Part shown: positions 1 to 64,000 of the stretch, in pieces
Position numbering within the stretch: the stretch's first letter is position 1
How the letters are laid out: the number at the start of each line of letters is the position of its first letter
From: a virus
DNA length: 64,000 bases
Direction: 5' to 3' (one strand)
IMG/VR virus record: IMGVR_UViG_3300034198_009894
Coordinates: 1-64,000 of that record
Position numbers and translations under genes: made by a program
Notes under the pieces: generated by a model
What the model was told of the DNA's origin: nothing
What the model saw: the letters and a program-made list of their open reading frames with translations, nothing else
The model's database searches: none

Positions 1-198
1 GAAATGTTGTTCGATCCGCATAGCAATGATTAGACCAGGACCGCCAAGTTTAGAACCATCATATTCTTGGGCAATGGACATACATTCCGCCACAATCAAC
101 TCGGCGAACTTTTCTAAATCTTGCTCAATACCAAATCGTACCATTGATACCGCATCAAAACCAGCCTGTAGAGCAAGGTCTTTAATTCGTTCGTTCAT
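1..198 (-). CDS. Small conserved phage protein, C-terminus beyond window
   Basis: The reading frame starts with ATG at 198 and stays open to the window edge (66 residues seen). It begins MNERIKDLALQAG and contains KFAELIVAEC. The gene at 446-703 has the same plan (MNERI start, KFAELIVEEC), so the two are diverged paralogues separated by one gene. The start overlaps the stop of the upstream gene as ATGA, which implies translational coupling in a minus-strand operon driven from the promoter near 1200. No enzymatic motif is recognised and the function is unknown. Confidence 0.75.
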   Translation of the reverse strand, partial: MNERIKDLALQAGFDAVSMVRFGIEQDLEKFAELIVAECMSIAQEYDGSKLGGPGLIIAMRIEQHF

Positions 199-449
199 TC
201 TTCAACTCCGTTTTTCATAAAGTCGTGTGCCCAGTCTTGAGTGTAGTCGCAGAATGGACAGATCCATCCACGAACAGTGGGAACCAATACGCCACGATCA
301 CCAGCGACAACGGGATGATCACTACGGTTAGCACGACAAGTAAAAGGGTGCATTCTGTGTGGTAATGTAGAGTCAGTGTCGCCAAATTTTCGCCACGGTC
401 CAAACTGATGCTGCCATAGTTTCTCTACTTCTTGTGGAGTAAAAGTCAT
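195..449 (-). CDS. Hypothetical protein with CxxC pair
   Basis: 84 residues, start and stop both in ATGA overlaps with neighbours, so it is a middle gene of a tightly packed operon. It contains a Cys-Pro-Phe-Cys pair near residue 66 and an earlier His/Cys-rich stretch (MHPFTC, residues 33-38). That could make a small zinc-binding fold, but the second ligand pair is not clear. It lies between two paralogous MNERI proteins. No family is recognised; function unknown. Confidence 0.65.
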   Translation of the reverse strand: MTFTPQEVEKLWQHQFGPWRKFGDTDSTLPHRMHPFTCRANRSDHPVVAGDRGVLVPTVRGWICPFCDYTQDWAHDFMKNGVEE

Positions 450-703
450 TCTTCAACTCCGAAATGTCGTTTGATCTTATTTCCAACATATATCAATGCC
501 TCGTTGAAGCCTTCATAATACTCACTTTTGGTATTGGCATATCGGCTATTCACAGATAACTCCGCACACTCTTCCACAATGAGTTCGGCAAACTTTTTTA
601 CAAACTTTTCACTATTGACTGACAATGCGATATTTGACACTGGATGCCGTGTAGTAGCATATTCATTAGCCTGTTGGGCAAGTTCAAAGATTCGTTCGTT
701 CAT
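446..703 (-). CDS. Small conserved phage protein (MNERI family)
   Basis: 85 residues beginning MNERIFELAQQA, with the central motif KFAELIVEECAEL. It matches the partial protein at the left window edge, so the operon contains a duplicated gene. The protein is predicted soluble, mostly helical, with no transmembrane segment. Just upstream of its start lies an 18-bp DNA repeat (713-730) that also occurs inside the gene at 24801-27953. Proteins of this look are common in T4-like environmental phages and have no known role. Confidence 0.75.
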   Translation of the reverse strand: MNERIFELAQQANEYATTRHPVSNIALSVNSEKFVKKFAELIVEECAELSVNSRYANTKSEYYEGFNEALIYVGNKIKRHFGVEE

Positions 704-712
704 TTTGATAGT

Positions 713-730
713 CCTTCCGCCACACCTTGC
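713..730 (-). repeat. QGVAEG-encoding 18-bp repeat, isolated copy
   Basis: On the minus strand this reads GCAAGGTGTGGCGGAAGG, identical to copies inside the 24801-27953 gene. Here it lies between two genes, past the stop of the 741-956 gene and in another frame, so its conservation cannot be explained by that protein. Confidence 0.8.
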
Positions 731-740
731 TCATCTAGTT

Positions 741-956
741 TCAAAGTTTCAAGTTTAATTGTTTCTGTGCTTTCTTTAGCGTTGATGCAGGAACATCGGT
801 ACCTACCTCATTCCAGTGTGTTGAAACATGATAAGTTCCATCGGAATTCTTTCTGTCTACTTTAACCGTTTTATTATGAAAAATATGACGAGGATTAGGA
901 TGCGTCACTACTACCCTATCACCTGGGCGATACTGGACACGAAAATCATCCATCAT
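741..956 (-). CDS. Small basic hypothetical protein, KOW/SH3-like
   Basis: I chose the ATG at 956, which overlaps the stop of the upstream gene as ATGA; an upstream in-frame ATG at 971 would run well into that gene. The 71-residue product starts MMDDFRVQYRPGDRVVVTHPNPRH and is beta-rich. The PGDRVVV turn resembles small SH3/KOW-type barrels, but this is only a resemblance. A QGVAEG-encoding DNA repeat lies just downstream of its stop in a different frame. Function unknown. Confidence 0.65.
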   Translation of the reverse strand: MMDDFRVQYRPGDRVVVTHPNPRHIFHNKTVKVDRKNSDGTYHVSTHWNEVGTDVPASTLKKAQKQLNLKL

Positions 957-1147
957 TCTTCTGACTCCCAAACAATTTCATCAGTCTCACCAAGCGGCTC
1001 GACACGAACAATCTTGGCACCGTAAATCAGGTTCTTGTTCCAGTAATTGGTCACAGACTTCTTGACGCCGGAAACAGAATCATGACCGTAAGTGGTCCAA
1101 GACTCTACCTTACCTTCAAAGAGTGCAGTGACATGGTATGCTTTCAT
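953..1147 (-). CDS. Small early hypothetical protein, first gene of operon
   Basis: 64 residues, starting MKAYHVTALFEGKVESW. It has a good Shine-Dalgarno (AGGAGC) upstream and is the first gene after the strong sigma70-like promoter at 1179-1207. It heads a run of at least five overlapping small genes reading out of the left edge. The product looks like a small alpha/beta protein with no motif I recognise. The promoter type suggests immediate-early expression by host RNA polymerase. Confidence 0.7.
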   Translation of the reverse strand: MKAYHVTALFEGKVESWTTYGHDSVSGVKKSVTNYWNKNLIYGAKIVRVEPLGETDEIVWESEE

Positions 1148-1178
1148 TTCGCTTGCTCCTGTTTTCTAACTTGAATAC

Positions 1179-1207
1179 AGTATAACAGATACCCGATTTA
1201 TTGTCAA
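1179..1207 (-). promoter_or_regulatory. Early sigma70-type promoter
   Basis: Minus strand TTGACA (1202-1207), 17-bp spacer, TATACT (1179-1184). It belongs to a family in the window sharing TTGACAATAAATC. It drives the small-gene operon below 1148. Confidence 0.85.
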
Positions 1208-1212
1208 ATTTG

Positions 1213-1243
1213 TGGCACCCCGGAGAGGATTCGAACCTCCATT
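1213..1243 (-). pseudogene. 3' remnant of a tRNA gene
   Basis: On the minus strand this holds a canonical T-arm (GGAGG, loop TTCGAAT, CCTCT), a 7-nt acceptor 3' strand CCGGGGT, discriminator G and an encoded CCA. No D-arm or anticodon arm precedes it: at about 1243 the sequence turns into the late promoter and leader of the nuclease gene at 1276. A matching acceptor 5' strand ACCTCGG, allowing one G-U pair, occurs at 1987-1993. This is the tail of a tRNA gene broken by the nuclease insertion. Confidence 0.7.
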
Positions 1244-1245
1244 GA

Positions 1246-1253
1246 GATAAATA
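1246..1253 (+). promoter_or_regulatory. Late promoter octamer GATAAATA
   Basis: T4-like late octamer 23 nt before the ATG at 1276, followed by the Shine-Dalgarno CGGAGA. It gives the nuclease gene its own late expression. Confidence 0.6.
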
Positions 1254-1275
1254 AAATATCACGGAGAATAAATCA

Positions 1276-1872
1276 ATGTTTCACTATGTCTATAGAATTA
1301 CTAATATAAAAAACAATAAACACTATTATGGCAAAAGATCATCTAAAGTTACTCCATTTGAAGATTTAGGCAAAAAATATTTCAGTTCCTGTAAAGATAA
1401 GTTATTTATTAATGAGCAAAAAAAATTTCCCCAAAATTTCAAATATAAAGTAATAAGATGCTTCAATAGCTCAACTAGTGCTATAAATTTTGAAATAAAA
1501 TTACACAATAAATTTCAAGTAGATATCTCACCTCATTTTTATAATAGGGCAAAACAAACATCTAATAAATTTCAGACATCTTACGTTTCTATCGATACTA
1601 GAAAAAAATTATCAGATGCGACCAGAAAGACTAATATAGGTGCTATAACGTCTAAAAAAAGAGCGGAATCTAATAGAAAAAATGGAGACGTTAAATGGCA
1701 AAAATATATAGAAATAGTAAACGCTTCCACTATTGATTTTACCAAATATGGGTGGGCTAAATTATTGGCCGACCTACTAGGAATATCTCATCAACAATCG
1801 TCCAAATGGCTCAAAAGGCATTGCCCTGAAATTTATTCAACGTGTTTCAAACGAAAAAATGGTCCCGCGTAG
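1276..1872 (+). CDS. GIY-YIG homing endonuclease, free-standing
   Basis: 198 residues. The N-terminus MFHYVYRITNIKNNKHYYGKR is a GIY-YIG motif variant (YVY ... YYG). The C-terminal part around residues 155-185 (WAKLLADLLGISHQQSSKWL) looks like a helix-turn-helix DNA-binding module. It is very AT-rich and runs opposite to the tRNA genes around it. Its last codons and stop overlap the CCA end of tRNA-Arg (1860-1872), and its leader starts at the break of a tRNA remnant. Enzymes of this class cut an allele lacking the insert; here the target was probably a tRNA gene. Confidence 0.8.
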   Translation: MFHYVYRITNIKNNKHYYGKRSSKVTPFEDLGKKYFSSCKDKLFINEQKKFPQNFKYKVIRCFNSSTSAINFEIKLHNKFQVDISPHFYNRAKQTSNKFQTSYVSIDTRKKLSDATRKTNIGAITSKKRAESNRKNGDVKWQKYIEIVNASTIDFTKYGWAKLLADLLGISHQQSSKWLKRHCPEIYSTCFKRKNGPA

Positions 1873-1934
1873 TTGAATCGAACAACTATTCCAAATTTAG
1901 AAGATTTGTATATTTTCCATTATATGAACGCGAG
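1860..1934 (-). tRNA. tRNA-Arg (UCU)
   Basis: A complete cloverleaf: acceptor CTCGCGT pairs with ACGCGGG, D-stem ATAT/ATAT, anticodon arm CAAAT-CTTCTAA-ATTTG with anticodon UCU, 4-nt variable loop, T-arm AGTTG-TTCGATT-CAACT, discriminator A and encoded CCA. It reads AGA codons, useful to an AT-rich phage. Transcription probably comes from the promoter at 2004-2032. Confidence 0.88.
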
Positions 1935-1995
1935 AAATTCTTATCACTCCAATTACACTGCTACGCTTTAGAAGAGCGTTGTGGTACCGAGGTAT
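1935..1995 (-). pseudogene. tRNA-like 5' remnant with UCU anticodon arm
   Basis: Immediately after the promoter at 2004-2032 the minus strand reads ACCTCGG (able to pair with the orphan acceptor at 1217-1223), then a perfect 5-bp hairpin ACGCT-CTTCTAA-AGCGT. Its 7-nt loop is identical to the anticodon loop of the intact tRNA-Arg. No D-arm can be folded between them. I read this as the 5' half of a degraded tRNA-Arg(UCU); a different structured leader is possible. Confidence 0.45.
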
Positions 1996-2003
1996 AGATT
2001 CAA

Positions 2004-2032
2004 AGTATATCTGGTGTTTGATTATTTGTCAA
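2004..2032 (-). promoter_or_regulatory. Early sigma70-type promoter for tRNA-Arg
   Basis: TTGACA at 2027-2032, 17-bp spacer, TATACT at 2004-2009 (minus strand). The predicted start lies about 2 nt before the tRNA-like remnant. Confidence 0.85.
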
Positions 2033-2046
2033 GTGTTTGTGTTGAT

Positions 2047-2129
2047 TGGTGCTGAAGGTGAGACTCGAACTCACGTAGGTTTCCCGACGGCTTACAAAAC
2101 CGTTGCAATTGCCGCTATGCGACTCCAGC
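2047..2129 (-). tRNA. tRNA-Thr (UGU)-like, long variable loop
   Basis: The acceptor GCTGGAG pairs with CTTCAGC; the discriminator is A and CCA is encoded. The D-stem is GCA/TGC, and the T-arm is GTGAG-TTCGAGT-CTCAC. The anticodon arm is ACGGT-TTTGTAA-GCCGT, which by geometry gives anticodon UGU (Thr). The variable region is 12 nt and can pair GGG with CCU, a feature of class II tRNAs (Leu, Ser, bacterial Tyr). A one-base shift of the loop would read GUA (Tyr), so identity is uncertain. Confidence 0.75.
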
Positions 2130-2152
2130 GTTACTATCTTTATTTAGTCTCT

Positions 2153-2180
2153 ATTATAGGCGCAATAATTTTTTTGTCAA
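2153..2180 (-). promoter_or_regulatory. Sigma70-type promoter for the second tRNA
   Basis: TTGACA at 2175-2180, 16-bp spacer, consensus TATAAT at 2153-2158 on the minus strand, 24 bp upstream of the tRNA at 2129. Just upstream of the -35 is CAGTTTCGGA, also found upstream of the nrdA promoter. Confidence 0.8.
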
Positions 2181-2218
2181 ACACTGTGTTGTCCGAAACT
2201 GCTTTAGTGTCATGATCG

Positions 2219-2311
2219 TCAATAAAGACGGCTCCGATATTGTTGACACAATTTGTTCCATTCATTAATTACGCGTTCGTTTATCGTACATGAGATTTCC
2301 CAATTACTCAT
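2219..2311 (-). CDS. Putative 30-residue microprotein
   Basis: A short frame starting MSNWEISCTINERVINEWNK with a good Shine-Dalgarno (AAAGGA, 7 nt before the ATG). It has two Cys residues, two Trp residues and no transmembrane segment. It is divergent from the micro-ORF at 2354. No homologue is recognised; the case rests on the ribosome-binding site and the absence of any other explanation for the stretch. Confidence 0.4.
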   Translation of the reverse strand: MSNWEISCTINERVINEWNKLCQQYRSRLY

Positions 2312-2328
2312 TTTTAATCCTTTCAGTT

Positions 2329-2336
2329 GATAAATA
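2329..2336 (+). promoter_or_regulatory. Late promoter octamer GATAAATA
   Basis: Plus-strand late octamer 17 nt upstream of the ATG at 2354, followed by AAGGAG. Confidence 0.65.
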
Positions 2337-2353
2337 TATTTAAGGAGAATAGT

Positions 2354-2467
2354 ATGTTAGAAACATTATTATATCTATTGATTGGCGCATTCATTGGTTG
2401 GAATATTCCTCAACCAGAATTTGCTAAAAATTTACAAGCAAAAGTTATAGCATTATTCAAAAAATAA
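2354..2467 (+). CDS. 37-residue membrane microprotein
   Basis: MLETLLYLLIGAFIGWNIPQ, then a basic tail ending FKK. Residues 4-18 form a hydrophobic helix with small residues (G, A, G), so it is predicted to be a single-pass inner-membrane peptide with a cytoplasmic basic tail. A late octamer and a strong AAGGAG ribosome-binding site precede it and a 14-bp hairpin follows. With the lysis hydrolase nearby (2958-3542) a holin-like or lysis-accessory role is conceivable, but nothing proves it. Confidence 0.6.
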   Translation: MLETLLYLLIGAFIGWNIPQPEFAKNLQAKVIALFKK

Positions 2468-2487
2468 CACACTCAACATTAAGTGTG

Positions 2488-2523
2488 TATATTAAAGAGC
2501 ACTAGTTAATGCTCTTTAATATA
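2488..2523 (+). terminator. Perfect 14-bp hairpin after the micro-ORF
   Basis: Stem 2488-2501 pairs exactly with 2510-2523 around an 8-nt loop. A smaller CACACT/AGTGTG hairpin precedes it. The 3' arm is U-rich but there is no separate U-tract, so termination strength is uncertain. Confidence 0.5.
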
Positions 2524-2561
2524 GTATGCCCGTCGCATACATGTCTATTGAACTGCGTAGT

Positions 2562-2569
2562 TATAAATA
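2562..2569 (+). promoter_or_regulatory. Consensus late octamer TATAAATA without a gene
   Basis: The best match in the window to the T4 consensus on the plus strand, followed by a hairpin (GGTTC/GAACC near 2578-2591) and then no start codon. A short late RNA of roughly 110 nt ending in the 2663-2689 hairpin is possible. Confidence 0.4.
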
Positions 2570-2662
2570 ACCAACACGGTTCTCCAGAACCCCCCGTTTT
2601 AATTAAGCAGATTAAGGCTGCCGACGCCCGGGTACGCCACACACTTTACTACATAAACAAAA

Positions 2663-2689
2663 AACCCTAGAATTTTTGGTTCTAGGGTT
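2663..2689 (-). terminator. Rho-independent terminator
   Basis: Minus strand AACCCTAGAA, 7-nt loop, TTCTAGGGTT, followed by more T residues. It closes the 2717-2824 micro-ORF transcript. Confidence 0.85.
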
Positions 2690-2716
2690 CAAGTATTTGT
2701 GTAGTATTATCTAGTT

Positions 2717-2824
2717 CTATACTTGAACCCCTGTTAGACCATCATTATAGGCACGGCTAAAGCAGGGCATTGACCATAATGTCTGCTCTGCTTTATGTAC
2801 AATAATGACTCTGAGTGAATTCAT
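2717..2824 (-). CDS. 35-residue late microprotein
   Basis: MNSLRVIIVHKAEQTLWSMP start, about 35 residues. It is framed by its own signals: a late octamer at 2845-2852, a purine-rich ribosome-binding site (AAGAGA), and a strong rho-independent terminator just downstream. It therefore looks like a complete single-gene late transcription unit. No domain is recognised; the product appears soluble. Confidence 0.55.
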   Translation of the reverse strand: MNSLRVIIVHKAEQTLWSMPCFSRAYNDGLTGVQV

Positions 2825-2844
2825 AGTATTTCTCTTTTGTAGTA

Positions 2845-2852
2845 TATTTATC
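2845..2852 (-). promoter_or_regulatory. Late promoter octamer GATAAATA
   Basis: Minus strand, 20 nt upstream of the ATG at 2824. Confidence 0.65.
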
Positions 2853-2957
2853 AGAACTTATTAAACTCGCTAGAAAATCGCAAAATTTTGATGTTTTTGT
2901 TTTTTGCTAGTGTTGTTGATTAACAGTTCACTAACTTTATTTAGTGTTAATAAAAAA

Positions 2958-3542
2958 TTACTGCTTATTATCGCGTTTTTTTGAATAAAAAGTGTGATTG
3001 CCTACTGTCATAACTGGATCGTAATTCCATTTTGGTTTTACGGTATGATTATGAAAGAACAATACATTTGTTGGCACAATATCACTCCAGGCGTTTTCTG
3101 TTAATACTTTACGCGCTATATCTTCTGCTTGACTATATTTGACATTTTTAACGGGAGTTTCTTTTCCTTCGCATACCCAACTAAATTGACAAGTTACTCG
3201 TTCTTGTTCATCAATGATTACTGAGTTTTTAGCGTAAATTACAGCACATGGATTTTTTTCGAATCCGTGTTTAATACGATTCATTACTACACGAGCAACC
3301 AGTACTTGACCCATAAATGGTTCAGAACCAGCTTCGTGATATATATTAGTTGCCATACATCTTAGATATTCTTTATTTAACACCGTTATATTATGCTTGC
3401 CGCTGGGTGAAGTAGCATAATGCTGTTCGTGTATTAGCTTATTGTTGTATTTAATTCCAATATTGAATGCCACTAGTGCCACCATCACTAGCAAAATTAA
3501 ATAAAAAAGATAAGTCACTATCTTAGAGATAGAATTTTTCAT
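2958..3542 (-). CDS. SleB-type cell-wall hydrolase with N-terminal membrane anchor
   Basis: 194 residues. Residues 8-30 are a hydrophobic helix, a signal anchor or signal-arrest-release segment. The catalytic domain (about 60-190) shows the Hydrolase_2/SleB pattern: NIYHEAGSEP with the catalytic Glu, then VVMNRI, CQFSW, LFFHN, and GNHTFY near the end. Members cleave the glycan strands of peptidoglycan. A membrane anchor suggests export through the host Sec system, with timing independent of a canonical holin or in addition to the GH19 enzyme at 24095-24709. It follows the large virion gene in the operon. Confidence 0.85.
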   Translation of the reverse strand: MKNSISKIVTYLFYLILLVMVALVAFNIGIKYNNKLIHEQHYATSPSGKHNITVLNKEYLRCMATNIYHEAGSEPFMGQVLVARVVMNRIKHGFEKNPCAVIYAKNSVIIDEQERVTCQFSWVCEGKETPVKNVKYSQAEDIARKVLTENAWSDIVPTNVLFFHNHTVKPKWNYDPVMTVGNHTFYSKKRDNKQ

Positions 3543-3553
3543 AGTAAAACTCC

Positions 3554-6472
3554 TTAGTTATTCCAGCAGTCGCAATTACATTGCGTAACGTTTTCTATTG
3601 CTTCTTCTACAGTGTAACTACTGTCGTCAGTGGTGACTAAGTGATCGGGAACTGGATCGTTTCCAGTCCACGGCGACCCGGCAAAACTTCCAGGAACTGT
3701 GGTGTCTCCTAATCTAGCTGATACAGGGGGTGGATCAATAATAACTGGAATACATCCATTAGCAGTACTGTAACCACCTCCACCGTTAACTACGTTAATC
3801 TTAGTTACTCTGCTCCCTTCAACCACTGCCTCTGCTATTGCCCCACTTCCAGCGCCACCAAAAACTCCACCATATGGTCCTATTCTTACTGCGGGTGGTT
3901 GTTGATCACTATACCCACTACCGGCTGAAGTTACTGTAATTGATGATATTCCACCTGATTCATTAAGTTGACAGGCCTCGGCAGTAGCATTATTTAAGTT
4001 TAGACTATCTGGTATATCATTATCTAACTCTCCGCCCACATTTAGTATGCGATTTGCGTTGCGAGTTTCTCGCATCATAGCTACTAATGACTGACCGCCA
4101 AGCGTTGAGGTATCTGCTATTGCTTCCAGTACACTGACCGCTTCTCCGTATTCTGTTTGAGTTGCGTAATCATACACTGACTTGACAAAAGTTTCAAACT
4201 CAGTACCATCTATAGTTCCAAATACTTCATCATTATTAGGTATAGCGATTGCTAGTGCTCTCTGCTCAGCAGATAGTTGTTCACCTATTTTATTCCAGTA
4301 GTAATTTAACTTATCAATTGTATCAACGTTTAACGTGCTTATTTTTAGAATTTCTAAATTGGCAGCATCTATTAAATTCTGTACACTAATTTCGTATTCT
4401 GTTTCTTCTACGTAGACTAAGGAAGAATTGTTTATTTTTTCAGTGAGTTGAGTTGTAAGTGTAACTACGGTATTCAGCCCATCAAAATTGGTATTCAATA
4501 CAGTATATGCGTTGTACCCATTAAAATTGAATGAAATTTTTGTTCCGTTGGGCAAAATTTGTCTAAGATCGTGTTTCAATAGAATTGAATTTTCACCTGC
4601 TTCGTGTGTGTTTACTGTAGAAAATAGAGTGTACGTATATTTTGAGTCCCACTGAGTGGATGGATTAATTACTGTGTCCAAGTATCCGCGACCACGACTA
4701 ATGAGAGCCCAACCATTATTCAATGATTTTTGATAAATTTTCTCGTATACATTCTTTAACGATTCTGTACTAACTGCTTTCAACGACTCTATTATTTTTT
4801 GATAGTAATCTTCATATGGAACTGCGCTAACAGCTCCAAAAAAATCAGTTTGCTTGTATGTTCCATTACTTCCGCTACCAAGAGCTATTTTTGACAAATT
4901 TTCATTGACGTCACTGATGTTAACAGTACTTCCGTCCGCGCTGTTTATTAATGGCAAAGCTTTGTCTACTACTTCTAGATTTGCTATTGTTTGTGCCAGC
5001 TTTTCTGTATTCATTAGCCGAATGTTTTTTATTTGATTCATAGTCATCATAAATGCTCCACAAGCTAATGACAAATCGTCGGCTACTATTCCAGATAGAT
5101 ATTCTCCCCAATTTTGTATTCTAGTGTTTACACTATCTTCTATGTAAATAAAATCATAAATCTTACTTGTTCCCGGATTATTGATGTCATATTTTGGTAT
5201 AGTAAGAGTTTTATAGCTAGTGGGGAACATTTTTTTAGGATTCATTAAATCAACTAGCGAAGTTAAATTTTCGGTAGTACAATTTAAAATTAGCTTCACG
5301 GCGTTCAAATCGTTGCCGCGTATTAAATCCAACGCAGTCCATATTTTCTTTTCTTGATCCACAGTTGGAGTGTATGACGCTCCAAATATTTTATCAAGTT
5401 CTATTGTTGTTAGATCCGTGTATAGCAATGCCAACTTGATACTGTCTGTTATGGCTTTGTTTGATTGAAGATTTAACAAAAACTTACTTGGAAGACCAAA
5501 TTTGTGAATGTTTGACATATCCAGAGATTTGCCTAGTCTTATCATGTCGTTTCCAAACAACTTGAACGACAGTGTAACTCCTGCTATATCACTGGTAGTC
5601 AAGTCATTCATATTGCTATAGTTGCCTCTTAAAAAACTCTTGCTGTTCACGAGCGAGGAAATGCTACTATTTTTAGACTGTTTCCATATATGAGTTTGCT
5701 GAAAGCTTTTTACTATTTCAGCATATTGATTAATTCTTCTAGCAGTATGATCCGACCACAGTTCGTAGTAGGCTTGTCTAGCTATCGTGGCTATAAACCC
5801 ATTCTTAAAATATTCATCGTACTCTATTAAATTTTGATCACGCTGTCTTATGTCCGGGCGTGGGAAATAAGCAATGCTATAACTATCTAGCTCTTTTTGA
5901 AACGTATTTCTAGCAGGCCATCCAGTTATCCATCCATATGGATGATTCCATTGATGTTCATGTTGATATGATCCTGCCTCCGTAGAGCCCCACAAATTGT
6001 AGACGTAGCTATGTTTGCCGCTTGATGGATATCCAACTGGAGGATACGTATCATTTACAATATTTAATGTGTTGGATACTACTGTAGTATTTCCAAATTC
6101 ATCCACGACTTTGTAATCCCAAGTTCCATATCCAGCATAGGTTGTCTTGAACGAGTCGGGTCTACAGTTTCCAAGAGCGGGACAATTTATTCTATCGTCG
6201 GATTGAATGTTAATTGGTCTACCAATTTTAATAAGATTTCTGTATAAATTTACACTTGTGATTTGATTGCTGGCTAACTCATAGAAATTTTTTATTGCTA
6301 GAGTTATCTTATTAAGTACAGTCTGAGTTACTATCTCGCCCTGTATATATGATGATGGAGCCCAAGTGCCCTGAAATTTTTTAGCAGACAGTGCTAGTGA
6401 AAATACACTATTTTTTTCTAATTGTGTAAGTACATTTATACCAAGAGGGGTTAGTTTTCCGCTATAACTCAT
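3554..6472 (-). CDS. Large virion structural protein (tail or fibre)
   Basis: 972 residues with no recognised enzymatic motif. The N-terminal half contains Trp/His/Gly-rich stretches (residues 165-190); the middle is helical; the C-terminal 150 residues carry two GSGY/GGGGYS-type beta repeats (SAGSGYSDQQ and NGGGGYSTAN) followed by a Cys-rich tail (QCNCDCWNN). Such GSGY repeats are typical of phage and marine-phage structural proteins. Its start overlaps the PAAR gene stop by 4 nt, so it is probably made with the tail tip. A tail or baseplate component is my inference. Confidence 0.65.
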   Translation of the reverse strand: MSYSGKLTPLGINVLTQLEKNSVFSLALSAKKFQGTWAPSSYIQGEIVTQTVLNKITLAIKNFYELASNQITSVNLYRNLIKIGRPINIQSDDRINCPALGNCRPDSFKTTYAGYGTWDYKVVDEFGNTTVVSNTLNIVNDTYPPVGYPSSGKHSYVYNLWGSTEAGSYQHEHQWNHPYGWITGWPARNTFQKELDSYSIAYFPRPDIRQRDQNLIEYDEYFKNGFIATIARQAYYELWSDHTARRINQYAEIVKSFQQTHIWKQSKNSSISSLVNSKSFLRGNYSNMNDLTTSDIAGVTLSFKLFGNDMIRLGKSLDMSNIHKFGLPSKFLLNLQSNKAITDSIKLALLYTDLTTIELDKIFGASYTPTVDQEKKIWTALDLIRGNDLNAVKLILNCTTENLTSLVDLMNPKKMFPTSYKTLTIPKYDINNPGTSKIYDFIYIEDSVNTRIQNWGEYLSGIVADDLSLACGAFMMTMNQIKNIRLMNTEKLAQTIANLEVVDKALPLINSADGSTVNISDVNENLSKIALGSGSNGTYKQTDFFGAVSAVPYEDYYQKIIESLKAVSTESLKNVYEKIYQKSLNNGWALISRGRGYLDTVINPSTQWDSKYTYTLFSTVNTHEAGENSILLKHDLRQILPNGTKISFNFNGYNAYTVLNTNFDGLNTVVTLTTQLTEKINNSSLVYVEETEYEISVQNLIDAANLEILKISTLNVDTIDKLNYYWNKIGEQLSAEQRALAIAIPNNDEVFGTIDGTEFETFVKSVYDYATQTEYGEAVSVLEAIADTSTLGGQSLVAMMRETRNANRILNVGGELDNDIPDSLNLNNATAEACQLNESGGISSITVTSAGSGYSDQQPPAVRIGPYGGVFGGAGSGAIAEAVVEGSRVTKINVVNGGGGYSTANGCIPVIIDPPPVSARLGDTTVPGSFAGSPWTGNDPVPDHLVTTDDSSYTVEEAIENVTQCNCDCWNN

Positions 6473-6747
6473 GATACTATTACGTCTTCGCTACCTTCTA
6501 CTATACTGTGTCCGCAACTATTACCACTGGTAACACGAAGAACTTTCGCGCCCTCGCAAATAACGTCTTCACTGGCGCTAGTAGTAACCGCTCTTTTATG
6601 TTTACTTTTTCTAGAGGGTCTATGAGCAGATATAGGACTAACGTGTAAACCCACTGGCTTTCCGTTGCAGACTACTTCGCTAGCGCCTCGCTCTATAGCG
6701 CCGCCCTCTTGATTTTTATCGCCCTTTCTGCTCAGTTTATTACCCAT
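6469..6747 (-). CDS. PAAR-like spike-tip protein (T4 gp5.4-like)
   Basis: 92 residues, close to T4 gp5.4 in length. It shows the repeating PAAR pattern of short beta hairpins: GAIERGASEVVCNGKPVGLH, then SEDVICEGAKVLRVTSG, NSCGH and IVEGSEDVIV. His/Cys residues (HVSPISAH, CGH) could bind the metal that sharpens the cone. PAAR proteins cap the central spike that pierces the outer membrane. The next gene (3554-6472) overlaps by 4 nt. Confidence 0.75.
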   Translation of the reverse strand: MGNKLSRKGDKNQEGGAIERGASEVVCNGKPVGLHVSPISAHRPSRKSKHKRAVTTSASEDVICEGAKVLRVTSGNSCGHSIVEGSEDVIVS

Positions 6748-6748
6748 C

Positions 6749-7051
6749 TTATCCCATAATAATTTTTTTACTAGTTGTTGCTATACCAGTGGTAGCCTCA
6801 ATATACTTCATACGTACTTGATCAGCAGTAACACAATACATAGTGACACTATTAGTATTTAGCACTACGTTTTTGTCTTGTTCGGCCGTAAACATACTGG
6901 GAATTAATCCCATACCTTGATGATTAGGTGCTACGCTTAGTGGCTCAGCAAGCTCAATATAATGATCATCTATTGCCACTACTTTGCCAATGACTTCTTC
7001 GCCAGAATTTAGCTTGAAGGTCACAACCTCGTTTAATTCAACGTTCTTCAT
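6749..7051 (-). CDS. Sm-like fold phage protein
   Basis: 100 residues. The N-terminal 50 residues (VTFKLNSGEEVIGKVVAIDD, then YIELAEPLSV) have the strand-turn pattern of an Sm/LSm barrel. The middle (QGMGLIPSMF) and end (KYIEATTGI, KKIIMG) match a protein conserved in T4-like cyanophages and pelagiphages. Whether it binds RNA, like Hfq, is unknown. It overlaps the glutaredoxin gene by 4 nt, so it is co-translated with redox and RNR genes, but it also sits next to tail genes. Confidence 0.65.
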   Translation of the reverse strand: MKNVELNEVVTFKLNSGEEVIGKVVAIDDHYIELAEPLSVAPNHQGMGLIPSMFTAEQDKNVVLNTNSVTMYCVTADQVRMKYIEATTGIATTSKKIIMG

Positions 7052-7269
7052 TGTAATCTTTCTTTTAATTCATTAAACCCACCGATACAAGTCTCACCAA
7101 AAAATATCTGTGGCACTGATCTTGCTGTTGGTGCTGATTCTAATAATTGTTCTTTAGTCCATCCATCGCCGATCTTGCGCTCTTCAAACTCTACTCCCTT
7201 AAGTTTGAGTAAATTTTTTGCTGATTCACAATTTGGACAGTTATCTTTGCTCCATACTATTACATTCAT
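7048..7269 (-). CDS. nrdC: Glutaredoxin (NrdC/NrdH-like)
   Basis: 73 residues, a minimal thioredoxin fold. The redox motif is Cys-Pro-Asn-Cys at residues 11-14, followed by a cis-Pro motif (SVPQIFF) and the GG-F signature (IGGFNEL). It reduces the C-terminal cysteines of NrdA after each catalytic cycle. It lies in the same minus-strand operon, downstream of nrdB and nrdA, as in T4-like phages. Confidence 0.9.
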   Translation of the reverse strand: MNVIVWSKDNCPNCESAKNLLKLKGVEFEERKIGDGWTKEQLLESAPTARSVPQIFFGETCIGGFNELKERLQ

Positions 7270-7271
7270 AA

Positions 7272-7619
7272 TTACTCCTTTACTGGAAATTTCATTAGTT
7301 TCTTCTCTACCCTAAATCCGCTGAGTGCTTGTAAGTCTTCTTCAGTTGTCTTAGTACTAATTGCTATCTGACCATATGGATCCGCTGCCCAGTCCATTTC
7401 TTCTGTTGTCATCAGTGGTTGGTCGTTCTCTTTCAACATAGCATTGATGTTGTTTATGATAGTGCGTTGTGCCTCGGTATATTTACTCAAAGGATCTGAC
7501 TCAACGGTCAGAGTCTTTTTATATACTATTTTAGTACCATCTTCATTCTTCACTACTATTGATAACGTTGGCTCAAAAGTATCTGGCTTAAGTGCATGTT
7601 GTAATAGTATCTTTCTCAT
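7272..7619 (-). CDS. Hypothetical protein in nrd operon
   Basis: 115 residues starting MRKILLQHALKPDTFEPTLS, with a beta-rich first half and an acidic middle (TTEEMDWAADPYGQ). No catalytic motif or membrane segment is visible. It lies between nrdB and the glutaredoxin with 2-26 nt gaps, so it is co-transcribed with ribonucleotide reduction genes. I do not recognise a family. Confidence 0.7.
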   Translation of the reverse strand: MRKILLQHALKPDTFEPTLSIVVKNEDGTKIVYKKTLTVESDPLSKYTEAQRTIINNINAMLKENDQPLMTTEEMDWAADPYGQIAISTKTTEEDLQALSGFRVEKKLMKFPVKE

Positions 7620-7645
7620 TCTGCTCTCCTTGTATGTACTTATGA

Positions 7646-8746
7646 TTATAAGTCAGGTAGCAAAACTTTATCAACAGTATCGGACATTACACCTATAATA
7701 TAATTTGTGGATTCTGTTTCTTGTAGTGCTGCTTGCTTCTTGTTGATGTTGATATGCTTTGTAAACCAAGGTATCGGAGTACTCTTGGGATGAGAGCCTT
7801 GATACTTGATACCAATATCCTTCAAGCGATTGAAGGCCGTCCAATCTACAAAGTCTTTAAGAATCTCAGCATTTAGACCAATAACTGGGCCCTTCTTGAA
7901 CAGATAATCAGCCCACGCCTTTTCTTCTGCAATTACTTCTTCGTATAGTTGATATACTTCTTGCTCACAAACAAGTGCCACTCTAGCAAAACGTGGATCA
8001 TCTTTTACTACTTGATTGATGATCCAAGCAGTCCATTCTGTGTGTAATAGTTCATCTTGTAGAATTAGACTAATGATGTTGCCATTGCCGATGTAGATTT
8101 TGTTTTCTACCATAGCAAGACTGGTGGCAAAACTTACCATGAAGCGAAATGCTTCTAGTGCGTAGCTGGCATGTAATGCCATCCATATTGCCATAATGTG
8201 CTTGTCTTCGTTCACCTCATATCCCAATTCTTTATTACAATTGAGTTGATGTAATTGCTCGTAGTATCTACCAACACTACTAGCCATGTCAATGATTTCT
8301 TGCGTGTCATGAATGGTATTGAAAACATCTTTTGGTACACCATAAATGTTACGAATGATGTGACTATAACTCTTACTGTGAATATTGGTTTCAAAAAATG
8401 ACCAGTTATTAACCAGTGCCTCTAACTCTGGAATGCTAATTACTGGATTGAATACTTGCGCTGGAGCGCGACCTTGAATACTGTCTAGTGCTGTTTGACG
8501 TAGTAAGTTACTAGTAAAAATATGTTTGATAGCTTCACTAGAGTCTTTATGATCAATTTTGTCTTTAGTCAGTGATACTTCTTCTGGGACCCAAAAAAAT
8601 CCCCTTGCCGTATCTTCAAATTTTTGAATTTTTGGATACTTAACCTCTTCAAATCTTTGAACGGTTACTGGCCCAGCTGGATCCAGAAACATTGTACGAT
8701 TTAGATAGTTTGTTTTTGTTGATAGATTATATTGTAAGTTACTCAT
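7646..8746 (-). CDS. nrdB: Ribonucleoside-diphosphate reductase beta subunit
   Basis: 366 residues, normal length for class Ia NrdB. The radical/iron region reads ETNIHSKSYSHIIRN (residues about 120-134), with the His ligand and the likely radical Tyr. The second ligand helix reads QDELLHTEW near residue 231, with Glu and His three residues apart. The subunit houses the diiron-tyrosyl cofactor that starts catalysis in NrdA. It is intact, unlike nrdA. The extra residue between the Glu and His compared with E. coli SETIHSRSY is worth noting. Confidence 0.93.
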   Translation of the reverse strand: MSNLQYNLSTKTNYLNRTMFLDPAGPVTVQRFEEVKYPKIQKFEDTARGFFWVPEEVSLTKDKIDHKDSSEAIKHIFTSNLLRQTALDSIQGRAPAQVFNPVISIPELEALVNNWSFFETNIHSKSYSHIIRNIYGVPKDVFNTIHDTQEIIDMASSVGRYYEQLHQLNCNKELGYEVNEDKHIMAIWMALHASYALEAFRFMVSFATSLAMVENKIYIGNGNIISLILQDELLHTEWTAWIINQVVKDDPRFARVALVCEQEVYQLYEEVIAEEKAWADYLFKKGPVIGLNAEILKDFVDWTAFNRLKDIGIKYQGSHPKSTPIPWFTKHININKKQAALQETESTNYIIGVMSDTVDKVLLPDL

Positions 8747-8755
8747 ATGTTTCCC

Positions 8756-9361
8756 TCATAATTTCTTACTTGCTAACACGATCTGACAAATATGTTCCAA
8801 ACGTTCCACATGTTCAAAAGCACGCCACGGACTAGTATCAACCGCAACCACTCCATGACGATCAATCCCTACAATATGATTGTCTACAAACCCATTACTC
8901 TTCAAGCCCAACGCAGGTATAGTAGCATCTGCTAATTTCTGACTGATGGGCGGAACGTCTGTAACATTTGAGCCTACCCTTGTATATCTGCCCAATTCTG
9001 GGAATTCTTTAACCAATTCATTTAACTTTATACCAGCGTACATAGCAGCCACTGTGTAGGTGGGATGTAGATGTAATACTATTCTGACCTCTGTGTCAGT
9101 GTGCTTTTGAAGCCCGTAATGTAATGGAATTTCTCCTGACGGTTTTAACGCACTACTTAGATCAGTGTAGGGTAGTGCTCTATTTTCGGATATACTCCAT
9201 TTTATAAACATTTCTGGCTGTAGCGTTTGCTTTCTAATACCACTTGGCGTGATGTACATATGATCACGATCATGCCAACGAATGCTGGCATTGCCATCTC
9301 TGGCAGTAATCCAGTTTCGCTTATATGCTTCTACAAATATTTCGCTAATAGTTTCTAACAT
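8756..9361 (-). CDS. Class II aldolase/adducin-family enzyme
   Basis: 201 residues, the normal length of fuculose-phosphate aldolase, ribulose-phosphate 4-epimerase and MtnB-type dehydratases. Visible family motifs are DGNASIRW near the start (phosphate-binding loop), PSGEIPLHYGL with the catalytic acid, HLHPTY with two zinc-binding His, and a third His in the C-terminal HVERLEH. The substrate cannot be told from sequence. It sits between nrdA-C and nrdB with gaps of about 10 nt, so it is co-expressed with nucleotide synthesis. This is an auxiliary metabolic gene of unusual placement. Confidence 0.85.
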   Translation of the reverse strand: MLETISEIFVEAYKRNWITARDGNASIRWHDRDHMYITPSGIRKQTLQPEMFIKWSISENRALPYTDLSSALKPSGEIPLHYGLQKHTDTEVRIVLHLHPTYTVAAMYAGIKLNELVKEFPELGRYTRVGSNVTDVPPISQKLADATIPALGLKSNGFVDNHIVGIDRHGVVAVDTSPWRAFEHVERLEHICQIVLASKKL

Positions 9362-9370
9362 AATTCTTTC

Positions 9371-11206
9371 TTAAAGTTTGCATGCGATGCAATCCGCATC
9401 TTCCTCTTCAACCGGAGGAGTAAATTGTATGACATTCTCTGTCTTGTCTGCCAGAGCGGCTTTTGCGCCCATCTTGTTGATCAAGCTGTAGTACAGACTC
9501 TTACCGCCCCAATGATTGTACAACATTAAGTTCTTAGCAATCAAGGTAGCTGGTATCTTGCCGCCTTCAAAATGAGCCGGATTATAGAATGTGTTTGTAC
9601 TGATACTTTGATCCACGTATGCTGCCAATACTGCTGCTGTTTTTAGATAGTCTACACAATCGGTTTGGTCCCACATTAGTTGATAGCGATTCTTTAGACG
9701 CTTATAGTCAGGCACTACTTGAACAAATGACCCCGCTTTACTTTCTTTGACACTGATCAATTCCATTGGCAACTCAATCCCGTTAGTACTGTTCAACACT
9801 ACTGAACTACTTTCTACCGGAGCGATAGCCATTAATGTGGCGTTACGAATGCCACTCTTGAGTAGTCGTGCGCGTAGTGATTCCCAATCTAGCGATGGTG
9901 TGAAGTCTGTCAACTCATTGACACCCACTGCGCGGCGCTCCCATGGGAATACACCCTTACCATACCACGTATGTTCACTGCGACCACAACTGCCACGTTC
10001 CTCCGCCAGTTCAATGCTGGCCTCAGTGAGATAATATGCTTGATGCTCCATCCAACGCTTGACTTCAGCAAGTGCTTCTGGTGAACCATACTTCAGACCC
10101 CGCTTGGCATGCCAGTATGCTAGATTAGTAATTCCTATGCCTAGCGGTTCAAAATCACTGTTAGCTAGTTTACTCTGTACACTCAGGAAATCTTGATAAC
10201 TCAGTAGACTGCTCAGACTACGAACCAGTGTGCGACAACTCTTACGCATGTCTTGTGGATTACGGAACGCGCCCCAGTTCTGGCTGCCCAGTGTACATAA
10301 CGAGATACGCCCATTTTCATCTTCTAGTCTCTGAAATGGTTTTGTTGGAAGAAGAATCTCAGCACATAGATTTGACATATAAATTGGATCAACCTCTGTG
10401 TCAAATGATCCTTGATTGATAACATTGTCAATGTTGACCATATAGATACGACCAGTGTCTGTGCGCTCTTTTAGTATTCCGTTCTTGAAGATTTCTTCTG
10501 CTGATAACACTTTACGTTTCTTTGTAGCATCAGCCTCATACTTAACATAGAGTTCTTCAAATCGCTGTGTGTTACGATAGTATGCTTCGTACAGGTCTGG
10601 CACCTCATGCGGATCAAATAGGGTAATGTTTTCACTGTTCTTATATCTGCGCCAGAATAACTTGCTAACTACAACACCATAGTCTAACTGTCGGACACGC
10701 GTTTCTTCTGTGCCTTGGTTGTTCTTGAGTACAATAAAGTCTTCGAACTGGTAGTGCCAAATAGGTAGATACACAGTGCAGCTAGCATTCCGAATGCCGC
10801 CCTGGCTATTGTGCGTCAATACCATAGGACCATTTTCACAATCGGATGCGAAAAAAGTATGCTCATCTTCTACTGTTATATCTATATAATTAGTAGAATT
10901 TTTTTGGCCCACATCACATGCAAGCAATCTTGTAAAACCATGCTCAGTCAAAATTCTATCATTAATAGTCAACTCTTTTGGCTTCTTTTGAGAAAAACCA
11001 TTTTCCCATACCATAAAAGGATGATTTGTCGAACAATTAATTACCGTACCATTTTCCAATTCAACCCTCACCTGGTCATGTTCTGGAACAATAGTATTCC
11101 ATTTATCAGTTACTGTTTTAAAAACGATGTTTCTATTTTCGTCCAGTGTTTTGATTTTCATGCCTACTTGGAGGTCTTTTATTTGAATTTTTTTAGTAAT
11201 CGCCAT
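9371..11206 (-). CDS. nrdA-C: Split-intein C-fragment fused to NrdA C-terminal extein
   Basis: 611 residues. Residues 1-133 are intein: block B-like INCSTNHPFMV (about 56-66), block F YIDITVEDEHTFFAS (107-121), and block G ending MVLTHN at 133. Residue 134 is the +1 Ser, beginning SQGGIR of NrdA. The remaining 478 residues are the NrdA C-terminal part, with the barrel motifs, SVKESKAG, and the redox tail ending DADCIACKL. A ribosome-binding site (AAGGA) is present, and the start overlaps the nuclease gene by 14 nt. Activity should need trans-splicing with the product of 12338-13291. Confidence 0.92.
   Translation of the reverse strand: MAITKKIQIKDLQVGMKIKTLDENRNIVFKTVTDKWNTIVPEHDQVRVELENGTVINCSTNHPFMVWENGFSQKKPKELTINDRILTEHGFTRLLACDVGQKNSTNYIDITVEDEHTFFASDCENGPMVLTHNSQGGIRNASCTVYLPIWHYQFEDFIVLKNNQGTEETRVRQLDYGVVVSKLFWRRYKNSENITLFDPHEVPDLYEAYYRNTQRFEELYVKYEADATKKRKVLSAEEIFKNGILKERTDTGRIYMVNIDNVINQGSFDTEVDPIYMSNLCAEILLPTKPFQRLEDENGRISLCTLGSQNWGAFRNPQDMRKSCRTLVRSLSSLLSYQDFLSVQSKLANSDFEPLGIGITNLAYWHAKRGLKYGSPEALAEVKRWMEHQAYYLTEASIELAEERGSCGRSEHTWYGKGVFPWERRAVGVNELTDFTPSLDWESLRARLLKSGIRNATLMAIAPVESSSVVLNSTNGIELPMELISVKESKAGSFVQVVPDYKRLKNRYQLMWDQTDCVDYLKTAAVLAAYVDQSISTNTFYNPAHFEGGKIPATLIAKNLMLYNHWGGKSLYYSLINKMGAKAALADKTENVIQFTPPVEEEDADCIACKL
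10808..11206 (-). other. Intein C-fragment (133 aa) coding segment
   Basis: Encodes the C-intein from Met1 to the terminal His-Asn, followed at 10805-10807 by the Ser that accepts the splice. It contains blocks B, F and G but no endonuclease domain. It is unusually long for a C-fragment because the break lies very near the intein N-terminus. Confidence 0.88.
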
Positions 11207-12293
11207 TTTGATGTTGTTCCTTTGTTATCACTTTAATGTCTGGAAATTTTTTTGACATATCATGTTGCTTTGCTTTTAATACTGTTTTGCCATTTCTGGT
11301 TTTTCTATAATAGATATCCAATAAGTTCTTTGATTTAAAGAATAAATCATCAACTATGTAGAAACACTTGGTGGATAAGTTTGCGTAACTTTCGCTATTG
11401 GCATAATACTCTTCTGATGAAATTTGCATATTTTTTCTGTGTAGTAATGAATATACCGCAATTCGCTCTTCATTGGGATGTTTGTAAATCGTTGAATCAT
11501 ACTCATCTTTGGATATCATCCGCTTTTCGCCTGTTCTTCTATCAATGGCTTTAAATTCACCATGTGTTACTCCCACGTACTCGCTGTCCTCTTTGTAAAA
11601 TTCTGAAGCATCAACTATAGAAATTTCGCCAGTCTTTTTATTCTTGGCCGAAACTTTGCCCGTAGTAATACCAATATATCTCTCGTTTGAATAGAACTCG
11701 TCTTTTGGTATTCTTTTGGATTTCCCGGTTATGCTATCAATGCACATCACATAATCTTTGAATTCAGTGGTGTGAAGCATGGGATCATAGTCAACGACTT
11801 TAATTTTTTTAATTTCTCCTGACTCGGTTCTTATGTTCATCATACCGCTTGATATATGTTTGTGATTTCCAGTTGAATATTCTTCAACCGAAACTCTATA
11901 AATTGTACCATCATCCGATCTACATAAAGTAGAACCAGCTCCGCAGTTAGTACCGCCAGCATTTATCACATTGTAAAATAATGGGTTTTTGCCAACATTA
12001 AATTTTTCGTGATACGCCTTTTCTGCATCAAAAGCGTCTGCTCTCGTAGAGAAGTATTCTACATAAATTTTAAATAATTCTGGATTGGTTTTCATTCGAT
12101 CAACAAAATCAACAACAGTTGAACTAGAAAAATATCTAGAAAGTAAATCATGGGCATTAGTGCCCTCAACGCCCCTAGATCCAGAATAATATTTACCGTG
12201 TATTGTATCATACACTGTATAACAATAATAAATCGAATTTAGCAACATGTTTGTTTTTTGTCCGCCGTATGTTTCATATAGATATTTTGTCAT
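11193..12293 (-). CDS. GIY-YIG homing endonuclease between the nrdA halves
   Basis: I chose the ATG at 12293 because the Shine-Dalgarno GAGGGAG precedes it; an upstream ATG at 12308 lies inside the hairpin stem. The product is 366 residues. The nuclease core is near the start: YYCYTVYDTIHGKYYSGSR, a GIY-YIG variant. A large C-terminal region is built of roughly 33-residue repeats with the pattern TGE/TGK ... EFY/EYY ... YIG/YVG, probably modular DNA contacts. It is free-standing, not fused in the intein. Its stop overlaps the nrdA-C start. Confidence 0.82.
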   Translation of the reverse strand: MTKYLYETYGGQKTNMLLNSIYYCYTVYDTIHGKYYSGSRGVEGTNAHDLLSRYFSSSTVVDFVDRMKTNPELFKIYVEYFSTRADAFDAEKAYHEKFNVGKNPLFYNVINAGGTNCGAGSTLCRSDDGTIYRVSVEEYSTGNHKHISSGMMNIRTESGEIKKIKVVDYDPMLHTTEFKDYVMCIDSITGKSKRIPKDEFYSNERYIGITTGKVSAKNKKTGEISIVDASEFYKEDSEYVGVTHGEFKAIDRRTGEKRMISKDEYDSTIYKHPNEERIAVYSLLHRKNMQISSEEYYANSESYANLSTKCFYIVDDLFFKSKNLLDIYYRKTRNGKTVLKAKQHDMSKKFPDIKVITKEQHQNGDY

Positions 12294-12295
12294 TT

Positions 12296-12329
12296 CGTAC
12301 TCCCTCATAGTTATTTATGAAGGGGTACG
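12296..12329 (-). promoter_or_regulatory. RBS-sequestering hairpin containing a late promoter
   Basis: Minus-strand positions 12329-12317 pair with 12308-12296 over 13 positions (one A-C mismatch, one G-U) around an 8-nt loop. The 3' arm contains the nuclease Shine-Dalgarno GAGGGAG. The late octamer CATAAATA occupies 12312-12319, covering the loop and the end of the 5' arm. An RNA started from it would lack the 5' arm and free the ribosome-binding site. Confidence 0.7.
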
Positions 12330-12337
12330 AAAAACAC

Positions 12338-13291
12338 TCAGATATCGTTGTTTTTTTTATCTTCTTCGACTAAAACTTCGACCCACGTATCTGGAGTAAC
12401 ACAACAACTACGTAGATCGCCGTACCACTTCTTTAGGAACGGAATCAATCCAGTGTGCTTTATTTCACCGTTACGAATTGGTGCGCCGACTGGACGAATT
12501 CGTCCAATTTCCAATCCGATGCCAGCACGTTTACTAGCATACTTTGCCATCATTTCACCAGCCGCGAAAATGCTGTCGAGAGTATCGTCTGCGCTAATAA
12601 GTACACAACTACTAAACTGCTTAGTAGTAGTGCCAAGACCAGCCAACACAGGTGTAGCCAGTGTAAAGTGCCCTTCACTAGCACATTCATAATATTCTTT
12701 AACATATTTCAATCTTTTTTCTTTTGGTTCCGAGTGAAATGCGGTTGCGGCGGCGATAGCGTATCGTACTTGCGGAGTTTCGTAGATTTGACCCGTGCTA
12801 CGATTTTGAACAAGATATTTTTCGCATAGTTGAGCAATTGCCGCATATGTATACTTTTCATCTTTACTATGATCAATGAATAGATCAATGATATTCCATT
12901 CATCTTGAGTGTACCAATCAAGCAATTCAGGAGTGTATAGTCCCGCTTCTACATTTCGTTTAACTATATCATATAGTTTTGGAGGATCATAGTCGTTATA
13001 CACTTCTTTACGCAACATGCTTACACGCTGTCTGCCGGCCACATATTGATAATTTACGTTGTTGATTTCTGGATTTTCAGTCTCGTCAATCAAATCCACC
13101 ATTGCGTTTAATAGCAATTGATCAATTGTTGATGTTTTGATCCCGTCGTGAAATTGAATCTGCGCACGTATTTCAATCATACTGGCACTTACACCATCTA
13201 CCCCGCGACAGGCATGCGCTACTTGTCGTTGAATTTTGGAAATGTCCAACGGAACTCTAGCTCCGTCTCGCTTGATAACGTGTATAGTCAT
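12338..13291 (-). CDS. nrdA-N: NrdA N-terminal extein fused to a short split-intein N-fragment
   Basis: 317 residues. Residues 1-296 are the N-terminal part of the class Ia RNR large subunit: an ATP-cone at 1-90, then the start of the barrel with SSCVLISADDTLDSI (substrate-binding Cys) and GIGLEIGRIRPVGAP. At 296-297 the sequence changes from DLRSC to CVTPDTWVEV, an intein block A with Cys1. After only 21 intein residues it ends in KKNNDI and a stop. Intact homologues continue as RSCSQGG, which is exactly where the 9371-11206 protein resumes. Confidence 0.92.
   Translation of the reverse strand: MTIHVIKRDGARVPLDISKIQRQVAHACRGVDGVSASMIEIRAQIQFHDGIKTSTIDQLLLNAMVDLIDETENPEINNVNYQYVAGRQRVSMLRKEVYNDYDPPKLYDIVKRNVEAGLYTPELLDWYTQDEWNIIDLFIDHSKDEKYTYAAIAQLCEKYLVQNRSTGQIYETPQVRYAIAAATAFHSEPKEKRLKYVKEYYECASEGHFTLATPVLAGLGTTTKQFSSCVLISADDTLDSIFAAGEMMAKYASKRAGIGLEIGRIRPVGAPIRNGEIKHTGLIPFLKKWYGDLRSCCVTPDTWVEVLVEEDKKNNDI
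12341..12403 (-). other. Intein N-fragment (about 21 aa) coding segment
   Basis: Begins with the catalytic Cys1 and block A (CVTPDTWVEV) and ends 21 residues later. Conventional split inteins break after about 100 residues. This early break resembles the atypically split inteins such as AceL-TerL. Confidence 0.85.
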
Positions 13292-13318
13292 ATTATTTTA
13301 TCCTAATAATTATGTAAC

Positions 13319-13347
13319 ATTTTATACTTATAAAAGTGCTATGTCAA
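13319..13347 (-). promoter_or_regulatory. Sigma70-type promoter for nrdA operon
   Basis: TTGACA 13342-13347, 17-bp spacer, TAAAAT 13319-13324 on the minus strand, about 28 nt before the nrdA-N ATG. CAGTTTCGGA lies upstream (13371-13380 complement). Confidence 0.7.
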
Positions 13348-13417
13348 TTTATTTGAGTAAACATTGTGCTCCGAAACTGAACGTACAATTTCGTATTACA
13401 GTGCGAATGTTATAGCT

Positions 13418-13425
13418 TATTTATG
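13418..13425 (-). promoter_or_regulatory. Late octamer CATAAATA at end of upstream gene
   Basis: It overlaps the stop codon of the 13421-15031 gene and points to nrdA 126 nt downstream. It could add late transcription of the nrd cluster, including the split-intein halves. Confidence 0.45.
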
Positions 13426-15031
13426 TAACTCTAATGCTCAGACTAGTTTTAGTTTTAACGCTAGCAAAACACGTATTGGTATTGTTATAGGGAGTAACCC
13501 CTACAGCGTAAAATCCAGTTTTAGTGGGGGTTCCAGTAATAGTTACTCTTATAGATGGTGGTAAATTTGAAGAAGTCGGAATAGCAGTTACTGTAGCAGT
13601 GAGTCCACTAGAGATTAAACGTGTTGTGTCTAAATCAGCCGTGGTTGCGTTTCTTATATTTACTATTGTATTAAGCGGTACATTGACTCGCGCTTGTATA
13701 AGCGTGGCGGACGTATATTGGGGGGCGGGGCAATCGGGTGGAGCTACAACTCCGCTTCCGGCACTTACATTTGTAACGTTGGCTACTGCTCCTCCGTTTC
13801 CTAGATTATTAGTAGCATTGACTAGCACATTCCAAGCCTGATTCGTAGTAGTTGGAGTTCCAGTTATTGTTAGCACATAATCAGTTGCTTTAATCTTGCT
13901 TTTTGCGCCACTAAACGTCATAGTAGAGGGCAGACCAGACGCTATAGTAGCGCTAGTGGCATTTTGTATAGTGATAGTTCCGGTATAGGGATAGTTTCTT
14001 TGAAACACCGAGTTTGTATCACTTTGAGTTTTGCTGTTCTTTGATATTTGTCCTACCACTGGGTTTGGAGCCGGAGCGGGCAATACAGTGCCAGCACCCG
14101 CTGATTTAGTAGTACTAACAGAGGTACAAGTGGTTAGCGCATTAGTGGCTACAATGTTAACATTGTAGCTATTAGAACTTGACAGTCGTGGCATTCCACT
14201 AATCGTAAGCAAATAATTAAACCCACTTTTTACTCCAGAATGCGTTATTCCTGATGGCCAAGTTGTAGTTCCGGATGAACTTAATACTGGAGTGGCGTTA
14301 GTGGCATTTTCAATAATTAAAGTTTCCGAGTACGGAACTCCAACAGTAAAACTGTTGGTCTGTAAGTTTGGAATAACAGGGGCGATACAACTAACGGGAG
14401 TAACCTTACCAGTGTTGATAGATACGTCATCTGTGGCAAAGCCCCCTAGATACTGCTCCAAACAGCCTGTTCCAGTATTAGTGGCCCTTACTTTGATATT
14501 GTAGGATTGATTTCCAGTAGTTGGAACTCCAGCTATTAAAAACGTATAATTTCCAGAGATGGCAGATTGTGACTGAACCTCAATGCCAGTTGGAAGTCCA
14601 CTTATAGCTGCGCTAGTAGCATTATTAATTGTAATGCTACTACTAAATTGAGTTCCAACTGTAAAGACCAGAGTTTTTGTAATAGTTCCAATAGTTGGTC
14701 TAGTACATGATGGATAATTAACTGATATACTTCCTGTCCTAGTTGAGCTACATAAACTAACACTACTTATCGTACAGCCTCGTGGGAAATTACAAGCACT
14801 TCCCGTCCAAGTGAAACTACTAGGATTTGCCGGGGCAACTCCAGTGAGCATGTACCCCGTTTGCGCGGTCCATTCGAATTTAGCACCAGGAAGAGTAGTA
14901 TTAAACTGAATTTGAGTTGAAGGGTTAGCTACTACAGGTATACTATATGGCTGACCCGGAGTTAGCGGGCCGACTAGTCTAAGACTAACTTGGCCGGCAC
15001 GAATACAAGGATTATTATTAGAGATAATCAT
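13421..15031 (-). CDS. PIG/Ig-like repeat virion protein, smaller paralogue
   Basis: 536 residues made of about five repeats of roughly 90-100 residues. Each contains the pattern FxxNxPYTGTITIQNAT, then GLP, then YxLTITGTPTTTNQxWNV. This is the putative-Ig (He_PIG, cadherin-like) fold common in phage fibres and adhesins. The first 90 residues differ and may be the attachment domain. It sits directly downstream of its giant paralogue (15052-21588), with its own late octamer overlapping that gene's stop. Probable surface or host-binding role (inference). Confidence 0.75.
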   Translation of the reverse strand: MIISNNNPCIRAGQVSLRLVGPLTPGQPYSIPVVANPSTQIQFNTTLPGAKFEWTAQTGYMLTGVAPANPSSFTWTGSACNFPRGCTISSVSLCSSTRTGSISVNYPSCTRPTIGTITKTLVFTVGTQFSSSITINNATSAAISGLPTGIEVQSQSAISGNYTFLIAGVPTTGNQSYNIKVRATNTGTGCLEQYLGGFATDDVSINTGKVTPVSCIAPVIPNLQTNSFTVGVPYSETLIIENATNATPVLSSSGTTTWPSGITHSGVKSGFNYLLTISGMPRLSSSNSYNVNIVATNALTTCTSVSTTKSAGAGTVLPAPAPNPVVGQISKNSKTQSDTNSVFQRNYPYTGTITIQNATSATIASGLPSTMTFSGAKSKIKATDYVLTITGTPTTTNQAWNVLVNATNNLGNGGAVANVTNVSAGSGVVAPPDCPAPQYTSATLIQARVNVPLNTIVNIRNATTADLDTTRLISSGLTATVTAIPTSSNLPPSIRVTITGTPTKTGFYAVGVTPYNNTNTCFASVKTKTSLSIRVT

Positions 15032-15048
15032 TAGTTTCCTATAAATGT

Positions 15049-15056
15049 TATTTATG
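15049..15056 (-). promoter_or_regulatory. Late promoter octamer CATAAATA
   Basis: 17 nt upstream of the ATG at 15031 and overlapping the TAA of the upstream gene; AGGAA ribosome-binding site follows. Confidence 0.7.
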
Positions 15057-18000
15057 CGCCACCAACTTTACCACTTCCGGCTGGAGCTTCTTCCACAATT
15101 GCTGTAGTACAAGTGCTACTAAAGTTACTTGCTTTTACTATTAACGAATATGACTGTCCGCTGACGGTGGGAGTTCCAGTTAAGGTGATAACATAATTAT
15201 TGCCTGATTTTGCGCCTGTAGCTTTTATTCCACTAGGGAGTCTATTCTTTAAAAATACAAATGACGCTAAGGTGGCATTTGTTACCGTTATACTTCCGTT
15301 ATATGGAACTCCTTTTACAAACACGTTCGGCGCGACAGTTCCTACTACGGGCGTAGTACACGCAGGCTGTTTTGCTACAACTCCTGCTCCTACACTGAAT
15401 TCTGTTATTTGTGCTGCGGCTTTTCCTCCGCCACAAGCATTGGTAGCATTCACAGTTGCGCCCCACGGTTGATCCTCTGTTGTAGGAGTTCCGCTGAGAG
15501 TTAGAACATAATTAGCTCCACTTGGAGCCCCAGTTACTGTTATTCCAGTTGGCAGTCCGCTTATGGTAGCCACTGTTGCTTTGCTTACGGTTATAGTTAC
15601 GGGACCGTAAGCCACATTTCGCTGAAAAGCTGACTGCGTTGTAGTCATTTTTGACACAGACGGAGTATCACATACTGGGGCAGAGGCAACGATACCGTTT
15701 CCTATCTTAACGTCTTTTATTTCTGTGGTGGTTTTTCCACTGCCACAGGCGTTAGTAGCACTAACTGTAGCACTCCATACTTCAGCAGCATCGGTAGGTG
15801 TGCCGCTGATTGTAATTACATAATTACCAGCATTAACAGCTCCAGTCTGCGTGATTCCTTTAGGAAGACCAGTGATTGTAGCTGCGGTCGCTTTGCTTAC
15901 TGTTAGCGTTGCGGGGCCGTATGCTACATTCTTTTGAAACTGAGTGGATGTTAACTGGGCAGCAATCGGAGTATCACATTCTGGTGCCGCCGCAACTGTT
16001 CCACTTCCAATTTGTATGTCTGATACTTCAGCATCGTCATTTCCGCCTTCACAAACATTGGCGGCGCTAGCTTTAATTGTCCAAGAACCAGCAGTAGTTG
16101 GAGTGCCACTGATTGTGAGTACATAATTAGAACCGCTAATTGCCCCAGTGGCAGTAATTCCAGCCGGCATTCCACTTAGTGTGGCAATGGTTGCGTTAGC
16201 TATAGTTAGCGTTGTTGTTGTATATGCTACGTTTCTTTGAAATACTGTGTTAGACAGTAACGGAATATCTGGAGCAGCGCAGCGCGGTGCCCCGAGTACA
16301 GTTCCACTAGCGATTTGTTTATTCAAAAGTTGACCAACAATTCCTCCGCACTCATTCTTGGCGCTGATTATAATTGAGTATGTACCCACTGTTGTAGGAG
16401 TACCACTCAACGTGTAAGTAACACTTGAAGAAGTAGACGTGACGGTTCCATTAATCCCCGGCAATCCATTTATTGTTATTGAAGCGTCCCCGTCCGTTAC
16501 CGGAGAAATTAATATAGTTACTGGACCGTATGGCACGTTCTTTTGAAATTGTGTTTGAGCCAGAGTGGTTGTTACTGTTGGAGTGTCACATTGTGGCGCT
16601 GCTGCCACTGTTCCATTTCCAATTGATATGTCTTTTACTTCAGCGGTTGTTTTTCCTTCGCCGCAAGCGTTGGCCGCACTAACCTTTGCCGCCCAAGTAC
16701 CAGCAGTAGTTGGAGTGCCACTGATTGTGAATACATAATTAGCTCCACTGATTGCTCCCTCGGCAGTAATGCCAGCTGGTAATCCGGTAACTGTAGCAGT
16801 GGTGGCGTTAGTGATGGTTAGAGTTGTTGGTCCATAAGCAGTGCTAACTTGTAGTGCGGTAGACTGTAGTGTTGGCACCGTTGGAGCAACGCAGAGAGGG
16901 GCATCCAAAACTACTCCACTGGAAACCTCAAAATTGTTGATAACCGTTTTTAATTTACCAGAGCCGCAATCATTTGTAGCAGTGACTAATATCTTCCAAC
17001 TTTGCGCTGCGTCAGTTGGCGTGCCGCTGACAGTGAATACATAATTGAGTCCACTAACAGCACCCACAGCAGTAACTCCACTGGGTAGCCCACTTAAAGT
17101 AGCAGTGGTGGCGTTGTTTATAGTTAGAGTTGTCGGACCATACGCTACATTCTTTTGAAAAATTGGAGTAGCAAACGCGCTTATTGTTGGGGTAGTACAT
17201 AGTGGGGCTGGATCTACTTTTCCGCTGCCGGCATTCAAATTACTGACGACGGAAGTAGTTTTTCCTCCACCACAAGCATTTTCTGCTGCTATCACCATAG
17301 CGTATACTTGTCCACTAGTAGTGGGAGTTCCACTTAAGTTAATAACATAGTCAGCTCCATCAACCGCTCCAGTTTGATTTATACCAGTCGGAATAGTTCC
17401 TGTTAATGTTGCTTTTGTGGCATTTTTAACTGTGATTTTTCCCGTATACGCTATTTGTTCCACGAACGTATTTGGATCTACTAATATAACTAGTGGGCTA
17501 GTACAAATTGGAGCTGCGGTTACAGTTCCAGTTCCCACACTTGACCCTATTATTGAAGACTTGGTTTTTCCACCGCCGCAATCATTATCGGCACTTACTA
17601 ATACTTCCCATTTTTGATCGGCAGTTGTAGGGGTACCGCTAACGGTAAATTTGTAATTGACTCCATCTTGTTGTCCAGTGGCTGCTACTCCAGTTGGAAG
17701 TCCACTAATAGTGGCGCCCGTGGCATTAGTGATCGTAATTGTGCCACTATACGCTACATTTCTTTGAAATGCGGTTGCTCCAAAAGTTAGTGATACACTT
17801 GGAACAACACAAAGTGGAGCCGCAGATACCGTACCAGTAAGAACAGTTCTTCTTGAGGTATTAGTACTACAAGTAGAACCACTATTGGTGGCATCCACTA
17901 GTATAGTATATGACTCTATGCTAATAGTAGGTGTACCCGATAACGTTAGTATGTAATTAGCTCCGTTAGCAGCACCCGTACTGGTAATACCAGTTGGGAG

Positions 18001-21000
18001 CCCAGTTATAGTAGCGCTAGTAGCATTAGTTATCGTAACAGACCCACTATAAGCAACGCTTTTTTGAAATTGAGTTGAACTCAGTGTTCCTATAGATGGA
18101 GCGGCACATGGTGGGGCTGCTGCCACTGTTCCTTTACCAATGGGAATATTAGTTATCTCACTAGTAGTTTTTCCTCCACCACACGCATTAGTACCGCTTA
18201 TTGTAGCAGCCCAGGTCTGTGATGCGACCGTAGGAGTTCCACTTAGTGTAAGAACGTAACCATTGTCACTGGCCGCACCGGTTACGGTAATGCCAGTTGG
18301 AAGTCCGCTGATGGTGGCGATAGTTGCGTTAGGTATCGTTAACGTCGCAGAGTATGCTACCGCTGCTTGAAAATTTGTAGAAGAAAGTTGTGAAACAGTT
18401 GGTTTAGTACATAGCGGAGCTGGTCGTACTGTTCCGGAACCAGCCGCTAATGTAGCCGTGGAAGTAGTTTTCCCACCACCACAAGCATTAGTAGCACTTA
18501 CAGATGCTGTCCACGCCTCTTCTGTTGTAGGAGTTCCGCTGAGTGTTAGTACATAATTAGCTCCGCTGACTGCGCCTGTACTAGTAACTCCAGTTGGAAG
18601 TCCAGTTATAGTAGCGCTAGTTGCGTTTGATACAGTGATTGTCTCACCAGTCGCTACATTTTTTTGAAACACTGCTGTCCCTAAACTTGTAGTAGTAGGG
18701 GTTGTACAAGCTGGTGGAGGAGCTACTGTCCCAGATCCCAAATAATTATTAGGGAAAGACAGACTGCTTGACGAATCAACGCAGTTTTTCCCCGAATTTA
18801 TTGCTTGAATTTTTATGTCGTATGCTTGACCGCTTACCGTAGGAGTTCCACTAATAGTGAATACATAGCTGGTTCCACTAGCTGCGCCAGTAGCTGTTAT
18901 TCCAGTTGGTAGTCCAGTTATAGTAGCTGTAGTTGTGTTTTGTAAACCAATGTAACTTGTAAACGCAACGTTGGCTTGAAACTTAAAGACGGTGTAAGTA
19001 GATAATGCTGAACTGGAGCAACCAAATCCTGGGGCGGTTCTAGAAACACCTGTTGATATCGCTTGATCGTTCAGGAAAATAGCATTATCTGGAAAACTGT
19101 AGACTTCTACACCGGTGTAGGTCTCCGCAGCGCGACATATCCCAAATTTAGCTGGAGCGTTGATAGTCATCAATATAGGACCAAATTTTTGATAGGGTAA
19201 CGTTGGGGTTCCTTGAATACTGAATGCTATATGTTCAGGATAACTAGAATTAGCTGGCGCCGGACTGATGGTTATTCCCGTTGGTAGCATAGGTATTCCG
19301 GCTGCGACACTTGCGGAGCTAGTACTAAATATAGCAGACTCGCCATTAATGTAAAAAGTATGATTGTACTCAAATTTTTCTCTAAACATTGGCAGCGGGG
19401 TGGGCTGAGATTTAATGGGGACACAGGGCGATAAATTAGTCACAGTTCCGCTACCAGCACTGATATTGGCAACCGATGATGAAAATTCTTTATCAGCGAG
19501 ATTATTTTCAGCACTCACCGCTATATTATAGGGTTGACTAGTGGAGGTAGGAGTTCCACTAAGTGTAAAAATATAATCGCTGCCACTTGCCGCACCTACA
19601 GCAGTTATTCCAGCAGGAAGCCCGCTTATAGTAGCACTAGTAGCATTGGTGACTTTAACAGTTCCTGTATATTTGGTCTCAATTTTAAAAGAATTAGAAG
19701 AAATGAAGCCGACCGATGGTTTGGGACTAGTTCGTTCCGCTAACGATTTAGTAACAGTACCAGTTCCCGCACTTACGTTAACCAGATTTCTAGGCGGTTC
19801 CTGAGTACAAAACTGAGAGGAAGCATTAACTTTAATATCGTATACTTGACCCCCTTTATTCGGTGTACCAGATAACGTTAGAAGATAATCACGCCCAAAT
19901 GCCTGACCAGTTACAGTAATTCCACTAGGTAAATTGGCTAAATTTTCTTTTGCTATGCCTGCCGTTTGAGCCTGTTTAACAGTAATGCTTCCAGTATACG
20001 CAACACCAGAGGCAAAAGCATTTGGACTTACTGTTTGTACATCTGGATCTATACATTTAATATATCCAGTGGCAATTTGAATGGCAGTCGCAGTATTAGT
20101 AAAACAAGTGCTACCAGTATTAGTTGCGTCAAATCTAATGTTATACGTGGCTCCAGGGGGTCCAGAAGCAGTTCCACTAATTGTTATGCGATATCCAGTT
20201 CCGAACGGTGTTGAACTTGTTGCTGTAATTCCAATTGGAAGACCATATATTTTTGGAGCAGAGGTACAGTTGAATACGTCTATCGTGCCTGTATAAGCAT
20301 CAAATATTCTAAAGTTATTTTCACTTGTAAGAGTCGCAGTTGGTAGTACGCACGAATCGTACTGAACTGTACCGCTACCCGCTGAGCCACTAATAGTATT
20401 AGTTTCAACCCCAGAAACTTCGTTAGTAGCAGTGACTGTAGCTGCCCACGACTCTCCACCGACTGTGGGTTTTCCAGTAATAGTGAATATGTAACTTGTG
20501 CCGCTTCTAACTCCGGTAGCAGTTATTCCAGCTGGGAGTCCAGTTATAGTAGCGCTAGTAGCATTAGATATCGTCAATGTACTATTGTAGTTAAAATTTG
20601 CCTGAAATATAGAGTTGATTTTATCTGGTTGTGATAGTGAGTTAGTCGCTATTTTTCTTATAGTGGGCGCGGTTGCTTTTTCTTTATTCACAGTCCCAGT
20701 TGCCACAGATGTTAATCCGGTACTTGCTTGACCGCATCCACCAGGATTATTAATGGCGTTTATTTTAAAATCAAATATTTGTCCACTAGTAGTTGGAGTT
20801 CCAAGAAATCTAGCTGTAAAAGTAGTGCCAACTTTTGAGTTGGAACTGTATACAACACCAGTTGGTAGTCCAGTAACTGTAATGCCAGTGGCATTTTCTA
20901 TAGTAACATTTCCAGTGTAATACACACCTTTTTGAAATGTAGTATTATCAAGTGTTCCAATTGTTGGAGTGGTACATGGAGTTAGTCCTACCTTGCCCGA

Positions 21001-21588
21001 CACCACTAACGTTGGAGACATACCAGAGGCAGCACATCCGCCTGGGCTATTCCCGCCAGTTACTGAAATATTGTATGACTGATTAACAGTTGGAGTTCCA
21101 GATAGAGTCCAAACATAATTACTTCCGCTTGTCGCTCCAGTTCTATTAATACCAGTAGGCAGCCCTGAAATTCCACTACTAGTGGCGTTATTTATGGTGA
21201 TTGTTCCATTAAATGCTTGTCCTAGTATAAAATTTAGCGGAGGACTAACTGTTCCAATTGATGGAGTCGCGCATGCTGGCGCTCCTACCGTGCCCGAAAC
21301 TGTTGTTCCTATTTTTCTGTTACACCCAACAGCATCAGCGTTGGTGGCTTCAAAATACATTTTGTATTTTTCACCAGAGGTAGTGGGAGTTCCAGCTAAT
21401 GATATACTTGATCCACTAGTTTGTCTAGTGACTCCAGATACACTTATTCCCGATGGCAGCCCTGTCACTGTTATACTAGTCGCGTTACTGAAATAATATG
21501 AGCCGGACATATATACGCCCTGTCGCATATTGGTAAATACTCCAGGAACAGTAGTAGCTGGTGCTGGGTTAACGCATGGAAATGGCAT
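15052..21588 (-). CDS. Giant PIG-repeat virion protein (about 21 repeats)
   Basis: 2178 residues. I count about 21 tandem units of roughly 100 residues, each running P(T/S)-x-FQxNVAYxGxxTIxNAT, a second strand pair GLPTGIT, the turn TGAxSGxxY, and the closing strands LSGTPT...W...V.ATNxCG. This is the putative-Ig fold. Units 10-20 are most alike, suggesting recent expansion, while units 4-9 are diverged and one (unit 8) is longer. It is probably a long flexible fibre or surface adhesin. Recombination between units could change length. No catalytic or anchoring motif is visible. Confidence 0.8.
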   Translation of the reverse strand: MPFPCVNPAPATTVPGVFTNMRQGVYMSGSYYFSNATSITVTGLPSGISVSGVTRQTSGSSISLAGTPTTSGEKYKMYFEATNADAVGCNRKIGTTVSGTVGAPACATPSIGTVSPPLNFILGQAFNGTITINNATSSGISGLPTGINRTGATSGSNYVWTLSGTPTVNQSYNISVTGGNSPGGCAASGMSPTLVVSGKVGLTPCTTPTIGTLDNTTFQKGVYYTGNVTIENATGITVTGLPTGVVYSSNSKVGTTFTARFLGTPTTSGQIFDFKINAINNPGGCGQASTGLTSVATGTVNKEKATAPTIRKIATNSLSQPDKINSIFQANFNYNSTLTISNATSATITGLPAGITATGVRSGTSYIFTITGKPTVGGESWAATVTATNEVSGVETNTISGSAGSGTVQYDSCVLPTATLTSENNFRIFDAYTGTIDVFNCTSAPKIYGLPIGITATSSTPFGTGYRITISGTASGPPGATYNIRFDATNTGSTCFTNTATAIQIATGYIKCIDPDVQTVSPNAFASGVAYTGSITVKQAQTAGIAKENLANLPSGITVTGQAFGRDYLLTLSGTPNKGGQVYDIKVNASSQFCTQEPPRNLVNVSAGTGTVTKSLAERTSPKPSVGFISSNSFKIETKYTGTVKVTNATSATISGLPAGITAVGAASGSDYIFTLSGTPTSTSQPYNIAVSAENNLADKEFSSSVANISAGSGTVTNLSPCVPIKSQPTPLPMFREKFEYNHTFYINGESAIFSTSSASVAAGIPMLPTGITISPAPANSSYPEHIAFSIQGTPTLPYQKFGPILMTINAPAKFGICRAAETYTGVEVYSFPDNAIFLNDQAISTGVSRTAPGFGCSSSALSTYTVFKFQANVAFTSYIGLQNTTTATITGLPTGITATGAASGTSYVFTISGTPTVSGQAYDIKIQAINSGKNCVDSSSSLSFPNNYLGSGTVAPPPACTTPTTTSLGTAVFQKNVATGETITVSNATSATITGLPTGVTSTGAVSGANYVLTLSGTPTTEEAWTASVSATNACGGGKTTSTATLAAGSGTVRPAPLCTKPTVSQLSSTNFQAAVAYSATLTIPNATIATISGLPTGITVTGAASDNGYVLTLSGTPTVASQTWAATISGTNACGGGKTTSEITNIPIGKGTVAAAPPCAAPSIGTLSSTQFQKSVAYSGSVTITNATSATITGLPTGITSTGAANGANYILTLSGTPTISIESYTILVDATNSGSTCSTNTSRRTVLTGTVSAAPLCVVPSVSLTFGATAFQRNVAYSGTITITNATGATISGLPTGVAATGQQDGVNYKFTVSGTPTTADQKWEVLVSADNDCGGGKTKSSIIGSSVGTGTVTAAPICTSPLVILVDPNTFVEQIAYTGKITVKNATKATLTGTIPTGINQTGAVDGADYVINLSGTPTTSGQVYAMVIAAENACGGGKTTSVVSNLNAGSGKVDPAPLCTTPTISAFATPIFQKNVAYGPTTLTINNATTATLSGLPSGVTAVGAVSGLNYVFTVSGTPTDAAQSWKILVTATNDCGSGKLKTVINNFEVSSGVVLDAPLCVAPTVPTLQSTALQVSTAYGPTTLTITNATTATVTGLPAGITAEGAISGANYVFTISGTPTTAGTWAAKVSAANACGEGKTTAEVKDISIGNGTVAAAPQCDTPTVTTTLAQTQFQKNVPYGPVTILISPVTDGDASITINGLPGINGTVTSTSSSVTYTLSGTPTTVGTYSIIISAKNECGGIVGQLLNKQIASGTVLGAPRCAAPDIPLLSNTVFQRNVAYTTTTLTIANATIATLSGMPAGITATGAISGSNYVLTISGTPTTAGSWTIKASAANVCEGGNDDAEVSDIQIGSGTVAAAPECDTPIAAQLTSTQFQKNVAYGPATLTVSKATAATITGLPKGITQTGAVNAGNYVITISGTPTDAAEVWSATVSATNACGSGKTTTEIKDVKIGNGIVASAPVCDTPSVSKMTTTQSAFQRNVAYGPVTITVSKATVATISGLPTGITVTGAPSGANYVLTLSGTPTTEDQPWGATVNATNACGGGKAAAQITEFSVGAGVVAKQPACTTPVVGTVAPNVFVKGVPYNGSITVTNATLASFVFLKNRLPSGIKATGAKSGNNYVITLTGTPTVSGQSYSLIVKASNFSSTCTTAIVEEAPAGSGKVGGA

Positions 21589-21590
21589 AA

Positions 21591-22028
21591 TTATTTAATG
21601 TTGTTCTTTAAAGTATCTAAGTTCATTTGTCTTAGTATGGTAAAATCGTTTATACTAGTATTTAGCACAGATTTTGGATAATAGTTCAACACATACTTAG
21701 CGTGACCCACAATTACTAAATAATGTTCTTCGGCCTGAGTATCGTTTGCTGCTACTAAATTTACTTCAGTAATATCACTGAGCATAAGCGTATAGCAAAT
21801 GCCCATAGCTCTAGTTAGAGTACAATAAGTATTGTCCGATAACATAGTCCAGGGATCAGGCCACGATTCACTATCAGCCCAGTGTAAATGATGATTTATT
21901 AATGGGGCTCTTTGCCACCAATCATCAACCGCTACACAAACTTTATCCAAAGACATACCACGAATTTCAATACGAAGACTTTTCCACTCTCTTATTCTAT
22001 AGTTATAGTCTGCCTGAAAAACGTTCAT
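21591..22028 (-). CDS. Conserved virion-associated hypothetical protein
   Basis: 145 residues, rich in Trp and His in the middle: DDWWQRAPLINHHLHWAD, then SWPDPWTMLSDNTYC and TRAMGICYTLML. Similar proteins occur in T4-like environmental phages next to fibre genes. It is packed between two PIG-containing fibre genes with gaps of 1-2 nt, so it may be a fibre assembly factor or connector (inference). No transmembrane segment or enzyme motif is visible. Confidence 0.7.
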   Translation of the reverse strand: MNVFQADYNYRIREWKSLRIEIRGMSLDKVCVAVDDWWQRAPLINHHLHWADSESWPDPWTMLSDNTYCTLTRAMGICYTLMLSDITEVNLVAANDTQAEEHYLVIVGHAKYVLNYYPKSVLNTSINDFTILRQMNLDTLKNNIK

Positions 22029-22029
22029 A

Positions 22030-24093
22030 TTAGCTGAGTATTGTTTTCTTTAAGGATACAGTGCTATCGTTAACATCAGAAGATGATACTGCTGATGGAC
22101 GAATACTCCACGTATCAGTAGTAGGATCAAACTGATAGGTAAAACTTCTATCAACTATAAATCTATCAACGGCAAAATGTATATCGTGTAATTTATATTG
22201 CCACATTGTGTTTATATTATTTTTAATAGTTTCGCTGCGCCCTGGGTTTGTATAGCAAATAACAAATGCCGAAACAAATCCCAAAGTATTACCATCAGGC
22301 TGTACACTTCTCATCCATAATGGTAAAATTTCGTTTTTATTAATGCTTCCAAGCTGAGCAACTATCTGTTTTCTCATATTCACCAGACTAGCGGGATATA
22401 CCACTGTAACAGTGTTATTTATTTTTTCTGGCCACAATAATTCTTTGCTTACAGATGTATTATTGTCGTTTATTAAGTCATCAATTACTTTACTATATAC
22501 CACTTCATAAATTACTTTACCAGTAGAATCTTTTGCTACTGCGGTTTTTAATTCGCCCAAAACAACATTGCGCTTGTAGTGATTTCTATTGGCGGCTGTT
22601 ACATAGTCATTGGTAACAGAAGACGGTACTCCAAATAAATGATGAAATAGTATTTTTGACGCTTTTCCGTAGTACGGATCCGAAAGTCTGTAAATGTACT
22701 CATCAGGAAATATTTGATCGTTAGTAATCAAATCATCATACAATTCTCTTTGTTTTTCAGTGACGAATGCCTGTATGTACAAATTATCATAGGGAGTACT
22801 ATATGTATAGTTTACTGTTAAGTTAAAAGTTTTAGTTGAGGAAATAAAAGAGTAATCAGCATTCTGCGCTCTAACAGTAAACGTATAAACAGTTTTATTA
22901 TTAATATTCTGTGTAGTTGATAGAGTTTCAAAGGCAACTCGCCCAGAAATTTCTCCAGTTGAAAGCAAAGATAATCCGGGCGGTAAAGTTCCCGAGATTA
23001 AAGTATAAGTTAATGGTTCATTTGCTGTTGATTTTGCCAACACACTTGCCCTGCTTATCTCGGTGTTGCTAATTATTTCAAGATTTGATTCAGTGCTCCA
23101 TATTACTTCTGGATTTATATTGCCCTGAATTTTAAAATTCAATGACAGCGGAGCGCTTATTAAAGAACCTTTACTAACAGATACACTAATAACTACAGTA
23201 GTTAAGTTATCTCCAATAGTTGGAAGTAATAGAGTAATCCATCCTGAATCAGCATCGCATAGTATAGTGGCTACACCACTCATAATAGTAGCACTATATA
23301 TTAGCGGAGTTGTTGACACCGTATCAAAGTCGTGTCCTAAAATTTTAAACTTAAACTGTGTTCCTTGAGCAAATGTTCCCATTGAGTCACTGCTTAAGTA
23401 ATAAGAATAATATTCGTCTGTTTTTGAGATAGTAGCAGTAGGATGATTTACATTAAATATTGCCGGTGTTCTACCAACAAATCCAGCAATTGTTTCCTGA
23501 TTAATTATTGTGATGGAAAACGCGGCAGTTGAAAACTGTTCACCATTTGAAATTTTCAAAACAAACTCATATGTCTTAGACGTAGGACTTCCATTCGCGG
23601 TGTATTGAGCGCTTGGATAACCCTTTAACGCAGAATCTATTAATTCAAGTCCGTCTGGAAGTTCACCGTCTATAAATTCAATAGTTACTGTAGTATTTTC
23701 TAGTGGGTTTATATATGGCAAGTCAATTACGGTCCATACACTATCATTGTAACTACCTAAATTTGAATTAGTTGATGTAAATCTAGGAACTGATTCACTA
23801 CTAATAGTGAGGGAAAATGTTCTGTCTTTAATGGCAATTACAGTAGCAGATGATAACTCAGTTACTCTAACAGTAAATGATGTGGTATATGTAGTGTTTG
23901 TCGTGATTGGAGTTCCTGATAATACTCCAGATTGACTTAATGTTAATCCAGCAGGTAATACTCCATTTAGTAATACATATTTTAGTGTATTTGATGAGTT
24001 ACCTTTAGTAGCACTAAAAGAAAACGACATAGCTTTATTTTCTATGTACGCTCCTATATTTCCAGCCGAAGTATTCCAAGTTAATTGTGACAT
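22030..24093 (-). CDS. Fibre/adhesin with Ig-like N-terminal domains
   Basis: 687 residues. The first about 430 residues hold several putative-Ig domains, recognisable by LPAGLTLSQSGVLSGTP, LPDGLELIDSALKGYP and LPPGLSLLSTGEISGRV. The C-terminal 250 residues are a different, partly helical domain (AFVTEKQRELYDDLI, SDPYYGKASKILFHHLFG, LPLWMRSVQPDG, ...FAVDRFIVDRSF). This head-to-tail layout suits a baseplate-attached fibre. It lies directly downstream of the GH19 endolysin gene. Confidence 0.75.
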   Translation of the reverse strand: MSQLTWNTSAGNIGAYIENKAMSFSFSATKGNSSNTLKYVLLNGVLPAGLTLSQSGVLSGTPITTNTTYTTSFTVRVTELSSATVIAIKDRTFSLTISSESVPRFTSTNSNLGSYNDSVWTVIDLPYINPLENTTVTIEFIDGELPDGLELIDSALKGYPSAQYTANGSPTSKTYEFVLKISNGEQFSTAAFSITIINQETIAGFVGRTPAIFNVNHPTATISKTDEYYSYYLSSDSMGTFAQGTQFKFKILGHDFDTVSTTPLIYSATIMSGVATILCDADSGWITLLLPTIGDNLTTVVISVSVSKGSLISAPLSLNFKIQGNINPEVIWSTESNLEIISNTEISRASVLAKSTANEPLTYTLISGTLPPGLSLLSTGEISGRVAFETLSTTQNINNKTVYTFTVRAQNADYSFISSTKTFNLTVNYTYSTPYDNLYIQAFVTEKQRELYDDLITNDQIFPDEYIYRLSDPYYGKASKILFHHLFGVPSSVTNDYVTAANRNHYKRNVVLGELKTAVAKDSTGKVIYEVVYSKVIDDLINDNNTSVSKELLWPEKINNTVTVVYPASLVNMRKQIVAQLGSINKNEILPLWMRSVQPDGNTLGFVSAFVICYTNPGRSETIKNNINTMWQYKLHDIHFAVDRFIVDRSFTYQFDPTTDTWSIRPSAVSSSDVNDSTVSLKKTILS

Positions 24094-24094
24094 T

Positions 24095-24709
24095 TTATAA
24101 TAATTTCATTGCCAATTCATAATGATGTATACGATCTTCCAGTCCGTTTGTGCCACCATTAATTCGTTTTGTTAATCCAACAAAGTCTTTTCTATCACAG
24201 TAGCCGTTCAAATCATTATTGTCCCAGAACCAACCACTACTACTTACAGCACCCTCTGGAGTTTCCATATATGTCACGCACTCATCCACTGATATACCTA
24301 AACCATCGGCAAACTTAGTATAATTATCTCTGCCCGTAAGTTGTATTAAACCACGACCGCGAAACTTCCAACCATCACCGCTATTTTCTGATCCATTTTT
24401 CATTCTATTAGCATATACACGATTAGCTATCTTTTCTGGCTTACGCTCATATTGTTTTGCCAACTCTTCTGTTGGGAAGTATTTTTTGAATACAGTCATT
24501 AAACCCTGAGCACTGTAATTTAAATTTTCTTTTACAAAATTAAATCCACCGCTTTCGTGAATGATTTGAGCAAGATAACAAGCCAATCTTTCATTTGTAT
24601 TTGATATCTCATAGTAATCAACTACATCATTTAACGCATCTACGTATGATTCTAATATTGCTGGTTTTGTTTTTGGGCATAATTTTTTAAGTAGCGCTGC
24701 GGTAATCAT
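24095..24709 (-). CDS. GH19-type endolysin (chitinase-like muramidase)
   Basis: 204 residues, a single catalytic domain without signal peptide. GH19 signatures are the catalytic Glu in QIIHESGGF (about residue 51), LNYSAQGLM, the region NRVYANR, FRGRGLIQLTGRDNYTKF (substrate-binding loop), and the C-terminal TKRINGGTNGLEDR. It hydrolyses peptidoglycan glycan strands and needs a holin for release. A late octamer lies 19 nt upstream. The phage therefore has two wall hydrolases, the other at 2958-3542. Confidence 0.92.
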   Translation of the reverse strand: MITAALLKKLCPKTKPAILESYVDALNDVVDYYEISNTNERLACYLAQIIHESGGFNFVKENLNYSAQGLMTVFKKYFPTEELAKQYERKPEKIANRVYANRMKNGSENSGDGWKFRGRGLIQLTGRDNYTKFADGLGISVDECVTYMETPEGAVSSSGWFWDNNDLNGYCDRKDFVGLTKRINGGTNGLEDRIHHYELAMKLL

Positions 24710-24728
24710 ATTACATCCTCGTTGTATG

Positions 24729-24736
24729 TATTTATG
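24729..24736 (-). promoter_or_regulatory. Late promoter octamer CATAAATA
   Basis: 19 nt upstream of the endolysin ATG at 24709; the ribosome-binding site GAGGAT lies between. Confidence 0.7.
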
Positions 24737-24751
24737 ACTAGTAAATAAAAA

Positions 24752-24777
24752 ATCCCAGTCAAAAAATTGACTGGGAT
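24752..24777 (-). terminator. Rho-independent terminator
   Basis: Minus strand stem ATCCCAGTCAA/TTGACTGGGAT (11 bp, 4-nt loop) followed by TTTTTTA. It ends the transcript of the 24801-27953 gene before the endolysin late promoter. Confidence 0.9.
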
Positions 24778-24800
24778 GTTAAGAGCATCTTGTAAGCAGA

Positions 24801-27800
24801 TTACTTGATGCCGGCTAATTTTTTCATCGTTTTGGAAATATTTTCAGAAAGATTTTCCTTAACAATTTCTGCTTTCACCTTTGTGTGTGGTAGTGTTGTC
24901 TGGTCACGATTCTGACGATTCAAACCACCACTTATTAAATGAGTCATGTAATTTAATTCAGTTTGGAACTGTTCATCTTTACTGAGTTCGCCGCGACTGT
25001 TAGCCCACTCGTTCAACTGCTCATCGCAACCGCACTTACCTTCGTAAACGCCTTGTCCGCATTCGTTACATGATTCTGTTGATTCGTCAGTCTTTTCTTT
25101 GTCTTCGGACTCATCAGAATCTTCGTCTTCGTCTTCGTCTTCCTCTTCGTCGTCATCAGAAGAATCTTCTTTGCCTGACTTGACTGGGTATTCTTTTCCA
25201 TCTACTTTCATTGTTTCGCCCGGCTGAACTCCATCAGCGCGATGTTTTTCTAATTCACCGGTGAATTTATTTCCCTCTTTAACATCGTCATCCTCTTCTT
25301 CATGATCCGCGTGATCAGGCTCTTCAGAAGCTTCGGGTTCTTCACGAGAGCCAAGCATGCGCTTTAAGAAATCAAATTCTTGATCACCGTTATCACCATC
25401 TTGTGGTTCTAATGTTCCCATTATCTCATCATGCGCTAGTGGCTCTACTTCAATAGCAGTGCCGCTGGTGTCGTCTGCGTGACTCATTCCTGCTCCACCG
25501 CCCATGCCAGCACCCATGCCGATTCCAGCTTGTGATAGTATCTTCATCAGTGCTTGTGCGTCTTCGTCAGTGGCACTAACACTTACGCTGTCGCCCATGC
25601 CGTTTTGTCCAGTAGAAGTAGTTACAGTCATACCCTCATTTAGTAATGCGTGTAATTGACGATCCCATGCTTCCATTTGTGCGTCTTTAACTTTTTTCAT
25701 TTCTAATTTTTCCTTTTTATTCTTGCCTTCCGCCACATCTTTCTTTTTATGATCTTTGTCCGGATATCTTTCTCCGGGGAACGGACCCTCCCTATCAGGG
25801 TGTCTCTCACCAGGCCACTTACTCTTACGATTCGGATACTTGTCACCTTCCGCCACACCTTGCTTAGCGTTGATTGACTTTTCCAATTCTTCCGGACTCG
25901 GAACTCCTTTAAGTTGCCTCACGGTTTGATTTAGTCTAGCAAGTGACACCTTGCCGTCTTTTCTTACTGGCAATATGCGCGGCAGTCCAATTCTACCACT
26001 AAAACTAAATCCTATTATGTATGGATTCGCCTCTGATCGAAAGACTTTCTCAGCACCTGCTTTTTTCAGTGCCTCAATTGCTCTCTCTACACTAACACCA
26101 GCATCAGATAATATGTTGCCTTCCGCCACACCTTGCTCGCTTTCGTACATAGCTTCGTTGGGAAATGGAAACTCAGCGTCATCTGACATTTCATCTTCAG
26201 TAGCGAACATGTCATCTACTCGTGATCCCAAATTTCTATCAATACTTCCCTCGGCAGCGTCTTCTATGTCGGCTCCTAATCCTTCGTCTGTCATGCTAGA
26301 AGTAGGACCAGCACCCAGTGCGCCGCCGATAAAGGTTTCGTCTAAATCTTCTTCTCCTAGCAGTGGCTTGGAATCTTTCATATAGCAGTCAAGTACATGT
26401 TCGCGACATTCTTCTTTGTCTCCGTACATAATTTTGTTTGGAATGAATCCGTTTTCAAAATAGTAATGTCTTAGTGCTTCGTATAGACCTTCATCTAACA
26501 CCCAACCTTCTTCGCACATTTTGATTTCGTGAGGGAATCGTTGCTTAATTTCTTCTAGAGAATATCCCTCTGAAATTGACTTCTTAGATTCACCCATAGC
26601 TTGCTTGCGTATAGTTGAGAAATAAACATCTTCGCCCTTTTCTGGACCGTACTGATCTATCATAGATGCTTTCATCTCGGATTTATCGTACTTGCTCTTT
26701 AGACGCGCTTCTTTTGCCTTGTGAGCGGCGGACATAGATACTTCGTCAACTTCTTCTTCTGACATTGGTTGACTCTGCTGTTGTTGTCCTTGAGTCATTG
26801 CCTGAACTGCGCCCTGTGCTGGCTTTGTTTGTTGTCCAGATTGTGCTGTGCTAGTCTGTGCTGGAAGAGTTGCTCCAGGCACTGCTGTTATTTTTCCACT
26901 CTCTATGCCCTGTTGTATTGTTTTCTGTAGAGTAGCGTCAGTGGTACTCAGCGCAGAAATTGGCTGGCCAGGACGAGGTTGTGGCTGTCCTGCTTTTGGA
27001 GGCACAACCATAGTTCCCGGAGGTAATTGCGTTGCCTCAGCTAACATAGTCGCTTCAACATGCTCCATCCAGTCTTTTAGTTTGTGTTTTACACTTGCTT
27101 TGCCTGGTAGTGTCTTTGGTTTGCTTCCCACGATCCAGCGTGATAGTTCATCAGTGTCCCATTTTTTAACTTCGCCGGTATCGCTATCACTATCCTTCTT
27201 TGGACGACCGCGTCCTTTTTTCACTGCTGGCTTGACCTTCTTTCCATCCTCGTCATCGTCATTTTTACGACCATAACCACCGGGTTCTGCTTTATGAATT
27301 TTACCAGTTTTGGTTTCTTTTGTGCCTTCCGCCACACCTTGCGGTGCAGGTATTATAGACCAACCGCGCATATTTGCTGACTTACTGATTTCACCTTTGC
27401 TCTTGAATACCGTTGCTTTTGCTTTGTCTGTTACCCAAGTCATTTGGCCGCCACCTGCAGGATGTCCTCTTAGATACTTTGATCCATTTTTAACGATATA
27501 ACCCTCATTCAAGGAGCCTTCCGCCACACCTTGATTTTTTGTAGAACTTTCGTCTTTTAGTTTATGCTTAACACTTGCTTTACCAGGTAGAGTCTTTGGC
27601 TTGCTTCCAACAATCCAACGAGCCAACTCATCTGTGTCCCACTTCTTTACTTCACCAGTATCGCTATCACTGTCTTTCTTAGGGCGTCCGCGACCCTTTT
27701 TTACAGCAGGCTTTACTTTCTTGCCGTCTTCGTCGTCATCGTTCTTGCGACCGTATCCGCCTGGTTCTGCTTTATGAATTTTACCAGTCTTGGTTTCTTT

Positions 27801-27953
27801 AGTGCCTTCATTTACACTCAATCTAGCATCTTCGTTTAAAGTTTTGCGGCCGTCGGCATACTGACTAGCAACTTTTTTAGCAGCATCATCTACTTTATTA
27901 GATGTTACTTCGCTAAGACTATCCATTTTAGAAATTAATGATTTGAAATCCAT
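24801..27953 (-). CDS. Acidic modular protein with QGVAEG-flanked cassettes
   Basis: 1050 residues, highly charged and largely disordered. It has an N-terminal helix and an 86-residue module (residues 49-134) repeated at 209-294 with a single Ala/Ser change, including AT-hook-like GRGRPKK. Several unrelated segments are separated by QGVAEG: a 54-residue unit between copies at 141 and 205, and further copies near 610 and 700. Other features are a Gly/Met-rich GMGAGMGGGAGM, a long Asp/Glu run (about 920-985), a CxxC...CxC cluster, and a conserved C-terminus with ISGGLNR. Its setting next to terminase and head genes suggests a scaffold or internal head protein, but this is inference. Confidence 0.7.
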   Translation of the reverse strand: MDFKSLISKMDSLSEVTSNKVDDAAKKVASQYADGRKTLNEDARLSVNEGTKETKTGKIHKAEPGGYGRKNDDDEDGKKVKPAVKKGRGRPKKDSDSDTGEVKKWDTDELARWIVGSKPKTLPGKASVKHKLKDESSTKNQGVAEGSLNEGYIVKNGSKYLRGHPAGGGQMTWVTDKAKATVFKSKGEISKSANMRGWSIIPAPQGVAEGTKETKTGKIHKAEPGGYGRKNDDDEDGKKVKPAVKKGRGRPKKDSDSDTGEVKKWDTDELSRWIVGSKPKTLPGKASVKHKLKDWMEHVEATMLAEATQLPPGTMVVPPKAGQPQPRPGQPISALSTTDATLQKTIQQGIESGKITAVPGATLPAQTSTAQSGQQTKPAQGAVQAMTQGQQQQSQPMSEEEVDEVSMSAAHKAKEARLKSKYDKSEMKASMIDQYGPEKGEDVYFSTIRKQAMGESKKSISEGYSLEEIKQRFPHEIKMCEEGWVLDEGLYEALRHYYFENGFIPNKIMYGDKEECREHVLDCYMKDSKPLLGEEDLDETFIGGALGAGPTSSMTDEGLGADIEDAAEGSIDRNLGSRVDDMFATEDEMSDDAEFPFPNEAMYESEQGVAEGNILSDAGVSVERAIEALKKAGAEKVFRSEANPYIIGFSFSGRIGLPRILPVRKDGKVSLARLNQTVRQLKGVPSPEELEKSINAKQGVAEGDKYPNRKSKWPGERHPDREGPFPGERYPDKDHKKKDVAEGKNKKEKLEMKKVKDAQMEAWDRQLHALLNEGMTVTTSTGQNGMGDSVSVSATDEDAQALMKILSQAGIGMGAGMGGGAGMSHADDTSGTAIEVEPLAHDEIMGTLEPQDGDNGDQEFDFLKRMLGSREEPEASEEPDHADHEEEDDDVKEGNKFTGELEKHRADGVQPGETMKVDGKEYPVKSGKEDSSDDDEEEDEDEDEDSDESEDKEKTDESTESCNECGQGVYEGKCGCDEQLNEWANSRGELSKDEQFQTELNYMTHLISGGLNRQNRDQTTLPHTKVKAEIVKENLSENISKTMKKLAGIK
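25726..27533 (-). repeat. QGVAEG DNA repeat array (4 full copies, 1 partial)
   Basis: Full copies of CCTTCCGCCACACCTTG (plus strand) at 25846-25863, 26119-26136, 27325-27342 and 27517-27533, and a partial one at 25726-25738. Every copy uses the same codons for QGVAEG although the flanking sequence differs completely. Confidence 0.85.
27072..27329 (-). repeat. Duplicated 86-residue module, copy 2
   Basis: Encodes residues 209-294 of the 24801-27953 protein, identical to copy 1 except for one Ala to Ser. The DNA differs from copy 1 at many third positions. Immediately preceded by a QGVAEG repeat. Confidence 0.9.
27552..27809 (-). repeat. Duplicated 86-residue module, copy 1
   Basis: Encodes residues 49-134. 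It lies exactly 480 bp from copy 2 and ends just before a QGVAEG repeat. Confidence 0.9.
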
Positions 27954-27957
27954 TTTA

Positions 27958-28575
27958 TTAACCCTTAGATTTTGATGCGCCAGTTTCTGGACGAGGCATA
28001 CGAGTCACTTTCGTCATTGGACTATTGTTGTTGCCCTCTAATTTACGCATATCTTCTGCCGCTTTTGTTTTTGGAGCAGCAAATGACATATCCATTTTGT
28101 CTTTTTCGTGAGCAGCACGAATTCTACTCATATACTGCTCTCCGTATTCTTTGTTAGCCTTCTCAGCATTTTTTTCGCTTTCTAACTCTGCTGTAAGAAT
28201 TGGACTAGCTTGATTGGCATATTGTTCTTCTTCTTGCTCAACGCCATCAACATAATCTGCTTGATACATACGAACAAGATTCTCGTCATAGTTTAATAAA
28301 CGAGCAATTTGCTTTACCATTGGTTCTGTACAAGGATACTTAAACTCAACGTCAATTATTATTAATGGTTGATTTTCGGCGCCAGACACATTCTTAAAAC
28401 CCATATGTTGTTTTTGAATAGGCTTAGTAACTGGAGTTCCTATTTTTACTGGATCAAATTTTTGAAGATTCATAGCAAACATATCCATCCAATTTTTTGG
28501 AGGCTCGCCACAAATATAAATTTTGTGCTTGTACGATCTAACCGATTCCATTAAAAAATGCTTAAACGTCTTCAT
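27958..28575 (-). CDS. Conserved T4-like phage protein, head-region neighbour
   Basis: 205 residues. The N-terminus MKTFKHFLMESV resembles the short helical leaders of phage head and scaffold proteins. A folded part follows: SYKHKIYICGEPPKNWMDMF, LQKFDPVKIG, IIIDVEFKYPCTEPM, IARLLNY. The C-terminal 90 residues are charged and helical, then disordered. Proteins with this central region are common in T4-like cyanophages and pelagiphages, without assigned function. It has a late octamer and sits between the acidic cassette protein and a terminase-like gene. Confidence 0.7.
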   Translation of the reverse strand: MKTFKHFLMESVRSYKHKIYICGEPPKNWMDMFAMNLQKFDPVKIGTPVTKPIQKQHMGFKNVSGAENQPLIIIDVEFKYPCTEPMVKQIARLLNYDENLVRMYQADYVDGVEQEEEQYANQASPILTAELESEKNAEKANKEYGEQYMSRIRAAHEKDKMDMSFAAPKTKAAEDMRKLEGNNNSPMTKVTRMPRPETGASKSKG

Positions 28576-28599
28576 TATAGTATTCCTATACTTTATATA

Positions 28600-29109
28600 T
28601 TATTTATCTTTTTGAGTCTTTTTGGCAGCTTCGGCAAGAAATGATTTTATCAATTCATTTCTATCAACTACTTTACCAGTGCCCTCGGTTGAAGCCGGCA
28701 ATTCATCCTTTTTAGCGTTGTCCAGTTTTCTTTCAAGCTCTGCCTTCTTAAGTTGTAGATCAATCATCTTTAACTTTTTGTTTATCTTGGCAGTTTTCGC
28801 TGTGATGGCGTGGCCTAACATGCTACTGGCACTATTGAATATTTCAGCACTGAATCTGGAATCCACCTGCATGCCAAGATCCATCAGATTATTAAAAGCA
28901 TCTTTAGCTAATGATGCCATCTCATCCATCTCGGAATCGCTAGCCTCTAAGTCTTTTACCGCTGGTAGCGCTGATTCTATTTTATCTATAGTGTTCAGAG
29001 TTTCAGTTGAGACAAATGTCTGCGGAAGAGTAGCAATCGCAGTATCTACAACATCAGCGTCAATCTCATCTGATTCTATGTTAAAAAGTGATTCCAATTT
29101 TTTGGTCAT
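28600..29109 (-). CDS. Terminase small subunit-like protein (gp16-like)
   Basis: 169 residues, close to T4 gp16 (164). An acidic N-terminus starting KLESLFNIESDEID is followed by two long amphipathic helices (SLAKDAFNNLMDLGMQVDSR, FSAEIFNSASSMLG) and a coiled-coil stretch (INKKLKMIDLQLKKAELE). This matches the gp16 layout: helical core forming the ring that presents DNA to the large subunit. The large subunit is not in the window. Neighbouring gp4-like nuclease and head genes support a packaging role. The match is structural pattern, not strong identity. Confidence 0.6.
   Translation of the reverse strand: MTKKLESLFNIESDEIDADVVDTAIATLPQTFVSTETLNTIDKIESALPAVKDLEASDSEMDEMASLAKDAFNNLMDLGMQVDSRFSAEIFNSASSMLGHAITAKTAKINKKLKMIDLQLKKAELERKLDNAKKDELPASTEGTGKVVDRNELIKSFLAEAAKKTQKDK
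28601..28608 (-). promoter_or_regulatory. Late promoter octamer GATAAATA
   Basis: Overlaps the stop of the terminase-like gene, 25 nt before the ATG at 28575. Confidence 0.65.
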
Positions 29110-29117
29110 AATATATG

Positions 29118-29125
29118 TATTTATT
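29118..29125 (-). promoter_or_regulatory. Late octamer AATAAATA
   Basis: 8 nt upstream of the ATG at 29109, so the mRNA leader would be only a few nucleotides; no Shine-Dalgarno is seen. Confidence 0.55.
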
Positions 29126-29558
29126 ACTTGCGACCGTTATGAAAAATTTGGTCTTCATTTATGACCCGAAAGCCGATACCATTTTGCTTACACCAAGCAG
29201 AGGCTGCCGCCCACTTTGCGTGATTAAGAACTACTGCTGCTCTATCTCGTGCGTTGGTTACTTTTTCTTCTATGATAGATTGTTTTTTTGGTTTTATCTC
29301 TATCATCTCTGCTAGCTTACGTCCGTTTTTGTCTTGATACACTATAAAAAAATCAGGGACATAGATTGTTTGTTTTCCAGTTAATGGATTACGATATGGT
29401 ACGTGTATTGATTCGCTGGCCCACTGTAGTATTTTGTCGTTGTTATCGCAAAAATTCATAAACGTCAATTCCCATCCAGAACGATATCGTATCTTTCCCT
29501 TTCCTATATATTTCTGAGGGTTTTTAGGTGTATAAAATCCTTGAGCCCAACGTGCCAT
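29124..29558 (-). CDS. 4: Head completion protein gp4-like
   Basis: 144 residues. It closely matches the T4 gp4 family: MARWAQGFYTPKNPQKYIGK, then IRYRSGWELTFMNFCDNN, WASESIHVPYRNPL, GKQTIYVPDFFI, and AEMIEIKPKKQS. The GWE...PDF...EIKPK series is the catalytic pattern of a RecB-like nuclease fold. The protein completes filled heads before neck and tail joining. Confidence 0.92.
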   Translation of the reverse strand: MARWAQGFYTPKNPQKYIGKGKIRYRSGWELTFMNFCDNNDKILQWASESIHVPYRNPLTGKQTIYVPDFFIVYQDKNGRKLAEMIEIKPKKQSIIEEKVTNARDRAAVVLNHAKWAAASAWCKQNGIGFRVINEDQIFHNGRK

Positions 29559-29564
29559 AATTTA

Positions 29565-29921
29565 TCATCCCGCAACTGGATTATCTTGTATAATATTGCG
29601 TTGAACTTTTTCGTTAGGCACGATTACATTGTTTACTCCATACAGAACGGTTTTGTTTTCGCTCAAGGTGTTCAAGTAATATGCTAATGTAAGTGCTATT
29701 TTCATACTGTCGGTCCCACGAAACTGATCTAAAAGTTGAAGAACATTGGTATCGGTTTCGGAACTTACTCTAAACAGTATTTCTGTAAATGTTTTCGCAA
29801 TATTTGTATTTTTAGTGTATTCAGCGAAGAATGAATACACCAGGTCATACTCGTTTGCTGAAACTACTAAATTTACATTGTAGAAATTATTAAATATAGC
29901 TACGGTGTTATCTAAATTCAT
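29565..29921 (-). CDS. Conserved virion-region hypothetical protein
   Basis: 118 residues starting MNLDNTVAIFNNFYNVNLVV, predominantly helical, no motif or membrane span. It ends within a few bases of the gp4-like gene and starts one base after the tube/cap gene stop, so it is part of the head-tail late operon. Proteins in this slot are seen in T4-like marine phages with no role assigned. Confidence 0.65.
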   Translation of the reverse strand: MNLDNTVAIFNNFYNVNLVVSANEYDLVYSFFAEYTKNTNIAKTFTEILFRVSSETDTNVLQLLDQFRGTDSMKIALTLAYYLNTLSENKTVLYGVNNVIVPNEKVQRNIIQDNPVAG

Positions 29922-29922
29922 A

Positions 29923-31128
29923 TCAAGGCTTAGGTTCTGATCGTCCAGTTATTGGATTGATATCTTTATTTATTACCGGAACTGATTCAATAGTTCTTGC
30001 GTTTTTAGCAAGTGAGTCCTGAGAACCAGTCCTTGTAGTGGCACCAGCGGCAGGAAAGTTGAAGAGACCACGCGCTGCGCCAGACGCCACAGAATTGATC
30101 ACTCCGCCTACTACCTCAGACTTTGCCGCTTGAAGAATTTGAGAAGAATTCTTCCAAGTTTTACCTAGACGACCAGCAGTTTGAACTGCTCTCAGCGCTC
30201 GTATTGGGTCTCCACTGGACAAATCTTCTAGTATACCTAGTCCGCCATCTACAAGTCCACCCTTACCAAGTATACTTCTATTAGTTCCCTGTAGATTTAG
30301 TGGACTCAATTCAGTGTCGTATGTTTCCTTTTCTCCAAATCTATCCACTACACTATTGGGAGTCTCTCCATTAAGAGCTCCTTCTAAGTACTTTACAGTT
30401 TCATAGCGAATGGTCATAGTGTTTTCCATTATGCCCTTTGTATCATAGTAGTTATAGGTGTCATGATTGAAGTTTTCAATCATTGGATTAATTAATTCAT
30501 ACAGAGCAAAACTATGCTGATTGAAACCATAAATTTTTATTGATCTAAAAAACTTAGCTTTATTGCGTATTGATATCTCATCACTGGAAGTAATATTTCC
30601 TTTAAGTCCCCAATCTTGATTCTTAGAAATATCAGGATCGTATGTATTGATTCTGTTTAATTCCGGCGCTGCTACCCCAGACTTGCTGTTGGCAGTACTA
30701 ACATAGTTAGGCTGACTTGGATCACTATAATAGTAATTAAAGTAAGCATGCCACATATGTCGCACTTGATTGGCGTTATCATCGTGAAATGTTACTCTTA
30801 GTGGGTCATAAGAAATCTTAGATTGAACCAGCTTTTTACGATTATATTGATTCATTTCACTAAGTTGAATGCTGAATTTTGGTAACTCAATACTCTTTAC
30901 TAATAACCCTAGATTAGTATCTTTTGGAAATATCTTTTCATACAGGTCTCCAGCAACGGCAGTTTTATTGATTTCAAAATAAACGTGAAACAGCCATTTA
31001 AGTTTTGGAGAATTAGAGTATTGCGCCTGTACAAATGTTTTGCTGGCGTGTTTATAATCTCTTAAGTAAGGAGAGCCGAAGAATCCATCCCCGGCCCCTT
31101 TTAAGAACTGCTGGAAAAAACCAGCCAT
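29923..31128 (-). CDS. Tail tube paralogue / baseplate tube initiator or cap (gp54/gp48-like)
   Basis: 401 residues. The N-terminal half has the gp19 tube fold: PKLKWLFHVYFEI, LLVKSIELPKFSIQLSEMNQYNRK, SYDPLRVTFHDDNANQVRHMWHAYFNYYYSDP, then IKIYGFNQHSFALYELINPMI and TMTIRYETVKYLEG. The C-terminal 150 residues are Gly/Ala-rich and probably extended. Larger tube-fold proteins of this type either start the tube on the baseplate (gp54/gp48) or cap it. It lies directly downstream of the true tube gene. Confidence 0.75.
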   Translation of the reverse strand: MAGFFQQFLKGAGDGFFGSPYLRDYKHASKTFVQAQYSNSPKLKWLFHVYFEINKTAVAGDLYEKIFPKDTNLGLLVKSIELPKFSIQLSEMNQYNRKKLVQSKISYDPLRVTFHDDNANQVRHMWHAYFNYYYSDPSQPNYVSTANSKSGVAAPELNRINTYDPDISKNQDWGLKGNITSSDEISIRNKAKFFRSIKIYGFNQHSFALYELINPMIENFNHDTYNYYDTKGIMENTMTIRYETVKYLEGALNGETPNSVVDRFGEKETYDTELSPLNLQGTNRSILGKGGLVDGGLGILEDLSSGDPIRALRAVQTAGRLGKTWKNSSQILQAAKSEVVGGVINSVASGAARGLFNFPAAGATTRTGSQDSLAKNARTIESVPVINKDINPITGRSEPKP

Positions 31129-31131
31129 AAA

Positions 31132-31773
31132 TTAACTACCTATTCCGCTTACGTTTGTGCCAATGGTTCGTCCAACCGCGGCACCAATGCCATAAGCAGG
31201 ACCATCGCCATCCAATGGAGTTTGTGTCGCGTTATCAAAACGAATACTTAGTGTAATAGTTACAGGCTCGTTTGTACCGTAATTTAAGCTATTGTAATTA
31301 GCACTGGAAATATAGCATCCATAAAGTTCCCAACTCTCTAGAATATTAGGGGTTGCTACACCGCGAGCACCATCAAGTACTTGGCACACCAATTTGAATT
31401 TATAATCGCTGCCACTTGCCGCACTAGCTTGTTCCTGGAAGTCAAATTGCTTTTGAATTTGTTCTCCAACTCGTTTTGCCACTTCACCAGTAGCGTCATC
31501 ACGTAGATTAACAGTAACTGCTTGCCAGGTTGGTTTACCAGCTAGATAAACTCTGCTGTTGTAGAGTTCAATTGGAATTTCTCCAAATTCTACGTTAGGA
31601 CGAGTAAAGTCAATTACTTGCTTAGTTAATTCAGTCGTGGGCTTGCTAACTCCAAAATTTTCAAACAATATACGAAATCTATATTGTAATTTTGGCATCA
31701 ATAAACCTTGAGCATCTCCAGTTCCATCACTGCTTACTGGTACCGTCATTCTTGCTATTGAGCTAAAAGCCAT
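31132..31773 (-). CDS. 19: Tail tube protein (gp19)
   Basis: I chose the ATG at 31773, preceded by AAGGAG; a longer frame would cover the late promoter at 31794-31801. The product is 213 residues: MAFSSIARMTVPVSSDG, then LLMPKLQYRFRILFENFG, VIDFTRPNVEFGEIPIELYN, and WELYGCYISSANYNSLNYG. These are hallmarks of the T4 gp19 tube fold, stacked as hexamers inside the sheath. It lies immediately downstream of the sheath gene, as in T4. Confidence 0.92.
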   Translation of the reverse strand: MAFSSIARMTVPVSSDGTGDAQGLLMPKLQYRFRILFENFGVSKPTTELTKQVIDFTRPNVEFGEIPIELYNSRVYLAGKPTWQAVTVNLRDDATGEVAKRVGEQIQKQFDFQEQASAASGSDYKFKLVCQVLDGARGVATPNILESWELYGCYISSANYNSLNYGTNEPVTITLSIRFDNATQTPLDGDGPAYGIGAAVGRTIGTNVSGIGS

Positions 31774-31793
31774 AGTTTGTATCTCCTTAATGT

Positions 31794-31801
31794 TATTTAT
31801 C
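31794..31801 (-). promoter_or_regulatory. Late promoter octamer GATAAATA
   Basis: 20 nt upstream of the tube gene ATG at 31773. Confidence 0.7.
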
Positions 31802-31831
31802 TTGGTCAGGAATTGCTTCCTGACCAATTAA

Positions 31832-34800
31832 TTATGCTCCGCCTATCTCTCCAGTGTTGAGCAGACGAACCGGAACGTAGATGAATTCAACTGCCTTAGC
31901 TGGCTCAATTGCTATATCAATCCACAATTCATTTCTATCTATGCGTGCGGGAGTATTATTACTCTCATCACATACCACTACGTAGTCATAGATTCCTCGT
32001 TTAGACAATATGTCGGCCATTAATGTCTGTACTACGCCGCGTGCTTCGTTACGAGTGATAGTATCATTCGGCTCAAATATAAACGGACGTAATGCTCGCT
32101 GTAACTGATAACGAATATAGCACACTAATCTAGCCACGTTTGTTCTATCAAGTGAACTTTGACTATCAAAGCTGTTTTTATTACCGTAGTTTAATATTCC
32201 TAGATTGGTGAAATAAGAAATTGGGTTGATAAAGTTTGTATATTCAATATCACGTAGAGCAACACGATTCTTTGTTACCGTAAACTCACCTGTAGCGGCA
32301 TCAATATAACCGATGTTACTTGCGTTATCAACTATACCACGACGCTGACCAGCGGGCGCAAACCAAGGATAAGCAACATTATCGCTGTAAATCATAGTAC
32401 GTAGTATCATATGACTAGCAGGAACAGTTACTTCAGCCCCAGTTAAGTCGGTTGTGATTCCACTTGGGTAGTATAGACCCATATAAGTGTTACGAGTTAC
32501 TAGACCGTCTTCGCCTGTGCCACTAGCGTTAGAGGCGTTTGTAGCCCAGTTGACTATTGCGTTGGCATCAGCGGGTAATCTTAATGGAGTGTCGCCTATT
32601 ACATAAGCAGTTTGTCCACGATCATTATTTAATGTTACCATATCTGGCTGTAGCTCAGGGTATCCGCAAGCAGCTATTAGATTAATAAATGTGTCTTCTT
32701 CACGTATTTGTGTGTTAACATTTATTGCGTTCTTTAGCGCTTGTACTACCATATGTCTTTGCGCCTTACGACCCATATATGGAGATCCATTATTTTTCAA
32801 TCCACTTACCGACACCCAAGTATTTCGTTGAGCTGGAATTGTTCCAGAAAAATCAGCACTATTAAAGTAGTTAGTGCGATATTCCTTTACATTGTATCCA
32901 CTACGACGAGTGTTAAACAGTAGTGTTCCACGTGGGTATAGTGTTGGATCTGGAGCGTCCAAGTCTACGTAGTCACTTAATAATAGACCAGCGATTGACG
33001 GGAAGGCACTAGTAACTGGATCTGTGCTTCCGTTAGAAGCCCAACGTGCGTCCGCGAATACTACACCGTTTTCGCTTGTTTGATCGGTGTTATCAATACG
33101 AACCCATTGATTTACTTGACCAACTGCTTGCCAGCGATTTATTACAGGATAATTTTCCAAATCACTAGTATCAATCCATAAATCTCCAAATTGTAATGGC
33201 AGACCAGCGGAATTTGTGGTCGGAGCAATCGGAGAAATAAGCGGACCGCTAGTATCAGTTTGTGGAGTGCCAGTTGATTTTGGAAGTCCGTTAGCTGCGT
33301 AAGCAACGTTACGATATCCGCGCCACTGTCCGCCAACGTTAGTCATGATATCAACTTGATTTACGCTACTGTAATACCACTGAGTTCCATTTAGTGGGTA
33401 TTGAGTAGGAACTATTTCGTTAGGGATATAAGCTACTATTCTCCAATCACTTAGTTGTACCGTATACTGTGGAGTTGCGAATCCGCTTAGCCATCTTACT
33501 TGTTCAATACCACCGTCATCATCAACCGCAGTAACTTCTATTTGATATGAACCGTTTAGTGGGGAGGCTTCAGTAATAGTAAGAGCGGCACCGACTACGT
33601 ATCCGTCTCCAGGGGCTGTTACTGTAAAAGAGGGTATATATCCAGTAGTTTGTACTTGAAATAGTGCCTCGCCTGAATTTACCTCTATGTCGGAGTATGT
33701 AACAGTCTTATAAGGACCCCATTTTGCGCCCGGAGTAACTTCGCTTACAAAACCAAGCTGAGTTAGTAAAGAGCTTTGCCCGTCAAGTATAATAACTCCA
33801 CCCTCGGTATGCTCTAGCACAATTGCTCCAGCAGTAGATACAGATGCCTTTGTGTAATCAATATTGGCAGCAGTCCAAGCGGCCACAAAAGCACTAGCAT
33901 CTTGTGTTGCTGGACTACTTGGCATAACTATTTCGTATTCATCACTTAGTGCGTTGCTACTTGGAAAGCTAACTCTAACCTTAAGAGTTGCACCCGCTGA
34001 TATTGCGGGACTAGCTACTGTGCCGACAAACAGTGATGAGCCGCTTGAGAATCTGCGATACACTTGAAGTGGTCCTACAAAGTTGGTAGGATTAGTGTTG
34101 TACTGAGCGTAAAGTGAACCCTCTGTAATATTTCTTCCACCAGAACTGTCTAATGTACTGTTAATAGTCCAATCGTTAGTACTCATCGGAGCGGATACTG
34201 ATACGAATGACCCTAATGCCGCACTGTATTGATTGAATACTAGATTTGTTCCGGCATTGGCTGAGTTGGTTTTAATCCAAACACTGCCTGTTGGGCGAGG
34301 CTGACTGTCCGAACTTCTCCATAGTGGTTGTTGAGCGTTAGTTCCAAATAGCACCTGTGGTGAATTGTAAGTGCCGCTTCCAATTCCTATTTCTGTAAGA
34401 ACAGTATTTGAACCAACAGGAGCAATTATTATGGCTTGATCCACTTCACTGTAAATCTCCAATCTTCCACCAACAGCAGCAGCAGAAACAAATGGAACGT
34501 TTGCCTCTTCAATCAAGTCAACAAGTTCACCTAGTGTGTTAGCTGGAGCAGCTGGAATAGTAATGGTGGTACCATTTATAGAGAACGCAGCTCCAGCTGT
34601 TAATGAAGTCACTACCTGTGATCCTTGAATGGTAGGCCAATTATTTCTCCACTCGGAACCACCTACGGAAACCCACTGATTATTTTTTGCTTTATACCAG
34701 TATGTGTGATATGTGTCTGGATTATCAGCTAGTGTAAGATTAGCTGTATTGGTCTTCATAGAAATAGCGTAGTCACCAATATTTCCAATAGCAGAAGATG

Positions 34801-35332
34801 GGCGACCAGATGGGGCATCAGCCATATCACTAGTTTCCATTACAATTAGTGGAGTCTTGTTAATGAAGTTTCCAGTTACCTGATCAAATTCAAAAATTCC
34901 CCAAGTAGTATTTGTTGTATCTAGCCAGTATGTTCCGTCGCTTACGTCAGCCGCGGGTCTGGTAGTTCTACCCACTAATGATGCCAAATCAATATCGGCA
35001 CGTAGCACATAGCATAAATTGGTAAGACCCAATACGCTATAGGCGGCCATTAAACCGTATTCATTTAACTCATAACCTTGAATGGGTGTACCATTTGTGG
35101 TCTTGTAAAAGAATGGATTTCCAAATAGAGTAGTCAAGTCTCGCTGACTAGTTACTCTGTATAACTTGTTGGCATTAGCAGCAATAGTGCCAGTCGCTAC
35201 TCCCGTTCCCGCCGCATTTGATTTATTTTGAGCAGTTGCTAAAACAATAAGAGGAACTGATGCCGGTGCTGCCGGTAAATATTGACTCTCGTCAACTATG
35301 CTTACTTGTACGCCTGGACTGTTTAGTGCCAT
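31832..35332 (-). CDS. 18: Tail sheath protein (gp18), very long
   Basis: 1166 residues against 659 in T4. The N-terminus MALNSPGVQVSIVDESQYLP, the segment LFGNPFFYKTTNGTPIQGYELNEYGLMAAYSVLGLTN, and the C-terminal core (FINLIAACGYPELQPDMV, NNASNIGYID..., NPISYFTNLGILNYGNKNSFD, RLVCYIRYQLQRALRPFIFE, VVCDESNNTPARIDRNELWIDI) are typical sheath. Between about residues 125 and 830 lie extra beta-rich, Thr/Ser/Asn-rich domains that would decorate the outside of the sheath. Confidence 0.95.
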   Translation of the reverse strand: MALNSPGVQVSIVDESQYLPAAPASVPLIVLATAQNKSNAAGTGVATGTIAANANKLYRVTSQRDLTTLFGNPFFYKTTNGTPIQGYELNEYGLMAAYSVLGLTNLCYVLRADIDLASLVGRTTRPAADVSDGTYWLDTTNTTWGIFEFDQVTGNFINKTPLIVMETSDMADAPSGRPSSAIGNIGDYAISMKTNTANLTLADNPDTYHTYWYKAKNNQWVSVGGSEWRNNWPTIQGSQVVTSLTAGAAFSINGTTITIPAAPANTLGELVDLIEEANVPFVSAAAVGGRLEIYSEVDQAIIIAPVGSNTVLTEIGIGSGTYNSPQVLFGTNAQQPLWRSSDSQPRPTGSVWIKTNSANAGTNLVFNQYSAALGSFVSVSAPMSTNDWTINSTLDSSGGRNITEGSLYAQYNTNPTNFVGPLQVYRRFSSGSSLFVGTVASPAISAGATLKVRVSFPSSNALSDEYEIVMPSSPATQDASAFVAAWTAANIDYTKASVSTAGAIVLEHTEGGVIILDGQSSLLTQLGFVSEVTPGAKWGPYKTVTYSDIEVNSGEALFQVQTTGYIPSFTVTAPGDGYVVGAALTITEASPLNGSYQIEVTAVDDDGGIEQVRWLSGFATPQYTVQLSDWRIVAYIPNEIVPTQYPLNGTQWYYSSVNQVDIMTNVGGQWRGYRNVAYAANGLPKSTGTPQTDTSGPLISPIAPTTNSAGLPLQFGDLWIDTSDLENYPVINRWQAVGQVNQWVRIDNTDQTSENGVVFADARWASNGSTDPVTSAFPSIAGLLLSDYVDLDAPDPTLYPRGTLLFNTRRSGYNVKEYRTNYFNSADFSGTIPAQRNTWVSVSGLKNNGSPYMGRKAQRHMVVQALKNAINVNTQIREEDTFINLIAACGYPELQPDMVTLNNDRGQTAYVIGDTPLRLPADANAIVNWATNASNASGTGEDGLVTRNTYMGLYYPSGITTDLTGAEVTVPASHMILRTMIYSDNVAYPWFAPAGQRRGIVDNASNIGYIDAATGEFTVTKNRVALRDIEYTNFINPISYFTNLGILNYGNKNSFDSQSSLDRTNVARLVCYIRYQLQRALRPFIFEPNDTITRNEARGVVQTLMADILSKRGIYDYVVVCDESNNTPARIDRNELWIDIAIEPAKAVEFIYVPVRLLNTGEIGGA

Positions 35333-35391
35333 ATTATTTTCCTTTATCTAAATAATTACTGTGATTATAGAATTTCTTTTATCACTAAATT

Positions 35392-35399
35392 TATTTATG
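35392..35399 (-). promoter_or_regulatory. Late promoter octamer CATAAATA
   Basis: 59 nt upstream of the sheath ATG at 35332; AAAGGA ribosome-binding site near the start. Confidence 0.6.
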
Positions 35400-35426
35400 A
35401 TAAATTTCAAAAAAACGCTACTTAAA

Positions 35427-35444
35427 AACTCTTCGCAAAGAGTT
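35427..35444 (-). terminator. Hairpin terminator after antisense read-through
   Basis: Minus strand AACTCTT-TGCG-AAGAGTT followed by TTTAAG. It would end transcripts coming from the dNMP kinase gene after they cross the 35462-35809 gene in antisense. Confidence 0.6.
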
Positions 35445-35448
35445 GATA

Positions 35449-35456
35449 TCTAAATA
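35449..35456 (+). promoter_or_regulatory. Late-like octamer TCTAAATA
   Basis: Plus strand, 5 nt before the ATG at 35462; no Shine-Dalgarno. A variant octamer, also seen at 49195-49202. Confidence 0.4.
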
Positions 35457-35461
35457 TAGAT

Positions 35462-35809
35462 ATGAGTAGACCAATATGCCCGGCATGTGGCAAGCACTAT
35501 GTAGCCCCAAACTACTACAAGAACGAAGTAAGACACTATCGCAGTCGCTGTAGTACTTGTATTAAAGGTAACAAAAGAATAAAAGAACCAGAGCCGCGAT
35601 GGAAAATAAGCGGGTACAAGAAAAAAGCCACATGTGACTTATGTGGCTTCAAAGCAAGTTATAGTAGTCAAATTACTGTGTTTCACATAGATGGAAATCT
35701 CAATAATTCTGCGTTATCAAATCTACGTAGCGTGTGTTTATGCTGCGTAGAAGTTGTAAAACGTAAAAACGTTAACTGGATTCGTGGAGATTTAGAAGTA
35801 GATTTTTAA
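35462..35809 (+). CDS. HNH-like zinc-binding protein
   Basis: 115 residues with two zinc knuckles: CPACGKHY near the start with CSTC at about 31-34, and CDLCGF at about 58-63 with CLCC at about 92-95. The second half reads VFHIDGNLNNSALSNLRSVCLCC, the His-x-Asp-Gly-Asn-x-Asn pattern of HNH treble-clef nucleases (His, Asn, and flanking Cys pairs). Similar small proteins are common in T4-like environmental phages. Its 3' end overlaps the dNMP kinase gene by 38 bp tail-to-tail. Nuclease activity is not proven. Confidence 0.75.
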   Translation: MSRPICPACGKHYVAPNYYKNEVRHYRSRCSTCIKGNKRIKEPEPRWKISGYKKKATCDLCGFKASYSSQITVFHIDGNLNNSALSNLRSVCLCCVEVVKRKNVNWIRGDLEVDF

Positions 35810-36395
35810 CCGACTCATAAGTGAGCGCTAATGGTCCATTATTATCTATTACACAATCATAATCCCATTCAATGCTGCTGTATTCACTAGCGTGTATGTT
35901 TTTGTACTTCTTAGCAAACTGAAGTGTACGACCAGTACGTTTGTACTCATCTAGCCACTCGGGATCATCACCGCGAACTACACGTGCGGTAATTCCACCA
36001 AGTCTCTTGACGCACTGTAGCTCATTGATAAACCGACAATCAGTGATTACAATATTTTCGCTGGCAGATAGCAACTTACGTTCTAGACTGGCAATCCATA
36101 TTTCACTGTGAAAGTTGTCTCGCATAATCTCAGTAGCATACTCCTGTAATACAAGACGAGGAGTTAAATTTGATATACTCAATCTCTCTGCCCACCAGAT
36201 ATCTACAGTTTCTCGCCAGGCACGAGATTTTAGTGTGCGACCTTCCAGTAGCTCGCGATCCCAACCAAAAATAACAGACACAGAATCTTTTACAGAATCG
36301 GCCCAACTAGCGCGAACAAAATTATGCTCGTTTACCAAATAGTCAGCAACTGAGTCCTTGCCCGAATTTATAAAACCACTAATACTAATTATCAT
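35772..36395 (-). CDS. 1: Deoxynucleoside monophosphate kinase (gp1-like)
   Basis: 207 residues. The P-loop is degenerate but recognisable at the start: ISISGFINSGKDSVADYL. It is followed by SWADSVKDSVSVIFGWDRELLEG, WRETVDIWWAERL, LQEYATEIMRDNFHSEIWI and VITDCRFINELQ, matching the T4 gp1 family that phosphorylates dTMP, dGMP and hm-dCMP. It joins the thymidylate synthase and RNR genes in making dNTPs. The C-terminus overlaps the convergent HNH gene. Confidence 0.88.
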   Translation of the reverse strand: MIISISGFINSGKDSVADYLVNEHNFVRASWADSVKDSVSVIFGWDRELLEGRTLKSRAWRETVDIWWAERLSISNLTPRLVLQEYATEIMRDNFHSEIWIASLERKLLSASENIVITDCRFINELQCVKRLGGITARVVRGDDPEWLDEYKRTGRTLQFAKKYKNIHASEYSSIEWDYDCVIDNNGPLALTYESVKNLLLNLHESS

Positions 36396-36437
36396 CGTAG
36401 CAGTATAACTGCTAACTCACGAATAGTCAAACGTGAG

Positions 36438-37193
36438 TTATCCAATCACCCATGTAAGAGGGGCGCTGCCGTCAATGTATCGCTTCAAGTCTTCTAGCAA
36501 GTCTTCCTGCATCTTGGTGCCCTCGGCCTTCATAGCAGAACCGTTTAGACTAGTTCCACCACCAGGACCAACGATAGTACCAAATTTCTCACGTGCTTCG
36601 CCCATTATGATTTTACACTGCGCTACTGTCCAACTAGTAATCCAGTTGCCAGTTTGATAGTTTTGTAATAGAGTAATCTCGGGTTTAAGATTATCAGTCC
36701 ATAGCAATAATTGCTCGCCGCTGCCCTTGAAAGTTCTAACAAAGTGTATTACTTTAGTAACTGGATTGAATGTGAAAATTACGTAGCCACCAAACATACG
36801 CGCTGCCAATTCAATGTACCCAGCATAGAAATCATAAGTAGCCAATCCACCAGCATAGTTGTAGTTCAACAAGTATGTGTTTAATATGGCACTGCTGAAT
36901 GGGTCAAAACTGCTAGAACTGGGACCAGTTTCTAAACCCACTGTTCTACGAAATACTTGTCTCACATTGATAACTTCATGTGGCAACGTGTAAGTATTTT
37001 GATCCTTCTCTATAGTTAACAGACTATAGGACTCTTCATAAGCATTTTGCGCTCGTTGTCTGTACGTAGCTATGGCATACTGATAAGCAGCCTCATAGTG
37101 TTCTGGGTCTAATTCCAAATCAATAATGTTTTTTCCTAAACGAAAGCCAACATTATCAAATATCTTTTGTTTCATTTCTGCTAGATCGGCCAT
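36438..37193 (-). CDS. 13: Neck protein gp13-like
   Basis: 251 residues. The N-terminus LAEMKQKIFDNVGFRLGKNIIDLELDPEHYEAAYQYAIATYRQRA and the following ytLPHEVINVRQVFRR-type strand pair are the pattern of T4-like neck/head-tail connector proteins. The C-terminal part (WTVAQCKIIMGEAREKFG, GPGGG) is also conserved in that group. It forms the collar that joins head and tail with the gp14-like protein encoded on the opposite strand at 40336. A late octamer lies 19 nt upstream, with SD GAGGTG. Confidence 0.75.
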   Translation of the reverse strand: MADLAEMKQKIFDNVGFRLGKNIIDLELDPEHYEAAYQYAIATYRQRAQNAYEESYSLLTIEKDQNTYTLPHEVINVRQVFRRTVGLETGPSSSSFDPFSSAILNTYLLNYNYAGGLATYDFYAGYIELAARMFGGYVIFTFNPVTKVIHFVRTFKGSGEQLLLWTDNLKPEITLLQNYQTGNWITSWTVAQCKIIMGEAREKFGTIVGPGGGTSLNGSAMKAEGTKMQEDLLEDLKRYIDGSAPLTWVIG

Positions 37194-37212
37194 ATATTCA
37201 CCTCTGTGAATA

Positions 37213-37220
37213 TATTTATG
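37213..37220 (-). promoter_or_regulatory. Late promoter octamer CATAAATA
   Basis: 19 nt upstream of the neck gene ATG at 37193. Confidence 0.65.
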
Positions 37221-37701
37221 TTTTTGGCTCTATCGTAATAGAAATGGACGGAGATTTGCCACTGTAAGTAGTAGGCTCTCCTACAATGTATTTGTTTTCA
37301 TTACCACGTATCAATCTGTTTATTATTCTTTGATAGACGGGCAACATGCCGCTCTTATCAGTGACAATCAATCTGATTTTTTCACCGCGATCTAATTTGT
37401 CTTTATACAACTGAATAGCAGTAGTAAGATACTTGGTTGCTTTTGATGTGCTTGGTTGTGTGCCTACATCTTTTACTCTTGAACCGCTATAGTGTTTTCC
37501 TTTAACTACAGTAGTGTGATGTACTTCCCAATACCCATCTGGTTGTTTTAGTTCTACGAATATCTGTGATGAATCAGTACTACTTACATAAACATGTAGT
37601 TCTTCATCTATATTTTTATCAGCTAGCCATTTTTCTAGTCTTCGTGTGTACTCATTAGATATTAATTCGTGTTGAGTATCAAATATTTCCAATATACGCA
37701 T
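37216..37701 (-). CDS. Hypothetical protein with leaderless late start
   Basis: 161 residues starting MRILEIFDTQHELISNEYTR; beta-rich middle (LHVYVSSTDSSQIFVELKQPDGYWEVHH), basic helical C-terminal part ending SISITIEPKT. No family is recognised. The ATG lies at the centre of a 20-bp palindrome and only 5 nt after a late octamer, so translation is probably leaderless. It precedes the neck gene in the same direction. Confidence 0.65.
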   Translation of the reverse strand: MRILEIFDTQHELISNEYTRRLEKWLADKNIDEELHVYVSSTDSSQIFVELKQPDGYWEVHHTTVVKGKHYSGSRVKDVGTQPSTSKATKYLTTAIQLYKDKLDRGEKIRLIVTDKSGMLPVYQRIINRLIRGNENKYIVGEPTTYSGKSPSISITIEPKT

Positions 37702-37710
37702 GCGTATATT
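37691..37710. repeat. Perfect 20-bp palindrome over a start codon
   Basis: The sequence reads identically on both strands, centred on GCATGC, and covers the ATG of the 37216-37701 gene and part of its late octamer. It could be an operator. Confidence 0.85.
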
Positions 37711-37714
37711 TATC
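37707..37714 (-). promoter_or_regulatory. Late promoter octamer GATAAATA
   Basis: Only 5 nt separate it from the ATG at 37701. Confidence 0.6.
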
Positions 37715-37715
37715 A

Positions 37716-38160
37716 GTAATCAATAATTGTTTTGATTGAAACTTATTGTATGCAGCAGAATATGCGAGTAGATACATGCTACCCGCAAAATCGTATGCTC
37801 GTCACACGCGACGATGAATTATACAATTACGGTGGGGGATTGTCTATGTCTCACCAATCTACTAGAGTAGAAAGTATCTATATTCGCTGTTATCGCCGGA
37901 ACATTATTCATCGAGTAGTCCCAACCAGCCCACGCCCTCTATCGCTATTACTATGACGCGGCACACTTTAAGGCGCATTACTGCGCTCACAACCATTACG
38001 ACACAGAAAACGCTGCTGCCAGAGGGCAGCCGTTTGTGGCATCCTATTAGGGTAGTTCTGTGAAGCTGTCTGACCGGACAACTACCGTCCAATAAAAATT
38101 AACGGATTTTCGGCATACTTCCGGGTGATGCTAACCCATGCGGTCAATAATTATTGATTG
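37716..38160. ncRNA. Candidate large structured noncoding RNA
   Basis: About 440 bp without a credible gene, clearly richer in G+C than its surroundings. Its ends carry 11-bp inverted repeats (37718-37728 with 38149-38159) that could close the structure. Inside are many local hairpins: GCGAGTAG/CTACCCGC near 37764, TCGTC/GACGA near 37800, CTACT/AGTAG near 37860, GCGCA-TTAC-TGCGC near 37974, GCTGCC-AGAG-GGCAGC near 38015, GGTAGTT/AACTACC near 38052-38086, and GGGT/ACCC near 38123. Phage genomes carry large ornate RNAs such as GOLLD and ROOL; I cannot show this is one of them. The strand is undecided. Confidence 0.4.
37818..37846 (-). promoter_or_regulatory. Sigma70-like promoter inside the gene-free region
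   Basis: TAGACA at 37841-37846, 17-bp spacer, consensus TATAAT at 37818-37823 on the minus strand, pointing to the 37216-37701 gene. Confidence 0.5.
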
Positions 38161-38176
38161 CTTGTTACGCTAATCA

Positions 38177-38614
38177 TTAGTTAGCTACAATACGATTTAC
38201 TCTTACGTAAGTAGCATCAAAAATATCGGTCTTAACCACGCCGTAATCGTTCGCTTCATGACGAACGATATAATCGTTAGCGGTGGTGTAGTAGAGATTC
38301 TGTGGACCACTGCCCCAGTTAACTACTACATGCCCGTCGTGATCGGCTAGTTTAGCTAGCTTGACGATCTTTACTGGACGACATTCTCCATTACCCAAGT
38401 CTTCTTTTGTATTCTTAAAAGTTTCTGGGCTCACGATCCAACGTTCGTTCTTAACTCCAGTAAGAATATAATCACCTACACCATACGGCACTGGATTTGG
38501 ATTTTCAAGCGATACTAATGTTCCAGCTTCAGTTGCGATTTCATATCGCTCAACACGATCTTGCCTTTTATAACACTCAAAAGAATTTGAGTCAAACCAC
38601 GATTCATCAATCAT
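38177..38614 (-). CDS. PGDYG-like domain protein
   Basis: 145 residues. The centre reads NPNPVPYGVGDYILTG, then ERWIVSPETF, which resembles the PGDYG domain found in phage and bacterial proteins of unknown function. The C-terminal half (HDGHVVVNWGSGPQNLYY, DYIVRHEANDYGVV) is beta-rich with a second GDY-like element. It follows the MazG-like gene by 6 nt, so the two are co-transcribed. Confidence 0.65.
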   Translation of the reverse strand: MIDESWFDSNSFECYKRQDRVERYEIATEAGTLVSLENPNPVPYGVGDYILTGVKNERWIVSPETFKNTKEDLGNGECRPVKIVKLAKLADHDGHVVVNWGSGPQNLYYTTANDYIVRHEANDYGVVKTDIFDATYVRVNRIVAN

Positions 38615-38620
38615 TTTACT

Positions 38621-38986
38621 TTACTCCTTAACAAATAATTTAAGATTGGGTGGAGTCCAACCTTCGGGCTTTAATACTTTGCCGTCATCACGCTTACGAA
38701 CTTTTCCGGTGACGCTATCAATCTTGGCAAAGTTTGTACGCATTACTTCATTCCACGCACCATCTCCGTCTGCTCCAAGACTGTGAATAGCACCAGCAGT
38801 TACCACCATGATATCAATCAGTGCGTCTAAACACTCAACGCGATCACCGGCAGAATTTGCTTCCCACAATTCATCTACTTCTTCAGCAATCAACTTTGTA
38901 TAAAGATTGAATTGACTCTCATTAAACGTGCCCACTGATTGGTCACACGCCGACATAAATTTTTCTTGGTCTTTAAATACACTCAT
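38621..38986 (-). CDS. MazG/PRA-PH-like NTP pyrophosphohydrolase
   Basis: 121 residues. The all-alpha pyrophosphohydrolase signature is visible as LIAEEVDELWEA (residues about 32-43, metal-binding Glu), followed by ECLDALIDIMVVTAGAIHSLG with the second acidic helix (E/D and D). Members hydrolyse (d)NTPs to monophosphates, or change the nucleotide pool and ppGpp. It fits the phage nucleotide-metabolism set. The C-terminus (KVRKRDDGKVLKPEGWTPP) is the usual phage-family tail. Confidence 0.85.
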   Translation of the reverse strand: MSVFKDQEKFMSACDQSVGTFNESQFNLYTKLIAEEVDELWEANSAGDRVECLDALIDIMVVTAGAIHSLGADGDGAWNEVMRTNFAKIDSVTGKVRKRDDGKVLKPEGWTPPNLKLFVKE

Positions 38987-39020
38987 TTGGGTTCTTTCTT
39001 TGACTTAGTGTAGTACACTA

Positions 39021-40202
39021 TTAATTCGCTCGCAAGATGATTAGGTCATCATTGGTCCGACCCTTAACTTGTGCCTGCACTGCGTTGATTTCCTTGAACA
39101 GCTTACGAGCAGCCGGCTTACCTACACCAAGCAACTTCTTAAGTTGGTCCCCAGGCTTCCGAAGTGTCTTCATTCCACTTTGAGTAGAATCAAAGCCCAC
39201 AATCGTAGTGCCCTTAACAGACAGAGTTCCAACATGCGAGTCGGCAATGTAGTAGTGAAGCTTACGCTTGGCACTATCGTATGCCCACACTTCAGTGGCA
39301 CCAACAATCTTGCTAGGATGAATGCTAACCAAATCAATCTTGGCAGCGTCATCCTTAAATTGGCGCATGTACTTGATTTTGGAAACTTGCTTCTCAACGG
39401 GGACAGGCTTACGCTTGCGAACCGTTTTGGTTTGCTTCTTTACGCTTACATAGGATCCAACTGCGGCCAACACCGAATCGCAAAACTTAATCATATTGCG
39501 AATGGCAATTTTTCCGTACTGAGCATGGCCTTCCTTAAGATCGGCGTCACTGCCCTGTTGTACTTCTTCCAGTTCAGCGCGACGACGCTTCCACACTTCA
39601 ACAATAATGCTGGTGTGTTGAGGAAGAATGTTGCGCTCGGAAAGAATACCAACCACGTTTACATCGGCGGGTTGAGGTTCGCCATTCAACAGATATGAGT
39701 CAAAAAGACCCTCAATGTCGCCAGCAGCTTCACGTGCCTTGTCGCGCATAATCTCCTGAACGTTTGGGCGAGTAGAAATCTTTTCTACTTCAGGCTCAAC
39801 TTCTTCTTGCTTAGCGGTTTTAGTCAACAGAGCCTTGAGATGATCGCCGATGCGAGCCAATTCTTGTTCGGTTAGAACAAGACCGCGCATTCCCATACGA
39901 GCAATCCATCCAAGAGAAATGTTATATTCACGCTCGTGTACACCGCGCAGACGCTTGATATCAGCAGCAGTGACTCCGCGATGAGCAGCAAATTCCAGAA
40001 TCAATTCTTTGCTCATCTTACGATCAAAAAAGCGAGAGTACCAGTTCAGTGATTGAACCAGAATTCCCTTGCGAGACTCAGTGTCAGGCTGCTCAAAAAA
40101 TACTGGTTCGGAACCAGCAAACTTTGTATCAGCGTCACGAGGATTCAATTCGGGTGCGATAACAACGTCACCGACCACTGTATTGCGAGATTTGCGAGCC
40201 AT
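39021..40202 (-). CDS. Conserved hypothetical protein under early promoter
   Basis: 393 residues. The N-terminal region (VQSLNWYSRFFDRKMSKELILEFAAHRG) and central basic segment (VKKQTKTVRKRKPVPVEK) precede a beta-rich C-terminal domain (WAYDSAKRKLHYYIADSHVGTLSVKG) ending in a helical KPAARKLFKEINAVQAQVK. The basic linker suggests nucleic-acid binding, which I infer only. It has a strong sigma70-type promoter and an AGGAA ribosome-binding site, so it is expressed early. I do not recognise its function. Confidence 0.75.
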   Translation of the reverse strand: MARKSRNTVVGDVVIAPELNPRDADTKFAGSEPVFFEQPDTESRKGILVQSLNWYSRFFDRKMSKELILEFAAHRGVTAADIKRLRGVHEREYNISLGWIARMGMRGLVLTEQELARIGDHLKALLTKTAKQEEVEPEVEKISTRPNVQEIMRDKAREAAGDIEGLFDSYLLNGEPQPADVNVVGILSERNILPQHTSIIVEVWKRRRAELEEVQQGSDADLKEGHAQYGKIAIRNMIKFCDSVLAAVGSYVSVKKQTKTVRKRKPVPVEKQVSKIKYMRQFKDDAAKIDLVSIHPSKIVGATEVWAYDSAKRKLHYYIADSHVGTLSVKGTTIVGFDSTQSGMKTLRKPGDQLKKLLGVGKPAARKLFKEINAVQAQVKGRTNDDLIILRAN

Positions 40203-40227
40203 GTGTATTTCCTACTGAACAGACTAT

Positions 40228-40256
40228 AGTATAGCACTGTATTGATTTATTGTCAA
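40228..40256 (-). promoter_or_regulatory. Early sigma70-type promoter
   Basis: TTGACA 40251-40256, 17-bp spacer, TATACT 40228-40233 (minus strand). A second TTGACAATAAAT block at 40305-40316 lies upstream but lacks a good -10. Confidence 0.85.
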
Positions 40257-40323
40257 ATTTTTGGTTAATCAAAAATATCGTTTATTGGTGCTAACACAGA
40301 CTCTATTTATTGTCAAGTTTTTT

Positions 40324-40331
40324 GATAAATA
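40324..40331 (+). promoter_or_regulatory. Late promoter octamer GATAAATA
   Basis: Only 4 nt before the ATG at 40336, no Shine-Dalgarno: a leaderless late gene. Confidence 0.6.
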
Positions 40332-40335
40332 CAAT

Positions 40336-42195
40336 ATGCCACGTTTATCGCTATATCGCTCGGAAAAATCCAAAGACTATAAATTCTTTGACAGAATAAT
40401 CAGTCAAATGTTTACTGCTGGGGCAACTGATTTGTATATTCACAAGTATATTGGAGTTAACAATAGCTCGACAAGTAAGGACTTAACTCAACCTCATTAT
40501 GATAAGACAGACGTAACTAATATACAAGATTTGGTGTTTATGGAAAATCGGGATCGTAAGTATGATAAGAATATTTACAGATTACGTGGACACTACAACG
40601 TTCAAAATCTTGATTTTGATTTAAGTCAATTTGGTTTATTTTTGACAAACGACATTATATTCATTACTGTTCATTACAATGACATGATAGATGTAATTGG
40701 TCGTAAATTAATGGTCGGTGATGTATTTGAATTGCCACATCTTACTGATTATCATCCACTAGATGAAACTATTCCTATCGGTCTACGTAGATATTATCAA
40801 ATAACCGATGCTAATTTTGCTAGTGAAGGATTTAGTCAGACTTGGTGGCCGCATTTGTGGAGAATTAAATGTGAGCCACTTGTTGACAGTCAGGAATTTT
40901 CAGACATACTTAGTCAACCAATTAACAAAGACAATTATATGGGCGACTATGATCCAGCAAAATCCTATCAGCCTGGATACACAGTTACGTATGATGGTAA
41001 GATTTATACTCCAAAACAAAATGCTCCCGCCGGAACTGATCCTTCAAATGAAGCATACTGGGAGCTTGTAAATAATTCCAGTTTAGCGGATGTAATTAGC
41101 TCTTACAAGAAAAATATTGAGATAAACGACGCATTGATAGAAGAGGCCAGTAGGTTAGTTCCAAAAACAGGATATGATCGTAGTCAATTATATGTTGTGC
41201 CTACATTCACTAACGGTGAGCCTGGGCCTCCAGTGAATGTGACTATAGACGTAACACAAGCCATTTCGGTTGGAAACATAGAAGTGCTTAGTACTGCTAA
41301 TTACCCAGTTCCTAGTCCAGTACTGCGAATAAACAGACGATACTTAAACACGACTGGAATAACGCCTGGATATAGTATAGTGTTGGGTACTGCCATGACC
41401 GTTCCAGAATTAACTGATACTAATAGTGGACCTATGGAAGGAACCGCAGTAGTCACTGGATGTAATATAGGATATAGAGTTGGTCCATATGGAACCACCG
41501 ACTCTTCTGATAGTAGAGCAGATCAGTATGTATCTTCGCTGATAACAACCAATACTACAAAGATGAATGTATTGACCATAAACTGTGTTGATATCCCACC
41601 GGATGTAATACCCGGATTAAAAATAAGCGCCAGTATAATTAATCAAACTCAGCAACAGATACAGGTGTTTTCAAGTGACACAGTAATTACTTCTGTAAAT
41701 TACAATACAAAACAAATAGTAGTTAGTAATAAAACACTAATCTCTATGCCGGCTGGAACTAAGATATTAACCGCTAGCGATTTTGACGCAGTAGTGACTG
41801 AGCAAATGAATTTTCGCGCTGACTGTGATCCTAGATTTAGATTTATTAGAAGAGTGACTCCGCAATCATTTGGTTATATTACCGGCTATAATAGCGGAGA
41901 CGGTACCGCTCCCAACGGAGAACCGGTGCGCTCTGGAATAGCGTTTCCTTCTAATTCGGCGGTCGGAGATTATTATCTACGAATAGACTATTTGCCGCAA
42001 AAACTATACAGATACAGCGGAAATAGTTGGGTGGAAATTTCTCGTAATGTTAGAACTGCGGTTGGATTCACGGTTGATGATGAGAGTCAATTAAGTAGCT
42101 TTATTAATAACAGCGCCGTTATCACTACCGCCAGTGGATTGACTATACCAAGTCGTCAAAGTCTAAGTCAGGCACTAAAGATAAAACCCGATTGA
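40336..42195 (+). CDS. 14: Neck protein gp14-like with inserted carbohydrate-binding-like module
   Basis: I chose the ATG at 40336 (MPRLSLYRSEKSKDYKFFDR); an upstream in-frame start would cover the promoters. 619 residues. The N-terminal 200 match the T4-like cyanophage gp14 family: IHKYIG, TNIQDLVFMENRDRKYD, YRLRGHYNVQNLDFDLSQFG, GRKLMVGDVFELPHL. At about 202-246 the sequence YDPAKSYQPGYTVTYDGKIY ... YWELV resembles a chitin-binding type 5/12 module. The rest is beta-rich. It is the first plus-strand virion gene. Confidence 0.75.
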   Translation: MPRLSLYRSEKSKDYKFFDRIISQMFTAGATDLYIHKYIGVNNSSTSKDLTQPHYDKTDVTNIQDLVFMENRDRKYDKNIYRLRGHYNVQNLDFDLSQFGLFLTNDIIFITVHYNDMIDVIGRKLMVGDVFELPHLTDYHPLDETIPIGLRRYYQITDANFASEGFSQTWWPHLWRIKCEPLVDSQEFSDILSQPINKDNYMGDYDPAKSYQPGYTVTYDGKIYTPKQNAPAGTDPSNEAYWELVNNSSLADVISSYKKNIEINDALIEEASRLVPKTGYDRSQLYVVPTFTNGEPGPPVNVTIDVTQAISVGNIEVLSTANYPVPSPVLRINRRYLNTTGITPGYSIVLGTAMTVPELTDTNSGPMEGTAVVTGCNIGYRVGPYGTTDSSDSRADQYVSSLITTNTTKMNVLTINCVDIPPDVIPGLKISASIINQTQQQIQVFSSDTVITSVNYNTKQIVVSNKTLISMPAGTKILTASDFDAVVTEQMNFRADCDPRFRFIRRVTPQSFGYITGYNSGDGTAPNGEPVRSGIAFPSNSAVGDYYLRIDYLPQKLYRYSGNSWVEISRNVRTAVGFTVDDESQLSSFINNSAVITTASGLTIPSRQSLSQALKIKPD

Positions 42196-42205
42196 TATCG
42201 TAATC

Positions 42206-42213
42206 AATAAATA
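42206..42213 (+). promoter_or_regulatory. Late octamer AATAAATA
   Basis: 26 nt upstream of the ATG at 42240; GGAG ribosome-binding site. Confidence 0.55.
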
Positions 42214-42239
42214 ATCTAAGATAATGATTTGGAGTAACA

Positions 42240-43628
42240 ATGGCTGAATATTTTTCGGACAATCAAATAAAACGCTTTCTAATTCAATTTGCCCGCATCT
42301 TCAGCAATTGGAATGTCTCTGCTGGAACTGATTCCAACGGGAATCCTATTTTACACCGAGTTCCAATTATGTACGGCGATAGTAGCAGACAAGCTGCCAC
42401 CATTATTGCCAATAATAGCTCTAATAATTTGCCCAGCTCTCCGTTGTTGACTTATTATATAAGTGGACTTGAGTACGATCAACGACGAACACAGGATCCA
42501 TATTTTATAGATAAAGTACACGTTAGACAGCGAACCTTCAACGAAGATTCTAATGAATGGGAGACTACTCAAGGTAATGCTTTTACAGTAGAAAGAGTTA
42601 TGCCGGTTCCATACACACTTAGAATAACGCTTGACTTTTGGTCTACTAATTACAATCAAAAGCTAGAAATAATTGAACAGTTGGGCGTGTTGTTTAATCC
42701 TAGTATGGAACTACAAAGCACCGATAATTTTATTGATTGGACTAGCTTAAGCGTAGTGTATCAGGACGGTATAAATTTCACTAGTAGGTCCATACCAATG
42801 GGAACTGGAAATCCAGTAGACGTACTTTCCTGGAAATTCTATATGCCAATTTGGATTAGCGGTCCGATTAAGGTTAAGAAGTTAAATGTAATACACAAGA
42901 TTATTGCTAGTATTTTTACTCGTAATTATAGAGACGATATCAAAGAAGATGATTTGCTGTTAGGCACTAGGCAAAAAATAACTCCGTATGGATATAAAGT
43001 ATTGTTACTAGAAGACAAACTACAAATTGTAGGATCAAATCAACCGTTTAACCCTTCAAATTCTTCTATAGAGTCAGTTGTTAGTCCACATTCTTGTTTA
43101 TCGTGGCGAGCAGTGTTAAATGCTTACGGAGTGATTCGTCCTGGTATAAGTATGATAGCTCTTGAAAACCCATATTTAGAAACTGAAATTTTAGGAACTA
43201 TATCATACTTGGATGATGACGATAATGTGTTAGTGTACAACATTGATTTAGACACACTTCCACAAAATACTCTGGAACCAGTTAACAGTGTTATTGATCC
43301 CACTAAAAAGAGTCCTGATAATGGATTATCCTCTCCGGAAACAGGGCAAAGATATTTAATAGTAGAAGACATACCATCACAAATACAATACACCACTCCC
43401 ACAGTGGTTATTCCTGCTTGGCCTGGATTAACCAATGGAGCAGCAGCAAACGACATAATTGAATTTGACGGAGTAAATTGGTTTATTAGCTTTGATAGCA
43501 CTGTTGCTCAAGACACACAGTTTGTAACCAATATCACTAGTGGAGTTCAGTATAGATTTTTTGAAAATTCTTGGGTAAAATCGTGGGAAGGATGGTACGG
43601 ACAGGGAGACTGGAGAATCATTATATAA
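42240..43628 (+). CDS. 15: Proximal tail sheath stabilisation protein gp15-like
   Basis: 462 residues against 272 in T4. The N-terminal 220 match the gp15 family in T4-like environmental phages: FLIQFARIFSNW, HRVPIMYGDSSRQAATII, YYISGLEYDQRRTQDPYFIDKVHVRQR, YTLRITLDFWSTNYNQKLEIIEQL, FNPSMELQSTDNFIDWTSLS, VLSWKFYMPIWISGPIKVKK. gp15 caps the top of the tail and binds the neck. The C-terminal part is an extra beta-rich domain. It is co-directional with the gp14-like gene and its stop overlaps the Nudix start. Confidence 0.88.
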   Translation: MAEYFSDNQIKRFLIQFARIFSNWNVSAGTDSNGNPILHRVPIMYGDSSRQAATIIANNSSNNLPSSPLLTYYISGLEYDQRRTQDPYFIDKVHVRQRTFNEDSNEWETTQGNAFTVERVMPVPYTLRITLDFWSTNYNQKLEIIEQLGVLFNPSMELQSTDNFIDWTSLSVVYQDGINFTSRSIPMGTGNPVDVLSWKFYMPIWISGPIKVKKLNVIHKIIASIFTRNYRDDIKEDDLLLGTRQKITPYGYKVLLLEDKLQIVGSNQPFNPSNSSIESVVSPHSCLSWRAVLNAYGVIRPGISMIALENPYLETEILGTISYLDDDDNVLVYNIDLDTLPQNTLEPVNSVIDPTKKSPDNGLSSPETGQRYLIVEDIPSQIQYTTPTVVIPAWPGLTNGAAANDIIEFDGVNWFISFDSTVAQDTQFVTNITSGVQYRFFENSWVKSWEGWYGQGDWRIII

Positions 43629-44053
43629 TGTCCAGAATGTGTAATTCAGTGGGAGTAATTTTCTACTCTCAGTCAACAGCTAGACACTTGTTTTTATTAA
43701 GAAACTCTAAGAGATATCCAGTGTGGGGTCTGCCGGGAGGTAAAATAGAACGTGGAGAAACACTGCTACAAGCACTAAAAAGAGAATGTGTAGAAGAGTT
43801 GGGATTTTTTCCAGAAGATTCAAAGCTATTTCCAATAGAAAAATTTACATCGGATGACGGTAAATTTATCTATCACACGTTTTATTGTTTTGTGAATCAA
43901 GAATTCACTCCAATATTAAATAACGAGCATATTGGATATACGTGGTGCGCTGAATATTACTATCCTCAGCCACTACACAGTGGACTATTTAACACTCTTA
44001 ATTACGACATAATCAAGCAAAAGATAAGCATAATACAGCAGTCACTAAAGTAA
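43628..44053 (+). CDS. Nudix hydrolase
   Basis: 141 residues from the ATG at 43628, which overlaps the gp15 stop by one base. The Nudix box G-x5-E-x7-REC-x-EELG is complete at about residues 38-60, preceded by PVWGLPGG. It binds Mg and hydrolyses nucleoside diphosphate-linked substrates. Coupling to late virion genes is unusual; possible roles are cleaning nucleotide pools or mRNA decapping, which I cannot choose between. A strong terminator follows the stop. Confidence 0.9.
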   Translation: MSRMCNSVGVIFYSQSTARHLFLLRNSKRYPVWGLPGGKIERGETLLQALKRECVEELGFFPEDSKLFPIEKFTSDDGKFIYHTFYCFVNQEFTPILNNEHIGYTWCAEYYYPQPLHSGLFNTLNYDIIKQKISIIQQSLK

Positions 44054-44074
44054 AAAGGCCCATAAGGGCCTTTT
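44053..44074. terminator. Bidirectional rho-independent terminator
   Basis: AAAAGGCCC-ATAA-GGGCCTTTT between convergent genes; T-tract on either strand. Confidence 0.92.
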
Positions 44075-44093
44075 GTATTAGCGTAACTATTGC

Positions 44094-44519
44094 TTATAGC
44101 TTAGCAACTGATACTACTGTCATTGATGATCCAGCTGGCGCGGCGCCGGCGGATCCGAATGTAAGTATGTATGAGTTTCCAGCAAAGTCTACACCAAACT
44201 TATTAGACAGATGAGCTAATCTAACAGTGGTGGTGTCTGCTTTTGTTACTGTGATGGTCATTGTATCGTCAGCTAATGCGGTATCTGCGCTATCTGCCAA
44301 TACACAAACTCCAGTGTTTGTACCGTCAGAAACTAGAAACTTTCTTGCTCCTTTTTGACGAACTATGTATCCAGCAGCTTCTGCGTTTGCTCCGATTTTA
44401 ACTCTACAAAGAATTTGATCGCCAGAAATGCCAGTGTCTCCACCAACTACTCCGTATCCAGCTGGATTATCAAATCCTAAATCAACTCCAGTGTGTGATA
44501 TTTTTAATGGACGTCCCAT
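44094..44519 (-). CDS. Probable virion (decoration-like) protein
   Basis: 141 residues, small-residue-rich and beta: MGRPLKISHTGVDLGFDNPAGYG, VGGDTGISGDQILCRVKIGA, FLVSDGTNTGVCVLAD, then TVVSVAKL. It has a late octamer at 44598-44605, a long hairpin-containing leader and the ribosome-binding site AAAGGAG, which point to strong late expression. The composition and size fit a capsid decoration or small structural protein, but I cannot assign a location. Confidence 0.7.
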   Translation of the reverse strand: MGRPLKISHTGVDLGFDNPAGYGVVGGDTGISGDQILCRVKIGANAEAAGYIVRQKGARKFLVSDGTNTGVCVLADSADTALADDTMTITVTKADTTTVRLAHLSNKFGVDFAGNSYILTFGSAGAAPAGSSMTVVSVAKL

Positions 44520-44597
44520 TTTTTTCTCCTTTGATTACGTTGACGTTCTAGGTCTACGCTGCGGGATTACAGCGTAAGTCGTTGAGAACGAACTAAG
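44520..44597 (-). promoter_or_regulatory. Structured 5' leader
   Basis: Minus strand leader with nested stems CGTTCT/AGAACG and ACGCTG/CAGCGT between the late octamer and the ribosome-binding site. Probably stabilises the mRNA or controls its translation. Confidence 0.5.
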
Positions 44598-44605
44598 TAT
44601 TTATC
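44598..44605 (-). promoter_or_regulatory. Late promoter octamer GATAAATA
   Basis: 78 nt upstream of the ATG at 44519, the longest late leader in the window. Confidence 0.6.
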
Positions 44606-44606
44606 G

Positions 44607-44987
44607 TTAGGAGTAAATTTCTACGTGCTGCTTACCGTACTCTCGCAGTAATCTACCAGCCATAGCATTAGCAACATCTTCAATATTTTGTCGAGTTTCC
44701 TCGTCCATATCATTACTGGCCAAGTCTGTTTCAAATTGACGATGATGAACTAGTTCATGACAAAGTGTTCGCATAATGTCGGCTAGATTTCTTTCTCCAA
44801 CATATACCCATATGTATCCATCACTGTATGTGCTGCCGAACGTTCTTTTTTCTTCAACCTCGTCTAAGTCATATCCGTAGCGAATTTCTGGCACTTTATT
44901 AATGCCCATTTTTTTACAAGACCACTTAACAAATTGTTGTAGTTGATTCTTTTTTTCTACCGATTCAAATATTTCTTTTGAGAACAT
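44607..44987 (-). CDS. SprT-like zinc metalloprotease
   Basis: 126 residues with the zinc motif His-Glu-Leu-Val-His in MRTLCHELVHHRQFE (about residues 71-85). A downstream Glu in the NIEDVANAMAGRLL helix may be the third ligand. The N-terminal half (PEIRYGYDLDEVEEKRTFGSTYSDGYIWVYVGER) supplies the beta sheet. Similar minimal metalloproteases are common in phages; their targets are unknown. The ATG is 4 nt after a late octamer (leaderless). Confidence 0.8.
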   Translation of the reverse strand: MFSKEIFESVEKKNQLQQFVKWSCKKMGINKVPEIRYGYDLDEVEEKRTFGSTYSDGYIWVYVGERNLADIMRTLCHELVHHRQFETDLASNDMDEETRQNIEDVANAMAGRLLREYGKQHVEIYS

Positions 44988-44991
44988 ACAG

Positions 44992-44999
44992 TATTTATG
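44992..44999 (-). promoter_or_regulatory. Late promoter octamer CATAAATA
   Basis: 4 nt upstream of the ATG at 44987. Confidence 0.6.
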
Positions 45000-45272
45000 C
45001 TACTTACACGATTGTAAGGCAGTCAATAGCTGTTCTTCGTATCCAAGATGTAGATTTCTGTCTGATAGCAGAGATTTGACTTTTTCAAATAAATCACTAT
45101 CTTCTTGTAGCTTAGGAAAAGAAAAATCTGGCTTATCTGGAGTGGGAGTCTGGCACTTTACTGGTATAGGAACTTTAACTTCCTGTGTGACATATCGTAT
45201 AGTTTCTTGCGGTTGAGTAGTGGCACACCCACCTATAAACATAGTAAGAATTAAAAATTTACTTCCGCGCAT
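45000..45272 (-). CDS. Outer-membrane spanin lipoprotein (Rz1-like)
   Basis: 90 residues. The signal peptide MRGSKFLILTMFIGGC ends in a lipobox with the lipidated Cys at 16. A Pro-rich segment follows (VKVPIPVKCQTPTPDKPDFSFP). Its start overlaps the end of the Rz-like gene by 14 nt. Together they would bridge the envelope and fuse inner and outer membranes at lysis, which implies a Gram-negative host. Confidence 0.82.
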   Translation of the reverse strand: MRGSKFLILTMFIGGCATTQPQETIRYVTQEVKVPIPVKCQTPTPDKPDFSFPKLQEDSDLFEKVKSLLSDRNLHLGYEEQLLTALQSCK

Positions 45273-45657
45273 TTTTTAACTCCTCATTAATTAAACGATT
45301 GGCATTATCACACGAGCTAACATTAGGCTGTGGTTTCCGATTTAACAAATCTTGCGCTTGAATTTTGTACTTATTAGCCACAGCAGCAGAACGTGATAAT
45401 TCTGTTTTATGTTTTTCTAAGTTTTCTTGTGCCGTCAATTCTAGTTTAGTTATTGCTTCATTCTGTATATCAAAAGAAATTTTCATTTCCTTTAAGCTAA
45501 TCTGTGATACTTCTAAATGCTTGTTGGCTAGTTCTAAATCGCCAGTTAATTTTATAATCTTGGTATTTAACACAACTATTCTACCGTACAAACCAAGAAT
45601 AACAAGCACTAGCAGCGCTGTCGCTATTGCTTTCCAGTAACGCAGAATCATAAACAT
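45259..45657 (-). CDS. Inner-membrane spanin (Rz-like)
   Basis: 132 residues. A single N-terminal membrane helix (about 8-27, YWKAIATALLVLVILGLYG) is followed by a long coiled-coil periplasmic domain (LNTKIIKLTGDLELANKHLE ... KMSFDIQNEAITKLELTAQE) and a Cys near the C-terminus. This is the classic i-spanin layout. The overlap with the Rz1-like gene supports the assignment. Confidence 0.82.
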   Translation of the reverse strand: MFMILRYWKAIATALLVLVILGLYGRIVVLNTKIIKLTGDLELANKHLEVSQISLKEMKISFDIQNEAITKLELTAQENLEKHKTELSRSAAVANKYKIQAQDLLNRKPQPNVSSCDNANRLINEELKNARK

Positions 45658-45658
45658 A

Positions 45659-45955
45659 CTATGCCCATTTTAAGTTAAAGTAAATTAAATCACTTTCTTT
45701 TATTTTGGCAGTGATTATAAAGTGTCTAAGACACAACTCATAGTCTATATGTGAATGACATTCTGGAACTTCGCAACAGTGACTAATTATCCACCTACCC
45801 TTTTCACTGTCTTTCCATTCTAAAAACGGTTTCCAATCAAATATATTTGCTGGAATATTGTCGTACTCCATAGCGTCAATATTAAATGAATGTACGATTA
45901 GATTATGAATGACAATCGGAATGCCATCAATCATTTTTACAAAATGCTGACTCAT
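45659..45955 (-). CDS. Hypothetical protein downstream of thyA-linked nuclease
   Basis: 98 residues starting MSQHFVKMIDGIPIVIHNLI, with a His/Cys-rich segment (SHCCEVPECHSHIDYELCLRHF) that might bind metal. Its start overlaps the nuclease stop as ATGA. Because the nuclease tail copies the end of ThyA, this gene was probably directly coupled to thyA before the insertion. No family is recognised. Confidence 0.65.
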   Translation of the reverse strand: MSQHFVKMIDGIPIVIHNLIVHSFNIDAMEYDNIPANIFDWKPFLEWKDSEKGRWIISHCCEVPECHSHIDYELCLRHFIITAKIKESDLIYFNLKWA

Positions 45956-46779
45956 ACTGCCATTTTCTTTATGTGATGTTGATAAAATATACTTCTCTTA
46001 GCGGGCATTGATTGTCTAGACATTCTTTCGATTGTCAATGACACATTCGCTATAGATGTCTTAAACTCATCCGCAATAGCTTTTAGACCATACACCGTTT
46101 TTGTGGAGGCATCTGGATAGATAATCTTATATTGTTTTGTATATGATTGGTCTTCTGGTTTTGCTCCTTTATTCCAAGGTGTTCTACCTCTGAGTTTGAC
46201 GAGTGTTTCTTCAGAATGTGTTTTGCCGTAGAAGTAGTTTTTAGCCCCACTTCGATCATAAGTTTGACAACTCATACATGTTTTTGCGCCTGCTGCAATT
46301 TTCACCGACTGACATAATGGACACATTTTTCTGGATATACCACCAAGCCATCTACCATTTGATGATCCCTTAGAGTGCTCAAATCTTTTACATCTCTCTT
46401 CTTTCGTCAACATTGCCAATTTCTTCAACATGGTCTCAGTTCTTCTCTTTATAATGAATTCTTTATATGGGTGATTAGATAAGTTATCTCCGCCACCCAC
46501 AGAACCAATGTTGTATCCATCAATGTTGTTATCTATATACGTTTGTTCCAACGCATACAATTCTTTTTTTGTTTGAAAGTTAGTTTCCTCGACAATGTAG
46601 AACTTGAATTTATCCAATCCATACTTGTTCACCGCTCGTTGTAGATAGATACAATGATGACGATTATGTTTCAGTCCACGTTTATGAGTGGTGAATCTCT
46701 TCACGATGTTCATGGAACTACCGTAGTATTTTTTACCACTTTCTATGTGTTCAATACAATAGATTCCTTGTTTTTTCAT
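45952..46779 (-). CDS. GIY-YIG homing endonuclease linked to thyA
   Basis: 275 residues. The nuclease core starts at once: KKQGIYCIEHIESGKKYYGSS (GIY ... YYG), with RFTTHKRGLK and the catalytic Glu region LEQTYI. A zinc-finger pair follows (CPLCQS at about 153, CMSCQT at about 168), then NUMOD3-like repeats (GAKNYFYGKTHSEETLVKLRG) and a helix-turn-helix-like C-terminus (GLKAIADEFKTSIANVSLTI). This resembles I-TevI, which invades T4 td, but it is free-standing and starts in an ATGA overlap with thyA. Its last residues, IKKMAV, mimic the ThyA C-terminus. Confidence 0.88.
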   Translation of the reverse strand: MKKQGIYCIEHIESGKKYYGSSMNIVKRFTTHKRGLKHNRHHCIYLQRAVNKYGLDKFKFYIVEETNFQTKKELYALEQTYIDNNIDGYNIGSVGGGDNLSNHPYKEFIIKRRTETMLKKLAMLTKEERCKRFEHSKGSSNGRWLGGISRKMCPLCQSVKIAAGAKTCMSCQTYDRSGAKNYFYGKTHSEETLVKLRGRTPWNKGAKPEDQSYTKQYKIIYPDASTKTVYGLKAIADEFKTSIANVSLTIERMSRQSMPAKRSIFYQHHIKKMAV

Positions 46780-47675
46780 ACAGACATCTTCATTTTTATT
46801 GGTGGATGAAATTGATAGTCGATCAACTTGATGTCATTCATCGTGAACTTGTCGATGTCTTTGACCTTCGGGTTCAACCATAACTTTGGAAGTGGGTATG
46901 GTTCACGTGTAAGTTGCTCTTTCAACGAGTCTATGTGATCGTTATATATGTGAGTGTCACCCATAGAAATGATTAACTCACCAACATCAAGATCACATAC
47001 TTGTGCTATCATGTGAGTCAGCAGAGAGTATGATGCTATATTGAAGGAAATTCCGAGTCCTACATCTACCGAACGTTGATACATATGACAACTTAATTCA
47101 CGATTTTTACTAACGTAGAATTGACTCATCACATGACATGGTGGTAGTGCCATATCATCTAATTCTGATACATTCCAAGCACTGATAATATGTCTGCGAT
47201 CCCAGGGCTTATTTTTAATTCCTTCAATCAAATTTTTTACTTGATCTATCTCTGTGCGATTACTAGCGATGCGAACACCCTCTGGATGCCCTGGACCAAA
47301 GTCAATCAACTCAGAGTGCTTACGCCAGTTGCGCCACTGTACACCATACACGCGTCCAAGATCACCTTCAAACTTAGCCTTGGGTTTCCAATAGGGAGCA
47401 GTAGCGTTAGGAGACCAAATAGTAACTACACCATCACGTGTGCCGTGAGTAATTTCTGCTAATCGTCTTTCATCAGATGATCCTTCCAAAAACCAAAGTA
47501 GTTCACCAGTTACTGCCTTCCATGCTAATTTTTTGGTAGTAATCGCTGGAAATCCTTGTCTAAGATCAAACCTTAATTGTCGTCCAAATACGCTAATGGT
47601 TCCTATACCAGTACGATCATCTCGTACCTCGCCATTCTCTAAAATGTCTTTTAATAAATTGTGATATTGTTCCAT
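46776..47675 (-). CDS. thyA: Thymidylate synthase
   Basis: 299 residues, full length for ThyA. It has EQYHNLLKDILENGEVRDDRTG at the start, the catalytic Cys in LPPCHVMSQFYV, the folate/dUMP region SYSLLTHMIAQVCDL, and GDTHIYNDHID, with the C-terminal PPIKMKMSV. It makes dTMP from dUMP with methylene-tetrahydrofolate. The DHFR gene 9 nt upstream regenerates the folate. The frame is uninterrupted; a nuclease gene abuts its stop. Confidence 0.96.
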   Translation of the reverse strand: MEQYHNLLKDILENGEVRDDRTGIGTISVFGRQLRFDLRQGFPAITTKKLAWKAVTGELLWFLEGSSDERRLAEITHGTRDGVVTIWSPNATAPYWKPKAKFEGDLGRVYGVQWRNWRKHSELIDFGPGHPEGVRIASNRTEIDQVKNLIEGIKNKPWDRRHIISAWNVSELDDMALPPCHVMSQFYVSKNRELSCHMYQRSVDVGLGISFNIASYSLLTHMIAQVCDLDVGELIISMGDTHIYNDHIDSLKEQLTREPYPLPKLWLNPKVKDIDKFTMNDIKLIDYQFHPPIKMKMSV

Positions 47676-47684
47676 AGGAATATA

Positions 47685-48149
47685 TTACACTAATCTTTCC
47701 CAGATTTCAAATCTGTGTTTAGCCGAAAGTTCTCCGCTAATTAACTCAAAATCTTTCAAGTACTGTTTTACATCTAATGTAACATCGCATTGTTCTACGC
47801 TATTAAATTTGGTCAAATACACTCTATTGATGTAGGGTAGCATAGTACATAACAGTTTTGCTCCGCCAATAACAAAAACTGATTCCTTTTCCGAAACATT
47901 CATCATCATATCTTCAACACTAGCATATACATCGCATCTTGAATCAATCAATGATTTACTTATGACTATGTTACGACGATTGGGCAATGGTTTTGGCATA
48001 TCACTAAGCCACGTACCACTGCCCATAACAACAGTGTGTCCAGTAGTAATAGTTTTGAATCGTTTAAGATCAACCGGTGATTTTGGCCACGGCAAAGAAT
48101 TATTATGACCAAACCCACCAATGCTGTTTACGGCAAAAATAGCATTCAT
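47685..48149 (-). CDS. frd: Dihydrofolate reductase
   Basis: 154 residues, standard length. Family motifs are AVNSIGGFGHNNSLPWPKSPVDLKRFK (substrate Trp and Asp region), TVVMGSGTW (NADPH site), LPNRRNIVISK, VFVIGGAKLL (conserved GG) and VYLTKF. It reduces dihydrofolate formed by ThyA. The gene precedes thyA in the same operon, as frd-td in T4, and its start overlaps the upstream gene by 4 nt. Confidence 0.95.
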   Translation of the reverse strand: MNAIFAVNSIGGFGHNNSLPWPKSPVDLKRFKTITTGHTVVMGSGTWLSDMPKPLPNRRNIVISKSLIDSRCDVYASVEDMMMNVSEKESVFVIGGAKLLCTMLPYINRVYLTKFNSVEQCDVTLDVKQYLKDFELISGELSAKHRFEIWERLV

Positions 48150-48442
48150 AGATTTTTTAATAAATTATCAGTTTCTGGCTGTACCGTTTCGGCTATGCCT
48201 TCAATGTCCAGAATAAATTCTATGCCGATCATTTCGGAATCATACTCTTCTAATTTTCTAGAAATTGCTTCCTCTATTTCTTCGCTATCAAATCCTTGAT
48301 TCAACATAGACCTGATATTGATTGTTCTTTGTTTTCGCTTTTCTAGTTTTAGAATAAGTTTTTTTATAAACTCAACGGGAATCTTAGTCTTGTCTACATC
48401 TTCAATGATGTTTTCCCAGCGTTGAAAAATTTCTGGAGACAC
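48146..48442 (-). CDS. Conserved T4-like hypothetical protein
   Basis: 98 residues, acidic and helical: ENIIEDVDKTKIPVEFIKKLILKLEKRKQRTINI, then the gap GFDSEEIEEAISRKLEEYD and IEFILDIEGIAETVQPETD. This sequence type is widely present in T4-like cyanophages and pelagiphages in the same slot, after the 48447-49169 homologue. No function is known. The overlap with the DHFR gene suggests coupled translation. Confidence 0.75.
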   Translation of the reverse strand: MSPEIFQRWENIIEDVDKTKIPVEFIKKLILKLEKRKQRTINIRSMLNQGFDSEEIEEAISRKLEEYDSEMIGIEFILDIEGIAETVQPETDNLLKNL

Positions 48443-48446
48443 TGTA

Positions 48447-49169
48447 TTATCCTGCTACTGCTGCCTTTTTAGGGCGGCCGGCCCTCTTTGTTACCGTGCC
48501 TGCTTCAGCAACTACAGATTCAACTACTGCTACTTTTTTTGTTCTAGTTTTCTTTTCAAGAACTTCAACCACTGCTGGTTTCTCTAGAGATTGTGCTTCG
48601 TTTAATAGACGCTCAGATTCAGCCAACAATCCACGTGCTTCTGCTGCCATTTTTTCTGCTTGTGCTCTTAGATTGTTTGCTATTAAAGAGTCATCTAGTG
48701 CTCCAGCTGCTGCCGCGGGCTGCGACTTTTCTCTCATTCTACGAGCTACGTCCTTTGGATCTTGTAATCCACGGCTTGAGTCTATCTCTTGTAGCTTCTT
48801 TACTGCTTCTTCTCCGCGACTCATCTCGTCTAGAATTTTATTTAATTCGTCCAATTTAATTTGTTGCGATGGAGCAGGAGTCATTGTGACTAATGACGTT
48901 TGTACTTTCTTTAACATTCCCTCGCGGTGTAATACCTGAAGAATGATTTGTCCATCTTTTGTATAGTTACGATTAAGAGCATCAGCCAAATTATCACTGC
49001 TTTGCCCAACATCACTTTCTATACACTTAATAAGCGGGTCGTGTACGTTTTGATTAAGAATTTCAGTGTATACCACCAAGCACATATGTTCTTCACTTGG
49101 AATTTGCCTGAATATCACTGCTACTTTACGATCACCATGTTTGCCCACGTGTTTAATAAATTTTGCCAT
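48447..49169 (-). CDS. Conserved T4-like protein with Ala-rich coiled coil
   Basis: 240 residues. The N-terminal 95 (FIKHVGKHGDRKVAVIFRQIPSEEHMCLVVYTEIL ... LQVLHREGMLKKVQ) are strongly conserved in T4-like environmental phages. A helical middle (LDELNKILDEMSRGEEAVKKL) and an Ala/Glu coiled coil (about 165-195) follow, ending in a Lys-rich AT-hook-like tail (RAGRPKKAA). A nucleic-acid association is possible. Function unknown. A TCTAAATA octamer is upstream. Confidence 0.75.
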   Translation of the reverse strand: MAKFIKHVGKHGDRKVAVIFRQIPSEEHMCLVVYTEILNQNVHDPLIKCIESDVGQSSDNLADALNRNYTKDGQIILQVLHREGMLKKVQTSLVTMTPAPSQQIKLDELNKILDEMSRGEEAVKKLQEIDSSRGLQDPKDVARRMREKSQPAAAAGALDDSLIANNLRAQAEKMAAEARGLLAESERLLNEAQSLEKPAVVEVLEKKTRTKKVAVVESVVAEAGTVTKRAGRPKKAAVAG

Positions 49170-49194
49170 TATGTTCTCCTTTAATGCTTCAAGT

Positions 49195-49202
49195 ATTTAG
49201 AT
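49195..49202 (-). promoter_or_regulatory. Late-like octamer TCTAAATA
   Basis: 25 nt upstream of the ATG at 49169, with AAAGGAG between; one base off the usual octamer. Confidence 0.4.
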
Positions 49203-49224
49203 ACTATTTGATAGATAGAAAAAT

Positions 49225-49566
49225 TTATGTGATCAGTGGAGTTTTAGTTTGCCTGTCGCTGTAAATTTTATTACCAATTTCACGAATAGTATTGGCTGCT
49301 ACTTGTGGGCTACTACTGAATATTTCCACAATTTCTTTATAAGTCATGCTACTAGTGAACGAATAAATTTCATAACATCGTTGACTGTTAAACCTAGCAC
49401 GAAGAATCATATACTGTAGAGGATTTCTCCAATTCACTGGTTCTCCTTTCAGCGTTTGAATAATAGCCTCTCGTTCTCCTTCTGATACGTTGATCAGTGA
49501 TTCAAGTCCATGCATATCCCACATGACAATATAGGTATCAATTGTTGTGTTTTCTGATGAGTTCAT
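49225..49566 (-). CDS. Hypothetical protein
   Basis: 113 residues, starting MNSSENTTIDTYIVMWDMHG. The C-terminal half (SSMTYKEIVEIFSSSPQVAANTIREIGNKIYSD) could be a helix-turn-helix-like helical bundle. The start overlaps the end of the 49538-49768 gene by 29 nt. Neither protein is recognised. Confidence 0.6.
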   Translation of the reverse strand: MNSSENTTIDTYIVMWDMHGLESLINVSEGEREAIIQTLKGEPVNWRNPLQYMILRARFNSQRCYEIYSFTSSMTYKEIVEIFSSSPQVAANTIREIGNKIYSDRQTKTPLIT

Positions 49567-49768
49567 ATATTACTTCCACTTGTTGTATAGCAGTTTCTAA
49601 TGATTCATTGTTTTCTGCCGTGGATAAAATGTCTTTCCACTTCATCCATCGTTTCAAACTGGTTTGATTATTTGCTTCAATAAAGTCATTGTTATTTGCT
49701 CTCAAATATACAGACTTAGATCCGCTGTCAGTGGTATAGATTATTAATTCTTCAATCTGTTGAATCAT
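49538..49768 (-). CDS. Hypothetical protein
   Basis: 76 residues starting MIQQIEELIIYTTDSGSKSVYL, with an alpha/beta pattern and no motif. It begins right after the terminator of the VWA gene and overlaps the next gene by 29 nt. No promoter is obvious, so it may depend on read-through. Confidence 0.55.
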   Translation of the reverse strand: MIQQIEELIIYTTDSGSKSVYLRANNNDFIEANNQTSLKRWMKWKDILSTAENNESLETAIQQVEVIYELIRKHNN

Positions 49769-49778
49769 AATAGAAAAA

Positions 49779-49798
49779 GACCCGCCAATGCGGGTCTA
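49779..49798 (-). terminator. Rho-independent terminator
   Basis: Minus strand AGACCCGC-ATTG-GCGGGTCT followed by TTTTTC; ends the VWA gene transcript. Confidence 0.93.
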
Positions 49799-49814
49799 TA
49801 TTTCATCGAAACAC

Positions 49815-51101
49815 TTACTCTTTGAAGTAAGCCCAAGTGCCAAACGGGGGCTTAATAGTATCGTTACCGTGAATGATCCAAGTAACATCGGTGAAATTCT
49901 CATCGCCCCATGAACCGAACGGATATCCGTCAGTAAACACGATCAGCCGCTTGGTGTCCTTGTCGCGAGTCTTTAGATGATCAAAGATAGCGTCAAAGTC
50001 AGTGCCGCCACCCCCAGTTGGCTCGTATGAATCAATGGAATCCAGATTGTCACTGTTGAAGTCTTGAGCGTTGTAAACCGCAGTATCAAAGCAAAATACA
50101 TGTACACGATAGCTATCAAAAGACTCCATGATTCCACGAACCTCACCAAGAAATTGTGCTGCCTGCTTATTGCTAATTGACCCACTCATGTCAATAGCGA
50201 CGGCAATATCAATTTCTTCACCAGGAGTCATTCCAGGCATAATAGCGTCCATATGCCAACCACGACGACTCGGGCGAATAAAAGAATAATCGCTGCGAAT
50301 AGCACTGGTCAGATTAGTTTGAATCAGTTCTCGCCAAGGCATTTTTGGCTCAGTAATTTCCTGAATCATTCGCTGAACTCCAGCTGGAACGTTTCCTGCC
50401 CCGTCACAAGAACGAGCGGCAGCAATAATGTTTTGCTTGATTTCCTGACGCAATTGCTCACGCTCAGACTCAGACATAGGAGTGGGACGCTTTCCGCGCT
50501 TGCCGTCCTTGTCACCATTGCCATCACCTTCACCGTCTTCGTCTCCGTCAATGTGATCGTCAAGCATTTGATCAATTAGATCGTCAATATTGATCTTCTT
50601 GGCGTTCTTCATCAAATCGTCATAAATTTCTTCGGCTGGCTTGCCGTCATACTTTGCTTCATACAAGCAAGGAACAGTCTTGATAAATTCGCCAACCTTA
50701 TGACGCTTCAAGTCTGCGTTAACAGCATAGTCATCGGCAATGTTCCAAATTTGAGGATCACGAGATTCGCGACGGCCCATGTGATCGTAGCAAACGTGAA
50801 GTACTTCGTGACCGAACAAGAATTCTACTTCGCCGCGAGTCAGCATCATAATGAAGCGACTATTGTAGTAAAAATTACGACCGTCGGTGGCAGCAGTGGA
50901 CAGCCACTCATCAGCGTTAACCAACTTCAATCGTGTAGCCAGATTGCCAAAGAATGAATTCTTAAACAACAGTGACACTCGCGCGCCAATAAGACGCTCA
51001 CGTGCCTGATTGTCAATACTAGACTCTGTTGGGCCAATGAGCTTATCCAGCTTAGTGTTGCGAGACTTCTTGCTCTTCGTGGGATTCAGTACTTCTGACA
51101 T
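49815..51101 (-). CDS. VWA-domain metallopeptidase-like protein
   Basis: 428 residues. The N-terminal half is a DUF2201-type putative metallopeptidase with the zinc motif His-Glu-Val-Leu-His in VEFLFGHEVLHVCYDH (about residue 98). An acidic linker (DGDEDGEGDGNGDKDG) follows. The C-terminal half is a von Willebrand A domain with the MIDAS motif DMSGS (about 307-311), GGGGTDFDAIF and VFTDGYPFG. Such proteins work with MoxR-type AAA+ ATPases. The partner gene is next door at 51195-52298, with its own terminator and promoter between. Confidence 0.88.
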   Translation of the reverse strand: MSEVLNPTKSKKSRNTKLDKLIGPTESSIDNQARERLIGARVSLLFKNSFFGNLATRLKLVNADEWLSTAATDGRNFYYNSRFIMMLTRGEVEFLFGHEVLHVCYDHMGRRESRDPQIWNIADDYAVNADLKRHKVGEFIKTVPCLYEAKYDGKPAEEIYDDLMKNAKKINIDDLIDQMLDDHIDGDEDGEGDGNGDKDGKRGKRPTPMSESEREQLRQEIKQNIIAAARSCDGAGNVPAGVQRMIQEITEPKMPWRELIQTNLTSAIRSDYSFIRPSRRGWHMDAIMPGMTPGEEIDIAVAIDMSGSISNKQAAQFLGEVRGIMESFDSYRVHVFCFDTAVYNAQDFNSDNLDSIDSYEPTGGGGTDFDAIFDHLKTRDKDTKRLIVFTDGYPFGSWGDENFTDVTWIIHGNDTIKPPFGTWAYFKE

Positions 51102-51123
51102 ATATATCTCCTATTGATGTTAT

Positions 51124-51152
51124 ATTCTAGCAGTATATGTATTTTCTGTCAA
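51124..51152 (-). promoter_or_regulatory. Sigma70-type promoter for VWA gene
   Basis: TTGACA 51147-51152, 17-bp spacer, TAGAAT 51124-51129 on the minus strand; begins directly after the MoxR terminator. Confidence 0.7.
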
Positions 51153-51156
51153 ATAA

Positions 51157-51182
51157 AAAATGGCGTCCGTAGACGCCATTTT
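51157..51182 (-). terminator. Rho-independent terminator
   Basis: Minus strand AAAATGGCGTC-TACG-GACGCCATTTT plus T residues; ends the MoxR gene. Confidence 0.93.
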
Positions 51183-51194
51183 TAATGGCTTTTA

Positions 51195-52298
51195 TCAGCT
51201 ACGAGCAGCATCAAGAATGTACCTGCCGTACTTCTTGTGAAACTCATCAAAGCAGGCCAGCTTTGACGGCTCCAGAGGAACACCGTATTGCTTGATGGCG
51301 ATACGAGAACCAAGAATAACCAACTCAGTCTCAAAATTGTTCATCATGAACATGATAAAGTTGTTAGTCATCTCGGCCAACTTTTCACGCTTGAGTTCCT
51401 TCTTGTCCATCAATGCCTTGAGTTCGTAGCAAAGAGAAACAGTCAGAGAGTACATAGCCGATACTTCCTTGACCTTGAGTTCCTTGACCTTACCAGTCAG
51501 AACGTCAATCGCCTCGGGCAGTTGAGAACTGAACTTGCGGTGAGCTTGAAACTTAGCAGCAAGACCCTCGCCGACAGCACCAGCCACCAGAGTGAACAGT
51601 GTTTCACCGTCCATGTCCTCGTCCTTCAGCAGTTCGCTAACGAATGTCCAAGACCGCGGAGTAGCGAAAGCACGACTGGCAGACTTTGAATCAAAATCAT
51701 ACATATCTTGCTTGGCGAAACTCAGATAGCCAACCACATCACTGTGAATACCCTTGGCAGTGGCCCACTGCTGCCAGCTAGGGAAGTCAGGGCGCATTTC
51801 CACGTGAATGAAACGATTGGCAAGCGGCATAGGCATGCGGAAAGTCACACCCTTGTCAGTCTCGCGATTACCCGCAGCCACAATCACCACGTTCTTAGGC
51901 AACACATACTTGCCAACACGACGATTCAGAATCAGTTGATAACCAGCAGCCTGAACAGCAGGAGCGGCAGAATTCATCTCGTCCAGAAACAGAACCACGA
52001 TGGGATACTGGCTGGCAAATTCTTCGTCAGGAAGATCCACTGGAGGTGCCCAGTCCATCTTGCCGATTTCCTTGTTGAAGAATGGGATGCCACGAATATC
52101 AGTGGGCTCCATCTGCGCCATACGCAGGTCAATCATGAACCCACCCAGTTCCTGAGTAATTTCACTGACGACATCGGACTTGCCAATTCCAGGAGGGCCC
52201 CACAAAAACACGGGACGTTGAACTTGAAACGCCTTCAGCAGAGCCTTGCGGGCCTGAATAGAGGTTACGGTATAAGAATCAGAGACTTGAACTGCCAT
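51195..52298 (-). CDS. MoxR-family AAA+ ATPase
   Basis: I chose the ATG at 52298, preceded by AAAGGAG; a longer frame to 52445 would include the promoter. 367 residues. Walker A is GPPGIGKS (about 33-40), Walker B is VVLFLDEMNSA (about 105), sensor I is VVIVAAGNRETDKG, and an arginine-finger region is MPMPLANRFIHVEM. These are MoxR/RavA/CbbQ features. MoxR ATPases act as chaperones that remodel targets chosen by a VWA partner, here the 49815-51101 product. The target in the infected cell is unknown. Confidence 0.92.
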   Translation of the reverse strand: MAVQVSDSYTVTSIQARKALLKAFQVQRPVFLWGPPGIGKSDVVSEITQELGGFMIDLRMAQMEPTDIRGIPFFNKEIGKMDWAPPVDLPDEEFASQYPIVVLFLDEMNSAAPAVQAAGYQLILNRRVGKYVLPKNVVIVAAGNRETDKGVTFRMPMPLANRFIHVEMRPDFPSWQQWATAKGIHSDVVGYLSFAKQDMYDFDSKSASRAFATPRSWTFVSELLKDEDMDGETLFTLVAGAVGEGLAAKFQAHRKFSSQLPEAIDVLTGKVKELKVKEVSAMYSLTVSLCYELKALMDKKELKREKLAEMTNNFIMFMMNNFETELVILGSRIAIKQYGVPLEPSKLACFDEFHKKYGRYILDAARS

Positions 52299-52326
52299 TT
52301 TTGGCTCCTTTTTTGATGATGAAAGA

Positions 52327-52355
52327 ATTATAAAAGAAAGACGATTTATTGTCAA
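52327..52355 (-). promoter_or_regulatory. Early sigma70-type promoter for MoxR gene
   Basis: TTGACA 52350-52355, 17-bp spacer, consensus TATAAT 52327-52332, 29 nt before the ATG at 52298. Confidence 0.85.
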
Positions 52356-52360
52356 ACAAA

Positions 52361-52705
52361 TTAAACTGCGCCGGTCCAAGTGACGCGAGAGAAATCCCCA
52401 GTCAGAACATTTCCACGAGAAAAATTCTTGGCGGGGGCGGCCCAAGATGCGGCCTTCAAAATGTCGCCCACTTTGAACTTGGCATCAGCCTTGGCAACAA
52501 TGAACGAATGTACTCCGCCATTGCTGACAATCTTGAGATACTTGCTACCACGCTCGGTGCTCAGATTGGCGTTGAATCGCTCAACCATTTCCTTGCGAAC
52601 TTGAGCCTTGATGGGATCGGACATATCAGTCTTGCCCCACGCGAGATAATCAGCACGAATGTGATTCAGATATTCAGCGATCTTTGCGTCAAATTCAGCG
52701 GTCAT
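52361..52705 (-). CDS. Small early hypothetical protein
   Basis: 114 residues: a helical first half (AEFDAKIAEYLNHIRADYLAWGK) and a beta-rich second half (KYLKIVSNGGVHSFIVA, FKVGDILKAASW). No motif is recognised. It has its own promoter at 52737-52765 and a GGAGC ribosome-binding site, one of three single-gene early units in a row. Confidence 0.65.
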   Translation of the reverse strand: MTAEFDAKIAEYLNHIRADYLAWGKTDMSDPIKAQVRKEMVERFNANLSTERGSKYLKIVSNGGVHSFIVAKADAKFKVGDILKAASWAAPAKNFSRGNVLTGDFSRVTWTGAV

Positions 52706-52736
52706 TTTTTGCTCCGTTGTCTAACTCAGTGAATAC

Positions 52737-52765
52737 AGTATATCAAGAAACCGATTTATTGTCAA
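52737..52765 (-). promoter_or_regulatory. Early sigma70-type promoter
   Basis: TTGACA 52760-52765, 17-bp spacer, TATACT 52737-52742. The flanks match the promoter at 52995-53023 well beyond the hexamers. Confidence 0.85.
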
Positions 52766-52959
52766 ATTTTGCGTTCAGTCATAGCGACATATTCATCGTA
52801 AGACAGATACATATCGGTGAGAGGATTCCAGTACTGACCAGCACGCGGGTCATAGTACAGTGCAATATTGCCATCGTAGAAAAACGGACCTTCCAAGCCA
52901 TCACGCTCAGTGAATGAGGCACGAAATTCAGGGTCAATGTTCAGAACACGATATCCCAT
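52762..52959 (-). CDS. Small early hypothetical protein
   Basis: 65 residues starting MGYRVLNIDPEFRASFTERD; aromatic-rich (YDGNIALYYDPRAGQYWNP, then MYLSYDEYVAM). No family is recognised. SD AGGAG precedes it, and its 3' end overlaps the -35 box of the next early promoter. Confidence 0.65.
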   Translation of the reverse strand: MGYRVLNIDPEFRASFTERDGLEGPFFYDGNIALYYDPRAGQYWNPLTDMYLSYDEYVAMTERKI

Positions 52960-52994
52960 TACCGACTCCTGTTGCTTTCTAACTCAGTGAATAC

Positions 52995-53023
52995 AGTATA
53001 TCAGGGAATGGATTTATTGTCAA
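52995..53023 (-). promoter_or_regulatory. Early sigma70-type promoter
   Basis: TTGACA 53018-53023, 17-bp spacer, TATACT 52995-53000. Confidence 0.85.
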
Positions 53024-53271
53024 GAAATGAGAGAGCCATAGATTATCCATTTTTCAAGATGATCAATAGCTTCGTTGACTGTTTTTAATTCATTTAAATT
53101 TTGAGAATCTTTCCCACGAGAGCGATTTTTGACTTCGGCACCACTTAAAATAGTCACCATTCCGTCGATATTTGACAACATTTTATGTAAGTCGCGGTTG
53201 TAGGGCAAACTACGAATTTTTGATTGTAGCTCGTCTCTTCGAGTTGACCATTCTAAGCTTGAATTAATCAT
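53020..53271 (-). CDS. Small early hypothetical protein, probably leaderless
   Basis: 83 residues, helical and charged: STRRDELQSKIRSLPYNRDL, LHKMLSNIDGMVTIL, LKTVNEAIDHLEKWI. No family is recognised. The ATG lies 6 nt after the -10 element of its sigma70-type promoter, so transcription should begin at or next to the start codon. Its stop overlaps the next promoter. Confidence 0.6.
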   Translation of the reverse strand: MINSSLEWSTRRDELQSKIRSLPYNRDLHKMLSNIDGMVTILSGAEVKNRSRGKDSQNLNELKTVNEAIDHLEKWIIYGSLIS

Positions 53272-53277
53272 ATGCGT

Positions 53278-53306
53278 AGTGTAAATGCTACACTATTTAT
53301 TGTCAA
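53278..53306 (-). promoter_or_regulatory. Early sigma70-type promoter with inverted repeat
   Basis: TTGACA 53301-53306, 17-bp spacer, TACACT 53278-53283. The -10 lies in an inverted repeat TAGTGTA/TACACTA (about 53277-53295), which may be an operator or a hairpin ending the fibre transcript. Confidence 0.7.
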
Positions 53307-55037
53307 TCAATAGTTCTGTCCTGCTACGAATCCTGACCAACTTGTCCCGCCATCATATGTCATTATGGTAATGATATCGTATTTGTTAGCAGTTGCGGTT
53401 ATTACTGGGGCCACTCCACTTGGCCATTTGATAGACGATGGCCACGCTAGTGATCTTTCGCCAATAGCATCTTGTCTAATAATTAGTGCCAAGTAGAAAA
53501 GTCTACCACTGACTGGTACATTACTGAAAGTTAGACTGGTAATGTTTGAACTCATTGTAATGACAAAATTATTTGACAGTGAACAATCAATATTGGTTGT
53601 TGCTGACGCTGTTACATTACTAGTAGACTCAGTATAAGCAGTTCCAAATGCTAATGACGATGACAGGGTTACAGCGCTTGAAAATATTGTAGCGTTCGGT
53701 ACTGTGCCGCCGGCAAAACCACCGCCTGCTACAACATCATCAACATATTTTTTTGTTGCTGCGTCTGTTTCTTGTGTAGGTGTAGCAAGACTTGTAATAC
53801 GCTTACTAGAAACATCAACTGTTCCGGTTCCAATTGGCACTAAATTAACATTAGCATTAGATCCACCAGCAGTAAATGTTAGAGCTTCTGTTCCAGTAAT
53901 ACTACCGGTAGTAGTTCCAGTTCCACCATTTGCTACTACAAGAGTGCCCTCTAGTGTTATAGTTCCACTACTAGTTATTGGACTGTCTTTTACTGTTAAT
54001 CCTGTAGTACCACCACTTAGTGCTACACTAGTAACGGTTCCAGTGGCAGCCGATATAGTTGTCCAAGTTGGTGCTCCACCGTTTCCGTTGCTGGTTAATA
54101 CTTGACCCGTTGTGCCATAATTAGCGCCACTTAGACCCCACGCACCAGAGCTAACTATACGCAGTCTCTCTGTTTGTGAACTGCCAGTCGTTACGATTAC
54201 TGAACCAACTCCATCTGGTCCAACACCGCTCTGTAAATATACATTGCCACCAGTTCCGCTACCACCTGCTGCCCCCGGTCCCCCTCGTAGATATACATGA
54301 CCTGGAAGACCTCCAATAATTGGAACTCCGCACGCTCCACCAATAATTAGTATACTAGCTCCAGTAGCGGAGCCAGTCGCGGCGGCCGCAGCAGCAATAG
54401 TAAAAGTACTATCGGATGCTCCGACGCTAATAGTATTACTGCCATTATAGCTAATTTGTGAGGTGGCAGAATACGCATTAGAACTCTTAAATATTAATTG
54501 TCCGTTACTTCCAGGAACTGCGGTTAATCCAGTACCACCATTAGCTATAGCTAATGTCCCACCCAGAGTCAATGTTCCGGATGATGTTATTGGTCCTCCA
54601 GTAAGAGTTAATCCAGTAGTGCCTCCGCTACTGCTAATACTTGTTACTGTTCCAACTGCTCCCGGAGCCCACGTTAATCCACTAGTGGAAGCTGAATCTG
54701 CCATCAACACTTGTCCATCAATGCCAACAGCTAATCTTATGTTGCTGGTACCATTGTTGGCAATAATGTCTCCTTTAGTTGTGGCGGGAGATAACTCATT
54801 GAACGCAGCGGTTTTATTATTTTGACTGGTTCCCCCTTGAGCTACTGATAGTGGAGTTGTTAATCCGCTCAAGCTAGTAATGTCGCTATTAGCTCCGCTT
54901 TTCGCCGCTTCTAAATTACTACGAGAAATGCCAATGTCACTGTTCCCAGTGCCACCTTGAGCAGTGGAAAGTATTCCTGTTATTTGTGCTGCTTGTATAG
55001 ATTGTATTTGTGTTGACTGTATTTTATTTTGTGGCAT
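53307..55037 (-). CDS. Tail fibre protein, repeat-rich
   Basis: 576 residues, almost wholly Gly/Ser/Thr beta repeats. The N-terminal 70 share AAKSGANSDITSLSGLTTPLS and AQGGT with the giant fibre upstream. The middle repeats SGGTTGLTLTGGPITSSGTLTLGGTL. The C-terminal 130 residues (after ATKKYVDDVVAGG) form a distinct tip: NFVITMSSNITSLTFSNVPV, SLAWPSSIKWPSG, TYDGGTSWSGFVAGQNY. ATKKYVD is a common phage fibre motif. Probably trimeric, with the tip touching the receptor. Confidence 0.82.
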   Translation of the reverse strand: MPQNKIQSTQIQSIQAAQITGILSTAQGGTGNSDIGISRSNLEAAKSGANSDITSLSGLTTPLSVAQGGTSQNNKTAAFNELSPATTKGDIIANNGTSNIRLAVGIDGQVLMADSASTSGLTWAPGAVGTVTSISSSGGTTGLTLTGGPITSSGTLTLGGTLAIANGGTGLTAVPGSNGQLIFKSSNAYSATSQISYNGSNTISVGASDSTFTIAAAAAATGSATGASILIIGGACGVPIIGGLPGHVYLRGGPGAAGGSGTGGNVYLQSGVGPDGVGSVIVTTGSSQTERLRIVSSGAWGLSGANYGTTGQVLTSNGNGGAPTWTTISAATGTVTSVALSGGTTGLTVKDSPITSSGTITLEGTLVVANGGTGTTTGSITGTEALTFTAGGSNANVNLVPIGTGTVDVSSKRITSLATPTQETDAATKKYVDDVVAGGGFAGGTVPNATIFSSAVTLSSSLAFGTAYTESTSNVTASATTNIDCSLSNNFVITMSSNITSLTFSNVPVSGRLFYLALIIRQDAIGERSLAWPSSIKWPSGVAPVITATANKYDIITIMTYDGGTSWSGFVAGQNY

Positions 55038-55045
55038 GTTCTTCC

Positions 55046-58000
55046 TTATACAAAGCTATATATTGTAATTTCGTCACTCGCTTGTAGTTCTTGATTAAAG
55101 GTTATTTCTTTTGTTCCAGTAACCATATAGGACTTAGTAGCTCCCTCTCGTTGTAATACACCATTTATGAAAACTTGAATATACACAGTGTCGTCGGTTT
55201 TTGCTACTGTTTTTACCGTAGTTGTTATCACTATTTGTCCAGCAGTAGCAGTTATTTCTTGATATTTAGGCCCTGCTGATTTCCACTGTGGTGCTGCTCC
55301 TGTACCACTTGAAGTTAATACTTGACCAGCAGTACCTGATTGACCCTGAATATCCCACTGTCCACTGGAGTGTATTTTTAATTGACTATCAAAACCAGGA
55401 ATATTGTCGTTAGTAAACGTTACTTCCTCGTCTTTTTGATAGTTTACTGTTTGCAAGTCTATTGATTTGCTTTTTATTACTAGATCAGTAGCATTATTAC
55501 TTTCTATTGAATTTTCAATATCATCAAAAACTTTTTGATAACGAATACTTGAAATGATAGTAGCTTCTTTAGTGGGCTGAATTTGTACGGAATACTCGTT
55601 ATTCATTAGAATTTCGTTACCGTTATCATCGGGCTCTAGTCTGGTGTGTATTACTTCTAAAGACGCTCTTGGATTTGAGTTATTACCAATCCAACCCTGA
55701 TTTCCGGCTATTCTAAGTCCACCGTGAGGAAGAAAGTTATATTGATTTAAAAATCGCAGTTCTTCTACATTTAATCTTTCAAGTTTACCAACCTGTTGAA
55801 GAGAACTGTGAGTTATCGTGCTTGGCAATGTAGATCCTACAAGCCCTCCAAGATTTACACTTGGGAATTTCCAAAGAGCCGGCGTGTCAGCGCCACCGCT
55901 AGTAAGAACCATTCCTTCGGTCCCATATTCGCCGTTTATTCCTATTTTTCCGGAATTATCTATTTCAACTATTTCTATTAGAGGGCTTGCTGGATCCTTT
56001 GCTGTTCTAAATATAATATTTCCGCCAGATCCAAGAGCTGAAGTGCCACCGTCAATATAAACATTCCCACCAGTAGATTCTTCTCCCGACGCAGAACCTG
56101 CTTTTAAGAATATATCTGCTCCAAATCTATTTGAAAGATTACTCGCGCCTGATTGTAGTACTAAACTTACTGGCCCCGGTACATTGACTGATGTTTGCGT
56201 GATGGAAGTTCCATCAACGTTTGATGCTCCAAAAATAGTAAAGAAGTTGTTGTCGTCTTCATCACTCCAGGCACTACCTAATCTTAGAGCAGACTGAGCT
56301 ACGTAGTTAATATCAGTGATTCCATCTATTACCCCATCTTTATTAAATAATAGATTTTTATTTACACCCCGTGATATAACGGTAGTTGGATATATCCATT
56401 CTGCTGTTGAGCCGTCACTGACTAGGGATTTACCAGCAGTGCTACTGTCTTGAGTTGGTAGAAGTTTCTTAATTCCCGCTTCTGCCGTCGTCGCTCCTGT
56501 GCCACCGTGTTCTATTTTTAGAGTTCCCCCAAGCGTAAACGTTCCTCTATCAGTTATTGGTCCACCGAGCGTTGTAAGTCCTGTTGTCCCTCCACTCATC
56601 TCAACTGAGTTTACTGTTCCAACTACTCCGCCGGTAATTACACTAATAACCCCGTTATCGTCAGTTCTAGTAGTTATTCCGTCTGGCTTTACAAGTCCCA
56701 ATCTACCTTCAGTAGCAGTTGGAACTAAACTATCACCTGATAGACTGGCCCAAAAAGCATTTGTTCCGTTACTTGCTAAAACATAGTTTTCTGCTAGCTC
56801 TTGATCTGGTAATAGATTAGTTAAAGCATCTACTTTGTTGGTTGCCGCTGTACCACCGTACTCTATAGATAGAGTACCCCAATATGGAGTTGTATCCCCT
56901 CCGGCAGATAATAGAGGCTGTCCTGGCAATCCTATTTTTGGATCGCCTCCACCCTCTGAGTCCTGACCCATTTCTCCCAACTGCCACGCGCCAGTATTCC
57001 AGATGGTAAAGACTCTCTTAGCGTCTTCATATTTAGCGGTTTTAAATATTATCTGTCCGCCCTCTTGTTTATATGGGTTATTATTAGGGTCAAGTTCAGA
57101 ACTTATATATCCCTCCCCGGCCTCAATATAAATATCTGCGCCTGGGCTCGATGGAGAAAAACCACCAGGAGATGGGGCGCCTGCGACCCCATCTCCCGCT
57201 TTTATAAATATGCTTCCAATCCCGATATCTTCAGGCTCCCACGTAGGTCTTTCACGCCCACTGGCGTGACCTCCAACAATTGATATTGTTCCGGTGTGGT
57301 ATCCATATCCCGGTCGTGAGCCTGAGTTAGATGTGTATATTCTAAGATTAGTCCATGACTCGCTCGTAATTCCGAACTCATGCGTTACAGAATCGGTATT
57401 TCTAAAACGATCACCGAGTACTAAAGCACTATTGGGCACATATATGCGCGGGTCCAGTGATGGTTCATAACCGTTGTGTATATATTTAACTGTTCTAGCG
57501 TACTGTGTTTTTCGTGCGCCCCCGTCGGCATATATAAAAGAATTATAATCCTCTTGCTCTAGAGTATCAAGACTCAATGCTCTGGCACTAATTTGATCAG
57601 TGGCCGGGTCAATATACATAGAGTTAGAGTTCAAAGCAACTATACCCGGCTGAATATAGTTAGCTATCGGTACAGGAGCACTTTCCCAAAAAAGATCGTA
57701 TCCATTCCACAGCTCAGGTGTCGTCTCTTCATATGGTACATATCGATACTGTAGATAATATGAATTACCGTCATTCGGGTGAGGTGGGAGCAAATTCCTT
57801 ATATCAGTGCTTAATGTGCCATCATGTGCTACTTGTATTGTTGTTCCATCTGGTTTTACTACCCCAAGTCTATTAGTAGTGGCTATTTCTAACCCAGATG
57901 CCTGCACTGGCGCCCAACCAAGTTGTATTTTGCCGGAGTTATAATTGTATGTTAGATATTCACCGTGGCCTGACGTGGTGTTGCCCACCGGAAAAATTCC

Positions 58001-61000
58001 ACCAATATCTACTTTTATTATTCCTTCTGTTTCAGTAATAATGGTTTCGCCGTCTAATCTAACTCCACCCAATTTACCTTCGGATCCAACTCCCGCTCTT
58101 GGAATGAATGCTTCCATCTCTGCCCAAAAAAGACTACCACCAGTGGTGCTTAAGACTTTACCTTGATTTCCTTCTTGATTTGGAAAAAATTCATTGTAAA
58201 ATAAATCACCGAAAAATTCATTGTTAAAGCCTAATTGCCCGTGAATATCCAGTAGTAGATGCTCTTGATTTATTTTAATGACACCAGGTCGTGAGGCCGC
58301 TCCGTATGTAGCTAGTGGAAGTTCTTCCCATCTAAGTGTTCCGGATTTTGTACCTTCTTCGGTAGAAACGCCGAATCCGTCAGTAGTTAAAAAGTGAAAA
58401 TTTTTTCCTGATTGATCGGGAATTATTTGATTTCCAACATTTATAGTGTTTACCTTAATCATTCCACGACCCTCAGGGTCACGAAGAGTGTCATGATCAA
58501 TCTCTGCTACTTTTGCCCTTAATGAAATACCCAATCCTGCCGGATGCCCGACCAGTTGTAGACCTCCGTATTGAACATCTCCTACCGGTGGGTGAATCAA
58601 AACCATTCCGCGTTTGCTATAACTAGCTATCATAGAATCCCACTTTGGAGATTGACTTGTTCCTCTAGATATTAGTATATGATTTTGTTCACCAGTGTCA
58701 GTTTCTATCTTGTTAAAAGCCCAAGACCCCGACGAGTTTATTCTAAAAACTTCTTCCGACGGTTCCCCAGTACTAAAACTTATAAAGCCAGAATCTGCTA
58801 GTCCAAATCCACGACCTCCAGTTAAGTACAGATTCCCTGCCGGGGGAATAGTTAAACCCTCAATAGCGAATGAATCGCCGCCTTTTATTTCTACTGATGA
58901 TCCTCCGTTAGTAATAGATTTTGCTTCTTGTCCTACTATTAAAAATAATTCGGATAAGCCACTTCCGACTGTTAATTCTCCTCGACCGTCATATGATATG
59001 CGACTGGTACCACCTAAAAATCCTTCGTTATTGTACTGAAGCTGTCCGTTTAATCCAACGGCGCCGGGCTTTGCTGTATCCCATCGTATGTTAGTGCCGT
59101 TTGTAGTAAGAACGAAATCTTTTTTGCCAGCTTGAGGAGGTAGAAATGAGTTTATGGCAGCAGATGGGTCCGATGTTCCAGTTCCACCCTGTTCTATGCT
59201 TAATGGAGTTGTTAAACCACTAAGACTTGTGATATCACTATTTGCTCCGCTCTTTGCCGCCACCAAATTTATTCTGGCACTATCTGCTGTTGTCCCACCG
59301 GTGCCCCCAGCAAGAACAGGCAACACATCAGCCATTAATGTAAGCGCACTAGTACTAAACAGTGCTCTATTTGGACCAATCAGAGTTGATAATCCAGTGC
59401 CGCCTTGATTTACACTAAGCGGTGTCGTCAGTCCACTCAAGCTAGTGATGTCGCTGTTATCACCACTTTTTGCTACTTCTAAATTAGCGCGAGCGCCCTC
59501 TGGTGTTTTACTACCAGTACCACCCTGATTTACACTAAGCGGAGTTGTTAGACCACTTAAGCTAGTGATGTCACTGTTATCTCCGCTTTTTGCTGCGCCT
59601 AAGTTTGCCCTTGCGCCTGTCGGCGTTTTACTACCAGTGCCGCCTTGATCAACGCTAAGCGGTGTCGTCAGTCCACTCAAGCTAGTGATGTCACTGTTAT
59701 CTCCGCTTTTTGCTGCTCCTAAGTTTGTTCTTGCGACAGAGGGCGTAGAAGCGTTGGTTCCTCCCTGCGCGATAGTAAGAGGAGTAGTCAGTGCTGATAA
59801 TCTTGTAATATCATTGTTTACTCCACTCTTAGCCACTTCTAATTCTATTCTAGCTAGTGCTGGAGTTGACGCATTAGTTCCGCCCTGCGCCACACTAAGT
59901 GGAGTTGTTAATCCACTTAAGCTAGTAATGTCACTGTTATCACCACTTTTTGCTGCTTTCAAGGACTCTCTGGCTTCAGCCGCGTTTGTTGATCCAGTGC
60001 CGCCATTATTAACAGATAATACTCCGCCAAGAGTTATGATCCCGATTCCACCATTTGCTCCCGTTACTGGTCCGCCAGTGGTAGTTAACCCAGTTGTGCC
60101 ACCGTTAACATTTACGCTTTTTACAGAGGTCGCTAGTGGCTCTACCCAAGATAATATTCCCCCGCCATCGGTAGTAAGAACTTTATTTTCGTTGCCAGTT
60201 TGATCGGGCAACATAGCAGTAATAGTTGAACTTAGATTATCGTAACCAGTGCCGCCAAATTGCGGTGATAGCACTTGAGTCAATCCAGAACTTTTTCCAG
60301 AAATGTCACCCGTTATACTTGCTCCACTTATAGCTGCTATAGTTGATAGTGCGTTCCCGTCGGATACAACAAATCCAGAGTCAAAACTGGTTCTTCCAGT
60401 TCCGCCCTTTGATATCGGCACAGTATTTAAACTAAGAGTAATAGTTCCTGATCTTGTTATTGGGTTAGTGCCTCCTACAGTTAAATCAGTAGAGGTTATG
60501 GTGACTGAATTTACTGAACCATACTGTGGAATATTAAGAACGTTATTATCAAACGTAGCAGCACCACTGGTGCCAACAGTCTGTAGCGTGACTACACCCT
60601 GATACACGGGAATATTTAATACATTGTTCGTGAATGTAGCTGATCCTGTTACATCATTCGTGGTTAAACTTACAGGCAGTTGATAATCAATATTGGGTTC
60701 CGCAGTTTGTAGACCGCCATTAACTCCCTTAGTTATTCCATTGATGTATGTGCCAATTGTTATGCTAGGGTAAGTACTTGCGGAAGACACTTCTCCAGTA
60801 AATCCATTGGATGAGTTAACCGAAACTGATTTAACTGTGCCTACTATACCGTCGGTAGTAACACTTATTCGTCCGGTTTGATTGACTACTATAGTACTAT
60901 TGTCAACAGTGACTGAACCCAGTACCGACATAGTTGCTACTCTAGAGCTTACTGTTACTGCTCCAGTAGATGATGATAAACTAATGCCGGGACCAGCACT

Positions 61001-61765
61001 TAGCGACATTACCCAATTATTTTTAGTACTCAGTATTCCACTATCGTCTATATTTAACCCGTCTCCAATGATGACTCCACCCAAGCGACTGGTTGTTGAA
61101 GTTGGAAGTGTATAGGATATTACACCATCAACGCTTATTGCTATAGTAGTACCATCAACTTTAACTCCACCCAGTGTATTTGATCCAGCTATTGGTAACA
61201 CATAAGGTATAGCAGATAGTTTCCCTTCAGAATCAATAACAAGTCCTGCGCCTGTTTTGACTCCTCCCAACTCATTATTGTTTGCTATTGGCAATGTATA
61301 TTGCTGAGCACTAATTATGCCGTCTTCAGTTATTGTTATTGTGCTGTTATCAATCTTTACTCCACCAACGCTGCCACCACTAGCAATTGGTAGAGAATAT
61401 GATCCAGCGCTTAGCACTCCATCACTGTCTATTGTTAGATTGTCTCCGATCTTGACTCCACCTAGTGTATTGGCAGAGGCTGGACGAAGTATATAAGCGT
61501 CTCCAGTAGTGCTTGAAATTTCTCCAGTTATCGGATCTACTACTATAGTAGTGCCATCAACTTTAACTCCGCCCAACGTGCTAGCACTTGCTACAGGCAA
61601 CTGATAGGGAGTGCCAGTGCCGACAAATATGCCGCCGACTGTTTTTCCATCGCCGACTCTAATAGAGTTAGTTATCGGGTCGTACCATAAGCGACCCTCT
61701 TGCCCTATTTTTTCTTCTGCCGACTGTGAATTTCTACTGGTAAAAAAATCCTGAGTGTAAGACAC
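55046..61765 (-). CDS. Giant tail fibre protein (2239 aa), GTG start
   Basis: The start codon is GTG at 61765, after TTAAGGA and a late octamer. The N-terminus DFFTSRNSQSAEEKIGQEGRLWYDPI, then RVGDGKTVGG, is a typical fibre start. Next come about seven LGGVKVDGTTI ... DGVIS repeats (61130-61620), a central region with about seven 39-residue AAKSGDNSDITSLSGLTTPLS repeats (59180-59990), long beta-helical stretches, and the tip ending FINGVLQREGATKSYMVTG ... SDEITIYSFV. Host-range determinant by analogy. Confidence 0.85.
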   Translation of the reverse strand: MSYTQDFFTSRNSQSAEEKIGQEGRLWYDPITNSIRVGDGKTVGGIFVGTGTPYQLPVASASTLGGVKVDGTTIVVDPITGEISSTTGDAYILRPASANTLGGVKIGDNLTIDSDGVLSAGSYSLPIASGGSVGGVKIDNSTITITEDGIISAQQYTLPIANNNELGGVKTGAGLVIDSEGKLSAIPYVLPIAGSNTLGGVKVDGTTIAISVDGVISYTLPTSTTSRLGGVIIGDGLNIDDSGILSTKNNWVMSLSAGPGISLSSSTGAVTVSSRVATMSVLGSVTVDNSTIVVNQTGRISVTTDGIVGTVKSVSVNSSNGFTGEVSSASTYPSITIGTYINGITKGVNGGLQTAEPNIDYQLPVSLTTNDVTGSATFTNNVLNIPVYQGVVTLQTVGTSGAATFDNNVLNIPQYGSVNSVTITSTDLTVGGTNPITRSGTITLSLNTVPISKGGTGRTSFDSGFVVSDGNALSTIAAISGASITGDISGKSSGLTQVLSPQFGGTGYDNLSSTITAMLPDQTGNENKVLTTDGGGILSWVEPLATSVKSVNVNGGTTGLTTTGGPVTGANGGIGIITLGGVLSVNNGGTGSTNAAEARESLKAAKSGDNSDITSLSGLTTPLSVAQGGTNASTPALARIELEVAKSGVNNDITRLSALTTPLTIAQGGTNASTPSVARTNLGAAKSGDNSDITSLSGLTTPLSVDQGGTGSKTPTGARANLGAAKSGDNSDITSLSGLTTPLSVNQGGTGSKTPEGARANLEVAKSGDNSDITSLSGLTTPLSVNQGGTGLSTLIGPNRALFSTSALTLMADVLPVLAGGTGGTTADSARINLVAAKSGANSDITSLSGLTTPLSIEQGGTGTSDPSAAINSFLPPQAGKKDFVLTTNGTNIRWDTAKPGAVGLNGQLQYNNEGFLGGTSRISYDGRGELTVGSGLSELFLIVGQEAKSITNGGSSVEIKGGDSFAIEGLTIPPAGNLYLTGGRGFGLADSGFISFSTGEPSEEVFRINSSGSWAFNKIETDTGEQNHILISRGTSQSPKWDSMIASYSKRGMVLIHPPVGDVQYGGLQLVGHPAGLGISLRAKVAEIDHDTLRDPEGRGMIKVNTINVGNQIIPDQSGKNFHFLTTDGFGVSTEEGTKSGTLRWEELPLATYGAASRPGVIKINQEHLLLDIHGQLGFNNEFFGDLFYNEFFPNQEGNQGKVLSTTGGSLFWAEMEAFIPRAGVGSEGKLGGVRLDGETIITETEGIIKVDIGGIFPVGNTTSGHGEYLTYNYNSGKIQLGWAPVQASGLEIATTNRLGVVKPDGTTIQVAHDGTLSTDIRNLLPPHPNDGNSYYLQYRYVPYEETTPELWNGYDLFWESAPVPIANYIQPGIVALNSNSMYIDPATDQISARALSLDTLEQEDYNSFIYADGGARKTQYARTVKYIHNGYEPSLDPRIYVPNSALVLGDRFRNTDSVTHEFGITSESWTNLRIYTSNSGSRPGYGYHTGTISIVGGHASGRERPTWEPEDIGIGSIFIKAGDGVAGAPSPGGFSPSSPGADIYIEAGEGYISSELDPNNNPYKQEGGQIIFKTAKYEDAKRVFTIWNTGAWQLGEMGQDSEGGGDPKIGLPGQPLLSAGGDTTPYWGTLSIEYGGTAATNKVDALTNLLPDQELAENYVLASNGTNAFWASLSGDSLVPTATEGRLGLVKPDGITTRTDDNGVISVITGGVVGTVNSVEMSGGTTGLTTLGGPITDRGTFTLGGTLKIEHGGTGATTAEAGIKKLLPTQDSSTAGKSLVSDGSTAEWIYPTTVISRGVNKNLLFNKDGVIDGITDINYVAQSALRLGSAWSDEDDNNFFTIFGASNVDGTSITQTSVNVPGPVSLVLQSGASNLSNRFGADIFLKAGSASGEESTGGNVYIDGGTSALGSGGNIIFRTAKDPASPLIEIVEIDNSGKIGINGEYGTEGMVLTSGGADTPALWKFPSVNLGGLVGSTLPSTITHSSLQQVGKLERLNVEELRFLNQYNFLPHGGLRIAGNQGWIGNNSNPRASLEVIHTRLEPDDNGNEILMNNEYSVQIQPTKEATIISSIRYQKVFDDIENSIESNNATDLVIKSKSIDLQTVNYQKDEEVTFTNDNIPGFDSQLKIHSSGQWDIQGQSGTAGQVLTSSGTGAAPQWKSAGPKYQEITATAGQIVITTTVKTVAKTDDTVYIQVFINGVLQREGATKSYMVTGTKEITFNQELQASDEITIYSFV
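59180..59990 (-). repeat. Tandem 39-residue repeats in giant fibre
   Basis: About seven units spaced near 117-120 bp, each encoding AKSG(D/A)NSDITSLSGLTTPLS and QGGT. Several units are nearly identical at DNA level, and related units occur in the next fibre gene near 54830-54970. Confidence 0.8.
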
Positions 61766-61788
61766 TTGATATCCTTAATGTTTAGTAG

Positions 61789-61796
61789 TATTTATT
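61789..61796 (-). promoter_or_regulatory. Late octamer AATAAATA
   Basis: 23 nt upstream of the GTG start at 61765. Confidence 0.6.
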
Positions 61797-61817
61797 CTTA
61801 CTGTGTCAGTAAAGATA

Positions 61818-64000
61818 TCAATTGCTGCTTTGTATTGATGGGCCGCTCGCGTCAGGGAAAGAACGTCCAGATCCAGAAATAACTCTAACTGCTCCCCAAG
61901 CACCTCCGCCCCCAGCATTATAATTTTTAATTCCGTTTCCAACTACTATTGGTATTATTTGCCCGGGTGTAACCACAATGTTATTTTTCCACCCCAGACC
62001 ACCACCGCCACCGCCTGCTGCTGGAGTACTGGCAAAATACCCTCCTGCGCCACCGCCAAACAGTCCGCCAAAACTATTTGTCCAGTACTGAGTTCCAAAG
62101 CTTCCTCCCCAGCTTCCGTACCCATTTTGAGTAAATGGTGAGCTACCGCCACCACCTCCACCGCCCCCATCAGCGACAGCATTTCCGCTAGTAGAACCTA
62201 TTCCGTATATGCCAACTCCCAATCCACCTAAAGGCGTCGTGATAATCGGATTTAAGCCTACACCTCCGTTCCCGCGATATCCGGCCGCACCACCACCGCT
62301 GCCGCCTCTCAAAACCGTTAAAACAGTATAAGTATCTCCTCCGTTTCCTCCATTGGCGCCGCCAGTTCCAACATAAGAACCTCCAACTGTTCCGTTTGCT
62401 CCGTATCCAATCACCTCAGTAGTTCCAAAAGTGCTATCGCCTGCTTTAACAGCCAGCCCTCTGCCTGATCCTGCGCCAACGCAAACAACACTAACATTGT
62501 ATACACCATCTGGTACTACATAGTAATACGTACCTGGTTTATCAAATACTGTATCTGTAATCTTACTCTTGTATCTGATAATTACTGTGCCCGATCCACC
62601 TAGTCCCCCGCCTCCTCCACCACCGCCTCCAGTGTTAGCTTGCCCATTGGTGGCCGCAACTGCTGGAACAGTATTTCTGTGTCCATTACCACCGCCTCCT
62701 ATTCCGCCGAGTCCATTAAGTCCCACGGTGGCACTATAGCCATTGTCTGACGACACTCCACCTCCTCCGCCACCTCCATAGTACTTATTGGTAAATGAAA
62801 CTAACCGTCCTAATCCACCGTCTCCAGCAGAACAGCTTAGTGTGTTGCCACCCACAGCTCCAGCTCCACCGCCGCCGGCTCCTCTATGAACATAGCACGC
62901 GCTCCAGGGAGTAGCTGTGCCTCCACTATTTCCCTGCGTGGAGAACCCCGCTCCAGGACTAGTAGCACCATATCCTATACCAGTTGGCATATAGTATCCA
63001 ACTGCTCCTCCTCCAGACGCGCCGCTCAGACCCGAGGTAGCACTGTTATAAGCTAGCCAATTTCCACCACTTCCTCCGCCATAAGCTTCAAATGTTGGGC
63101 TAGTCAGCACTTTTGATACTGGTCCCACTGTAGTTATAGTAGCGTTTGTGATACTTCCATCTAAGAATGGATCCGGAGTGGCTGAACCAAATGGTCCTAC
63201 TGTGACCACTGTTGGGTTGCTTACTTTAGTGATAGTTAAGTTATTATTGCTACCGTCAACTATCTGTTCTGCGTTGGCAGTTAGTAGCGTTGTATTTGCT
63301 ATAGCAGTCAATGAACTAGTAGGGGCTATACTATCAATGTATAGTGCTCTTCCCTTGACTACTCTAAAATTACTTATATAACCTTTTAGTAAGTATGAAG
63401 TGCTATAGTACCCACCGATGGCAACACCTGTACAGCTATAATTTGTAGTATCAATTCTACTTGCGGCCGGAACGCCATTTATATAAACTGTGGTTCTACC
63501 ACTTCTGCGAATCAGAGCAAAATGTGTCCAAACGTTAATCACTGCTGTTGCTCCAGTGTTGGCGGCCGTACCCGCCCAGTACACGCTATACGGAGCCCCA
63601 GCCACGTTGTCTACGTACAATCCAATAGTATTACTAGCAGAAGCATTTAATCCAATTGAATTTCCACTTAGTTGAAATATTCCGCGATTCTCAGTAGTAG
63701 TTAAGTATACCCATCCTTCAACAGTAAAATCTCCGGTGCCAAAGTTGAACGCAGTTGAATTACTAGTGCTCAGATAATCTCCGGTGCCATCAAAGAACAC
63801 ACTACGAGATTGAGTAGTAACAGCAGTTGATGTAAATGGACTAGAAAGAATTGGTCTAACATCAGCACGAGCGGTAAAACTGAGATTATTTGTACTGTTA
63901 TCAACAAACAAAGCGCCCTGACAAGTTAATAGCGTAGTATTAACTGTAGCAGACAGTGGAGTGGTGCTTGGCGTAAAGTTAGCGGTATAAACAGCGGTAC
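61818..64000 (-). CDS. LamG-domain and glycine-rich fibre, N-terminus beyond window
   Basis: The frame is open to the window edge (at least 726 residues). An upstream segment ending TTLLTCQGALFVDNSTNN looks like the end of another LamG-type domain. A laminin-G/concanavalin-like domain follows: SVFFDGTGDYLSTSNS, DFTVEGWVYL, WTHFALIRRSGRTTVYINGV, GYISNFRVVKGRALY. The C-terminal half is glycine-rich with many GGGGG runs and ends FPDASGPSIQSSN. Gly-rich blocks form compact polyglycine-type tips in phage adhesins. Probable receptor-binding protein. Confidence 0.82.
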   Translation of the reverse strand, partial: TAVYTANFTPSTTPLSATVNTTLLTCQGALFVDNSTNNLSFTARADVRPILSSPFTSTAVTTQSRSVFFDGTGDYLSTSNSTAFNFGTGDFTVEGWVYLTTTENRGIFQLSGNSIGLNASASNTIGLYVDNVAGAPYSVYWAGTAANTGATAVINVWTHFALIRRSGRTTVYINGVPAASRIDTTNYSCTGVAIGGYYSTSYLLKGYISNFRVVKGRALYIDSIAPTSSLTAIANTTLLTANAEQIVDGSNNNLTITKVSNPTVVTVGPFGSATPDPFLDGSITNATITTVGPVSKVLTSPTFEAYGGGSGGNWLAYNSATSGLSGASGGGAVGYYMPTGIGYGATSPGAGFSTQGNSGGTATPWSACYVHRGAGGGGAGAVGGNTLSCSAGDGGLGRLVSFTNKYYGGGGGGGVSSDNGYSATVGLNGLGGIGGGGNGHRNTVPAVAATNGQANTGGGGGGGGGLGGSGTVIIRYKSKITDTVFDKPGTYYYVVPDGVYNVSVVCVGAGSGRGLAVKAGDSTFGTTEVIGYGANGTVGGSYVGTGGANGGNGGDTYTVLTVLRGGSGGGAAGYRGNGGVGLNPIITTPLGGLGVGIYGIGSTSGNAVADGGGGGGGGSSPFTQNGYGSWGGSFGTQYWTNSFGGLFGGGAGGYFASTPAAGGGGGGLGWKNNIVVTPGQIIPIVVGNGIKNYNAGGGGAWGAVRVISGSGRSFPDASGPSIQSSN

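Follow-up and report, generated by a model that had tools for sequence, protein, structure and literature searches.

How could a complete NrdA arise from an nrdA gene that is divided into two open reading frames (ORFs), each carrying a piece of an intein, with a nuclease gene lying between them? The locus that raises this question is located in a stretch of viral DNA of 64,000 nt (the window). We consider it very probable that it represents a fractured nrdA with a trans-splicing, S1-split class 1 intein and a GIY-YIG homing endonuclease, intein pieces and endonuclease gene forming one mobile cassette. The intein, characterized by Cys1, a terminal His-Asn and a +1 Ser, would join the products of both nrdA genes: its 21-residue N-fragment would dock on the nearly complete C-fragment of 133 residues and complete the HINT fold, and the completed intein would splice in trans to yield a NrdA of 774 aa. 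The gene between the halves would code for a GIY-YIG homing endonuclease which, together with the two intein pieces, would form a cassette able to invade intein-free nrdA genes at the conserved RSC/SQGG codons.

Anatomy and relatives of the locus

The three genes share one strand (Table 1), with 29 nt between nrdA-N and the nuclease gene and a 14-nt overlap of the nuclease 3' end with nrdA-C. The intein N-fragment reads CVTPDTWVEVLVEEDKKNNDI and is directly followed by the stop codon. Pfam detected ATP-cone, Ribonuc_red_lgN and the beginning of Ribonuc_red_lgC in the N half, and the remainder of Ribonuc_red_lgC together with Intein_splicing in the C half. The initial annotation had proposed that the halves meet at RSC/SQGG, with about 21 intein residues upstream, about 133 downstream and a spliced product of about 774 residues. 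All coordinates and lengths held upon recomputation; the exteins (296 + 478 aa) add up to exactly 774 aa, and the intein-free NrdA of Xanthomonas phage X1, which reads DMRSCSQGGIRN across the insertion site, comprises 772 residues.

Table 1. Features of the fractured nrdA locus in the window.
Feature	Position	Strand	Description
nrdA-N, whole ORF	12338-13291	(-)	317 aa = 296 extein + 21 intein residues
nrdA-N, N-extein codons	12404..13291	(-)	296 aa; ATP-cone and N-terminal NrdA domains; last residues RSC
Intein N-fragment	12341..12403	(-)	21 codons: Cys1, block A, strand beta-2
nrdA-N, stop codon	12338-12340	(-)	
Leader hairpin	12288..12336	(-)	encloses ribosome-binding site and second ATG
Late-promoter-like motif CATAAATA	12312..12319	(-)	at the hairpin tip
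Partial copy of nrdA insertion site	12290..12309	(-)	reads EGVRN; possible, weak in the window
Nuclease ORF	11193-12308	(-)	GIY-YIG-type, 371 aa
GIY-YIG-like domain	11934..12233	(-)	about residues 26-125; invariant Y30, Y41, G43, R45, E96, N113
nrdA-C, whole ORF	9371-11206	(-)	611 aa = 133 intein + 478 extein residues
Intein C-fragment	10808..11206	(-)	133 codons; His-Asn at end
nrdA-C, C-extein codons	9374..10807	(-)	478 aa; begins SQGG; +1 Ser
nrdA-C, stop codon	9371-9373	(-)	

An assembly error was rejected and chance is unlikely as the origin of this arrangement, since a second IMG/VR record (3300032214_000715, 239,163 bp) is identical to the window, whose own record has 153,585 bp, over 12,411 nt, and since the arrangement recurs in diverged contigs and in the isolated Acinetobacter phage KARL-1. 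Megablast of window positions 1-25000 against phages returned no match.

The locus had been presented as a prospective new member of its kind. It is not unique: its family extends to a phage in culture and comprises at least 52 curated loci, at least 35 of them distinct. Second locus identifiers of one contig (including L065 and L067), one-sided or unreadable loci (L014, L028, L062, L064, L070, L079), weak matches in other genes (L041-L046), pattern matches without a NrdA junction (L076, L091, L093-L097, L099, L100) and the phage records VPALA, IBB_35 and an NC_ duplicate of KARL-1 were left out before counting. A split at the site of the window was found in 23 of the 35 distinct loci listed, four of which retain only nuclease remnants, and the N-fragments of the family range from 12 (KARL-1) to 25 residues. 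Four nuclease types occupy the break: two GIY-YIG types, a Vsr-like and an HNH type. The window nuclease, being GIY-YIG-like, does not fit the Vsr-like class, which is found in L021, L053, L075 and L087; in L021, where this assignment was examined, the matches to Vsr (E 0.019) and PvuRts1I-like_N (E 0.0022) both stay below the Pfam cut-off. A DUF7487 module is common to the KARL-type GIY-YIG and the Vsr-like nucleases, and the type A tail EEHENGKN is retained at the end of the HNH gene in L048. Searching the cellular genome_contigs with the junction pattern, which misses variants, yielded two matches, neither of them in NrdA.

The split intein and its precedents

The window intein exhibits Cys1, NHP in block B, LTHN at its end and a +1 Ser, and thus the nucleophiles of a class 1 intein. 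Among the 35 distinct rows listed, which were partly chosen by these motifs, the +1 residue is Ser in 30 and Cys in five. The block B His and the terminal His-Asn are invariant in alignments A2 and A5, and His-Asn precedes (C)SQGG in 15 of 15 C-fragments of one search and, among the matches listed, in 18 of 18 at L023-L040, which were retrieved with other peptides. Pfam matched Intein_splicing to the C-fragment alone with an E-value of 3.5e-7 and 30.6 bits, below the 35.8-bit cut-off.

Contiguous versions of the intein exist at the same NrdA site in the phages Thanatos-1/2 and SUMAE and in L019, and the ends of the window fragments align with a complete intein. The contiguous intein of L019, 70% identical to that of the window, was modeled with a mean pLDDT of 94.5, and its model matched Ssp DnaB (1mi8; Z 19.4, rmsd 1.4, 130 aligned) and VidaL (6vgv; Z 16.9, rmsd 2.5, 131 aligned); a HINT fold is therefore predicted for this contiguous relative only. 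The break of the window aligns with the loop at residues 12-19 of L019, between strands 7-11 and 20-24. The window intein is hence naturally S1-split, its two genes being separated directly after strand beta-2 as in VidaL. Contiguous and split relatives, structure comparison and conserved residues thus agree with the original proposal of a fractured nrdA with an early intein break. Purifying selection on the C-fragments is roughly indicated by dN/dS values of 0.06-0.26 (nine pairs with finite dS, which mostly exceeds 1); for the N-exteins, dN is 0.08-0.27 with dS saturated in most pairs.

Fractured genes in which a split intein is broken and a free-standing nuclease gene lies in the break were reportedly described by Dassa in 2009. 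The window resembles this type in that the interruption of its host gene falls inside a split intein and accommodates a free-standing nuclease gene, but differs from those cases by the early S1 break and the GIY-YIG nuclease; the Vsr-like nucleases of L021, L075, L087 and L053 are what we take to resemble the nuclease family of the 2009 cases. The early break itself has counterparts in VidaL and PolB16 OarG, natural S1-split inteins with N-fragments of 16 and 15 aa (PMC13014065), which are likewise split right after beta-2 and, in the case of VidaL, also use cysteine. They are comparable by their inteins only, whereas the window differs in its NrdA host protein and in the nuclease gene within the break. 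The initial annotation had named VidaL and AceL-TerL as precedents, of which VidaL shares the break position; AceL TerL and GOS TerL, with N-fragments of 25 and 37 aa, are described as split at the more distal S2 position, behind the first helix, and reside in terminase genes (PMC13014065, PMC11766414). Natural short N-fragments reported in these sources span 15-37 residues.

A possible novelty of the nuclease pairing had also been raised; this does not stand, as AceL NrdHF, a fractured phage-like gene for the ribonucleotide reductase (RNR) beta subunit, is described with a putative GIY-YIG homing endonuclease between the parts of a split intein (PMC7891396). It differs from the window in the subunit, in its class 3 intein without Cys1 and in being broken at the usual position (98 + 48 aa). 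Both GIY-YIG genes in fractured RNR genes and S1-split inteins are consequently already published, while a published S1-split intein in NrdA was not found in the literature collection searched, the NrdA cases of Dassa lying outside this comparison. Thanatos-1/2 and SUMAE carry their NrdA inteins either exactly at this site or shifted upstream by one codon, but in one unbroken gene. The NrdA intein of ICP1, which contains a LAGLIDADG nuclease, is likewise described in a single unbroken gene and shares with the window the phage NrdA as host protein (PMC10448857).

The nuclease gene and its leader

The nuclease probably starts at the second ATG (12293), 6-13 nt past GAGGGAG, which would result in 366 aa. 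GIY-YIG catalytic residues are Tyr, Tyr, Gly, Arg, Glu and Asn. The window nuclease possesses this set (Table 1), and it is invariant among seven diverged aligned proteins of types A and B and of two other phages, one of which bears a GIY-YIG annotation. The structural model is weak (mean pLDDT 61.9), and its eleven best structure rows are I-TevI, PD-T4-3 and UvrC. The match to I-TevI 1ln0 shows a Z of 6.8 (rmsd 4.0, 83 aligned); the I-TevI and UvrC rows have Z of 5.2-6.8 and the next unrelated row 3.6, values below 8 being compatible with a shared arrangement alone. Foldseek returned no nuclease with E <0.3 for this model (best E 0.33), Pfam did not detect GIY-YIG in the window (type A) nuclease, and a PDB sequence profile search with the nuclease alignment retrieved mS46 alone (E 0.019). 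PHROGs matched the type A nuclease to homing endonuclease (E 2e-4) and HNH endonuclease (E 2e-3). A scan of viral_contigs with the single nuclease protein gave 14 pattern-matching stretches, one of which encodes a relative, namely the identical record. The annotation of a free-standing GIY-YIG-type nuclease at the break agrees with relatives, structure comparison and conserved residues. The dN/dS of the nuclease is 0.09-0.17, a rough estimate with dS mostly >1.

The leader of the nuclease gene is predicted to fold into a hairpin (z -6.42). In the alignment, 94.9% of cells are paired, four pairs are altered on both sides and the covariation score exceeds all 500 shuffles; a measure of further pair types did not rise above the shuffles (73/500). 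The late-promoter motif gave 6/8, compared with 2/7 for AATAAATA, 2/5 for GATAAATA and 0/17 for [CT]AAAAATA, and this enrichment may partly stem from AT-rich upstream DNA; genome-wide, the motif is not commoner than its reversal (28 versus 35). In I-TevI, SegB and Aeh1 mobE, a hairpin hides the ribosome-binding site and a late promoter lies just upstream (PMC2988022). A similar control is predicted for the window, here for a nuclease within a split intein gene: the hairpin would conceal the nuclease start in read-through transcripts, transcripts initiated from the late promoter at its tip would be devoid of the left arm, and the nuclease would probably be produced late in infection.

Less surely than the hairpin, part of the nrdA insertion site may also be copied in the leader; I-TevI offers a parallel, its operator resembling its homing site (PMC2988022); the nuclease might then repress itself in an I-TevI-like manner. 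The copy scores 9 of 14 in the window and 10-12 of 14 in type A relatives, in a reading frame picked after inspection. ORF starts served as control because the type A copy overlaps the ribosome-binding site and start codon, and two of 244 other ORF starts reached 9 (the L008 nuclease was left out). When leaders were compared with their own C-exteins, the best matches were 17/19 nt in L055 and 17/21 in L081; L039, L085, L027 and the window gave no such target match, the best local match of the window falling elsewhere in its leader. The copy is absent from the leaders of all four distinct Vsr-like loci, of the single HNH locus and of KARL-1.

Alternatives and movement of the cassette

The halves of NrdA might also assemble unspliced, with the intein pieces as mere docking tails. 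We regard this as improbable even though Aeh1 provides a precedent, a phage nrdA broken by the free-standing nuclease gene mobE whose pieces form an active enzyme without splicing (PMC3653736, PMC2988022), and even though purifying selection on the pieces would be equally compatible with docking. The Aeh1 nuclease is of the HNH type, its break lies later (first piece 473 aa) and these accounts report no intein, whereas intein parts are present at the window break. Moreover, docking tails leave the conservation of Cys1, block B His, terminal His-Asn and +1 Ser/Cys unaccounted for, including the His-Asn that ends all of the listed C-fragments in both searches, and the contiguous relatives must splice to obtain a normal NrdA.

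Even less probable is a gene in decay, in which nuclease insertion would have broken nrdA into a pseudogene in the making that no longer gives a functional product. Relatives are often broken a second time, further along nrdA-C, and in Campylobacter phages an nrdA with an intein has been described as degenerating (PMC3653736); yet both halves of the window are open, intein and nuclease appear to be under purifying selection, and the break is retained across the distinct split loci, also after loss of the nuclease. Splicing at the RNA level, in which the nuclease would belong to an intron of group I or II and the resemblance of the ends to an intein would be incidental, seems the remotest reading. 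Group I introns are frequent in phage RNR genes (PMC3653736), but Rfam at gathering scores matches none in the window, its sole match being a tRNA, the short spacer and the overlap flanking the nuclease gene speak against an intron, and the ends find their counterparts in a complete intein.

Transfer of the cassette is indicated by a comparison of relatives. The cassettes of L015 and L017 are 98.9% alike and those of L027 and L031 100% alike, in the latter pair with an identical tract extending into the C-extein, while the N-extein DNA is only 78% alike in either pair, which argues for joint movement of all parts of the cassette. Judging from the relatives, the complete package may jump from phage to phage, and one slot may have served different nucleases. 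Extein and intein relationships are mismatched between the window and L072; a near-identical copy of the window cassette in another extein was not found. Intein-free nrdA alleles occur in at least 120 contigs, and all 80 examined read open across the site.

A broader reading, to which we assign an even chance as a whole, takes the loop that follows strand beta-2 of the NrdA intein as a reusable slot for mobile nucleases. The early break would make the intein tolerant of any gene landing there, the four nuclease types would have occupied the slot and been exchanged in it, and split intein and nuclease would home as one cassette. The split would survive nuclease loss and be reversible by re-fusion, as proposed for L049, L088 and L080, whose contiguous inteins contain an internal MVKTKK or MEKTKK. 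The leaders of type A and most of type B would carry the target copy as an operator, and the 12-residue N-fragment of KARL-1 would be the shortest natural case among those compared. Should the leader copies prove to be operators, the nuclease cut site could be predicted from sequence and directly tested. With their 12-25 residues, the N-fragments are accessible to chemical synthesis and suited to protein labelling; KARL-1 offers a cultured source and model.

One site occurs with contiguous, split and nuclease-bearing, split and nuclease-free, and apparently re-fused inteins, and the order of steps in the origin of split inteins therefore becomes testable. Of the 31 inner branches of the intein tree, 19 fall below 80% support, and support is good for five. 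Rows with contiguous and with split inteins are intermixed as much as under shuffled labels, the 'cis' state requiring 10 changes compared with a shuffled mean of 10.2. The well-supported branches require at least three changes of the contiguous state, and contiguous L080 groups with split L072 at a support of 100/99.

Architecture of the split nrdA locus

Fractured genes are already known. The minus-strand order in the window is nrdA-N, a 371-aa ORF, nrdA-C, a class II aldolase-type gene and nrdB (see table). Both nrdA-N and nrdA-C match NrdA families; nrdA-N ends with DLRSC and CVTPDTWVEVLVEEDKKNNDI before its stop, and nrdA-C begins with 133 residues up to LTHN, followed by SQGG. The NrdA parts abut with 0 gap and 0 overlap, which bears out the exact fit at DLRSC/SQGG proposed in the initial annotation, together with its downstream gene of about 133 intein residues, terminal His-Asn and +1 Ser. 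The predicted spliced NrdA has the 774 aa expected there, a normal size compared with the 772 aa in the intein-free Xanthomonas phage X1. An assembly error, raised there as an objection, is countered by a second IMG/VR record (3300032214_000715), which is identical to the window over a stretch of 12,411 nt. At 13421-21588 (minus strand), two neighbouring ORFs, 536 and 2178 aa long, consist of repeat units of about 85-90 aa (NATSATI.GLP.GI) and possibly encode structural or adhesion proteins.

Features of the window and of the cultured relative KARL-1
Feature	Position	Strand	Remark
nrdA-N	12338-13291	-	ORF
Nuclease, 371 aa	11193-12308	-	ORF
nrdA-C	9371-11206	-	ORF
Class II aldolase/adducin-type gene	8756-9361	-	Pfam E 3.3e-27; between nrdA-C and nrdB
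CATAAATA	15049-15056	-	<=70 nt upstream of ORF start
CATAAATA	24729-24736	-	<=70 nt upstream of ORF start
CATAAATA	35392-35399	-	<=70 nt upstream of ORF start
CATAAATA	37213-37220	-	<=70 nt upstream of ORF start
CATAAATA	44992-44999	-	<=70 nt upstream of ORF start
Split nrdA of Acinetobacter phage KARL-1 (L003, MH713599)	3219-6938		Same break point as window

Position of the break and family of relatives

Compared together with the 30 extein residues that follow it, the window's C-fragment shows 49% identity with the contiguous NrdA intein of Thanatos-2, a Shewanella phage, 47% with the split one of KARL-1 and 44% with the contiguous one of the Vibrio phage SUMAE. The insertion in Thanatos and KARL-1 lies one codon upstream of the window's (S|C, +1 Cys), and that in SUMAE and the window follows this Cys (+1 Ser). 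This Cys belongs to the active-site redox pair of NrdA. L019 is a relative whose contiguous intein shares 70% of its residues with the window's; its model (pLDDT 94.5) matches the solved inteins Ssp DnaB 1mi8 (Z 19.4, rmsd 1.4, 130 aligned) and VidaL 6vgv (Z 16.9, rmsd 2.5, 131 aligned). The break of the window aligns with L019 loop 12-19, flanked by strands 7-11 and 20-24, at S1, the split position after strand beta-2.

According to the accessible part of PMC13014065, S1-split inteins have been described, with VidaL and PolB16 divided at S1, as in the window, whereas AceL TerL and GOS TerL are divided at the later position S2. Of the two early-break precedents named initially, it is VidaL, not AceL-TerL, whose split position corresponds to the window's. 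The available portions of PMC3653736 and PMC2988022 describe a split NrdA without splicing in Aeh1. No report of an S1-split NrdA intein, of nuclease turnover at an S1-type NrdA break or of an intein in KARL-1 was found in the literature searched, which covered few subscription papers, and earlier mention is possible.

The junction, written as a degenerate DNA pattern, matched 47 viral contigs, 46 of which carry NrdA at the same site; 34 of these have a stop that limits the N-fragment to 13-25 residues, and 12 read on in frame, including L062, whose contig ends after 23 codons. These contigs, loci from protein searches (among the matches listed) and cultured phages gave 52 rows readable on both sides, the window and its identical record included, of which 35 are distinct when intein sequence and architecture are both considered (34 if intein sequence is considered alone). 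Among these matches, 15 rows (12 distinct) are contiguous and 37 (23 distinct) split, the break containing the window's type A nuclease in 22 (10), the KARL-1-like type B in 5 (4), a Vsr-like nuclease in 5 (4; labelled from below-cut-off Pfam matches in L021), an HNH nuclease in 1 (1; L048, with a Pfam match barely over cut-off, 21.5 vs 21.4 bits) and no nuclease in 4 (4). The 23 distinct split rows have N-fragments of 12 to 25 residues; KARL-1 (12), L085 (13) and L039 (14) fall under the 15-37 residues given for natural split inteins in the accessible part of PMC13014065.

A search of 50,697 phage records with the C-fragment found 16, eight of them NrdA: two of KARL-1 (split), Thanatos-1, Thanatos-2 and SUMAE (each one ORF), VPALA (one annotated feature) and two of Campylobacter phage IBB_35 (inteins by annotation). 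Non-NrdA matches were a Vibrio phage helicase and a terminase. The cultured phage KARL-1 has an N-fragment of 12 residues (CLTPDTKVEILV), a C-fragment of 130 residues with +1 Cys and, in its break, a gene for a 299-aa GIY-YIG-type nuclease annotated as hypothetical. In L008, L017, L024, L026 and L034, nrdA-C stops early downstream of the first intein and several end intein-like, which suggests that nrdA is broken again, or carries another intein, farther along; nrdA-C of the window has no such early stop.

Nucleases and their leaders

The type A nuclease has its eleven best structural matches in I-TevI, PD-T4-3 (a GIY-YIG protein) and UvrC (Z 5.2-6.8), and an unrelated structure follows at 3.6; Z <8 is no proof, and the query model is weak (pLDDT 61.9). 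Pfam did not recognize a GIY-YIG domain in type A. Tyr30, Tyr41, Gly43, Arg45, Glu96 and Asn113 are invariant in all seven proteins aligned: three type A nucleases, those of KARL-1 and L036, and two from other phages, of which one is annotated GIY-YIG. Structural matches and invariant residues support the free-standing GIY-YIG-type nuclease of the initial annotation; the perhaps new pairing with a fractured gene has a precedent in a fractured RNR beta gene, as described in the available part of PMC7891396.

The L039 nuclease has a weak Pfam GIY-YIG match (E 0.027). Because KARL-1, L036, L039 and Vsr-like L021 all have the Pfam module DUF7487, one DNA-binding module may carry different catalytic domains at the break. 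Of the 19 distinct loci with a nuclease gene, 16 place its stop in one shared ACTAA/ACTAG within the first C-fragment codons. The 3' end of the L048 HNH gene encodes the type A tail EEHENGKN, which points to replacement of the nuclease in situ. L053 and L086 contain a 917-aa ORF in the break; features of its start recur in its second half, and it resembles a pair of Vsr-like nucleases joined in frame.

The 53-nt nuclease leader of the window folds at -22.7 kcal/mol (z -6.42). Nine leaders from ten distinct type A loci (those of L025 and L027 being identical) back an 11-bp stem, with 94.9% of cells paired vs at most 61.6% for slid versions and four pairs changed on both sides. Either CATAAATA or TATAAATA occurs in the leader of nine of the ten loci, L069 being the exception. 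On the minus strand of the window, 6/8 copies of the promoter-like motif fall in the 70 nt before an ORF start, a zone that makes up 4.4% of positions, and the CATAAATA copies upstream of ORFs probably serve the phage as T4-type late promoters.

Read in the frame matching the C-extein, the stem 3' arm and start codon give GG[IMLV]RN in 9/10 type A loci, the window having EGVRN. Against the C-extein site, type A leaders score 9-12/14 (window 9/14); among 245 control ORF starts in eleven sequences, three score 9 or 10, one being the L008 nuclease. When type B leaders were compared with the C-extein start, L036, L039 and L085 showed a 12/13 match to its codons (QGG[IV]RG) upstream of the nuclease gene, beginning five bases past the start of the N-fragment stop codon and attained by 3, 1 and 1, respectively, of 3000 first-order resamplings; the KARL-1 leader showed no target-site match. 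I-TevI, according to the accessible part of PMC2988022, combines a hairpin and a late promoter with an operator that agrees with its homing site at 15/20 nt, and the leaders of the window family are predicted to share these three devices. The target copies could instead be insertion scars rather than operators, and the type B match is compatible with either.

Movement, nuclease loss and proposed re-fusion

The cassettes (intein pieces plus nuclease gene) of L015 and L017 are 98.9% identical across 1590 nt; N-extein identity is 78% far from the cassette and 97% in the last 30 nt, and C-extein identity is 90% in the first 30 nt and 70-84% beyond. L027 and L031 share 100% of the cassette and 78% of the N-extein, with identity extending into the C-extein. 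Between L015 and L069, whose cassette is as in L017, synonymous divergence is saturated in the N-extein (127 codons) vs 0.03 in C-fragment plus nuclease. The window exteins are nearest to L072 (84% and 87%), but its intein is nearest to L090 (72%) and only 65% identical to that of L072. Intein-free nrdA alleles occur in at least 120 contigs, and all 80 examined are open within 150 nt on each side of the site; among the matches listed, the highest flank identity to any intein-bearing locus is 88%/84% (to L025), and to the window 80%/75%.

L013, L060, L074 and L090 lack a nuclease and retain type A 3' remnants of 18 to 140 nt before nrdA-C, and L060 is 98-100% identical to L008 on either side of the deletion. 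In these loci the split has thus outlasted the nuclease. The contiguous L049, L088 and L080 contain an internal MVKTKK or MEKTKK where nrdA-C starts in split relatives, and L080 groups with split L072 in the intein tree (support 100/99); we read the three as re-fused inteins. The internal Met may alternatively be ancestral, as contiguous L038 also has one (MNTKK). L081 and L089 have a type A split intein and nuclease in an NrdA extein that belongs to another lineage (FQSAVKSC; 50% identical to the window's), a cassette likely transferred between NrdA lineages.
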